This document shows, piece by piece, positions 1-37,312 of a DNA stretch of 37,312 bases. Source of the DNA: a virus. The number at the start of each line of letters is the position of its first letter. The first letter of the stretch is position 1. A model generated the notes under the pieces. It saw nothing but the letters and a program-made list of their open reading frames with translations. It had not been told where the DNA came from and did not search any database. The translations under genes and the position numbers were made by a program. Where the stretch lies: positions 1-37,312 of the IMG/VR virus record IMGVR_UViG_3300037119_002854, one strand, 5' to 3'.

Positions 1-1034
1 TCAACACCGGGGTCACCGCAACCTGCACCGTCACCACCCTGTCCCCGACGTCGGCCCTGCGGACCTCGGGCCTTCAGACGTTGACGGTCAACGGCACCGG
101 TTTCGTCAACGGGTCGGTGGTCTACGCCAACTACAGCCCGCAGGCGACGACCTACGTCTCGGCCACCCAGTTGACGGTGGCTCGTTTCAGTCCGATGCCC
201 GACAGCGGTGCTGACGGGACCATCCCCATCGGCGTGGTCAAGCAGTCGGGCGAGAAGATCTCCAACACCGTCAACTTCACGGCCGGTGTTGCTAGTGGGA
301 CGAACTACAACGAGACGGGCCGCGGTGTCACCATCGTCTCCACAGTGGCGGTCACCGACACATACCACGCCGGGGCGACGCCTTCGGCGGTGCGCTTCAA
401 CGCAGGCACAATGAAGTATTCCCGCTCGGCCAGTGGGTTGGGCGCCTCCTTCACGATCACGTTCTGGGCCAAGATCGCCGTCGACCGCAACGCCCTCTCA
501 TGTTTCTTCTGCCAGGACAACGCGGCTAGCAACTACTACATGATCTCCACCTTGGCCGATGGCACGACGCTGCGACGTGACACGTCAGGCGGCGGCAACG
601 TCTCATCAGGTGTGTCGATGGCGGTCGGCACATGGTTCTTCGTTGGTTGTGTCAACGACACCAGCGCTGGACCAGGCACCGACATCTTCGGCTGGAAGAT
701 CGCCGGGGGATCGTGGACGACGGCGGTCACCAATGCCAACCAGGCGGTCAGCGGACCCGCTGATGCCAACACGATGTACCTCGGTGGCGACGGATTCGGC
801 ACCAGCGACTTCCTGAACGGGTCGCTCGCCGCAGTCAAGATATGGACGGTCGCCCTCACCGAAGCGGAGATCCAGGCAGAGGCCGCCACTTACGCTCCGG
901 TGAAGACCGCCAACCTGTGGGCCAACTACAAGTTCAACGCCGGGCCGCAGACCACCGACGACAGCGGCAACGGACGCACCCTCACCCAGGCGGGTACGCC
1001 CGTCCTTGACTCGTCAGGACCACCGATCACATGA
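1..1034 (+). CDS. IPT/TIG plus LamG-domain virion appendage protein (5' end outside window)
   Basis: The reading frame is open from base 3, so the true start lies upstream; an internal TTG at 81 is not a convincing start. Residues seen first resemble an IPT/TIG immunoglobulin-like fold (LSPTSALRTSG, then NGTGF). They are followed by a short linker repeat (YNETG...IVSTVAVTDTY) and a LamG/concanavalin-like domain from SAVRFNAG to DSSGPPIT. The linker repeat and LamG are clearly paralogous to those in the 1569-residue protein at 10621, including the closing motif DSSGPPIT and the segment NLWANYKF. LamG domains on phage appendages commonly bind glycans, so a host-adhesion role is inferred. The stop overlaps the portal start as ATGA. 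Confident as a structural appendage; the exact target is unknown. Confidence 0.8.
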   Translation, partial: NTGVTATCTVTTLSPTSALRTSGLQTLTVNGTGFVNGSVVYANYSPQATTYVSATQLTVARFSPMPDSGADGTIPIGVVKQSGEKISNTVNFTAGVASGTNYNETGRGVTIVSTVAVTDTYHAGATPSAVRFNAGTMKYSRSASGLGASFTITFWAKIAVDRNALSCFFCQDNAASNYYMISTLADGTTLRRDTSGGGNVSSGVSMAVGTWFFVGCVNDTSAGPGTDIFGWKIAGGSWTTAVTNANQAVSGPADANTMYLGGDGFGTSDFLNGSLAAVKIWTVALTEAEIQAEAATYAPVKTANLWANYKFNAGPQTTDDSGNGRTLTQAGTPVLDSSGPPIT

Positions 1035-2689
1035 CCGTCGCCTTCCATCCAGGTTCCTATCGGGCGGCAGCGTCTGACCTGACTATCGCCATCAGCCCTC
1101 TGGGCCTGGTTGAACTCGCTGACGAGGAGTTCGAGGTACACGGGCCTCGCCTCAACCGCTACGCCAACAACTGGGCCTGGTATCTCGGTCACCACTGGGC
1201 CTATCGCAGGGAGATCGGTGAGCCTCAACTGACCTTCAACTGGGTCCGGGCGTTCATAGACTTCGTCGTCAACTTTTCCTTTGGCAAGGGCGTCAACTTC
1301 CACAGTCCCGAGGCCACCGGAGCCATTGTGCCCTACACCCTGAAGGAGGTGTGGGAGGTCCACAACCACAAGCAGGCCATCCTTATGGAGATCGGCCAAC
1401 TTGGCAGTGTCTCTGGTGATGTGTTCGTGAAGGTCGCCTACGAGCAGCCGTACATGGACACGGCGGGACTGCCGCATGAAGGTCGGATTCGGATACTCCC
1501 TCTGAATCCGGCCTTCTGCTTCCCCGAGTGGCATCCGCACGACCGCACTCGGATGATCCGCTTCAAGCTGAAGTACAAGTTCTGGGGCACGGCGCAGGAC
1601 GGCAGCCGCCAGGTCATGACGTACGTGGAACTGATGACCGAAGACACCATCGAGGAGTACATCAACGATGAACTCATCGACCAGCGGCCCAACCCGATTG
1701 GTGAGATACCAATCGCCTTCGCCCCCAACTTCTCCGTGGCCTCCTCACCGTGGGGGTTAGGTGATGCGAACGACATCATCTCGTTGAACAGGGAATACAA
1801 CGAGAAGGCCACGGAGATCAGCGACATCATCAACTACCACGTCGCTCCGGTGACGGTGATCACTGGTGCCAAGGCCAGCAACCTGGAGAAGGGCGCCCGC
1901 AAGGTATGGGCGATTGGCAACAAAGACGCCAAGGTCCAGAACCTGGAGTTGCAGACCAACTTCACCGGTCCCCTCGGCTACATGGAGCTTCTGAAGCAGT
2001 CGATGCATGAGTTCATGGGCGTGCCTGCCGCTGCTCTGGGCACGATGCAGCCGATCAGCAACACATCGGGTGTGGCCCTCTCCATGCAGTACCAGCCCCT
2101 GATGCTGAAGCATGAGCGCAAGAAGATCCAGTACATACCCATGTTTCAGCGCATCAACGAGTTGGTGATGAAGCATGCGTTCCTGTTCGCCCCTGACCTG
2201 ACCGTCTACAACCCACGTCTGTCGGCCACGATCCTGAAGCCCGACCAGTTCCCCCAGCTTGACCCGGCCGACCCGGTGTCATACCGCTCCTCGGTGGACT
2301 GGCCTAGCCCGATGCCGATGGACACGCTCATCAAGATCAACGAGATCCAGGCAAAGATGGCTATGAGCCTGGAGTCGCGCCGTGGAGCTTTGCGCGACCT
2401 TGGCCAGCAGTTCCCGGACCAGAAGATCAGGGAGATCTTCGAAGAGGTCATCGAGGACACCAAGGAGCAAGGCGCTCTCGATCTCATCCGCAGCCAGATC
2501 GCCGCCTTCAACCTCATGGCCACTGGTATGACACCAGACGGTCAGCCGATGATGACGGCCGACGCCGAGGGCAATCCAATGCCCGCTACTCCACCTGTCG
2601 ATCCGGCCCTGGCCCAGGAGATGCAGATGCTCGCTTACGGCCAGTACCCGCCGCAGATGGTGGACTACGAGGACGATGATTCTCGGTGA
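1031..2689 (+). CDS. Portal protein
   Basis: This 552-residue protein resembles SPP1 gp6-type portals. The N-terminal half contains the wing region (FNWVRAFIDFVVNFSFGKG). The central part LNREYNEKATEISDIINYH, followed by a GPLGYMELLKQSMHEFMGVP segment and an NTSGVALSMQYQPLM helix, is the characteristic stem/crown pattern of this family. The C-terminus is acidic and Met/Gln/Pro-rich, as in many phage portals. Twelve copies would form the DNA channel at one capsid vertex and dock terminase and connector. The ATG overlaps the preceding stop (ATGA) and the stop overlaps the next GTG (GTGA), so translation is probably coupled. The length fits the family. The position just before scaffold and capsid genes supports the call. 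Confidence 0.92.
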   Translation: MTVAFHPGSYRAAASDLTIAISPLGLVELADEEFEVHGPRLNRYANNWAWYLGHHWAYRREIGEPQLTFNWVRAFIDFVVNFSFGKGVNFHSPEATGAIVPYTLKEVWEVHNHKQAILMEIGQLGSVSGDVFVKVAYEQPYMDTAGLPHEGRIRILPLNPAFCFPEWHPHDRTRMIRFKLKYKFWGTAQDGSRQVMTYVELMTEDTIEEYINDELIDQRPNPIGEIPIAFAPNFSVASSPWGLGDANDIISLNREYNEKATEISDIINYHVAPVTVITGAKASNLEKGARKVWAIGNKDAKVQNLELQTNFTGPLGYMELLKQSMHEFMGVPAAALGTMQPISNTSGVALSMQYQPLMLKHERKKIQYIPMFQRINELVMKHAFLFAPDLTVYNPRLSATILKPDQFPQLDPADPVSYRSSVDWPSPMPMDTLIKINEIQAKMAMSLESRRGALRDLGQQFPDQKIREIFEEVIEDTKEQGALDLIRSQIAAFNLMATGMTPDGQPMMTADAEGNPMPATPPVDPALAQEMQMLAYGQYPPQMVDYEDDDSR

Positions 2690-3201
2690 GCGCTAGCGAC
2701 CACCTCTCCACCGACCAAAGCGGCCGGTACCAGTATCACCTCCAGCATGACTGGTCTGGTGCCAAGTATCTCAACGTTTACAAAGGTGAGCATCGTGTCG
2801 GGAACATGGGGGTCTACCCCGACGACTACGACGAGAACGACGAGCCTCTTGACGAACCGGTGGCGAGAGTCGGCGGCATGTCGGTTGCTCCCGGACACCG
2901 TCACATCGTCCCGACGATGATCGGCGTCATGCACAACCACATGGAGAACTACGAGGGCACCAGGCTGGTCCCTTCGGCCAACCTCTCCGAGCACTCGTCC
3001 CGGTTGGTACAGAAGCTCCAGGGGCGAGGGTTGGTCACCGAGAACCGAGAGAGCGGCGTGTCCAACGACATCGGCTTCGGTGGTCCTGTCTATACCCCGG
3101 AACACCTGCGTAAGGGGAACCGGCTCAACACCGAGGAGGTCAGCCACGGGCGCAAGTTCATGCGTCAGCAGTTGAAGGAGACGCGCCGTGAGCGCCAGTG
3201 A
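2686..3201 (+). CDS. Portal-adjacent paralog 1 of 3, unknown function (GNAT-like layout)
   Basis: This 171-residue protein is the first of three tandem paralogs. Shared blocks are an N-terminal SASDH..S..QSG.YQYH, a VYKG segment, P.HRHIVPTMIG near residues 67-77, LSEHSSRLVQKLQGRGLV in the middle and a C-terminal RLNTEEVSHGRKFMRQ. The order resembles GNAT acetyltransferases: a strand, a VxPxxR-like turn with a helix, then a Ser/His-rich helix ending in a G-containing strand. The glycine-rich acetyl-CoA loop is not intact, so catalysis is doubtful. The start is GTG, overlapping the portal stop by four bases. The position between portal and scaffold is where many phages carry a protease or minor head protein. 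Function is unknown; a minor head component is an inference. Confidence 0.8.
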   Translation: MSASDHLSTDQSGRYQYHLQHDWSGAKYLNVYKGEHRVGNMGVYPDDYDENDEPLDEPVARVGGMSVAPGHRHIVPTMIGVMHNHMENYEGTRLVPSANLSEHSSRLVQKLQGRGLVTENRESGVSNDIGFGGPVYTPEHLRKGNRLNTEEVSHGRKFMRQQLKETRRERQ

Positions 3202-3682
3202 CCACGTCTCCAAGGCTCAGACTGGCAAGTACGAGTATCACATGGAGGGTGGGGACTACACCAACGACGCCAGGGGTATCAACGTCTACAAGGGCGACAA
3301 GATGGCTGGGACGATGACCGTCCTCCCCGACAGCGACAGGACGGCCAACGTCTACTTCATGGGCGTGGACCCGAGGCACCGGCACATCGTTCCGACGATG
3401 ATTGGTATCGCCCAGCGCGAGATGTCTGCGTACGGGATGGAGCTTCAGCCGTCCACCGACCTCTCTGAGCATTCCTCTCGGTTGGTCCGCAAGCTCCAGG
3501 GGCGTGGTCTGGTCACCGGGTCGGCTGAGTCGGAGGCGTCCAACGACATCGAGTTCCGTAGCTACAACGCCACCATCCCCGAGAACCGGCGAGAAGGGCG
3601 GCGACTGAACACTGAGACGGTCAGCCTTGGCCGCAACCACATGCGCCAGCAATTGAGGGAGACACGCCGTGGCGGCAAGTGA
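3188..3682 (+). CDS. Portal-adjacent paralog 2 of 3, unknown function (GNAT-like layout)
   Basis: This 164-residue protein is most similar to the preceding paralog: both carry HRHIVPTMIG, LSEHSSRLV.KLQGRGLVT and an ending with MRQQL.ETRR. It overlaps the upstream gene by 14 bases, and the next copy overlaps it by the same 14 bases. That suggests the duplicated unit included the overlap junction. The GTG start codes for SASDHVSKAQTG. Compared with copy 1 the acidic loop between the N-terminal strand block and the HRH motif is replaced by a shorter segment. No signal peptide or membrane segment is visible. The function is not recognised; a GNAT-derived fold is suggested only by motif order. Confidence 0.8.
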   Translation: MSASDHVSKAQTGKYEYHMEGGDYTNDARGINVYKGDKMAGTMTVLPDSDRTANVYFMGVDPRHRHIVPTMIGIAQREMSAYGMELQPSTDLSEHSSRLVRKLQGRGLVTGSAESEASNDIEFRSYNATIPENRREGRRLNTETVSLGRNHMRQQLRETRRGGK

Positions 3683-4184
3683 CCACGTCTCTCAGGCCCA
3701 GAGCGGCAAGTACCAGTACCACCGGCAGAGCGACTACGACAAGACCAGCTATCGGGTCTACAAGGGTGAGGAAGAGATCGGTGGCCTGCACATCTCCCAC
3801 CGTGACCCGGAGACTGGTTACGAGTGGGACGAGGACGAGGGGCCGGTACCCCACACGGCGTCGGAGATGAAGTTCGCCCGGGGCCACAGCGCAGCGGCCA
3901 TGACGACGATTGGGATCGCCGCCCAGCAGGCTCTGGCCGAGGGATCCAAGCTCATGCCCGATAGGGATCTATCGGAACACTCATCGAAGTTGGTCCGTGG
4001 CCTCCAGGGGCGCGGATTGGTCACTGGGAGCGCCCCTACCGGGGTGACGAACAGCATGACCTTCATGACTCCGCAGCTTGCACACAGGGACTGGAGGCAA
4101 GGTGCCCGCCTCAACACCGACGAGGTCAGCAGCGGGCGCCAGTTCATCAAGGATGCGATCTGGGCGGGGAAGTGGCATCGGTGA
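3669..4184 (+). CDS. Portal-adjacent paralog 3 of 3, diverged, unknown function
   Basis: This 171-residue third tandem paralog keeps the N-terminal ASDHVSQAQSGKYQYH, the VYKG strand, DLSEHSSKLVRGLQGRGLVTG and the C-terminal RLNTDEVSSGRQFI. It has lost the HRHIVP motif, which reads ARGHSAAAMTTIG here, and ends with a different tail (WAGKWHR) in place of the ETRR ending. The change in the likely active or binding turn while the rest is preserved suggests a specialised role after duplication. It starts with GTG, overlapping copy 2 by 14 bases, and is followed by a 125-base non-coding gap before the scaffold gene. Confidence 0.8.
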   Translation: MAASDHVSQAQSGKYQYHRQSDYDKTSYRVYKGEEEIGGLHISHRDPETGYEWDEDEGPVPHTASEMKFARGHSAAAMTTIGIAAQQALAEGSKLMPDRDLSEHSSKLVRGLQGRGLVTGSAPTGVTNSMTFMTPQLAHRDWRQGARLNTDEVSSGRQFIKDAIWAGKWHR

Positions 4185-4309
4185 TGGCCGTCCGAAACGT
4201 CGCTAAGAGAACTGAGATACCCCTGTATCAGGTCAGATTGTGGTAGTAGTAAGGGTCGCGTTCCCCGTAGAACCCGCCGTTGAACCTTCAGTGGAGAAGA
4301 ACGATCACC
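4185..4309 (+). promoter_or_regulatory. Leader upstream of scaffold gene with GATAC-CCCT-GTATC hairpin
   Basis: This is a 125-base gap, the longest non-coding stretch in the window. It contains GATACCCCTGTATC at 4216-4229, a 5-bp inverted repeat with a 4-base loop. The arms are identical to the hairpins at 6562-6575 and 15349-15362, but the loop is CCCT instead of GGAG. A ribosome-binding site (GGAGAAG, about 4293-4299) precedes the ATG at 4310. No convincing -35/-10 pair is visible, so a promoter is possible but unproven. Confidence 0.4.
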
Positions 4310-5119
4310 ATGTCCAATGACAACACCATCACTTCGGACGGTCAGGGCGTCCTCGTCGGCGTGACGCCCGCCCAGCCCCAGAACACCGTGCAGTGGGCGC
4401 AACAGCGACCCGATCAGACGGTAACACAACCCATCCAGGTGACGGATCAGCCCCAACAGCAGCCCCAAGGGCGCTTCACGGAGCAGGACATCGAGCGGGC
4501 ACGCCAGCAGGAGAAGGACAAGCTGTACCCCCGGCTGGAGGAGATGCAGGGCCAACTGAAGGAGCTTCGGGAGGCCCGTGAAGCCGAAGCGGCCGAGCGC
4601 ACCCGTCTGGCCGAAGAGGCCGAGGCAGCGCGACAGGCCAAGGAAGAGTCGGAGATGGACCTCCGTCAACTCTTCGAGAAGCGCGAGGCTGAGTTCAACA
4701 ACCAGATCCAGGAACTCAGCACCCGTTACGATACGGATCGAGCAATCTTCGAACGTGAACGGGCACTCCAGGAGGCGCACGCCTACCGGAGCGCCCGAAT
4801 CGAGCAAGAGTCGGAGTACATCCTCCCGGAACTCCGGGACTTGATCGGGGGGGACACCCCCGAGGCCGTTGACGCATCCATCGAGGAGATGAAAGCTCGC
4901 TCCGAGACGATCTTCAACAACATCGCGGCTGCGGCTCAACCGCAACCGTTTAGGGGAGCGGCGATGGCGTCGGTCCCTCCCGTAGGACCAATGGAACAGA
5001 TGCCGTCGTACGAGCAGTTGAGTCCTGATGACATCAGGACAATGGACATGGACACGTATAAGAGATACCGCGAGCAACTCCTGCGAGCCACTTCACCCAA
5101 TCGTCAACGGGGGCGGTAG
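4310..5119 (+). CDS. Capsid scaffolding protein
   Basis: This 269-residue protein has the composition of a phage scaffold. It has a Gln/Pro-rich flexible N-terminus, then a long Glu/Arg/Gln/Ala-rich coiled coil (about residues 55-170, e.g. ERARQQEKDKLYPRLEEMQG), then a less charged C-terminus with QLSPDDIRTMD and a basic ending (RQRGR). Such basic tails often contact the capsid protein. Scaffolds direct procapsid assembly and are then removed. The ATG at 4310 is preferred over the upstream TTG at 4280 because GGAGAAG lies at the right distance before it. The gene sits directly upstream of the capsid gene, the usual arrangement. No protease domain is fused to it. Confidence 0.85.
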   Translation: MSNDNTITSDGQGVLVGVTPAQPQNTVQWAQQRPDQTVTQPIQVTDQPQQQPQGRFTEQDIERARQQEKDKLYPRLEEMQGQLKELREAREAEAAERTRLAEEAEAARQAKEESEMDLRQLFEKREAEFNNQIQELSTRYDTDRAIFERERALQEAHAYRSARIEQESEYILPELRDLIGGDTPEAVDASIEEMKARSETIFNNIAAAAQPQPFRGAAMASVPPVGPMEQMPSYEQLSPDDIRTMDMDTYKRYREQLLRATSPNRQRGR

Positions 5120-5123
5120 CCCC
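5110..5123 (+). promoter_or_regulatory. GC-rich hairpin at scaffold stop, directly before capsid-gene SD
   Basis: GGGGC (5110-5114) pairs with GCCCC (5119-5123) around a GGTA loop, with an outer C-G pair possible across one bulged G. The scaffold TAG stop (5117-5119) lies inside the hairpin. The capsid gene's Shine-Dalgarno sequence GAAGGAG (5124-5130) follows immediately. The placement suggests mRNA processing, or uncoupling of abundant capsid translation from scaffold translation. That role is inferred. Confidence 0.45.
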
Positions 5124-5137
5124 GAAGGAGTGCAACC

Positions 5138-6499
5138 ATGCCTGGAGCAGGTCTTGGCGGCGAGCTTCCTGTTGTATCTGGTATCACCGGTACGACAAGA
5201 ATCGCTACCGGAGGAGATTTCTCCAACTACACACCGGCTGTCGGCTACGACGGTCCCTACGGTGTAGACAACACTGGAGCCGGATACGGCGCAGGTATCA
5301 CAACCGGAACCACGATGATGGGACCGGCGATCCAGACCATCTGGTCCAAGGAGATCCTGTTCCAGTCGATGCCCGTGCTGCGGTTCGAGCAGTTCGCCGT
5401 GAAGAAGACGGAACTCGGCACCATGCCGGGACTCACCGTAAACTTCCTCCGCTACAACAATCTGCCCATCCCGGCAGGTCCGTTGGTGGAAGGCGTTCGC
5501 ATGAAGACCCATGCGATCTCGGCCCAGCAGTACGCCATCACGGTGGCCGAGCAGGGCTTCGCTGTGGCGGTGTCTGAACTGCTGCTCAACGCTTCGTTCG
5601 ATGACATCATGGCGTCGGCCAGCCGACTTCTGGGTCGCAACATGGCGCTCTACATGGACAACCAGGCGAGGTACCAACTCTCCCGGGCGTCAAGCGTCGT
5701 GTTCGGTTACCAGAAGCCAGCGGCCATCAACGTCGGCTACGGCGTCTACGAGCCTGGTACCCCGGCAGCCAACTACACAGCCGTCAACGCGGCTGCGGGC
5801 ACCCCGGCCAACTGGTACATGCTCACCCCGCACAGCGTCAAGGACGCCGTCGAGGTGCTCGCGTCGAAGAACGTGCCCCGCCTCGGTGAGACATACGTGT
5901 GTTTCATCCACCCCCACCAGGGACGACGGCTCCGTGATACCCCGGAATGGATCGAAGTCACGAAGTATGCCGCCCCCGGCAACTTCATGCTCGGGGAAAT
6001 CGGCCGTCTCAACGACGTGGTGTTCATCGAGACGACGCAGATCACCGGCCCGTCGTCGGTGACCGATGTGACCGACCCGTTCCCGACGCTCCCCGGCGCC
6101 GCGGTCACCAACGCCCCCAACGACACCGTCGACTGGCGTGGCGCCAACCTCGGCCTGTCGACCGACCTGGCTCCCGGTTCGGGCGGCAACCCGTACGCCA
6201 ACATCACCCAGCCGGTCGACGGCACGTCGCCAACGCCCGACACCCCTCCGGGGTCCGTGAACGACTACCCGCTCGCCGTCGCCACCCCCGGGTGGGGCCA
6301 GCCGTGGGGTCCGTCGACTTCGGTGTACGAGGCGATGATGCTGGGCGACAACGCCTTCGGTCATGCCATCTCGCTGCCGGTCGAACTCCGCGATGGCGGG
6401 GTGCTCGACTTCGGCCGTGAGCACGCTCTGGCGTGGTACTCGATCTGGGGCTGGGGTGTCATCACCGAGTCCTCGGTCGTCAAGATCATCACCAACTGA
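5138..6499 (+). CDS. Major capsid protein, N4-gp56-like HK97 fold
   Basis: This 453-residue protein resembles the N4-gp56 family of capsid proteins. A helix (AIQTIWSKEILFQSMPVLRF) leads to an RYNNLPIPAGPLVEGVRMKT segment that matches the family's LxEGV signature. It is followed by the AISAQQYAITVAEQGFAVAVS strand and the MASASRLLGRNMALYMDNQA spine-helix region. A Gly/Pro/Thr-rich stretch at about residues 305-395 interrupts the C-terminal part and is probably a surface insertion domain. The C-terminus (ALAWYSIWGWGVI) fits the end of the fold. The ATG follows GAAGGAG. Hairpins flank the gene on both sides. Hundreds of copies would form the shell. The scaffold gene directly upstream supports the call. 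Confidence 0.9.
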   Translation: MPGAGLGGELPVVSGITGTTRIATGGDFSNYTPAVGYDGPYGVDNTGAGYGAGITTGTTMMGPAIQTIWSKEILFQSMPVLRFEQFAVKKTELGTMPGLTVNFLRYNNLPIPAGPLVEGVRMKTHAISAQQYAITVAEQGFAVAVSELLLNASFDDIMASASRLLGRNMALYMDNQARYQLSRASSVVFGYQKPAAINVGYGVYEPGTPAANYTAVNAAAGTPANWYMLTPHSVKDAVEVLASKNVPRLGETYVCFIHPHQGRRLRDTPEWIEVTKYAAPGNFMLGEIGRLNDVVFIETTQITGPSSVTDVTDPFPTLPGAAVTNAPNDTVDWRGANLGLSTDLAPGSGGNPYANITQPVDGTSPTPDTPPGSVNDYPLAVATPGWGQPWGPSTSVYEAMMLGDNAFGHAISLPVELRDGGVLDFGREHALAWYSIWGWGVITESSVVKIITN

Positions 6500-6519
6500 G
6501 GGATCGCACCCAACCTGGT

Positions 6520-6561
6520 GATCGGGGGAGGGGTGATCATGTCGCCTCTCCCCCACTGATC
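6520..6561 (+). terminator. Strong hairpin after capsid gene, terminator-like without T-tract
   Basis: GGGGGAGGGG (6524-6533) can pair with CCTCTCCCCC (6545-6554), a ten-pair stem with one G-U pair. Flanking GATC sequences (6520-6523 and 6558-6561) extend it across a 3-base bulge. No run of T follows, so it is not a classical intrinsic terminator. It could attenuate read-through, or protect or process the 3' end of the abundant capsid mRNA. It lies 20-62 bases after the capsid stop. Confidence 0.5.
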
Positions 6562-6576
6562 GATACGGAGGTATCG
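6561..6576 (+). promoter_or_regulatory. Shine-Dalgarno in hairpin loop (CGATAC-GGAG-GTATCG)
   Basis: CGATACGGAGGTATCG is a perfect 6-bp inverted repeat around a GGAG tetraloop. The loop and the next G form the ribosome-binding site for the ATG at 6579. The same 14-base core occurs before the genes at 15364 and, with one arm base changed, 26320. Confidence 0.6.
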
Positions 6577-6578
6577 CC

Positions 6579-7115
6579 ATGTCCATCGTCGCTGTCCACG
6601 GCCCCAACACCTTCGGGTCCAAGGGCGTCATCGGCGTCACCACCGGTCTTGCCACGGCTGACGCCGCCAACGGCATGCACTGGGTCTTCAAGGCCAACCC
6701 GGCGCTGTACTCCAGCGCTGTCGCTGCCGACTACGACTGGGCCTACACGCCAACGACCGGCACCCCGGCCAGCGGCGCCACCACCCTCAACCTGGGGCCG
6801 ACGTTGGACGTCGTCTTCTCTGGTGCAGACGGCAACCGCACCGTCACCCTGACGTACCAGAACGTCGCCCAGTCACCCACCTGGGTGGTCCCGGCTGCGA
6901 CCGGCGCTGCCCCGACGTTGCGGATGGGGGCACCACCCGAAGAGGGCGACGGTGAAGGAGTGCCCATCGGCTTCGACCCGGCTGCCCACACGGTGGACGA
7001 GGTCGAGGCGTACGTCACCGAGCACCCCGACTTGGCCCAGGATGTCTACGACGCCGAGATCGAAGGCAAGGCCAGGGTCACGTTGATCACCTGGCTGGAG
7101 GACTTCGAGGCGTAG
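6579..7115 (+). CDS. Probable capsid decoration protein
   Basis: This 178-residue protein lies directly after the capsid gene. The N-terminal ~115 residues are rich in Gly, Ala, Thr and Val with alternating strand pattern (e.g. RTVTLTYQNVAQSPTWVVP), consistent with a small beta-barrel or Ig-like domain on the shell. An acidic linker (PPEEGDGEG) follows. The C-terminal ~45 residues (HTVDEVEAYVTEHPDLAQDV, ending TLITWLEDF) form a small helical domain of the kind often appended to phage head and decoration proteins. Function is inferred from position and composition. It is translated from the hairpin ribosome-binding site at 6561-6576. Confidence 0.6.
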   Translation: MSIVAVHGPNTFGSKGVIGVTTGLATADAANGMHWVFKANPALYSSAVAADYDWAYTPTTGTPASGATTLNLGPTLDVVFSGADGNRTVTLTYQNVAQSPTWVVPAATGAAPTLRMGAPPEEGDGEGVPIGFDPAAHTVDEVEAYVTEHPDLAQDVYDAEIEGKARVTLITWLEDFEA

Positions 7116-7154
7116 TCTCGGCACCGTTCGATACACGACTAAGGAGCACCCATC

Positions 7155-7463
7155 GTGGCCACAAGGACAAAGAACCAAGAAGATCCCACCGGCACGGAAT
7201 CACTCATGCCGGGGGAAGAGAACGAGGTCACTCGACCGGCCGACCTGGGCTTTGGCTCTCGCGAGATCGAGGTCGAGCCGATCATCGAGCAGCAGCAGGT
7301 GCAGTTGGACCCGGACGGCACGGTCGTCGTTCGGATGGCTGTCACCATCGATGAGTTCACCCATGGGAATCCTCACTTCTCGACCAAGTTGGAGGCGGGC
7401 AAGCAGTACCGCATGCCGGTGGAAGTTGCCCGCTACCTGCACAGCATCGGGAAGTTGCGCTAA
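7155..7463 (+). CDS. Small conserved head-region protein, unknown function
   Basis: This 102-residue protein starts with GTG after AAGGAG. The first half is charged and probably flexible (RTKNQEDPTGTES...). The second half ends with YRMPVEVARYLHSIGKLR. That ending resembles short phage proteins carrying an R-x-P-x-x-x-A/G-x-Y/F-L-x-x-x-G-x-[LI] tail downstream of capsid genes. Its function is not recognised. The position suggests a minor virion or head-completion component. No membrane segment or catalytic motif is visible. Confidence 0.6.
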   Translation: MATRTKNQEDPTGTESLMPGEENEVTRPADLGFGSREIEVEPIIEQQQVQLDPDGTVVVRMAVTIDEFTHGNPHFSTKLEAGKQYRMPVEVARYLHSIGKLR

Positions 7464-7478
7464 CGAAGGAGGCTCGCC

Positions 7479-9095
7479 GTGGCACGGCCAGCGGTAACGC
7501 ATGACGGATTCCTGATCCCGAATGCCAGCGGGGTGGGCGAGCCGGTCCTGGCCGAGCCAGATCAGATCGACTTCAACACCCTGGCCAACGCCCAGTGGGG
7601 CGTGATTGACGGTTGTGAGGTCAACGCTCAGTCGGCCAAGACGGTGGCGATCAGCGATGGCACCGCCATCGTCAACGGCAAGCTCGTCTTGGTCACCGGC
7701 AACTCGCTACCTCTGCCGACGCCGGGGGCCAACGGTCAGTTCGTGCTCGTCGTGGTGGATGACGGTGGAGTGCTCAGGCTCAACACGTCGGCGTCTGCTT
7801 CCGTCGACCCGGTGTTCCCCGATCCCGAGGCCAACGAGACGGTGTTGGCTTCGGTGTACTGCGATGCCACATCAGCGAGCTTCGCCAACAACATCGTGGA
7901 CAAGCGCAAGCTGCTGTCCAAGGCACTGCTGACCAAGATCCCCACCACTGGTGAGTTGATCCGCAACGCCAACAACACGGGGAATCACTACCTCGTCAGG
8001 GGCGATGGCAAGACGTCTTGGGAGGGCGACACCTTTGCCTATCGGTCAGGCGTCAAGACGCTGAAGATCGAGGACGACCTTCAGGTCAAGGGTGACATCG
8101 CCTCCACCAACCTCGTCACCAGTGCCGATGTCACCGCCGTGGGGAACATCGCTGCGAAGAACTTCAGCAGGGGCACCGTCTTGCCCAATGTCTCCTCTCA
8201 CGTCAATGGGGACATCTTCATCCAGGTGACCAACGGCAACATGTACGTCTGCGTCGATGGGGTGTGGAGTCAGTTCGCTTCGATGTCGGCCACTCAGGGC
8301 ATCATCCCCATCGGCACCGTGATCACTTGCTTGCAGTCTCCCACCACCATGCGGCTACTGGGTTGGTATCCGATGGACGGCACCGAGTCACTGAGTGAGG
8401 ACGATCATCCAGGGATCTTCAATGTCGCCACTGGCGGGACGGTAACTGGGACCGCTCCCCACCGGATACTGACGCTGCCCAACCTCAATCGGCGCACGAT
8501 GATCGTGGACTTCAACTCGCCACACTCGATGGGGCCGACTCAGACGACCACTCGTAGCGGGAACCTGTTGACACTGACGACTACCCAGCTACCTACGCAC
8601 AACCACTCGGTCGGCGGCGCCTACGGCAGGACAAGCACGTTGGACGCCACTACGCCCACGCTCACCATCCCTTTCAGCGGGGCGCACTCCACCCACGACG
8701 TGTCGGGGGGCTACCACGAACATCCCGTCTACGATCCCGGCCACACCCACCAGGGCATGGACTGGTTCGGGGTGGCCGCTCCAATCATCGCCCAGGTCGA
8801 CTTCGCCGGGTCACCCAAGGAGGGCAAGAACAAGCTCGACGCCATGTTCAACGACTCCTCGCACACCTACGACGTGGAGCCGATCCGTTGGACGATGAGA
8901 GCCACCACCGGCATCGGCCTCGGGCCGAACTACAACCATGGTCACACCATCACTGGTGGGGAGCACAGTCACGGTGGCACCGTCAGCACCATTCCGGCCC
9001 ACTATCACACCGTCAGCGAGTTGGATGTCGGCAATAGCGGGCAGATCGACATCACGCCGCTGAACTTCACCATCTACGCATACATCAGAGCCTGA
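7479..9095 (+). CDS. Tail fibre / collar-type receptor-binding protein with His-x-His tip
   Basis: This 538-residue protein has an N-terminal beta-rich virion-attachment part (to about residue 150) and a middle segment with short repeats (KTLKIEDDLQVKGDI, SADVTAVGNIAAKNF). Next comes a phage tail-collar-like region (IIPIGTVITCL...LGWYPMDG, LPNLNRRTMIV), then a His-rich C-terminus. Six H-x-H motifs are visible at residues 374-376, 413-415, 422-424, 487-489, 496-498 and 508-510. In T4 gp37 and gp12, H-x-H motifs in a trimeric fibre coordinate metal ions. A trimeric metal-bound tip is inferred here. It starts with GTG after GAAGGAG and its stop overlaps the next ATG. It probably recognises the host surface. 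Confidence 0.75.
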   Translation: MARPAVTHDGFLIPNASGVGEPVLAEPDQIDFNTLANAQWGVIDGCEVNAQSAKTVAISDGTAIVNGKLVLVTGNSLPLPTPGANGQFVLVVVDDGGVLRLNTSASASVDPVFPDPEANETVLASVYCDATSASFANNIVDKRKLLSKALLTKIPTTGELIRNANNTGNHYLVRGDGKTSWEGDTFAYRSGVKTLKIEDDLQVKGDIASTNLVTSADVTAVGNIAAKNFSRGTVLPNVSSHVNGDIFIQVTNGNMYVCVDGVWSQFASMSATQGIIPIGTVITCLQSPTTMRLLGWYPMDGTESLSEDDHPGIFNVATGGTVTGTAPHRILTLPNLNRRTMIVDFNSPHSMGPTQTTTRSGNLLTLTTTQLPTHNHSVGGAYGRTSTLDATTPTLTIPFSGAHSTHDVSGGYHEHPVYDPGHTHQGMDWFGVAAPIIAQVDFAGSPKEGKNKLDAMFNDSSHTYDVEPIRWTMRATTGIGLGPNYNHGHTITGGEHSHGGTVSTIPAHYHTVSELDVGNSGQIDITPLNFTIYAYIRA

Positions 9096-9829
9096 TGTCT
9101 CAGTACGCCGCCTTCCGCTTCGGTCGAGACGCTCCGTCTCGGATCGCCACGTCGGTGGTGATGTTCGATGAGGTCAGCGAGCTACTCCCGGAGGAGCGCA
9201 TGTACCAGGCAGTCATACCCTTCTATCCCGCCATCTCGTCTGGATCTGGTGGAGGTACAACAACCTCTCGGGACTGGGCCAGCTACCCGCAGCGGGTCGA
9301 CCTGACCTTCTACCAGGGCGATGATGTGACGGTCCTCCTGTTCATCGAAGATCCCAGCGACCCAACCGCCGACCTGAGCACGACGTGGGAATGGACGGCG
9401 CAGATCCGGGTGCTGCACTCTTACCACTCGACGCTCGTCAACACCTTCGCGGTCAAGGACGAGTACGTCGCTCCGACCGAGGAGATACCAGGCTTCACTC
9501 AGGTGACCTTGTTCCTCCCACGTAGCGAGAACACCTACATCGGCACCTACCACTGGGATCTGTACTCCAAGTCGCCTCTCGACTTGGTCGACTTTTCTCA
9601 GCCTCCTGAGGTGCATCCGCCCCAAGTGTGGCCTCCCACCGACCAGATCCGCACCTGGCTCTACGGTGAGGTCACGATCCTGCCTCGGGTTACCTCTACT
9701 GACGTGCTTCCGCTAGAGGATGACGGCGTCAGCGGCACCATCGTCGCCCCGGTCTGGTATGGCCCAGCGGCGATACCAGTCTTCGAGGGCGGCAGCTATG
9801 TGGTCGGTCCCAACGGGAGAGTGCCATGA
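9095..9829 (+). CDS. Fibre-associated structural protein with BppU-N-like domain
   Basis: This 244-residue protein has a central domain from VDLTFYQGDDVTVLLFIED through TWEWTAQIRVLHSY to YIGTYHWDLYSKSP. The pattern (QGDD, then D-L-T...AQIR, then Y-x-WDL) is seen in baseplate upper-protein N-terminal domains and related fibre adaptors. An N-terminal ~60-residue segment with a Gly/Ser linker precedes it, and a Pro/Gly-rich C-terminus follows. It overlaps the His-x-His fibre gene (TGATG) and the next small gene (ATGA), suggesting all three are made together and assembled into one appendage. The adaptor role is an inference. Confidence 0.6.
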   Translation: MSQYAAFRFGRDAPSRIATSVVMFDEVSELLPEERMYQAVIPFYPAISSGSGGGTTTSRDWASYPQRVDLTFYQGDDVTVLLFIEDPSDPTADLSTTWEWTAQIRVLHSYHSTLVNTFAVKDEYVAPTEEIPGFTQVTLFLPRSENTYIGTYHWDLYSKSPLDLVDFSQPPEVHPPQVWPPTDQIRTWLYGEVTILPRVTSTDVLPLEDDGVSGTIVAPVWYGPAAIPVFEGGSYVVGPNGRVP

Positions 9830-9999
9830 CCTCCCCCCTCTACCAGCCGATTCAGGTCACGGTGCCCACCGGCAAGCAGGGGGTGAAGGGCGATCCAGGC
9901 CAGCCTGGCCAGGATGCTCAGTGGGATTCGATGACCCAAGCCGAGTACGACGCCTTGCCCGACAAAGACCCCAACACGCTCTACGTGATCATCGATTAA
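9826..9999 (+). CDS. 57-residue collagen-like fibre accessory protein
   Basis: This is a short gene. The ATG at 9826 overlaps the previous stop (ATGA) and follows GGGAGA; TAA is at 9997-9999. The product has a 10-residue lead, Gly-x-y triplets (GKQGVKGDPGQPGQ), then the module WDSMTQAEYDALPDKDPNTL and the ending YVIID. The module matches a short C-terminal piece common on phage fibre and tail proteins (MTQxEYDAL..KDPNTLYVI). Collagen-like triplets suggest trimerisation. A related KDPNTYYVVTP occurs in the protein at 16559. It is probably a small fibre cap or connector; that function is inferred. Confidence 0.7.
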   Translation: MTSPLYQPIQVTVPTGKQGVKGDPGQPGQDAQWDSMTQAEYDALPDKDPNTLYVIID

Positions 10000-10011
10000 G
10001 GAGATACCACA

Positions 10012-10611
10012 ATGCTCGGCACCACCTATCAGTTCGCCCACCATCGCACCGTCGATGGTGAGCGCTGCCTCATCTGGGGCAACGGAATCGGAGAGGTGCT
10101 GATCCCGGTCACCTCGCCCGAGTACATCGAGGCCATGAACGACCGGTCGTGGAACCACAACGCTCTGGCCGATGAAGGCGAGAACGACCTGCTCGCTGTC
10201 TACTTCCGCACCCAGGCCAAGCGGGCCACCCTCTACGGGCGCCTTTACGGCGGCACCGGTACCCCCCAGGAGACGTACACCCTGGCGACGATGGCCACCA
10301 ACAACGTGGTCGAAGTCTCAGCGACCAACGGGTATACCCCGGCCACTTCGTGCGCCTGGACGGTGGGCGACACCCACTTCCCGACCTTCGCCAAGACTGG
10401 TGGTGCGGGCGGCAACTCTGACTGGAAGGTCACCTCGCAGACCAGGACGTTCACCGCCACTGGTACGTGGACCGATGCCAAGCACCTCATCCTCAGTGAA
10501 GCGGCCACAGGTACGTCGGGCCTTTTCCTCGCCTGGTCGCCCCTGTCGGCTACCCGCACGCTCGCCAACACCGACACTCTCGACGTTTCGGTCGCCATCG
10601 AACTGTCGTAG
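10012..10611 (+). CDS. Virion structural protein, probable appendage component
   Basis: This 199-residue protein starts at an ATG after AAGGAG. The N-terminal ~65 residues (YQFAHHRTVDGERCLIWGNG) include a segment on editing and placement of loops (ADEGENDLLAVYFRTQAKR). The rest is Thr/Ala/Gly-rich and predicted beta. The C-terminus TRTLANTDTLDVSVAIELS resembles the end of many small phage virion proteins with a LANGDTLNVT.tv.ls pattern. It sits between the collagen-like gene and the 1569-residue fibre protein. No enzymatic motif is visible. The exact role is unknown; appendage membership is inferred from context. Confidence 0.55.
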   Translation: MLGTTYQFAHHRTVDGERCLIWGNGIGEVLIPVTSPEYIEAMNDRSWNHNALADEGENDLLAVYFRTQAKRATLYGRLYGGTGTPQETYTLATMATNNVVEVSATNGYTPATSCAWTVGDTHFPTFAKTGGAGGNSDWKVTSQTRTFTATGTWTDAKHLILSEAATGTSGLFLAWSPLSATRTLANTDTLDVSVAIELS

Positions 10612-10620
10612 CGGTCGGCC

Positions 10621-13600
10621 ATGGCCAACGCTGCCGTTCGCTTTGACGCGTCAGCCGACAAATACTCGCGCTTGGCCGCGGGCCTCGGATCTTCTGACTT
10701 CACAATCTGCTGTTGGGTCAAGATCCAGGTAGATCGCAACGCCTTCGGTGGGATCGTTGCTTGTGACAACGCCGGTTCTGGTTACCAGTCTTTTGGTGTC
10801 AACTCCACCGGCACTGCTCTCGGGTGCTTCTCAGCAGCTACTGACACCTTCCAAACTGCCGGTACCTTCGATCTGACCGTAGGCACCTGGACGTTCGTCG
10901 CCAGGACGTTCACGACCACTGCTACTGGCCACATCTACAAGGCGCTCTCCGGGGCGGGGTCGTTGACCGAGGCGGCGAACGCTCCAGGCTTCGGCACGCC
11001 AATGAACGACTCTTGGACGTTGTGCATTGGCAACGACGGCTACGGAGACTGGATGAACGCCAGCATCGCTGCCGTCAAAATCTGGTCAGCCTCGCTCACC
11101 TCCACCGAACTGCTGGCCGAGATGGCGACCTACCAGCCGGTGCGGACTTCGAACCTGTGGGCCAACTACACGTTCTACAACGGGCCGCAGACCAACGATG
11201 AGAGTGGCAACAGTCGCACCCTGACTGCGGGGGGCACGCTCACCACCGACTCTTCGGGGCCACCGATCACGTTGGGCGGCAGTGGGCCTACCTACAGCGA
11301 GACTGGGTTGTCGGTCGCCATCGCTTCGACGGTCGCCCTGACTGACACGTACACCACGCATCACTTCGTTGACACCGGCCTTTCACTCCCCATCATCTCA
11401 ACCGTCTCCAGCATCGATAGCTACACGCACACCAGTGGTGGGGGTTCGGTAAGCGCCGTTCGCTTCGATGCCTCGGCTGACAAGTACACCCGTTCTGCAT
11501 CCGGCCTCAACACCTCGACCAGTATCACATGGTGCTGCTGGGTCAAGTTTGCCAGTGACCGCAACGCCTACACGATGGTGCTGTCCTCGAACGACAACGT
11601 CGGCACCCTCTACGTGGAGTTGGGTGCTGGGGGCGATGGCACCAGTTACGCCCTGCTCAGTACATCCGGTGGGGCTTCTTCGTCATTCCAGTTCACCCCC
11701 GGCACTTGGACGTTCATCGCTGCCACGATGGACATCGTCGGCGCTAACGACTATCTGTATCACGCCGAATCCCCAGCGACGACACTGACCGGCGACTTCA
11801 TCTTCACTCTGCCCACAGGGTGGGCCGACACCAACACGCTCTACATCGGCAGCAGCTTCTTCGGGGACTGGCTCGACGGCTCTGTCGCCCAGGTGAAGAT
11901 CTGGACCCGTGCGCTGACCCAGGCCCAGCTTGAAGCGGAGATGTACGCCGACAGCGTCGTTGGCGGCGCCAACCTGTGGGCGTACTACAGCTTCCGGGCA
12001 GGGCCACAGACCAACGATGAGTCGGGCAACGGGCGCACCCTCACGGTTGGTGGCACGCTCGCTACCGATACCTCTGGCCCCTTCGGCAGTAGCTCCACTC
12101 ACTACGACGAGACGTTGTGTCCTGTCGTCATGGCGGTGACGACTGCGTCGACTGCGGCCGTTCACTGTCTTGATACGGGACGCTCGCTTACTGTTGTATC
12201 AACAGTCGGTTGCACGGACACCTATCACCCGGCGACGCCCAGCGACTGGCAGGCGGCGGTCGACTCCGGGAGCCTCGCCACGATGCAGGCGTGGTATGCC
12301 GCCAACTGCGGATACCTGGCCGAGGGCTTCTTGGAGTCCTCGATGTGGGGCAACATCGCTACCGATGTCTCAGTCACCTCATCGTGGCTGACGACCAACG
12401 CTGCGGCGGGTCGGGTGGTCAACGACGGCGGGGGCCACTGGACCGTCACCGGGCTGCGGTGTCACACCCTCGAAATACGGGTGTCGAACATCACGTTCCG
12501 GCACATGCACCTCGATCAGGCGGGCGATCTCGATCCCTCATTCGCTCCGGGGGTCATCACCTTCGACCCGTCCATTGGCAGCCCCGACGCCGTGACGCTC
12601 ACGAACATCCGGTTCGAGTACTGCACCGTCGAGTCCGGTGGCGTCTACTGGGTCACTCAGAAGCAGCGCACCTCCAACGTCTGCACGCTCACCTATACCA
12701 AGGGCAGCAGCCAGACGCCTCTGCTGACGGTCGGCCAGACGTTGGAGATCCGCATCGGTGACTCAACGTTCGACTACAACGTCGAGGCAACGCAGAACCC
12801 TGCTCGGGCCACGATCACGGCGGTGACGCCGACGACGTTCAGCTACACCAAGGCGGGCGCCAATGTCTCGCCCACGGCAACGCCAGCCGGTTCCTTCGCC
12901 ACCACCTTCTCCGAGGGTGATTCCGGCGACGTCGTCTACTACGACCCGTCAGATGCGACGGCGGTGTGGAACGGCATGTTCTGGGACCACTGCATCGGCA
13001 AGGACTACGTGGCGGCGTTCAAGCTCAACCGTGGCACCACGGTCCAGTACTGCTGGGTGCCCTCGCTCACCTTCTACGGGTTGGACCCCCACAACACGTC
13101 ATCGTCCATCCGGGGCAAGTACTGCCGCCTGTTCCGCAATCTCTTCGAGACGGGCACGTCGTCGGCGGTGTCTCTCTATGCCGACAACTACCCGTTCACC
13201 GAGTTCGAGCTACATGAGAACATCCTGCACGCTCCTACCGACTACACGGTCAACTTCCCCCTACGGAACCCCTGGCCACCGGCCGTCGTCAGTTGGTCAC
13301 CGCTGGAGAACGGCTTCCGTCGTGAACTGGTCGGCAACTACCTCATGCGAGGGTCGGCGGGGTATGTCGATGACACCGCCTACTTCTCCAAGACGTTCGA
13401 CAACAAGCTGTTCGACGGCACCCCCGTCCCCGACCTCATGGACGAGGGCGCCCCTTCGGTATCCACTGAGCCGCACCTGATCAAGACGTGCTGGAACAAC
13501 TTCGGTGGCGGGGCGATGGAGTACCTCAACACCTGGGAGTTCACTCCCTCGCCCAACTCGACGCTGTTCGTGTTTGCTGGGATCGTGCAGGGCGGGCACT

Positions 13601-15330
13601 CGACCACTCAGGCGCCCACCGTCACGGTGACCGGCCAGTACCCGCAGACCTTCTCCGCTGTTACTAACACAGCACTCCAGAATGCTCCTGGTGCTGACGC
13701 CGCTCACGGCATGCGGCTCTGGTTGTACAAGGCCGAGACTGGTAGTACCACCAGCTTCGAGCACATCCGCTTCGACCCATACGCTGGTACGCAGATCGCC
13801 TACATCTGCTTCTGGGTCTACGAGGTGACCGGGGTGACGGGGATGAACCTCGTCCACTCGTCGGGGAAGATGGCTACTTCGGTCGACACGATCACCTCCA
13901 ACGCTCTGTCGGGTAGTGCCGCCAACGGCAACCTGTCGATGGCCTTCGCTGCCGCCACCGTGCTCGACACCGGGGCGATGTCGCTCCAGTCCGGGTGGCA
14001 ACGGATCGGCGTCCAGGACATCGCCTACTCTTCCGGCAACTACGCCGTGACCGGCGCCGCCTACTGGCGCAAGGACTTCACTGGTACCACCTTCACGATC
14101 TCTGACTTGGGTAACAGCGTTCAGAACGCTGGAGTCCTGCTCACCGAGTACACGGTCCCCGGTGGCACCACGTATATCGAGACAAATCGGCCAGTCACTG
14201 TTGTCTCAGCGGTGGCCTCCTCTGACCAGGCCGACTTCGAAGATCACCCGGTGGCGGTGGTGGTGGTAGCAACTACCACTCTTCCGACTGAGAACTTCTC
14301 CCACGTCAGCCACTTCGTTGAAACCGGACTACCTGTTGTTGTCATAGCGACGACGACGCTACCGACCGAGAACTTCACGCACATCGGCTACTTCGATGAG
14401 CAGCAGCGCTCGGTAGTCATCTCTTCGGATGTCAACACCGTCATCTCCAAGCAGGCGCGGTTCGACCTGAATCTGGGCACGGTTGTCGTCTCGAACTTCA
14501 CTCAGCCGGTCGATCAGGTCGACTTCGAAGACCACCCGGTCGGTGTGGCCGTCGCAACGACGATTGGCACCGTCATCGAGAAGGTGCGGACCAGGGACTT
14601 GGGCTTGGCGCTGTCCATCGTCTCCACCGCCACCAACTGGGCCAACCGAGCCGACTACAACGAACCAAACCGTCCTCTGGTTATCGTCGCTGGCGTCTCC
14701 TGCACTGACCTGCATCAGGCGCCGGGGCACTTCGATGAGACTGGGAACCTCATCCAGGTCGTCAGCACGATCACGGCCAGTAGCCAGGCCGACTTCGAGG
14801 ATCACCCTGTCGGTCTGGTCATCGCAGCGACTGTCGTCAGTACCGACTCTCGGCGTTGTATCGAGACAGGTAGGTCAGTCACCGCCGTCTCCGCTGTAGC
14901 GCTTGTCGGAGAGCAGATCGCTCGTCGCGACCTCGACCTCAGCATCGCCATCTCCTCGACGGTGACCAACCTCAACAGAGCGTCCTTCTACGAGAGCTTG
15001 GTTCTCCCTAGTGAGGTGCTCGCCTACTGCCTCGACGGCAAGGGCGTTACAGAGCGCTTGACGGTCGTCGCTCCCTTGGTGGTGGGGGTAGAGGACCGAG
15101 CCAGCTACCACCAGAACAACCGGCCACTGGCGCTGGCGTCCACCGTTACCAACGCCAGTGGCCTCCACGTCATCTTGGCCATCGCCCTCGTCAGCATCGT
15201 CTCCGAGATCACCTCGGCCGACAGCACGTCCAGGGTCGGGGTCATCAAGCTCAACGACGCCGACCTCATCCTCCTCGGCACCGAGCCGGTGTCCAAGGTC
15301 TACCTCGGAGCGACTCAGGTTTGGCCGTGA
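10621..15330 (+). CDS. Giant multi-domain adhesin/fibre: two LamG, beta-helix and short-repeat array
   Basis: This 1569-residue modular protein begins with LamG 1 at about residues 1-215, then two linker repeats (ETGLSV..STV). LamG 2 spans about 278-490, followed by further linker repeats. A right-handed beta-helix-like region at about 540-960 carries Cys-rich rungs (FRHMHLDQ, YCTVESGG, GLDPHNTSSSIRGKYC). A jelly-roll-like domain covers about 970-1180. An array of ~22-25-residue beta repeats follows to about 1535. The C-terminal motif KVYLGATQVWP is common on phage tail proteins. LamG and beta-helix folds bind or cut glycans; no catalytic triad could be assigned. The beta-helix and following domain are paralogous to those in the protein at 16559. 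The ATG has only a weak upstream ribosome-binding site. Host adhesion is inferred. Confidence 0.8.
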   Translation: MANAAVRFDASADKYSRLAAGLGSSDFTICCWVKIQVDRNAFGGIVACDNAGSGYQSFGVNSTGTALGCFSAATDTFQTAGTFDLTVGTWTFVARTFTTTATGHIYKALSGAGSLTEAANAPGFGTPMNDSWTLCIGNDGYGDWMNASIAAVKIWSASLTSTELLAEMATYQPVRTSNLWANYTFYNGPQTNDESGNSRTLTAGGTLTTDSSGPPITLGGSGPTYSETGLSVAIASTVALTDTYTTHHFVDTGLSLPIISTVSSIDSYTHTSGGGSVSAVRFDASADKYTRSASGLNTSTSITWCCWVKFASDRNAYTMVLSSNDNVGTLYVELGAGGDGTSYALLSTSGGASSSFQFTPGTWTFIAATMDIVGANDYLYHAESPATTLTGDFIFTLPTGWADTNTLYIGSSFFGDWLDGSVAQVKIWTRALTQAQLEAEMYADSVVGGANLWAYYSFRAGPQTNDESGNGRTLTVGGTLATDTSGPFGSSSTHYDETLCPVVMAVTTASTAAVHCLDTGRSLTVVSTVGCTDTYHPATPSDWQAAVDSGSLATMQAWYAANCGYLAEGFLESSMWGNIATDVSVTSSWLTTNAAAGRVVNDGGGHWTVTGLRCHTLEIRVSNITFRHMHLDQAGDLDPSFAPGVITFDPSIGSPDAVTLTNIRFEYCTVESGGVYWVTQKQRTSNVCTLTYTKGSSQTPLLTVGQTLEIRIGDSTFDYNVEATQNPARATITAVTPTTFSYTKAGANVSPTATPAGSFATTFSEGDSGDVVYYDPSDATAVWNGMFWDHCIGKDYVAAFKLNRGTTVQYCWVPSLTFYGLDPHNTSSSIRGKYCRLFRNLFETGTSSAVSLYADNYPFTEFELHENILHAPTDYTVNFPLRNPWPPAVVSWSPLENGFRRELVGNYLMRGSAGYVDDTAYFSKTFDNKLFDGTPVPDLMDEGAPSVSTEPHLIKTCWNNFGGGAMEYLNTWEFTPSPNSTLFVFAGIVQGGHSTTQAPTVTVTGQYPQTFSAVTNTALQNAPGADAAHGMRLWLYKAETGSTTSFEHIRFDPYAGTQIAYICFWVYEVTGVTGMNLVHSSGKMATSVDTITSNALSGSAANGNLSMAFAAATVLDTGAMSLQSGWQRIGVQDIAYSSGNYAVTGAAYWRKDFTGTTFTISDLGNSVQNAGVLLTEYTVPGGTTYIETNRPVTVVSAVASSDQADFEDHPVAVVVVATTTLPTENFSHVSHFVETGLPVVVIATTTLPTENFTHIGYFDEQQRSVVISSDVNTVISKQARFDLNLGTVVVSNFTQPVDQVDFEDHPVGVAVATTIGTVIEKVRTRDLGLALSIVSTATNWANRADYNEPNRPLVIVAGVSCTDLHQAPGHFDETGNLIQVVSTITASSQADFEDHPVGLVIAATVVSTDSRRCIETGRSVTAVSAVALVGEQIARRDLDLSIAISSTVTNLNRASFYESLVLPSEVLAYCLDGKGVTERLTVVAPLVVGVEDRASYHQNNRPLALASTVTNASGLHVILAIALVSIVSEITSADSTSRVGVIKLNDADLILLGTEPVSKVYLGATQVWP
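14170..15230 (+). repeat. Array of short beta-type repeats encoded in giant fibre gene
   Basis: About 15 imperfect repeats of 22-25 residues lie here, with four or five more copies as linkers at about 11290-11430 and 12100-12220. The loose consensus is an aromatic or His, x, E/D, T/x, G/x, then alternating hydrophobics (VVVSTV-like), then polar residues. The variant DFEDHPV recurs at residues 1205, 1301 and 1391, 96 and 90 residues apart. This suggests a four-module higher-order unit. The same repeat precedes the LamG domain of the gene cut at the left edge. Confidence 0.65.
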
Positions 15331-15348
15331 CCAGATCATCTACAGTCT

Positions 15349-15362
15349 GATACGGAGGTATC
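15349..15362 (+). promoter_or_regulatory. Shine-Dalgarno in hairpin loop (GATAC-GGAG-GTATC)
   Basis: GATACGGAGGTATC is a perfect 5-bp inverted repeat around GGAG, directly before the GTG start at 15364. It is identical over 14 bases to the core at 6562-6575. The 33-base gap after the giant fibre gene holds no other signal. Confidence 0.6.
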
Positions 15363-15363
15363 C

Positions 15364-15786
15364 GTGGCCAATCAGAAGTACGCCCAGGTGGCCTCGATGG
15401 CCGGGTCAGGCCAACTCAACTGGCGTGGCGACCACATCGTCGGCCTGTTGATGCAGAATGCCACCTACGTCGGAGCGCACACCCGCCTGAGTGATGTCTC
15501 CGGGGCTTCCCGCTGGGGGACGGCTGAGATCCCAGGGCGTCAGATGGGCACCGGAGGAGAGGCGCTGGGCCTGCCCGCATCGTTCCCACGGGTTGTCAAG
15601 AACACACCGTTCCAGGTGCTCGTCGTCAAGGATGTGGGCGACAGCAACCCTCTGTTGCTGGCCTTCTACGACGAGGACAGCGCAAACGATGTCCTGGAGA
15701 TGGCGAACAACGGCACCCTCATCGTGCGCCCGACCACCTTCCCTGACGCCGATCCGCCCACCCTCGGAATCTGGTTCACGATATGA
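15364..15786 (+). CDS. Small virion protein, unknown function
   Basis: This 140-residue protein starts with GTG after the hairpin ribosome-binding site. The N-terminal region (ANQKYAQVASMAGSGQLNWR, then GDHIVGLLMQNATYV) resembles phage proteins in which a short antigen-like strand precedes a beta domain. A central segment (FPRVVKNTPFQVLVVKDVGD) and a closing strand (PTLGIWFTI) follow. No catalytic motif or membrane segment is visible. It lies between the two giant fibres and overlaps the next gene (ATGA). It is likely a virion or connector component; no function is assigned. Confidence 0.55.
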   Translation: MANQKYAQVASMAGSGQLNWRGDHIVGLLMQNATYVGAHTRLSDVSGASRWGTAEIPGRQMGTGGEALGLPASFPRVVKNTPFQVLVVKDVGDSNPLLLAFYDEDSANDVLEMANNGTLIVRPTTFPDADPPTLGIWFTI

Positions 15787-16559
15787 CCACCTCTGACATG
15801 GCCTCTGCTGCCGACATGGCTTCTACCGCTCGGACGTACCTGCGTGACTTCCCGATCTACTTCGAGATCGATGAGGGGCCACTCAACGTCCTCACCATCC
15901 GCCTGCCCCACCCGCTGGTGCAGACTGCCAGCCTCCAGGTGTACATCACCGACACCTCGGCCACCCCTCCGACGACAATGCTCACCGATCAGTGGGAACT
16001 CGACGGCCGCAACGGGCTGTTGAAGGTCACCGACGAGACGGCCCTCGGCAAGGTGGTGCTGGTATCCGGGTATCACCACACCTGGTTCTCCGACGAGGAG
16101 TTGACCTTCCACCTGAGCAAGGTCATCCATGAGATGACTTACCAGGGTCAGTCGCTCGATGACTTCGTTCCTGTGCAGATGGACATCATCGCCCTCGGTG
16201 GCGTGGTGCATGCTCTCTGGTCGTTGTCGATGGAGTTGGCCCTTGATATCGATGTATCGACCCCTGAAGGCATGTTCATCCCGGCCCGGCAGCGATACAG
16301 CCAGGTCGTCGCCATGGCTCAGGGCTTCGAGCGGGAGTACCAGGACAAGGCGGCGATGCTCAACATGGGCCTCAACTCCTTCGATCAGTCCCGCCTACGC
16401 CGGGTGGCCAAGATGACTGGCCGCTTCGTGCCGGTGTACATCGACCGCGAGTTCGATGACCCACGGCCCCCCGAGCGGGTCTACCCACCCATCCCCGAGG
16501 GCATCGTGACCGGTTCCACGGATCTCGAAACCATCGACGTGCTTTACGGAGGTTCGTGA
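15783..16559 (+). CDS. Probable connector/neck or virion structural protein
   Basis: This 258-residue protein has a Met/Ala/Ser/Thr-rich N-terminus (TTSDMASAADMASTARTYLR). A beta domain (FPIYFEIDEG..NVLTIRLPHP and VLVSGYHHTWFSD) comes next, then a largely helical C-terminal part (ALGGVVHALWSLSMELALDI, RQRYSQVVAMAQGFEREYQD). The protein ends in a Pro-rich tail. A beta N-domain plus a helical AMAQ.FE.EYQ. segment recalls head-tail adaptor-type proteins in other phages. The isolated position between fibre genes makes the call tentative. The ATG overlaps the previous stop (ATGA). Confidence 0.5.
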   Translation: MTTSDMASAADMASTARTYLRDFPIYFEIDEGPLNVLTIRLPHPLVQTASLQVYITDTSATPPTTMLTDQWELDGRNGLLKVTDETALGKVVLVSGYHHTWFSDEELTFHLSKVIHEMTYQGQSLDDFVPVQMDIIALGGVVHALWSLSMELALDIDVSTPEGMFIPARQRYSQVVAMAQGFEREYQDKAAMLNMGLNSFDQSRLRRVAKMTGRFVPVYIDREFDDPRPPERVYPPIPEGIVTGSTDLETIDVLYGGS

Positions 16560-19500
16560 TGGCCGAGCGCCTCATCGGCACTGACAGCGCCAACCCACGA
16601 CTGCCGCAGGTCGTGGTCGACGCCACCAAAGGCACCGGGCCACATGACATCGCTGCTGGTGACCACACCCACGCTGGCGGTGGGGGTGGTGGCGGGACCG
16701 ATCCGAACGCCGTTGAATCATCCACGGCCGGGGACGGTCCGCGCTTGGAGACTATGGCGGTCTACAGCGGCAGCGGGTACGCCACCCTTGCCACCAAAGA
16801 CCCGAATACCTACTACGTGGTTACCCCGCAGTCAGGTGGACAAGGCTCCCTCTACCTCGGTACCACACTGTTACTGGGCACTCCGTTGACCATTCCCGAT
16901 GGCGTTCCTTCAGTGGTCGCCACACCGGGGGACACCCAAGCGACAGTCACTTGGGGCACTCCATCTTCTGGTGGTTTGGCGATCACGGGGTACATCGTCC
17001 AGCGCTCTCTCAATGACACCACCGGCTTCGCCAACGTCGCCACGCCTTCGGCTGCTACGCACACCTTCACCAACACCGGGCTGACCAACGGCACGACCTA
17101 CTACTACCGGGTGCTTGCCACCAACGCACTCGGGAACAGCCCCTTCGCTGTTGTGGTATCGGCAAGGCCGGTCACCAACTCCGTCATCGTGCTCGCTTCT
17201 GATGACTTGACCGCCGACTTCGGCACGCCGGTTACGTTCACCGCCACGATCACGGCAAGTGGGGCGCCGATCACTGCTGTCGGCAACGTCACGTTCAAGC
17301 GAGGCGGCAACGTCATGGCCGGGGTCGCCGTCGTTACTGGTGGCACCGCTACTTTCGCTACCTCTAGCCTTGCAGTCGGGTCATACACCATCACTGCCGA
17401 GTACGACGGTGGTAGCACCTACTTGCCGTCTGTCTCGAACACGCTCTCGCAGGTCGTGCAGTTTCCCGGTGGACCGGCAGCAACTTCCTCCACGCTCACG
17501 TCGGACGACGCATCGTCCACACCATCACAGGCAGTCACGTTCTCTTGTGCCGTGGTCCGTTCTTCCACGGGGGCGCCGGTCAATTCAGGCACGGTGGTGT
17601 TCCGTGATGGTGGTGTCACACTGTCCACTCCTCGTTCTGTCGACCCGGTGACCGGCATTGCCACCTTCACCACATCGGTACTGACGACGGCGACGCATAC
17701 GATCACCGCCGACTTCGCAGGCGCACCGTTCTACGCTCCGTGTACATCGCCCGCCGTCACCCAGGTCGTCGCTGTCGGAACGGGTGGCGCACCTATCTCG
17801 CAGACGATCTACATCTCCAAGCCACTTGCCGCCGTTACCGAGGTCGTCTCGCTGCGCTCCACTGTGCGAAGCGGTCCTTCAGCGGTGACGCTTGGCACGG
17901 TTGAGTTCTTCGATGGCTCCACATCACTAGGTATGGGCACTGTTCTCAACATCTTCGGTGAGTCGACTCTCGTACTCCCTACTGGGTTGTCTGTCGGCAC
18001 TCACACGATCACGGCTCAGTACACCGACAGCACCTCTGCTCATGAGGACGACACGTCGTCTCCATACACCCATACCGTGGTGGCGACGATCACCGCTCCT
18101 TCACCGAACACCTGGGACGCCGCCTTCGCTTCCGACGATCTGGCGACGATTACGGCATGGTACGACTACAACACCGGGCACCTCACCGAGGGGTTCACCA
18201 ACGCCGACCTGTGGGTTCCACCCGAAGGTGACGGAGCCGGTACTGCGGTGCATATCGACGCCGCTTGGTTGACCGCCAACGCTGCCGCAGGCAAGGTCGT
18301 CAACACTGGTGGCTCGAATTGGACGATCACCGGGATGAAGTGCAACGCCATCCAAGCAAGGGTCGGCCATCTCACCTTCGACCACTGTTGGATCCATCGT
18401 GTCGACTATGCGGCCAGCGTCGCCTTCCCCGGGTTCATTGTTTGGGACACGTCCCTACCTGCCCCGCCGTACGTTGATCTCGTCACCCTCGGCGACTATG
18501 AGTTCAACCACTGCACCTTCACTACCGATGGCACAGGTGGTGACTCGACCAGTGGTGATACCGTGTACTTCTACACGGCCACTGCCATCCCCGATGACCT
18601 TCGCTTCAACTACTGCGAAGTGACGATGTGGACAGCGTGCTTCAAGGCAGTCAACGGGATGACCGTCAACTACTGCTGGGTCCACGACCTCAACCTGTTC
18701 GGCTTCGACCCGCACAACACGTCCATGTCGATCCGCTCCCGCCAGTGCCGTGCGTATCGCAACCTGATGACCGATGGTACGTCTAGTTGCATCTCGCTCT
18801 ACTCCGACTTCAACCCCCACACCGACTTTTGGCTCATCGAGAACACGATGTGGGTCAACATCCTGCACGCCAACCAGGAGGTCAACTTCCCCAACCGTGG
18901 CACCGGGTGGTCGCCTCTGTTGCCCGGCTACGTACGCGAGTTCGTCGGCAATAAGTTCCTCGACGGCACTCGCAACGGTGACAACCAGTACTGGTCGAAG
19001 GTGGCCGGGAACAGCCAACTAGGCACCAAGTGGCCTCTCTACGGTGGTGCCGATCCGGTGCAGATCGTCGGAGTCCCGACGTTGCTCACCTTGATATCCA
19101 CCGGCATGGGTTTCGGAGCCAGCCAGGCGATGGACACCTTCCACTACACGCCCTCTCCTCTTTCCACGTCGTTGTGCTTCATGATGATCGGGCGAGCCAA
19201 CACCACTCTCAACCCGTCCATCGCCATCAACGACGAGTCGGGGTCGATCTGGCTGCCGGTGGAAGGTTGTGCCACGCCGCTGGCTCTGGCGGCAGGCGGC
19301 GGCGGTGCAGGACCAATCGTCTACGGCGCCTCGGCCGACATCTGGCAGATGCAGACTGGCTCTGGAACACAGTCGTTCCGGCGTATCAACATCGATCCAT
19401 ACACCACCACCAACACCGCCTACATGGCGGCGATGGTTGTTGAGTTGACCGGGATCAACTTCATGAACCTTGCACAGCCCCCTGTGATGTCGAACGGCGG

Positions 19501-19786
19501 GGTCGAAATCCCCTTCGGCGGGTCGTTGGCGTCGTTGTCATCGGGCACCTTCGCCAACAACGCCAACCCCGGCAACATCGTGATGTGCTTCGTCGGGTAC
19601 AACCATGAGACGAGGGGCCGCATCACGGCGCCCAGTGGGTGGAACCTGATGGGTAGCAACTACGACGTCCGCACATCGTGCGCCTGCATCTGGCGGGATG
19701 ACTTCTCTGGCAAGAAGGTAACCATCCCGGCTTTCCCTGATGGGTGCAGTGTCGCCGTCACAGTCATGATCGAGGTGACGGCGTGA
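16559..19786 (+). CDS. Giant fibre/adhesin: Fn3, three Ig-like repeats, beta-helix
   Basis: This modular protein has about 1075 residues. The N-terminus contains HDIAAGDHTHAGGGGGGG and KDPNTYYVVTP. A fibronectin type III domain follows (about residues 118-205; GLTNGTTYYYRVLATNALGN). Three Ig-like (Big_5-type) repeats come next at about 212-500, each with GTVxF..G and AGxYTITA-like strands. A beta-helix at about 515-860 carries GFDPHNTSMSIRSRQC, and a jelly-roll-like end covers about 870-1075. The last two parts are paralogous to residues 540-1180 of the protein at 10621. The ATG at 16559 is preferred over the overlapping GTG at 16556 because GGAGG lies six bases before it. Host-surface binding is inferred; no catalytic residues were assigned. 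Confidence 0.78.
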   Translation: MAERLIGTDSANPRLPQVVVDATKGTGPHDIAAGDHTHAGGGGGGGTDPNAVESSTAGDGPRLETMAVYSGSGYATLATKDPNTYYVVTPQSGGQGSLYLGTTLLLGTPLTIPDGVPSVVATPGDTQATVTWGTPSSGGLAITGYIVQRSLNDTTGFANVATPSAATHTFTNTGLTNGTTYYYRVLATNALGNSPFAVVVSARPVTNSVIVLASDDLTADFGTPVTFTATITASGAPITAVGNVTFKRGGNVMAGVAVVTGGTATFATSSLAVGSYTITAEYDGGSTYLPSVSNTLSQVVQFPGGPAATSSTLTSDDASSTPSQAVTFSCAVVRSSTGAPVNSGTVVFRDGGVTLSTPRSVDPVTGIATFTTSVLTTATHTITADFAGAPFYAPCTSPAVTQVVAVGTGGAPISQTIYISKPLAAVTEVVSLRSTVRSGPSAVTLGTVEFFDGSTSLGMGTVLNIFGESTLVLPTGLSVGTHTITAQYTDSTSAHEDDTSSPYTHTVVATITAPSPNTWDAAFASDDLATITAWYDYNTGHLTEGFTNADLWVPPEGDGAGTAVHIDAAWLTANAAAGKVVNTGGSNWTITGMKCNAIQARVGHLTFDHCWIHRVDYAASVAFPGFIVWDTSLPAPPYVDLVTLGDYEFNHCTFTTDGTGGDSTSGDTVYFYTATAIPDDLRFNYCEVTMWTACFKAVNGMTVNYCWVHDLNLFGFDPHNTSMSIRSRQCRAYRNLMTDGTSSCISLYSDFNPHTDFWLIENTMWVNILHANQEVNFPNRGTGWSPLLPGYVREFVGNKFLDGTRNGDNQYWSKVAGNSQLGTKWPLYGGADPVQIVGVPTLLTLISTGMGFGASQAMDTFHYTPSPLSTSLCFMMIGRANTTLNPSIAINDESGSIWLPVEGCATPLALAAGGGGAGPIVYGASADIWQMQTGSGTQSFRRINIDPYTTTNTAYMAAMVVELTGINFMNLAQPPVMSNGGVEIPFGGSLASLSSGTFANNANPGNIVMCFVGYNHETRGRITAPSGWNLMGSNYDVRTSCACIWRDDFSGKKVTIPAFPDGCSVAVTVMIEVTA

Positions 19787-20109
19787 TTGGGTGGGGGCCG
19801 GTTCAGCGCAGCGCCCACTCACCTGGGTGGCCCTTCCCCTGGGCCACCCAGATGGTCGACACGTACAACCCTCGCCACTACCTGCGCCAGAATCCGACTC
19901 ACCGCTACACGCAGAGCAAGTGGAAGCCCAAGCGCACGGCGCTCTATCAACTGCTCTACCCCGAGAACTACGTCATCCCGCTCCAAACCACGGTATCACA
20001 ACCCAATCCGTACACCGACCGAGCTTGGGTGGCGAACTACTCTCGCGAGGAGATCGGACGGATGGGCCAGGACATCAACTGGGTCACACTCGGGACGAGA
20101 GGTGGCTGA
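19783..20109 (+). CDS. Small virion protein, unknown function
   Basis: This 108-residue protein starts with a GTG at 19783 overlapping the previous stop (GTGA); an upstream in-frame start at 19744 would run far into the fibre gene. It is rich in Trp, Tyr, Arg and Asn (PGWPFPWATQMVDTYNPRHY, TQSKWKPKRTALYQLLYPEN), with no transmembrane helix. One copy of the motif GTATCACAAC is encoded within it at 19993-20002. It begins the run of short connector-type genes that leads to the sheath gene. No function is recognised. Confidence 0.55.
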   Translation: MIGWGPVQRSAHSPGWPFPWATQMVDTYNPRHYLRQNPTHRYTQSKWKPKRTALYQLLYPENYVIPLQTTVSQPNPYTDRAWVANYSREEIGRMGQDINWVTLGTRGG

Positions 20110-20267
20110 TGGGACCACGACGCACCGGACGGGAGACGCCCCCCAACCTGCGTGAGACGGACGGCAGCCGCCTGTGTGGCACCTGTCGCTTCTTCCAGGG
20201 CATGTGCCAGATGTACGACTATCCGGTCAACGCTGGGCAGGTTTGTGACTCTTGGTATCCGAGGTAG
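20109..20267 (+). CDS. 52-residue Cys-rich small protein, possible metal-binding
   Basis: The ATG at 20109 overlaps the previous stop (TGATG) and the TAG ends at 20267. After a basic N-terminus the product carries LCGTCRFFQGMCQMYDYPV, then CDSWYPR. That is C-x2-C-x6-C-x11-C counted by eye. Small phage proteins with a C-x2-C-x-[FY]-F...C-x-x-[YF]-x-x-P-V...VCDxW pattern recur among virion gene clusters and resemble a zinc- or iron-sulfur-binding knuckle. Metal binding is inferred from four regularly spaced cysteines. The start is set by overlap and by the short gap to the next gene. Confidence 0.6.
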   Translation: MGPRRTGRETPPNLRETDGSRLCGTCRFFQGMCQMYDYPVNAGQVCDSWYPR

Positions 20268-20269
20268 CG

Positions 20270-20782
20270 ATGGAAGCTCGACGTGAGGTCAACCAGATCT
20301 GGAAGCACTTCAAGCGCTACCAGAAGGACGTGGGCGAGGGCATCATCTACTACCGCTTCGACGCCGACGACACCGAGTACGACGAGGTGTACGACGAGGG
20401 CTATCGCCGGTATCACACTGGCGTCCGCATCCCCATCTTGTGGACTGACCAGATGGAGGCCGTCGAGGACTATTCACCAGAGGGTCGGCGCCCCACCGTC
20501 CGCATGCGCTGCGCTGTCTCGGCCCGGGACATGTACGAGGCTGGCTTCTCGGTCACCGAGGCCCATGGCAACCAACTGTCCGACATCCCGCCCAACTCGA
20601 TCTGGCGGCGGGACCGGATGCACGACATCTTCTACTACGACAACCGATACTGGGAGATCAGCGGCTTCCAGATCCGGGGCCGGGTCAAGGGCGAGGACGT
20701 GATCATCGGGATCACCGGTATCGAGACGTTCCCGTCCGACGACATGGTCCTCGACTACAAGCCCGGAACGGTTCCGGTTTAG
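20270..20782 (+). CDS. Probable head-completion/connector protein
   Basis: This 170-residue protein starts at an ATG at 20270, two bases after the previous stop and five bases after GAGG; an upstream TTG at 20252 is less likely. Acidic and aromatic segments (YYRFDADDTEYDEVYDEGYR) lead to a beta domain with VRIPILWTDQM, RMRCAVSARDMYEAGF and RMHDIFYYDNRYWEISGFQI. The closing strand pattern (F.YD.RYWEI.G...) is typical of phage head-closure and connector proteins. It is followed by appendage genes and by tail-completion genes within 3 kb. The name rests on fold pattern and position, not on a firm family match. Confidence 0.5.
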   Translation: MEARREVNQIWKHFKRYQKDVGEGIIYYRFDADDTEYDEVYDEGYRRYHTGVRIPILWTDQMEAVEDYSPEGRRPTVRMRCAVSARDMYEAGFSVTEAHGNQLSDIPPNSIWRRDRMHDIFYYDNRYWEISGFQIRGRVKGEDVIIGITGIETFPSDDMVLDYKPGTVPV

Positions 20783-20790
20783 GAGGACTC

Positions 20791-21777
20791 ATGCCAGCCG
20801 CAGCGCTCACCAACCTCGGCAAGACCGATTGGATCGACTACACCGACTACTGGCGTGACGACGACGCTGAGTGGCTTCAGGAGCGGACGATACTGCGCTA
20901 TGCCACGTCGGCGGCACGGGGTGCTCCCGGTGAGTGGCCTGCTCCCACAGCGGGCCAGGTCACCTACAACCAGGAGACGGACCAGCTAGAGCACTTCACA
21001 CTCACCGCCCCCACCAAGTGGATCGGTGTGTTGGCCAGCCAGCACCTCAGGATCACCCCCAAGACCTCGACCAACGACAGCGATCCGGCGATCATCGGGC
21101 ACCGAAACGCTGGTGGTCAGGGCATCCAGTTCTGGCCGACCGTAGCGGGAGAGAACAAGGTCAGCCTGCCCTCGGCGTTCCTCGATGTCGGCAACGGGGC
21201 CGTCGTGGCCAAGGCAACGAGCTTCACCGTCACCACTACGACGAACCTGGCAACCACGACCATCAAGACGGGGACCAAGATCGTCACGCTGACCACCAGT
21301 GCCACGGACCTCGTTTCAAACTCTCCGCTCAACGTGCCCAGCCTCACTACCGTGGGGATGAACTTCACGGGCGTACTCAGCGGAACTGGTGCTTCCTCCA
21401 TCGTCAACGCCAACGCTGGGACCATCGGTGGTGTCGTTCTGTCGGCCAGCTACGCCCAGGCGTCGTCCGGGTACGTCTCCCAGGGTGGCTACTTCCATGG
21501 TGATGGCGTCTCTGCCTACATGCGGTATCGCAACCCCGGTACTGGGGGCACCACTGCCGCCTATGCCAGGGTGGATCCGAACAGCTTCACCTTCAACGGA
21601 TCGGGGGCTGCTGTCTTCGACATCTGGAACAGCGACCCTCGGATCTTCGGGACACGCTCGATCCACTTCTACAACGCCGCAGCCACTGTCTACCTCGGAC
21701 CTATTGGCCCAGTAGTTGTCAGCGGCGGCGACCCCGGCGCTGGCAACTATCCAGAGGGCACCATTTGGTGTACGTGA
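20791..21777 (+). CDS. Minor tail/fibre protein
   Basis: This 328-residue protein follows AGGAGG and starts with ATG. The N-terminal region (ERTILRYATSAARGAP, then PTAGQVTYNQETDQLEHFT) matches a short attachment module common at the start of actinophage minor tail proteins. A long Thr/Ser/Gly/Ala-rich beta stretch follows, with an intermolecular-repeat pattern (TTTTNLATTTIKTGTKIVTL). A compact C-terminal part ends with VYLGPIGPVVVSGGDPGAG and PEGTIWCT, another widely used fibre ending. No catalytic motif is visible. It sits with the next Fn3-type protein and is probably part of a second set of appendages. Confidence 0.6.
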   Translation: MPAAALTNLGKTDWIDYTDYWRDDDAEWLQERTILRYATSAARGAPGEWPAPTAGQVTYNQETDQLEHFTLTAPTKWIGVLASQHLRITPKTSTNDSDPAIIGHRNAGGQGIQFWPTVAGENKVSLPSAFLDVGNGAVVAKATSFTVTTTTNLATTTIKTGTKIVTLTTSATDLVSNSPLNVPSLTTVGMNFTGVLSGTGASSIVNANAGTIGGVVLSASYAQASSGYVSQGGYFHGDGVSAYMRYRNPGTGGTTAAYARVDPNSFTFNGSGAAVFDIWNSDPRIFGTRSIHFYNAAATVYLGPIGPVVVSGGDPGAGNYPEGTIWCT

Positions 21778-21781
21778 CCTG

Positions 21782-22657
21782 ATGGCCATCTACATCAAGA
21801 CGGGCGGCGCCTGGAGGGCGGCTGCCAACGGAGCACTTCGGGTGAGGTCTGGCGGTGCCTGGTATTCCCCGGCTGTGATCTACACCCGGTACGGCGGTGG
21901 GTGGCGTGACACCGGATACCGGGGTTACCCCGCTGTTCCCACCGGCATCAACGTCTACGCCTGGGACTACAACCAGGTGCGGATCTACTGGGCGGCGGGG
22001 GCTGGTGGCGCTACACCATCTGGTTACCACATCGTCCAGACCGATCAATCCGGCAACTGGTTGAGACAATACAACGTTGCCGGTTCCCCCTCCCCCAATG
22101 GGTACTTCCCGGTGGATCAAGACACCAGGTACATGTTCTACGTGCGGGCGTACACTCCTGCTGGCCTGTACAGCGGCTGGAATGGGCCGCTCAGGACCGC
22201 CATTGGTCACGCTGCCTACTCGACGTATGCCACCGTGACGGCAACTCGGGCATACACCCAGCCAGCGAGCGTCGTCAGCTACCGGGACGCACCGGTCGGC
22301 CCGGTGGTCCCCTCCGACGTGGTGGTCCAATCGATTGTTTACACCATCTCCAACAGCGGTTGGACTAGTGTCCTCAGCAACCCTGCTTCCGGCGTGCATC
22401 ATGAGATCTACCGGTGGGCCAACGGGGGCCAGTACGAACGGTTCATCTGGCCCGGGGCATCGGTCAACACGGAACTCAACCTCAGCGACTACGGGAGCAA
22501 CGGCGGCGTGCAGGGAATGATCGCTCGGGGCACCGGGATGTCCTCGACGGCTGGTGGGCCGTATGTCTTCACCGGCACGATCACGGTCAAGGGCACCCAG
22601 ACGTACAGCTACGTGCAGGAGACGGTTCATCCCGCCGTGGGCAACTCTCTCTGGTAA
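21782..22657 (+). CDS. Fn3-like appendage protein with W-rich N-terminal repeats
   Basis: This 291-residue protein starts at an ATG four bases after the previous stop; the in-frame upstream extension from 21716 would overlap the neighbour by 62 bases. The N-terminus has three short G-x-W repeats (TGGAWRAAA, SGGAWYSPA, YGGGWRDTG). A fibronectin type III-like domain follows at about residues 47-140 (YHIVQTDQSGNWLRQYNVAG, TRYMFYVRAYTPAGLYSGWN). The C-terminal half is beta-rich with SGVHHEIYRWANGGQY and an acidic-aromatic ending. The combination is typical of phage tail surface proteins. A binding role is inferred. Confidence 0.6.
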   Translation: MAIYIKTGGAWRAAANGALRVRSGGAWYSPAVIYTRYGGGWRDTGYRGYPAVPTGINVYAWDYNQVRIYWAAGAGGATPSGYHIVQTDQSGNWLRQYNVAGSPSPNGYFPVDQDTRYMFYVRAYTPAGLYSGWNGPLRTAIGHAAYSTYATVTATRAYTQPASVVSYRDAPVGPVVPSDVVVQSIVYTISNSGWTSVLSNPASGVHHEIYRWANGGQYERFIWPGASVNTELNLSDYGSNGGVQGMIARGTGMSSTAGGPYVFTGTITVKGTQTYSYVQETVHPAVGNSLW

Positions 22658-22668
22658 GTTCGTGACAA

Positions 22669-22688
22669 CCGGGGCTGCGCGGCTCCGG
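22669..22688 (+). terminator. GC-rich hairpin between fibre and tail-completion genes
   Basis: CCGGGGCT (22669-22676) pairs with GGCTCCGG (22681-22688), eight pairs including two G-U pairs, around GCGC. No T-tract follows. It could be a weak terminator or an mRNA-processing hairpin in the 60-base gap before the gene at 22718. Confidence 0.45.
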
Positions 22689-22717
22689 GTACATCACCTA
22701 GACCGCAACGGGGAACC

Positions 22718-23080
22718 GTGGCTGAGAAGATCGACTTGGGTCCACTAGTGGACTCAATGAACCGCTATGCCCTCGCGCTACACGCGCAGGCTCAGGAGAG
22801 GGCAGAGCAGATCGCCACGTACGTGAAGGACCGTACCGTCGAGCGTGCTCGCCAGGATCCCGACTGGTTGGGCCTGGCCGACAACATCGAGGTCTGGTCA
22901 CAAGACGGTCAGTACGTCGTCGGGGTGCAGGACACCGAGTTGGCCTCTCAGGCGTTCCAGATCGAGTTCGGTGACGAGGAGCGGGCGCCCTCTCCACTGT
23001 TCCGGTTGATAGGTCGTGACCTTGCTGAGGCGCACCAGCAGGCGACGACGGCGGTTCAGGGGTACTCCAGCCGTGAGTAA
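22718..23080 (+). CDS. Probable tail-completion/head-tail joining protein (HK97 gp10-like)
   Basis: This 120-residue protein starts with GTG after a weak GGGGAA. An N-terminal helix (MNRYALALHAQAQERAEQIA) is followed by a compact beta part. That part has AFQIEFGDEERAPSPLFRLI, matching the A..iEfG....PxPxxR pattern of HK97 gp10-like proteins. A C-terminal helix (GRDLAEAHQQATTAVQ) ends the protein. Such proteins complete the interface between connector and tail. The length agrees with the family. It overlaps the next gene by eight bases. Confidence 0.6.
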   Translation: MAEKIDLGPLVDSMNRYALALHAQAQERAEQIATYVKDRTVERARQDPDWLGLADNIEVWSQDGQYVVGVQDTELASQAFQIEFGDEERAPSPLFRLIGRDLAEAHQQATTAVQGYSSRE

Positions 23081-23909
23081 CGCCATCAACGAGGCCGTCT
23101 ACCCCCTGTTGGCCGAGCCAGACCTTGACGCTCACACCGGTTTCATCTTGGCCGAGGAAGCGGCGCTGAAGAAGCACCTCTCGGGGATCACCGTGCCTGG
23201 GACGCCGTTCAGCAACCCGCTGGCGAAGAAGGTTCCGGTCAAAGTCTGGTATCGGTACCCCGAGGGCGAGCGCCAGATCTCCTACCCCTTCATCTGCATC
23301 GACTTCCTCTCGGCCGAACCGGCCTTCGACCTGTTCCACAGCGACTATGTGCAGGACGCCGAAGGGCTGTATCGGCCATCGATCTCTCCGACCATCCCCA
23401 GCCCCTCAGAGGGGTGGAACCGCCAGAACTGGAAGATCCACAGCTTCTTGCCCTTCCGCCTGATGTTCCAGGTGACTCACTACGCCCGGTCCAACCTCCA
23501 CGACCGGTACCTCACGTCGATCTTCATGACCGATGTGTTGCCAGTGCGCCCCTTTCACATCGTGTGCGAGGCCGACATGACCTGGCGTCGGGTGGAGAAC
23601 CTCGGCATGGCCTCGCAGAACGCCATCGAGACGACGGAGTCAGGGACCAAGCGGATCTTCCGGCGCTACTACACGATCTCGATGCTGGCCGAGATCCCGC
23701 AGGACCGCTTCACCGAGGAGAGCGAAGCCTGGAAGGTGCTCCGCACACTCATCCCAGTGGTGGCCATCGAACAGTTCGACTCGTATCGCCACCAATTCCT
23801 CGACAACCAGCCCGACCCCCTCAACGACTTCACGCAAGAAGAGCGTGATCAGGGTGGGGAACTCTTCACTGTCGTCCACGAAGGTGAAGAGATGCCTACA
23901 GCAACGTGA
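23073..23909 (+). CDS. Probable tail terminator / tail-completion protein
   Basis: This 278-residue protein starts with a GTG at 23073 overlapping the previous stop. An upstream in-frame start at 23016 would add an Arg-rich tract read out of frame inside the neighbour and is rejected. The segments YPFICIDFLSAEPAFDLF, HSFLPFRLMFQVTHYA, HDRYLTSIFMTDVLP and KRIFRRYYTISMLAEIP match the alpha/beta strand order of phage tail terminator-like proteins. The family has a sheet with D-P/L-R...R.l.. and a terminal K-R-x-F-R strand. It lies immediately before the sheath gene, the expected place. It would cap the tube and join it to the head. Confidence 0.6.
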   Translation: MSNAINEAVYPLLAEPDLDAHTGFILAEEAALKKHLSGITVPGTPFSNPLAKKVPVKVWYRYPEGERQISYPFICIDFLSAEPAFDLFHSDYVQDAEGLYRPSISPTIPSPSEGWNRQNWKIHSFLPFRLMFQVTHYARSNLHDRYLTSIFMTDVLPVRPFHIVCEADMTWRRVENLGMASQNAIETTESGTKRIFRRYYTISMLAEIPQDRFTEESEAWKVLRTLIPVVAIEQFDSYRHQFLDNQPDPLNDFTQEERDQGGELFTVVHEGEEMPTAT

Positions 23910-23984
23910 TAATGCCGTCTGGCTCGTAACACACATCGTCGCATTCCTCGTCAACAAGTAACACAACACTGAGGAGCGACAATC
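23910..23984 (+). promoter_or_regulatory. Leader upstream of sheath gene with two GTAACACA motifs
   Basis: This 75-base gap contains GTAACACACA (23926-23935) and GTAACACAAC (23958-23967), then the ribosome-binding site GAGGAG before the ATG at 23985. No clear -35/-10 pair was found. The motif recurs before the tube gene and the assembly-chaperone gene. Its role is unknown; mRNA-level regulation is one option. Confidence 0.4.
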
Positions 23985-25649
23985 ATGGTAGCTACGTATC
24001 GCCGTCCAGGCGTATACCTAACAGAGAGCCTCCTGCTCAACGCCGCTGATGTGGCGAGCACGACCACGGTGGCTGCTTTCGTTGGGTTGGCGCCGAAGGG
24101 ACCGCCCAACACCCCCATCCTGGTCGACTCATGGAGTGCCTACGTCAACACGTTCGGCGGGTTCTCTCTGGTCAACCACACGGCCGTGGTCGGGAGCACT
24201 CCCACCAACTTCAAGGCGATGTCATACATGCCTTACGCCCTGTACACGTTCTTCCAGAACGGGGGGCGTTTCGCTTGGATCGTGCGGGCCATCGACTCGA
24301 CCACTCCTGGCACGCCCGCAACCATCCCAGTTCAAGGGACGGGGGACGTTCCTGATCTCGCCTTCAACATCAACGCTGCCAGCGTCGGTGAGTGGGGCAA
24401 CAACCTCGCCTATCGCCTGGATGTGCAGGCGCTGGATGATCGTGGTGGTTCCGGCCCGGATGTCGATGATGCCGCCATCTTCACGCTCCGAGTCCTCCAG
24501 AAGAATGCCAACAACGAATTGGAGGTCGTGGAGTCGTTCCCCAACTGCACCACGACAGGCGACATCGCCGGTACCAAGCGCATCGACTACGCCGTCAATG
24601 ACCTCGCTCTCGGTTCTCGGCTGATCCGCATCACCGAGATCGATCCCTCTCAGGTCCAGCCCGACGAGACGGATGGTGGGCCGATCTACCTGACGAACGG
24701 GATTGACCCCGGCATTCCCGACTCGTCTCAGTTGCAGGCAGCGACTCTCGCCTTGGCTCCCATCGAGGGGCCAATCGTTCTCAACATCTGCGGCTACCTC
24801 AGTGACGCCTCCAAGGTGGACACCAACGGTGCCTTCGAGGTGTGGATTGGGGCGCAGATCAACCCGAAGGATCAGTTCCCTGAGCGGGAAGACGTGATGA
24901 TGATCAACGACAGCGCTGGTCCTCGGGAGCCGGGTGACACAACGCAGTCCTACCTCGCCACGATGAAGAGCGCTCTGATGGCTGGGAGTGACTCTTACAC
25001 CGCCGCGTATGGCCCTTGGGTGCTGATTCCGCATCCGGCCCAGCCCGGTGCCATCGCCGCCGTTCCACCGGCTGGTGCGGTGATGGGGATCATCGCCCGT
25101 ACCGACTCCAACATCGGAGTGTTCCGTGCCCCGGCCGGTGTCATCGCCGGGATCCAGAACGCCATCTCAACGTCGATCAAGTTCAGTGACTCCGAGTTGG
25201 GCGATCTCAACAACTCCAACATCAACGTGATCCGTCCGGTGATCGGCTCCGGTGTCTGCGTGATGGGTGCCCGCACCCGCAAGGGCTACGGCCCTGACCG
25301 CTACGTCAGCGGTCGGCGCACTCTCATCGACATCAAGGAGTCGCTGCGGCGGTCGACGCAGTGGGCAATCTTCGAGAACAACGACGAGCGTCTGTGGACG
25401 AGCCTTCGGTTGACCGCAGAGCAGATCCTTCGTCCGATCTGGGAGCGTGGTGGTCTGCGCGGTTCCAGTGCAGCCGAGGCGTTCTATATCAGATGTGATG
25501 GCACGCTCAACACTCTCTCCGTCATCGCCGCTGGCGAGGTGCGGATGGAGATCGGCGTGGCGCTGGAGTACCCAGCGGAGTTCGTGTTGATCAAGATCAC
25601 ACAGATCAACACCGTCCAGTCCACCAGCGAGTTCCCGCAGATCGTCTAG
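23985..25649 (+). CDS. Contractile tail sheath protein
   Basis: This 554-residue protein begins YRRPGVYLTESLLL, the classic start of sheath proteins. It continues with STTTVAAFVGLAPKGPPNTP and a domain containing NTFGGF and MPYALYTFFQNGGRFAWIVR. The C-terminal region has VMGARTRKGYGPDRYVSGRR, RTLIDIKESLRRSTQWAIFE, NNDERLWTSLRLTAEQIL, AEAFYIRCD and AAGEVRMEIGVALEYPAEFV. This is the conserved sheath core that interlocks around the tube and contracts on infection. It follows GAGGAG, and the tube gene is directly downstream. This gene firmly identifies the phage as myovirus-type. Confidence 0.95.
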   Translation: MVATYRRPGVYLTESLLLNAADVASTTTVAAFVGLAPKGPPNTPILVDSWSAYVNTFGGFSLVNHTAVVGSTPTNFKAMSYMPYALYTFFQNGGRFAWIVRAIDSTTPGTPATIPVQGTGDVPDLAFNINAASVGEWGNNLAYRLDVQALDDRGGSGPDVDDAAIFTLRVLQKNANNELEVVESFPNCTTTGDIAGTKRIDYAVNDLALGSRLIRITEIDPSQVQPDETDGGPIYLTNGIDPGIPDSSQLQAATLALAPIEGPIVLNICGYLSDASKVDTNGAFEVWIGAQINPKDQFPEREDVMMINDSAGPREPGDTTQSYLATMKSALMAGSDSYTAAYGPWVLIPHPAQPGAIAAVPPAGAVMGIIARTDSNIGVFRAPAGVIAGIQNAISTSIKFSDSELGDLNNSNINVIRPVIGSGVCVMGARTRKGYGPDRYVSGRRTLIDIKESLRRSTQWAIFENNDERLWTSLRLTAEQILRPIWERGGLRGSSAAEAFYIRCDGTLNTLSVIAAGEVRMEIGVALEYPAEFVLIKITQINTVQSTSEFPQIV

Positions 25650-25662
25650 GAGGTAACACAAC

Positions 25663-26295
25663 ATGGCGACGACAGATGTAGTAGGAGAACTAAGGGTTGA
25701 TCCCGTTCGATCCTTCAAGTTCGACGTGCAAGCCGTAGGCACCGATGGTGACGTGTTCGGGCGCATGGGCTTCATGTCCATCGATGGCCTGGCCATGAAC
25801 ACCGACATGGTTCCCTACCGAGAGGGTGGCTTCAACACCACACCGCACAAGCTCCCCGGACAAACGGACTTCGCCCCATTGACGCTGTCCAGCGGTGTGT
25901 TCTACAACCGACCGCAAGTCTGGGATCTAGCGAAAAAAATGTTCGCCGTCAACTGGGGTGGTGGCACCCTGGCGATGCTGGAGCAAGGTCAGATCAGCCA
26001 GTACCGCTACACGTTGGTGGTGCGGGTCTACGCCCACCCAGTGACCAAGGGGACAGCATCGATGTCCACCCGTGGCGATCCGTTCGATGGGGCTGTCCTG
26101 GCCTTCAAGTTCGTCAACTGCTGGACGGCTTCGGTTGGCTTCAGCGGCCTCAACGCTCAGGACAACAACATCCTCATCCACCAGATGACGGTTCACCATG
26201 AAGGCTTCGACGTGCTCTTCGGGCACTCACCGGCTTCGTCGGCCGACGACCCGACTCCTGCTTCGTACGTGTCGGACAGCTTCGCCCTGCTCTAG
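25663..26295 (+). CDS. Tail tube protein
   Basis: This 210-residue protein follows the sheath gene by 13 bases (AGGAGG, then GTAACACAAC, then ATG). The opening (RVDPVRSFKFDVQAVG) and the pattern FMSIDGLAMNTDMVPYREGG, FNTTPHKLPGQTDFAPLTL, then SSGVFYNRPQVWDLAKKMF are characteristic of T4 gp19-like tube proteins. In these a beta-barrel hexamer stacks to form the inner tube. The downstream part (GAVLAFKFVNCWTASVGFS, GLNAQDNNILIHQMTVHHEG) carries the closing strands. The length fits the family. Sheath-tube-chaperone-tape order is conserved here. Confidence 0.93.
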   Translation: MATTDVVGELRVDPVRSFKFDVQAVGTDGDVFGRMGFMSIDGLAMNTDMVPYREGGFNTTPHKLPGQTDFAPLTLSSGVFYNRPQVWDLAKKMFAVNWGGGTLAMLEQGQISQYRYTLVVRVYAHPVTKGTASMSTRGDPFDGAVLAFKFVNCWTASVGFSGLNAQDNNILIHQMTVHHEGFDVLFGHSPASSADDPTPASYVSDSFALL

Positions 26296-26302
26296 TAACA
26301 CA

Positions 26303-26314
26303 ATACGGAGGTAT
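26303..26314 (+). promoter_or_regulatory. Shine-Dalgarno hairpin with reduced stem, overlapping GTAACACAAT motif
   Basis: ATAC-GGAG-GTAT (26303-26314) is a 4-bp version of the hairpins at 6561 and 15349, with the first G of the 14-base core changed to A. GTAACACAAT (26295-26304) overlaps its left arm. The tube stop codon TAG (26293-26295) shares a base with the motif. The GTG start follows at 26320. Confidence 0.5.
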
Positions 26315-26319
26315 CAATC

Positions 26320-27147
26320 GTGACAGATGTCGTGCCCACGTCCGCTCGGGTGTGGGAGGCCAAAGAAGAGCAACTGGCCAGGGCCAAGGAGGTCATCGTC
26401 GGTGACGTGCCGACGATGGACGAGGCGCCTGAAGCCATGCTCACCCTCCCCCGAGGGATTCTTCGGGATGGGAAGTGGCATGCCCGCTGTGAGGTCAGGG
26501 AGTTGACCGGCGTGGATGAGGAGGTGCTCGCCAAGGTCCGCAAACCAGAGGAGACGTTCGAGACGATGCTGGTTCAGGGCGTCGTGCGGATCGGGGAGTT
26601 GGACCTGGCGAAGATGAACGCTGGCGAGAGCCGGGGCTGGCTGAACCAGCTTCTCATCGGGGAGCGGGAGATCCTGTTCTTGGCCATTGCCAAAGCCACC
26701 TATGGAGACGAGCGCAAGTATCAGATCAAGTGCCGGAACTGTGATGTCGATCTCGAAGTCACGGTCAAGATCTCCGAGGACTTTCAGCCCAAGGAGGTAG
26801 AAGGCATCAGGGATCGGGTCTTCGAGTATCTCACCTCCAAGGGTCAGAGGATCTCCTACCGGCTGGCCACCGGGGGCGATCAGAGCGAAGTGCTCCGCAG
26901 GCCGGGAGCTTCCACGGCCGAGATGAACACCATCCTGCTGGCCAACTGCATCACCGAGGTGGACGGCACGCTCGTTGTGGATCCGATGTACTTTGCCCGC
27001 ACCCTGGCGATGCGGGACCGGCAGGCGATCCTCGCAGACATGATCCAGCATCAGCCCACCGTGGACCTGACGGTGGATATCCCGTGCCATAGCTGTGGGG
27101 AGGGGCAGCAGATCAACTTCGGTTGGCTTGACTTCTTTCGCCCGTAA
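26320..27147 (+). CDS. Tail assembly chaperone (T4 baseplate-chaperone-like, split zinc-ribbon cysteines)
   Basis: This 275-residue protein starts with GTG after GGAGG. It lies between tube and tape measure, the place of tail assembly chaperones. The core has a conserved-looking ARCEVRELTGVDEEVLAKVR and MLVQGVVRIGELDLAKMNAG, then GEREILFLAIAKATYGDERK. Paired cysteines, C138-x2-C141 (KCRNC) and C256-x2-C259 (PCHSC), resemble the two halves of a zinc ribbon about 115 residues apart. This pattern is seen in T4-type baseplate/tail assembly chaperone relatives. It would hold the tape measure before tube polymerisation. It ends where a short +1-frame ORF overlaps, suggesting a G/GT-like frameshift. 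Confidence 0.75.
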   Translation: MTDVVPTSARVWEAKEEQLARAKEVIVGDVPTMDEAPEAMLTLPRGILRDGKWHARCEVRELTGVDEEVLAKVRKPEETFETMLVQGVVRIGELDLAKMNAGESRGWLNQLLIGEREILFLAIAKATYGDERKYQIKCRNCDVDLEVTVKISEDFQPKEVEGIRDRVFEYLTSKGQRISYRLATGGDQSEVLRRPGASTAEMNTILLANCITEVDGTLVVDPMYFARTLAMRDRQAILADMIQHQPTVDLTVDIPCHSCGEGQQINFGWLDFFRP

Positions 27148-27295
27148 CGAGCAGAACCTCTACTTCAGCTACGAGAAGGTCGCTCAGAATTACCCCGGGT
27201 GGGGTCTTAGTGAGATACGAGGACTGACCGTGCGTGAGCGCATCTGGTGGCTGAAACTGATCGACTGGAGAAGGGACAAGGCCAGGAATGTCTAA
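27095..27295 (+). CDS. Probable +1 frameshift extension of tail assembly chaperone
   Basis: A +1-frame ORF overlaps the chaperone end and stops at 27293-27295, sharing bases with the tape-measure start (27288). Downstream of the overlap it codes for NEQNLYFSYEKVAQNYPGWG and LTVRERIWWLKLIDWRR, a plausible helical T-type domain. In-frame starts are poor: a GTG at 27095 inside the chaperone or a TTG at 27128, both with badly spaced ribosome sites. A +1 slip on TTT-C at 27136-27139 (Phe UUU to UUC) would join the frames before the TAA at 27145. The -1 frame is closed by TGA at 27129-27131. G/GT-type chaperones in other tailed phages use such shifts. The exact slip site is inferred. Confidence 0.6.
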   Translation: MGRGSRSTSVGLTSFARNEQNLYFSYEKVAQNYPGWGLSEIRGLTVRERIWWLKLIDWRRDKARNV

Positions 27296-30197
27296 CAACT
27301 GGGATCCTCCTGGTCCGAACGAACCGGATATGGCGCGTACGGGTGGGCACACCTCGGGCGGAACCGGCACCATCATCAACATCCAGGTTCCGGCTGCGAT
27401 CACCGATCTCAACAAGTCCTTAGGTCAACTGGTATCACAATTGAACGACCTGAAGACCACGATGGCTTCGTTCAGCCAGAACCAGCACCAGATGGGCCAG
27501 GGGGTGGTCAACACCTTCCAGAGCGTCACAAGCAGCGCCACTACCGCCAGCGACGCCGTCAAGACATTCTTCACCTCGCTCACTGGCGCCCGCCCTGGTG
27601 GCTCGGCCATGGGTACGGCCCTCAACTTCGGCCTGGAGAGCGGCATCGCCCAAGACATGATGCTGTTCCCCCTGCGGTACCTCCAGAACACCCTTGGGCA
27701 GAACCGCAACTTCTCTCTCGGCATCGGCGGTGGGCTGGCTGGTCAACAGTTCGCCACTGGTATTCCAACTCTCACTACTCCCACCATCCCTGGTACCGGC
27801 ACACAGGGCCGTACCGGTCTATTCGCAGCGTTGGCCAAGACCTACGGAGCGAACCAGAAGGGGCTACCCACCGGGTCCGGTGAGGAGATCACTCAATTCC
27901 TCCAGATCGCCCGCATGGTTGGGGCGATGCCTGACCTGGAATCTCTTGCGGCTGGCACTGGTGCTGGTGGGAACCCGAGGGCAGCGGGGTTCGGCAGAGC
28001 CGCCTATCAGATGCAGGCGATGTACCCAGGTATGCCGCTTGGTCAGATCGGCCAGACGCTCGGTGGGTTCGTTGCCAACAGTGGCGCCCAGCGTCAGTCG
28101 GTGATGCTCACTGGCGGCGCCTTCTCGATGATTGGGCAGGGCGGGAAGATGAAGACCATCGAGGCATGGTCCGAGTCGATCCTGCGCTGGTTGGAGAACC
28201 AGCGCCCCGGTGGCAAGCGAGGGAAGCCGTTCACCTACCCCGAACTGATAACACAACAATACCCGGGGTCGAACATCTCGGCCTGGTTTGACGCCAACGA
28301 AGTGCCCGCCGATATGCAGGAGGTGTGGTGGAACTACGCCTTGGCCAAGTCCCGGGTGAGAGGTGACACGCAGACCGGTGGTGTCTTTACCGTTGCTCCT
28401 GGTGCTGGTCAGACTGGAATTGTCGAGAACCCCGCCAGGCAGCGGCTCCGGGCCACCCAGCCGTTGACCGAGAACAGCCTCAACCTGGCGCAGACGATGG
28501 GCGGCATGTACGCCAGTCGTGAGCAGGCCAACCAGCAGTTCAACCAGATGATCGGTGGGGCAATGCAAACGTTCATCCCGCGTGCATTGTCTGGGCCGCT
28601 GGGATTCATGAGGGACTTGGCCGATCCCCTCGAAGAACTGTTGATGTCTCTTGTGGAGCGCACTGGGATGGTCGGAGCGGGCCTCGGCGGCGCTATCGGA
28701 TGGGGTTCCCTGGCTACCGGTGGTAGCGGCACGGCAATCTTGGAGAACCTGCTCGGCCCAACCGGCCTCCTCTTCCAGGGGTTAGAGGCCGCCATGCCTG
28801 GCGGGGCGATGTCTGACGCCATGAAGAACTGGCTGGCCAAAATGATTGATGAGATCACTGGCGATGTTGGTGACATCGGAGACGTTGGCGACTGGGGGCC
28901 GACCGGCGCCACCTCACCCAACAGCCTGCACCCGAGCATGAACTCCAAGATCAGCGCCATGATGAAGGCCAACCCTCGGCTGCGGGTGAACTCGGGGCGC
29001 CGTGACGAGGCGTTACAGCGCAAGCTGAAGAGCCAGGGCCATAGTCGGGTATCTGGTAAGTCATCGGCACACACCCGTGGACTCGCTGCCGACATGGGAC
29101 CGGCCAGTGAGTACGGCTGGCTCGTCGCCAACGCTCGCAAGTTCGGCCTTCAGTCGGGGAGCAACCACGGTGAGCCGTGGCATGTCGGGCTGCCTGGTAT
29201 CGGTGACGACGAGACAGTGGCTGGCCTCGGTGCTCTCCTCGGCCTGTTCGGTGGCTCGGGGGCCAACGCTCAGTCAACGATCTCGGGAGCGCTGCCCGGA
29301 CTGTTCTCCCTCCTCTTCGGTGGGGCCACGGATCCGGCCAGCAACAAGAAGACAGCCTCCGACATCGAGAAGTTCCTGGCCTTCGACCCCGAGTACACCA
29401 AGAAGATCTACGCCGCTGGCACCTACAAGCTCGGTGGCACGTATGGCACTGACACCTCGATCTTCGATGACATCCTGACGGCGGCGCGTAACAGGGCGAA
29501 CAACGTCTATGGGCCAAGAACCGATTTGAACCACCAGACGGAAGGGGGCACCGGCTCCGAGAGTCTGGTTGGCGCTCTGCAAGCTCTTGGTATCCCTTCG
29601 GCGGGCCTGTCCGATGGGGCGATGGTCGCCCTGCTGGCCCATAAGGCCGGGTGGAGTGGACAAGATCTCATCAGCGCTGTTGCCATCTCCGAACGTGAGT
29701 CGAGCTTCAAGCCGACTGCTCACCGCACCGATGTGGACCCGGCCCTGATGCGTGGTGACCGTGGCCTGTGGCAGATCAACGCTGGGGCGTGGAACAAGTG
29801 GCTGATGGCCGAGGGCTACATCAAGGATCCCCTCGACCGTGCCATCTTCGATCCGTGGGTCAACGCCCAGGCTGCTCACGGCATCTGGGCCAGGGCTAAC
29901 AACTTCAGTGCCTGGGGCTTCGACGGCAACACGTCCAATACCAGTGCCAACCCTCTCAATGGCACTCACCCCGACATAGCGGCTGGGTACGTCCATGAGG
30001 CTGGCCTCGGTGATGCTGACGGATGGTCAGGCAGTTCTTCTGTACCTACCCGCAGTACCATCATGAACCACTATCACAACACCTTCGTCATCCAAGGTGG
30101 TAGTGGAAACAGCGGTATCGACACACGTCGTGTCGTCAACCAGATCGCTGACCAACTGGAGTCTGAGATGACCCGCCGTCAGGTGAGGACGAACTGA
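27288..30197 (+). CDS. Tape measure protein with M15 peptidase and lysozyme-like domains
   Basis: This 969-residue protein follows the chaperone, overlapping its +1 extension by eight bases. The first ~540 residues are Gly/Ala/Gln-rich with helical stretches (LNKSLGQLVSQLNDLKTTMA) and hydrophobic Gly-rich segments, suited to a tape measure. A peptidase M15/VanY-like domain at about 565-640 has SAHTRGLAAD (His595, Asp602) and HGEPWH (Glu629, His632), the zinc ligands and catalytic base expected. A lysozyme/transglycosylase-like domain at about 785-880 has AISERESSF (probable catalytic Glu804) and GLWQINAGAW. It sets tail length and probably enters the cell envelope to cut peptide and glycan bonds during DNA entry. 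A TGATG overlap links it to the next gene. Confidence 0.88.
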   Translation: MSNNWDPPGPNEPDMARTGGHTSGGTGTIINIQVPAAITDLNKSLGQLVSQLNDLKTTMASFSQNQHQMGQGVVNTFQSVTSSATTASDAVKTFFTSLTGARPGGSAMGTALNFGLESGIAQDMMLFPLRYLQNTLGQNRNFSLGIGGGLAGQQFATGIPTLTTPTIPGTGTQGRTGLFAALAKTYGANQKGLPTGSGEEITQFLQIARMVGAMPDLESLAAGTGAGGNPRAAGFGRAAYQMQAMYPGMPLGQIGQTLGGFVANSGAQRQSVMLTGGAFSMIGQGGKMKTIEAWSESILRWLENQRPGGKRGKPFTYPELITQQYPGSNISAWFDANEVPADMQEVWWNYALAKSRVRGDTQTGGVFTVAPGAGQTGIVENPARQRLRATQPLTENSLNLAQTMGGMYASREQANQQFNQMIGGAMQTFIPRALSGPLGFMRDLADPLEELLMSLVERTGMVGAGLGGAIGWGSLATGGSGTAILENLLGPTGLLFQGLEAAMPGGAMSDAMKNWLAKMIDEITGDVGDIGDVGDWGPTGATSPNSLHPSMNSKISAMMKANPRLRVNSGRRDEALQRKLKSQGHSRVSGKSSAHTRGLAADMGPASEYGWLVANARKFGLQSGSNHGEPWHVGLPGIGDDETVAGLGALLGLFGGSGANAQSTISGALPGLFSLLFGGATDPASNKKTASDIEKFLAFDPEYTKKIYAAGTYKLGGTYGTDTSIFDDILTAARNRANNVYGPRTDLNHQTEGGTGSESLVGALQALGIPSAGLSDGAMVALLAHKAGWSGQDLISAVAISERESSFKPTAHRTDVDPALMRGDRGLWQINAGAWNKWLMAEGYIKDPLDRAIFDPWVNAQAAHGIWARANNFSAWGFDGNTSNTSANPLNGTHPDIAAGYVHEAGLGDADGWSGSSSVPTRSTIMNHYHNTFVIQGGSGNSGIDTRRVVNQIADQLESEMTRRQVRTN

Positions 30198-31783
30198 TGG
30201 TCAACCCAGCGCCCCCACCTTCGCCACCCGTTACGCCTGACTTCACGGTTCTTCCTGGCGTCAACGTGAATGAGCCAGCGGGCGCTCACGCTTACACCCC
30301 ACTCAGGTTCACGAACCCTTCGGCTTACGGGTGGTCGCCTCTTCGGTCGTACAACACCAAGGACGTGCCAACCGGGAGGCGGGATCCCTACAACTACGCC
30401 TACGAGTGGTACAAGTACAGCGACAAGGTGGCGGGGGGCGGGTTCACACAGTCCAATCCACCATTCTCCTCTGACGCAGCCGGTCGGTTGATCAATACCG
30501 TTCAGCACTACAGCACCTCTGCCTTTCCGGCCCGTATCCTGCGAGGGTTCATCCGCAGAGCGGAGTATGACACCACCGACCAGATGTCGACCAGCCGCCT
30601 CTACTTCATGTACAACCCCTCGGTGATCGCCAGGGATTACGTGAGCTATCTCGATCAGGGAGCACTGGATCCGTTCAACACCGTCTTCCAGAGCGACAAC
30701 CTCGTTGCTCCCCCGTCGATGATGAACTTCACGTTCGAACTGTTCTTCGACCGTCAGGACGAGGCTCAGGATCCACACAACCCTGGCGTGCTTGTCGACA
30801 TGGAGTACTTCGACATGGTGGTCCGCAATGTGATACCGGACCCGGCACTCCAATCGATGCCAGACAACGGTGTGATGATGGTGAACCCACGGGATATCTC
30901 CGTCATCTTCTCGCCCGAGATCACGGTGCAGGGTCGGCCGCTCAACGCCTCACTGGTCTACGAGAAGTTCACCCATCGCATGGTGCCCACCCGCATGCGT
31001 ATCCAGTTGACGATGCGCGTCGTCTACTGGGGGCCAATGCGGGACATGACCACCTACACCAGCCCTGCCGCTGAAGAAACTTCATCGTCCTCCGTCAACT
31101 TCGCCCAGTCCACGACAGCCACCTACTCATTCACCCTTGCTGATTTGGAGGGGAAGGCGTCTGGTGACAAGGTTCAAGAGATCATCGACACTCAGTTGGG
31201 GTTCTACAACCTCAACAGCACTGGTGGCGGTGGCGGTGGAGGTGGCGGTGGCAACAGTTCTGCGCTCAACTACGCCGTCAGCCATTCAGCAACCACCAAG
31301 TACGACGCCAACAAACGCATGGACCTGTGGAACTACGCCGACTGTTCCAGTCTGGTGTGGGGAGGGTTCCAAGGTGTTGGCCAAGCAACGGCTTTGGGCT
31401 GGTCCACTACCGATGCTCCCAGCACTGCGGGTATGTACACGGGGTCCGTCAACAGCACCGCCTTCACGAAGATCTGGGGTTACGACGGCACCACCTCCGA
31501 CAAGACGGAGGGGTGCAAGAAGATGGCGGTGGGCGACCTGTTGATCAGGTTTAAGGGCACCAACGTCGCTCTGGGTACGAACCACGTCGCCTTCGTTTCC
31601 AAGATCACCGATACCGGGATTCAGACCTACGCCGCTCAGGGCGCCAATGCCCACCCCAACTGTGGGTATGCCGACCACAGCTTTCCGCTCGGCAGCGACT
31701 TCAAGTTCACCCACGGCGTGCGCCCGATGTCTATGGGCAATCAAGGTGCCGCTCTTCAGAACAACGACAGGACTAACTTGTGA
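30197..31783 (+). CDS. Baseplate protein with C-terminal NlpC/P60 peptidase domain
   Basis: This 528-residue protein has an N-terminal part of about 345 residues. It is baseplate-like, with RGFIRRAEYDTTDQMSTSRL, PSMMNFTFELFFDRQDEAQD and VIFSPEITVQGRPLNASLVY patterns. A run of about ten glycines (near residue 350) leads to an NlpC/P60-like cysteine peptidase. This has YADCSSLVW with Cys383, GDLLIRFKG, and TNHVAFVSK with His463; the third member is probably polar in GANAHPN. NlpC/P60 enzymes cleave D-Glu to diamino-acid bonds in peptidoglycan. The first part resembles proteins next to gp53- and gp27-like genes. It probably sits near the tail tip and helps to open the wall. It overlaps its neighbours at both ends. 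Confidence 0.78.
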   Translation: MVNPAPPPSPPVTPDFTVLPGVNVNEPAGAHAYTPLRFTNPSAYGWSPLRSYNTKDVPTGRRDPYNYAYEWYKYSDKVAGGGFTQSNPPFSSDAAGRLINTVQHYSTSAFPARILRGFIRRAEYDTTDQMSTSRLYFMYNPSVIARDYVSYLDQGALDPFNTVFQSDNLVAPPSMMNFTFELFFDRQDEAQDPHNPGVLVDMEYFDMVVRNVIPDPALQSMPDNGVMMVNPRDISVIFSPEITVQGRPLNASLVYEKFTHRMVPTRMRIQLTMRVVYWGPMRDMTTYTSPAAEETSSSSVNFAQSTTATYSFTLADLEGKASGDKVQEIIDTQLGFYNLNSTGGGGGGGGGGNSSALNYAVSHSATTKYDANKRMDLWNYADCSSLVWGGFQGVGQATALGWSTTDAPSTAGMYTGSVNSTAFTKIWGYDGTTSDKTEGCKKMAVGDLLIRFKGTNVALGTNHVAFVSKITDTGIQTYAAQGANAHPNCGYADHSFPLGSDFKFTHGVRPMSMGNQGAALQNNDRTNL

Positions 31784-32115
31784 TAGCCCCCGGATCTCGC
31801 TACGAGAGCGCCACGCATCTCTTCACGAAGAGCCACTCCTACAGCCAGTGGGGCTTCCCGGTGTTGGAGGGCGAGGTGGGTATGGAGTCGTTGCAGATCA
31901 AGCTCAACTCTCGGGACACGCTCTACCTGTTCCCCAACACTGGCCTGACGACGCCTCCGATGGAGTACTACGCCAAGGACGGCGAGAACATGCCATGGCA
32001 GGCGCACAAGTACCTCCGCGACTGCAAGCGCTGGTGGGAGATCGCTACCGCCAACCCTGAGATCTGGTACCCCCTGGACATGGATGCTGGTAGCTACATG
32101 AGGATGCCGACCTAG
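31780..32115 (+). CDS. gp53/LysM-like baseplate protein
   Basis: This 111-residue protein starts with GTG overlapping the previous stop (GTGA). The segments MESLQIKLNSRDTLYLF and YLRDCKRWWEIATANPEIWY, then PLDMDAGSYMRMPT, match the D-x-L...W-x-I-A-x-A-N-P...P...aG-x-x-l-x-I/M-P pattern of T4 gp53/phage tail-X-like proteins, which contain a LysM-like fold. In T4, gp53 is a baseplate wedge component; LysM folds can also contact peptidoglycan. The placement between the NlpC/P60 protein and the hub fits a baseplate role. No signal peptide is present. Confidence 0.7.
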   Translation: MIAPGSRYESATHLFTKSHSYSQWGFPVLEGEVGMESLQIKLNSRDTLYLFPNTGLTTPPMEYYAKDGENMPWQAHKYLRDCKRWWEIATANPEIWYPLDMDAGSYMRMPT

Positions 32116-33285
32116 ATGTCGATGACCTCCGTTGACCCGACCGCCAGTCAGGCGCGCAATACCCGTGGGAAGGCGCCTGTCGCCTCGCTCATGCGGAATG
32201 GCATCCTCATGGATGCCACGGTGACGGAGATGACAGTCAACTACGCCGAAGGTCAGCATGACCAGGCCATCTTGTCGTGCGTCTCCTCGACGTTGGAGAA
32301 CACGGACGGGTTCGTTGACTCGACCTTCTCGTTCTACTTCGGTGCTGCCCCTCGGTCGGCTCTGTTCCAGGGGTACATCAGCGCCGTGACCGATGAGCAG
32401 GATGCTCAGGGTCAGTTGTCGTTCAAGCTCACGATGTTGGGAGCCTCCAAGGCGATGTTCGCTGGGCAGCCCAGGTATTGGAGCAACAAGACGATCCCCG
32501 ACGCCGTCCGTGATCTCACCAGCGCCAACATGATTGGCTTCTACGGGCAGTCACACACCTATGTGTGGAGAGCACTGGCCCAGACCGAAGAGAGCGACTG
32601 GCAGATGCTCAAAAGCTTGGCCACCCGCATCGGGTGGGTGGTCTACTACCGCTTTGGTGTGATACTGCTGTATGAGCCGAACTCTCTCTACATCAATTCG
32701 GGGGAGTACACAACGTTGGTCGCCAGCCAGACCAACCCCGATACTTCCGACACGTATGAGTCACGCAACATGATCGAGTTCCAGGCGACCGAAGACGCTG
32801 AGGTGCTGCCCCAGAACTTGGGCAAGCGGTTCGGCTTCTTCACTACTGCCAACGACGTGCAGATCAAGGAGCAGACGGGGACATACAAAGGGTTCTTGTT
32901 CGAGACGGACACCACCGTGCGTGACCAGGACGAGGCGACGGTGTTCATCACCGCTGCCGACTCCACCATCGCTGGCTGGCGTCTTCATGCTGTGGCCCGC
33001 ATCTGGGGCGACGCCGACATCTACCCTGGCATGTGCGTGAACGTCAAGACCACCACCGGCTACTCGAAGAACGATGGTCGTTGGCTTGTTAGGTCGGTAT
33101 CACACCAGGCCGACCGTTCGCAGTACCAGACGCAGCTTCTGCTCTCTCGGCCGAAGAACTGGGTCAGGGGTGGCTTACTCGCCTATCGCCCGTTCTGGGA
33201 GCAGAACATGGCCTCGACCCGTGCTCGCCCCTACCTCCAGGATCTCCAGGGCAAGTGGTACTCGTCGTGGAGGGCAGCGGCATGA
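32116..33285 (+). CDS. Baseplate hub protein (gp27/gpD-like)
   Basis: This 389-residue protein starts with ATG directly after the previous TAG. An N-terminal beta-barrel-type part (LMRNGILMDATVTEMTVNYA, ALFQGYISAVTDEQDAQGQL) is followed by SKAMFAGQPRYWSNKTIPDA. Then comes TEESDWQMLKSLATRIGWVV, the characteristic W-x-ML/F-L...R-x-G segment of gp27/gpD/VgrG-like hub proteins. The region IYPGMCVNVKTTTGYSKNDG RWLVRSVSH is the second barrel of that fold. Trimers would join the tube to the spike. No spike domain is fused; the spike may be encoded beyond the window. One GTATCACACC near-motif lies in the gene at 33097-33106. Confidence 0.78.
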   Translation: MSMTSVDPTASQARNTRGKAPVASLMRNGILMDATVTEMTVNYAEGQHDQAILSCVSSTLENTDGFVDSTFSFYFGAAPRSALFQGYISAVTDEQDAQGQLSFKLTMLGASKAMFAGQPRYWSNKTIPDAVRDLTSANMIGFYGQSHTYVWRALAQTEESDWQMLKSLATRIGWVVYYRFGVILLYEPNSLYINSGEYTTLVASQTNPDTSDTYESRNMIEFQATEDAEVLPQNLGKRFGFFTTANDVQIKEQTGTYKGFLFETDTTVRDQDEATVFITAADSTIAGWRLHAVARIWGDADIYPGMCVNVKTTTGYSKNDGRWLVRSVSHQADRSQYQTQLLLSRPKNWVRGGLLAYRPFWEQNMASTRARPYLQDLQGKWYSSWRAAA

Positions 33286-33713
33286 TCCCCTACCGGGCCA
33301 TCTCCTTCCCCTTCCGCTTCATCAACGGCAACGTGGCTACCACGACGACGTACGACGAGCTTGTTCGTGGCCAGGTGATCGACGCCCTGATGACCAACCA
33401 GGGTGAGCGTGTCTTCCGACCCACCTACGGGTGCGATGTCATCGCTGCACTGTTCGACCCCCGTGAGGAACTAGCCCGCAAGGATGCTGCGGGCATCATC
33501 CAACGACGTTTGGAGGCGTTCGTCCCCCGCTGCACCGTCGAGAAGTGCGTGATCGAGCTTCCACCGGGGACCACCCGAGTGGATGTCGTCGTCATCTACA
33601 AGTCCTCTCGGTACGGCACTGATGTCACTCTGCGGGTGCCCATCTCGGCGTCTGAGTTCGCCAATCGTGCTCTCGCCAACGCGCCTACATCAACAGGAGA
33701 AGATTTTCCATGA
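33282..33713 (+). CDS. gp25-like baseplate wedge protein
   Basis: This 143-residue protein starts at an ATG at 33282 overlapping the previous stop (ATGA), with GGAGG nine bases before; an upstream in-frame start at 33255 is rejected. The pattern YDELVRGQVIDALMTNQGER, VFRPTYGCDVIAALFDPREE and IIQRRLEAFVPRCTVEKCVI is that of T4 gp25/lysozyme-like wedge proteins. It includes the R/E-x-x-P-x-x-G-x-x-l core (family name only; catalysis is not implied). It forms the inner wedge with the gp6-like protein encoded next. Confidence 0.85.
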   Translation: MIPYRAISFPFRFINGNVATTTTYDELVRGQVIDALMTNQGERVFRPTYGCDVIAALFDPREELARKDAAGIIQRRLEAFVPRCTVEKCVIELPPGTTRVDVVVIYKSSRYGTDVTLRVPISASEFANRALANAPTSTGEDFP

Positions 33714-36079
33714 CTGATGTCGGAGTACTCATCTCCGTAAACGACGAGACAACGAAGACTCGGCCCGAACTCGACTACACCAACCGCGACTTCACCGCCA
33801 TCCGTGCTCAGTTGGTCGGCCTAGCCCGGGGCATCATGCCCGAGTGGAACACGGCCGGTGACTCCGCTGACTTTGGCACCCTCCTGCTGGAGTTGTTCGC
33901 CTACATGGGCGACGTGATGCACTTCTACATCGACCGCACGGCTAGTGAGGCGTTCTTGGGGACTGCGGTGCGGCCGACCTCGGTGATGTACATCGCTGAC
34001 ATGTTGGGATACATCCCTATCGGCCAGCACGCCGCATCGGTAACCCTCACGTTCAAGATGGACGAAAGCCTCGACCCCGACCACCCGCTAGACGATGTCA
34101 CCATCCCCCGAGGGACGAGGGTTCACAACACCCCCGACAACGCCAACGCTCTGATCGTGTTCGAGACGCAGGAGATCGTTCTCCTCAGCCCAGGCAAGAC
34201 AGCGACCTCCTTCGCCACGGAGGGCATCTCGCAGCGCGACATCATGATCGGTACCTGCTACGGCGTGCCCAACGCTGACTTCACGATCCAGGATGCTGGA
34301 GTGATCTACGGGACCGTCGAAGCCGTCACCGTCGAAGGATTCCAGACCGTCAAGTGGAGTCACGTCTCGGACCTCTCGTTGGCCCGCCCCAATCAGACGG
34401 CCTTCACCACCTACCAGGACGACCAGAACCGCACGCACGTCGTGTTCGGGGACAACGCTGCTGGTCGCATCCCTTCGGTGAACAGCCAGGTCTACGTCAA
34501 CTACAGGTATGGCGTTGGGGCTGCGGCCAACTTGCTGACCACCGGCTCATTGACGACGATCATCCCGCCGCCTGACGTAAGCATCCAGAGCATCAGCGTG
34601 ACCAACGAGAAGTCGCCCATCGGCGGCAGCGATCCAGAGTCGGTCGAGTCCATTAGGTTCTCGGTCCCCCGCTCGGGGGCACGCATCCGCAGTCGTGCCG
34701 TCACGCTCAACGACTACGCCGACCTGGCGATGCAGGTTCCCGGGGTGGCCAAGTCGGTCAGCTACGGAACGGTCTATACCTCGGTACGGGTGCGTATCGC
34801 TCCGGTCGGCATGGACCAGGACGACGCTGCGATGGACCGACTGTGCAAGGCCGTCGACCAGTATCTCACCGACAAGATCCTCATCGGCTCCTCGGTGTAC
34901 ATAGAGCCGCCACAGTCCTCCATGTTGTGGCAGTGGATCTTCATCCGTGTCGTCGTGCATGTGGTCGAGACGTACAACCGCACCGCAGTGCGCGAGCAGG
35001 TCGAATCGGTGATCCGCAAGATCCTCGACTTCGATGTGGTCGACTTCGGAATGAGGGTGACGGTGGGTTCGATCTACCGGGCCGTGCTCTCGGTGGCTGG
35101 TGTCGAGTATGCCGACCTGCGGTGGCTCAGTCCTGATGAGCCACCCGACATCGACCCCAATGCTCCTACCGGAGGTGGCGGTGGCAACACGTCACCCCTC
35201 TTCTCGGGGACGTGGGCGTACAGCGCCTCGACGGCGACTGGAAACCCCGGTACCAGGTACTTCCGACAGAACGATCCGACCACGATCACGCGTCTCACGT
35301 TCTCCAAGAACGACAACACCGACACCGACAAGGGAGCCAACCTGCTCACTCTCAAACTCGGTGACCAGATCGTCATGCGACCCATGTCCGATACCACATC
35401 GTGGCACAGCTTCATCGTCACGGCTCGTACCGACAACACGGGAACGCCAGGTTGGGTCGACATCACCGTGGTTGCCAACCAGAGCGCCGACGTGCTCATC
35501 AACCCAGCCGCCAACGATCCAGTGCTGTTCGACTTCCTGCGTTTCACCCCTACCCCTGTGTCGGTTGGTGACGTGGCTGACATCGACACCGACGACCTGC
35601 TGATTCCGCGCATCGATACGAATGAGGTGATCGAGGAGAACGTGGACGAGGTTCAGGTGCTCACCATGTCCACCCCGGCGCCCACCAGCGGCCAGTGGAA
35701 GTTGACCACGATCACCCCCAAGCACGGCACCATCCAGACCGCAGATATCGCCCACAACGCCACCGCTGGGGTGATCAAGGCGGCGCTCAACGTTGCCATT
35801 CCCGCCAACACCATCACGGTGGTGAGTACTGGTACGACGACGCCGGATACCGACCCCATCAGCACCACTCCCGTGAAGCTCACCTTCGAGGGCTATGGCC
35901 ACGTCTCGCCCTCCACCATCCAGGCGGGCACGACCCCACTCTCTGGTGGCGCAGTGATCACCCCGACCACCACCACTGAAGGGGCCACCAACATCTACGT
36001 CGAGGCCGGATACACCGAAGATGAACGCACCCACGACGGCCTGTGGGTGATTGCTCACGGAGGATTGGCCAACTCCTGA
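33710..36079 (+). CDS. gp6/J-like baseplate wedge protein with C-terminal domain insertions
   Basis: This 789-residue protein starts with ATG overlapping the previous stop (ATGA). The first ~480 residues follow the baseplate J-like pattern: LDYTNRDFTAIRAQLVGLAR, TLLLELFAYMGDVMHFYIDR, RGTRVHNTPD, VVFGDNAAGRIPS and PGVAKSVSYGTVYTSVRVRI. After a glycine linker (TGGGGGNTS) comes one beta domain (NPGTRYFRQNDP..ITRLTFS) and then IDTDDLLIPRIDTNEVIEEN. A second domain follows with GTIQTADIAHNATAGVIKAA, resembling a repeat domain widespread in phage virion proteins. These additions make it longer than typical J proteins. It forms the wedge that controls sheath contraction. Confidence 0.85.
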   Translation: MTDVGVLISVNDETTKTRPELDYTNRDFTAIRAQLVGLARGIMPEWNTAGDSADFGTLLLELFAYMGDVMHFYIDRTASEAFLGTAVRPTSVMYIADMLGYIPIGQHAASVTLTFKMDESLDPDHPLDDVTIPRGTRVHNTPDNANALIVFETQEIVLLSPGKTATSFATEGISQRDIMIGTCYGVPNADFTIQDAGVIYGTVEAVTVEGFQTVKWSHVSDLSLARPNQTAFTTYQDDQNRTHVVFGDNAAGRIPSVNSQVYVNYRYGVGAAANLLTTGSLTTIIPPPDVSIQSISVTNEKSPIGGSDPESVESIRFSVPRSGARIRSRAVTLNDYADLAMQVPGVAKSVSYGTVYTSVRVRIAPVGMDQDDAAMDRLCKAVDQYLTDKILIGSSVYIEPPQSSMLWQWIFIRVVVHVVETYNRTAVREQVESVIRKILDFDVVDFGMRVTVGSIYRAVLSVAGVEYADLRWLSPDEPPDIDPNAPTGGGGGNTSPLFSGTWAYSASTATGNPGTRYFRQNDPTTITRLTFSKNDNTDTDKGANLLTLKLGDQIVMRPMSDTTSWHSFIVTARTDNTGTPGWVDITVVANQSADVLINPAANDPVLFDFLRFTPTPVSVGDVADIDTDDLLIPRIDTNEVIEENVDEVQVLTMSTPAPTSGQWKLTTITPKHGTIQTADIAHNATAGVIKAALNVAIPANTITVVSTGTTTPDTDPISTTPVKLTFEGYGHVSPSTIQAGTTPLSGGAVITPTTTTEGATNIYVEAGYTEDERTHDGLWVIAHGGLANS

Positions 36080-37312
36080 TGTCTGACGACGAACCAGATC
36101 CGACACCCCCACCGGAGGGTGACGCAGAGTGGTGGCCAGGATGGCCCGACGAGAACGCCATGTACCGGCACCCGGCCTTTGCGGTGCAGAGAACTCATGT
36201 CGGCTACATCGAGGGTGGTGACTACACCCGTGGCTCAACCGACTCCGATCTGGTCCAGACGGCGATCCGCTATCCGATCAGTTCGCCAGCCGGTGAGGCA
36301 GCAGCAGGACAGGGGATCCTCTACTCCCGGCCGTACGACTATCACACCGTCGAACTCTTCTGGGGCATCCCCGGCAAGGTGGCCGACGTTTGGGCTGAGG
36401 TGGCGATCATCCGCTCGGCCTTCGGCTATCCGGCTACCGTCAACGACGGCCAGACGATCATGCGGAACTACCGGACGACGATGTTCCCGCCCGATGGCGA
36501 TGTGCCCGACGACTTCGTCGCCCCTTCCCTTTACGACCTGCGCGACCCCCGCAAGGGAGGCAAGGGACAGTTGACCTCTGGTCGGTACTACTACTATTCG
36601 CTGTTCTTCCGGGTCAACCTGGAGTGGAAGCGTTCGTTCACCTCAGCCACCCTGTTGCCTCGCGACTTCAAGCACAGCGAACACTTGTGGGACAGCTTGC
36701 CGCCGTACTACCAGTGGATCGACAACCAACAGCGAGAGCAGGACGGCGATCTGCGCCGGTTCCTGCGGGTGTTCGGCTTCGAGCTTGACCAGACCCGTGA
36801 GTACGTCGAGCAGTGGCAGGAGTTGTATCACATCGACTACTGCCCGGTACCCCTACTGCGTCGACTCGGGCCGAACTTCGGAGTGGCACCCTTCGAGTCG
36901 GGGGTAGGTGATATCAGGTTCCGAGCCTTGATGTCGGAGGTTGGATTCCTCTACGGCATTCGGGGGACTCGTCGGTGCTTGGAGAGGGTGTGCGAAGCGG
37001 TATCGAAGTATGAGTGCAGCGTGACTCAGACTGGCAACCTGATGACGCTCCCAGATGACTCCGACTTCTTCGAGGGCACGGGCAACTGGGCAGGGGCGCA
37101 TCCCGATCTCGACCCGGCCACGGTGATCGGCGTTGGCGTTGGGCCACTGGTACCTCCAGACAGGGTGTTCTTGGAGGCCAACAAGGTCGTGCAGCCACCG
37201 CCTGGCTACGGGCGTGGTGTGATGAAGGTGTGGACGAGCGAAGCTGACGAAGTGACTGATCTGCTCATCACTTGCGGTTGCGGCATCACCTACGACGAGT
37301 ACCAGGGCAAAG
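36079..37312 (+). CDS. Tail protein I-like baseplate wedge protein (3' end outside window)
   Basis: The ATG at 36079 overlaps the previous stop (TGATG) and the frame stays open to the window end, giving 411 codons. The N-terminus is acidic and Pro-rich (DDEPDPTPPPEGD), then WGIPGKVADVWAEVAIIR. The core LWDSLPPYYQWIDNQQREQD, GDLRRFLRVFGFELDQTREY and IRFRALMSEVGFLYGIRGTR follow the P2 gpI/phage tail I pattern (LP.yyq..D, L..fL..fg.eld, and an R...G.R segment). The C-terminal piece shown begins a further domain with CGCG. It is probably the outer wedge protein linking baseplate to fibres. The rest of the gene is unseen. Confidence 0.72.
   Translation, partial: MSDDEPDPTPPPEGDAEWWPGWPDENAMYRHPAFAVQRTHVGYIEGGDYTRGSTDSDLVQTAIRYPISSPAGEAAAGQGILYSRPYDYHTVELFWGIPGKVADVWAEVAIIRSAFGYPATVNDGQTIMRNYRTTMFPPDGDVPDDFVAPSLYDLRDPRKGGKGQLTSGRYYYYSLFFRVNLEWKRSFTSATLLPRDFKHSEHLWDSLPPYYQWIDNQQREQDGDLRRFLRVFGFELDQTREYVEQWQELYHIDYCPVPLLRRLGPNFGVAPFESGVGDIRFRALMSEVGFLYGIRGTRRCLERVCEAVSKYECSVTQTGNLMTLPDDSDFFEGTGNWAGAHPDLDPATVIGVGVGPLVPPDRVFLEANKVVQPPPGYGRGVMKVWTSEADEVTDLLITCGCGITYDEYQGK

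What the first reader, a model, noticed from the sequence alone, without database searches (positions are those of the whole stretch)
2686..4184. Three tandem paralogous genes between portal and scaffold
The three products share N-terminal SASDH, LSEHSS.LV..LQGRGLV and RLNT..VS.GR blocks, and the two junctions have the same 14-base overlap, so the copies arose by tandem duplication including the junction. Copies 1 and 2 keep HRHIVPTMIG; copy 3 has lost it. The motif order recalls GNAT enzymes, but the acetyl-CoA glycine loop is not intact. They occupy the slot where a protease or minor head protein is usual. A set of diverged, retained copies suggests hetero-oligomers or different partners.
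Basis: partly seen in the sequence, partly recalled or inferred. Interest (0 to 1): 0.65.

Follow-up and report, generated by a model that had tools for sequence, protein, structure and literature searches.

The report
Tagged, degenerate acetyltransferase-like phage cargo triplet
Next to its portal gene, this soil phage carries three diverged copies of an acetyltransferase-like protein, and their shared first ~12 amino acids turn out to be an undescribed 'address label' that related phages put on many unrelated small enzymes, probably to load them into the virus particle and inject them into the host.

Summary
The three tandem paralogues are real (2686-4184; 40-54% identical; two 14-nt overlaps). 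They do not fill a standard slot: among 144 portal-scaffold loci of this BRock-like contractile-tail lineage the slot is empty except in this virus and one or two relatives. One relative (L013) has an unrelated ADP-ribosyltransferase-like gene there with the same N-terminus. Following that lead, I found 98 non-redundant short phage ORFs starting M-A-A-x-[DE]-[HN]-[LI]-[SNH]-x-x-Q-[FL], fused to at least four unrelated bodies: GNAT, Arr-like ADP-ribosyltransferase, ParB/Srx-like and papain-like. The tag sits at gene starts, is conserved as protein rather than DNA, is modelled as disordered, and no tagged effector turned up in 257 Gb of cellular genomes. The window's copies are tagged, degenerate GNATs: the fold is supported for copy 2, weaker for copy 3, and the acetyl-CoA loop is lost in all three. 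Best explanation: small effectors with a capsid-targeting-like label, packaged and injected like T4 internal proteins or P1 DarB. Packaging is inferred, not shown. The domain repertoire is known ('polyvalent proteins'); the shared label was not found in the papers searched. New variant of a known kind.

The parts
2686..3201 (+). Copy 1 (171 aa, GTG start): N-terminal tag + degenerate GNAT-like body + C-terminal RLNT helix block
3188..3682 (+). Copy 2 (164 aa, GTG start): tag + degenerate GNAT-like body
   Evidence: AF2 pLDDT 69.7, pTM 0.70; Foldseek hits GNATs
3669..4184 (+). Copy 3 (171 aa, GTG start): tag + most diverged GNAT-like body
   Evidence: AF2 pLDDT 62.9, pTM 0.64, same order of elements; weak Foldseek
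2686..2721 (+). N-terminal tag of copy 1, VSASDHLSTDQS
   Evidence: Tag DNA pattern: 3 matches in window against 0.05 expected; shared with unrelated phage proteins
3188..3223 (+). N-terminal tag of copy 2, VSASDHVSKAQT; residues 1-12 have pLDDT below 50
3669..3704 (+). N-terminal tag of copy 3, VAASDHVSQAQS; residues 1-12 have pLDDT below 50
3188..3201 (+). 14-nt overlap, copy 1 end / copy 2 start
3669..3682 (+). 14-nt overlap, copy 2 end / copy 3 start
2686..2689 (+). 4-nt overlap (GTGA), portal end / copy 1 start
2896..2925 (+). Copy 1 HRHIVPTMIG at the position of GNAT motif A; the R-G-x-G/A turn of tagged relatives (HRHRGVATHLL) is absent
3377..3406 (+). Copy 2 HRHIVPTMIG, same position
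3885..3914 (+). Copy 3 HSAAAMTTIG, same position, further diverged
1031..2689 (+). Portal protein (SPP1 gp6-like; BRock-like, 57% to Streptomyces phages)
   Evidence: Pfam PF05133 E 6.9e-25, PHROG 64
4310..5119 (+). Scaffolding protein homologue; normally follows the portal directly
   Evidence: homologue annotated in GiJojo gp70; survey
5138..6499 (+). Major capsid protein
   Evidence: PHROG 1357 E 2.1e-54; 67-68% to BRock/GiJojo over two pieces, 48% to pSt2308

Best explanation
The triplet is tagged cargo. Each protein consists of a flexible N-terminal label of about 12 residues (consensus M-A-A-x-[DE]-[HN]-[LI]-[SNH]-x-x-Q-[FL]; here V-[SA]-A-S-D-H-[LV]-S-x-x-Q-[ST]) and a GNAT-fold body that has lost the acetyl-CoA pyrophosphate loop. 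Related phages put the same label on intact GNATs, Arr-like ADP-ribosyltransferases, ParB/Srx-like proteins and papain-like proteins. Shown here by computation: the label is real, protein-level, at gene starts, phage-restricted and shared by unrelated bodies; the triplet sits in a normally empty portal-scaffold slot and expanded by tandem duplication. Inferred: the label recruits the proteins to the assembling head (portal, scaffold or capsid interior) during late expression, they are injected with the DNA, and in the new host they act on host proteins or defences. The window's copies, having lost the CoA loop, probably act by binding (decoy or inhibitor) rather than by acetylation; the three diverged copies would then have different targets.
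For: Shared label on unrelated bodies: (98 non-redundant tagged ORFs, 34 body clusters at E<1e-3). hhalign with tags removed finds no relation between GNAT, ART, ParB and papain-like bodies. Unbiased test in 152 loci chosen by portal/MCP only: the loose motif lies at a start codon 12 times against 13 elsewhere, background 2.7%, p 6e-13. Controls: reversed pattern 0 matches in 20 records; 257 Gb of cellular genomes give no tagged effector. All four Ala codons used. Tag disordered in two AF2 models. GNAT fold for copy 2: Foldseek top hits GNATs, prob 0.96-1.00, from a model made with the three copies only. Tagged GNATs exceed the Pfam cut-off; copies match tagged GNATs best. Empty slot in 140 of 144 loci at a 150-nt cut-off. 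Same repertoire of domains upstream of the portal in cultured cluster C mycobacteriophages. Literature: T4 internal proteins are diverse with only a conserved CTS (PMC3012670); 30 N-terminal residues of P1 DarB package a reporter (PMC9024508); ARTs and solo GNATs by late genes were already predicted to be packaged (PMC9503650, PMC5512222).
Against: No virion proteomics and no cultured phage known to carry the tag. Tagged clusters are not always next to the portal: in G005 and G006 they lie tens of kb away, in G005 beside a tail-fibre/head-decoration-like gene. Many lineage members lack tagged genes near the portal. hhalign probability for copies against tagged GNATs is only 13% (E 0.0022, three sequences); Foldseek E is 9e-3 for copy 2 and 0.2 for copy 3. 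No prohead protease was noticed in the window, so cleavage of the tag as in T4 has no support.
Confidence: 0.6

Rival explanations
1. The tag is a localisation or interaction signal used inside the infected cell (for example to a host protein complex, membrane, nucleoid or phage replication site), and the tagged enzymes are never packaged.
For: Tagged clusters also occur away from the portal; a tag shared by many effectors would equally fit one common intracellular docking partner.
Against: Position among head/tail genes, where flanking genes could be identified, and the predicted packaging of the same domain classes point to late expression, when host take-over inside the same cell is of little use.
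Confidence: 0.2
2. The shared start is a nucleic-acid feature (translation-coupling signal or a recombination handle for cassette exchange) and the peptide itself has no function.
For: 37 of 69 tagged ORFs overlap the upstream stop codon, mostly as TGATG or TAATG, so they sit as coupled cassettes.
Against: Codons vary freely (all four GCN at Ala-2 and Ala-3; GAC/GAT, CAC/CAT) while residues are kept; GTG- and ATG-started members share the peptide; conserved residues reach positions 11-12.
Confidence: 0.07
3. The three proteins are structural minor head proteins forming a hetero-oligomer around the portal.
For: Translationally coupled to the portal; three diverged copies retained under purifying selection.
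Against: Relatives with 91% identical portals have nothing in the slot, so no structural role is needed; the tag is shared with enzymes; the fold is GNAT-like.
Confidence: 0.1
4. The copies are still active acyltransferases with an unusual CoA-binding loop.
For: GNAT topology related to tagged GNATs that keep R-G-x-A; Pfam PF00583 weakly sees copies 1 and 2 (E 0.17-0.19).
Against: R-G-x-G/A is lost in all three; copy 3 has lost HRH as well; fold-search matches do not prove CoA binding.
Confidence: 0.15

Closest known systems
T4 internal head proteins with capsid targeting sequence (IPI-III)
   Same: Diverse small effectors that share only a short N-terminal sequence; described as encapsidated into the scaffolding core (PMC3012670).
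   Different: Different tag sequence as far as known (no alignment made here); bodies here are GNAT/ART/ParB/papain-like; no prohead protease noticed in the window; packaging not shown here.
P1 DarB packaging signal
   Same: N-terminal residues sufficient to take a reporter into the capsid (PMC9024508).
Polyvalent proteins and solo relatives, including mycobacteriophage Alice gp113 GNAT (PMC5512222)
   Same: Same domain repertoire (ParB/Srx, ART, GNAT), near late genes, predicted packaged and injected.
   Different: Here separate small proteins with a common N-terminal label, not fusions; the label is not described in the passages read.
MuF-fused effectors
   Same: A head-directed module attached to exchangeable effector domains (PMC9503650).
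   Different: Disordered ~12-residue tag in place of a folded MuF domain.
Mycobacterium cluster C phage proteins Tonenili gp097, Blubba gp73, Phabba gp084
   Same: Related GNAT (39% to a tagged GNAT) with ParB- and ART-like segments, upstream of the portal.
   Different: No tag; domains fused, separated in Tonenili by [RK]TA[GS] motifs.

Membership tests
GNAT acetyltransferase (PF00583 superfamily) | GNAT fold (beta2-4, alpha3, beta5, alpha4 order) | tested here: met
   Copy 2: AF2 pTM 0.70; Foldseek hits almost all GNATs, prob mostly 0.95-1.00, best E 8.9e-3 PDB and 7.5e-4 viral. Copy 3 only weakly.
GNAT acetyltransferase (PF00583 superfamily) | Curated sequence cut-off | tested here: not met
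   12.5-12.6 bits against cut-off 20.7 for copies 1 and 2; none for copy 3
GNAT acetyltransferase (PF00583 superfamily) | Motif A pyrophosphate loop [RQ]-x-x-G-x-[GA] | tested here: not met
   HRHIVPTMIG / HSAAAMTTIG in place of (Q/H)R(K/H)(K/R)G(V/I)A
Tagged cargo family of this phage lineage (defined here) | N-terminal M/V-[AST]-A-x-[DEN]-[HN]-[LIV]-x-x-x-Q within the first 11 residues | tested here: met
   All three copies; 3 matches against 0.05 expected
Tagged cargo family of this phage lineage (defined here) | Body related to another tagged family | tested here: inconclusive
   Tag-free copies match tagged GNATs best (E 0.0022, prob 13%); other bodies 0.067-0.88
Capsid-targeted internal proteins (T4 CTS type) | Short shared N-terminus on otherwise diverse proteins | tested here: met
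Capsid-targeted internal proteins (T4 CTS type) | Presence in virions and dependence on the tag | not testable with these tools
   Needs proteomics or a reporter fusion
Capsid-targeted internal proteins (T4 CTS type) | Cleavage of the tag by a prohead protease | not tested
   No protease noticed among the window genes examined, but the rest of this genome is missing
Prohead protease / minor head protein of the portal-scaffold slot | Conserved occupant of the slot in relatives | tested here: not met
   Slot empty in 140 of 144 loci

The most novel reading that the evidence does not exclude
A short, exchangeable N-terminal peptide, not described in the papers searched, acts as a general virion-loading label in a large lineage of uncultured contractile-tail phages, allowing them to collect unrelated host-modifying enzymes as small cassettes (about ten in one genome stretch); in the window it carries three diverged pseudo-acetyltransferases that probably bind rather than modify targets.
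Probability: 0.5. Interest if true: 0.82.

Novelty: new variant of a known kind. Interest (0 to 1): 0.7.

Why it matters
If the label is a loading signal, unknown phage effectors become findable by their first 12 residues, without any homology in the body, and the signal could serve to carry chosen proteins into these phage particles, as done with T4 and P1. It also explains how solo effector genes of the polyvalent repertoire could reach virions without being fused to a head protein. The triplet offers a test of whether loss of the CoA loop turns a packaged enzyme into a binder.

Tried and rejected
Protein searches of the three copies against 50,697 phage records gave only E of 0.2 or worse. 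Pfam and PHROG searches of the copies alone stayed below cut-off. Degenerate-pattern searches with the C-terminal block found only the same virus in IMG/VR and nothing in genomes. Assembly duplication rejected: 54-65% nucleotide identity. Portal and scaffold N-termini were compared with the tag by eye (portal ...RAAASDL[TA]...); I judged this chance-level and dropped it. A tag match in GiJojo is an 8-codon chance ORF. Tag hits in cellular genomes were read one by one; most lie inside longer open frames, and one recurrent case looks, from memory, like a glutamate dehydrogenase N-terminus. Tag hits L168, L182, L199, L303, L311-L313, L320, L329 and L338 were judged chance or unclear and left out of the counts. 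Whether the tag recurs in the records of cultured phages could not be scanned directly (too short for BLAST); that is a gap.

Full report
Observation. The window is an IMG/VR virus contig with the head and tail module of a contractile-tail phage. Between the portal (1031-2689) and the scaffolding protein (4310-5119) lie three ORFs, 2686-3201, 3188-3682 and 3669-4184, with 54%, 41% and 40% pairwise identity. Two junctions overlap by 14 nt; the first copy overlaps the portal by 4 nt. Nucleotide identity is 54-65%, dN/dS about 0.39-0.59 with dS near saturation. Two further contigs carry the locus: both match copy 1 at 100%, and the one aligned over the whole triplet is identical.

The slot. Portal and capsid searches place the phage near Streptomyces phages BRock and GiJojo (portal 57%), which have nothing between portal and scaffold. 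In 144 loci with both genes (some loci share a contig) the median gap to the scaffold frame is 88 nt; only the window virus (window and L009, 1582), L013 (419) and L031 (170) exceed 150. So the triplet is an insertion and not the usual occupant of a conserved slot. Relatives with 91% identical portals (L010-L012) have the empty site.

The tag. L013 has one ORF in the same slot, unrelated in its body (F-H-G-T start, like Arr-type ADP-ribosyltransferases, although Pfam does not recognise it) but beginning MAATDHLN. Other relatives have ORFs just upstream of the portal starting MAASDHVSPHQL, MAAVDHIHPQQM, MAASHHLSPLQL, VAAHENLSEGQF. A DNA pattern for M-A-A-x-D-H-[LIVMF]-x3-Q-[LIVMF] in IMG/VR gave 37 stretches, nearly all of them starts of short ORFs with very different bodies; a second pattern added more. 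After removing unclear cases there are 116 tagged ORFs, 98 below 80% identity. Without the first 13 residues they fall into 34 BLAST clusters at E<1e-3, the largest being ParB/Srx-like (21), GNAT (20), ART-like (13) and a papain-like Cys/His/Asp family (6). Pfam recognises GNAT in 15 members, Arr-ms in 6 (best 9.9e-13) and ParB_N in 2; the papain-like label is my reading of the conserved residues. hhalign of tag-free alignments finds no link between these bodies.

Controls on the tag. In the window the pattern occurs 3 times against 0.05 expected. Read backwards it never occurs in 20 records that hold 23 matches forwards. In 152 loci chosen only by portal or capsid, the loose motif lies at a start codon 12 times and elsewhere 13 times, against a 2.7% background (p 6e-13). 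All four Ala codons and both Asp and His codons are used: the conservation is of protein, not DNA. In 257 Gb of bacterial and archaeal genomes a slightly stricter pattern gave 60 hits, none a tagged effector. Residues 1-12 have pLDDT below 50 in both models of window copies. 37 of 69 tagged ORFs overlap the stop of the gene before them, usually by one base. In records G005 and G007 the tagged genes form clusters of roughly ten, mixing GNAT, ART, ParB and papain-like genes; records G005, G006, G008, G012 and G022 have BRock-like portal and capsid genes, while for others, including G007, no such gene was found in the contig.

What the copies are. AlphaFold2, given only the three copies, models copy 2 at pLDDT 69.7 and pTM 0.70 with the strand-helix order of the GNAT core; Foldseek returns almost only GNATs from PDB (best E 8.9e-3, probability 1.00; none at 1e-3) and mostly phage GNATs from viral models (best E 7.5e-4). 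Copy 3 has the same order of elements but weak hits. With tags cut, the copies match tagged GNATs best (E 0.0022 for a single comparison, probability 13%); others are 0.067 or worse. Tagged GNATs such as L169 read VADDHRHRGVATHLL...KHSSNLSKAGKAWKKSL, the copies VAPGHRHIVPTMIG...PSANLSEHSSRLVQKL: the R-G-x-A turn that holds acetyl-CoA is gone. I therefore take them for degenerate GNATs, likely without acetyltransferase activity; this last step is inference.

How it may work. The nearest cultured relatives of the tagged GNATs are in cluster C mycobacteriophages, contractile-tail phages, where ParB-, GNAT- and ART-like segments are parts of one protein encoded upstream of the portal. Iyer and colleagues predicted that such polyvalent proteins, and solo GNATs near late genes, are packaged and injected (PMC5512222), and that ARTs are frequently packaged in contractile-tail phages (PMC9503650). 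[quoted passage not shown] for P1 the first 30 residues of DarB carry a reporter into the capsid, but no consensus among Dar proteins was found (PMC9024508). The tag described here has the form expected of such a signal. Packaging itself is not shown. The main rivals are an intracellular docking signal and an RNA-level or recombination feature; the latter is disfavoured by free codon variation.

Novelty. Domain classes and the idea of packaged effectors are known. A shared, lineage-wide N-terminal label on unrelated solo effectors was not found in the papers searched, which cover open-licence papers only. I rate it a new variant of a known kind.

Noticed in passing
L294 (Mycobacterium phage Tonenili 25001-75000), gp097, gp258, gp257, gp250, gp249: Head-module proteins carry 11 [RK]TAG motifs against 0.36 expected in shuffles (max 3 of 500); in gp097 three [RK]TA[GS] sites separate ParB-, GNAT- and ART-like segments; none in the capsid protein or the tail proteins examined. 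Could be processing sites of a polyprotein cargo.
   Followed up: partly
L223:6884-14518 and L224:13142-19802: Dense clusters of short tagged genes mixing GNAT, ART, ParB and papain-like bodies; some neighbours begin with RIVYHGT-type sequence and lack the tag.
   Followed up: partly
L183:13719-14195, 13264-13716; L171:4423-5390, 8073-8465; L184:34-408: Tagged family with conserved Cys, HxV and VD[LF]T[HY].Q[FY]D, looking like a papain/transglutaminase-type fold; no Pfam hit of note and no match in cultured phages.
   Followed up: partly
L319:4784-5182 (-): ART-like ORF starting MAAHEHINKDQSGKYVRLHRG, which shares the QSG[KR]Y extension of the tag with window copies 1 and 3.
   Followed up: no
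window 10621-15330 and 16556-19786: Two large proteins of the tail region share a repeated block (...WYAANCGYLAEGFLESSMWGN... / ...WYDYNTGHLTEGFTNADLWVP...), suggesting duplicated tailspike modules.
   Followed up: no
portal N-termini of the lineage (window 1031-1120): The portals examined hold A[AS][AQS]SDL[TA]-like sequence near residue 13, which superficially resembles the AASDHLS tag; probably coincidence.
   Followed up: no
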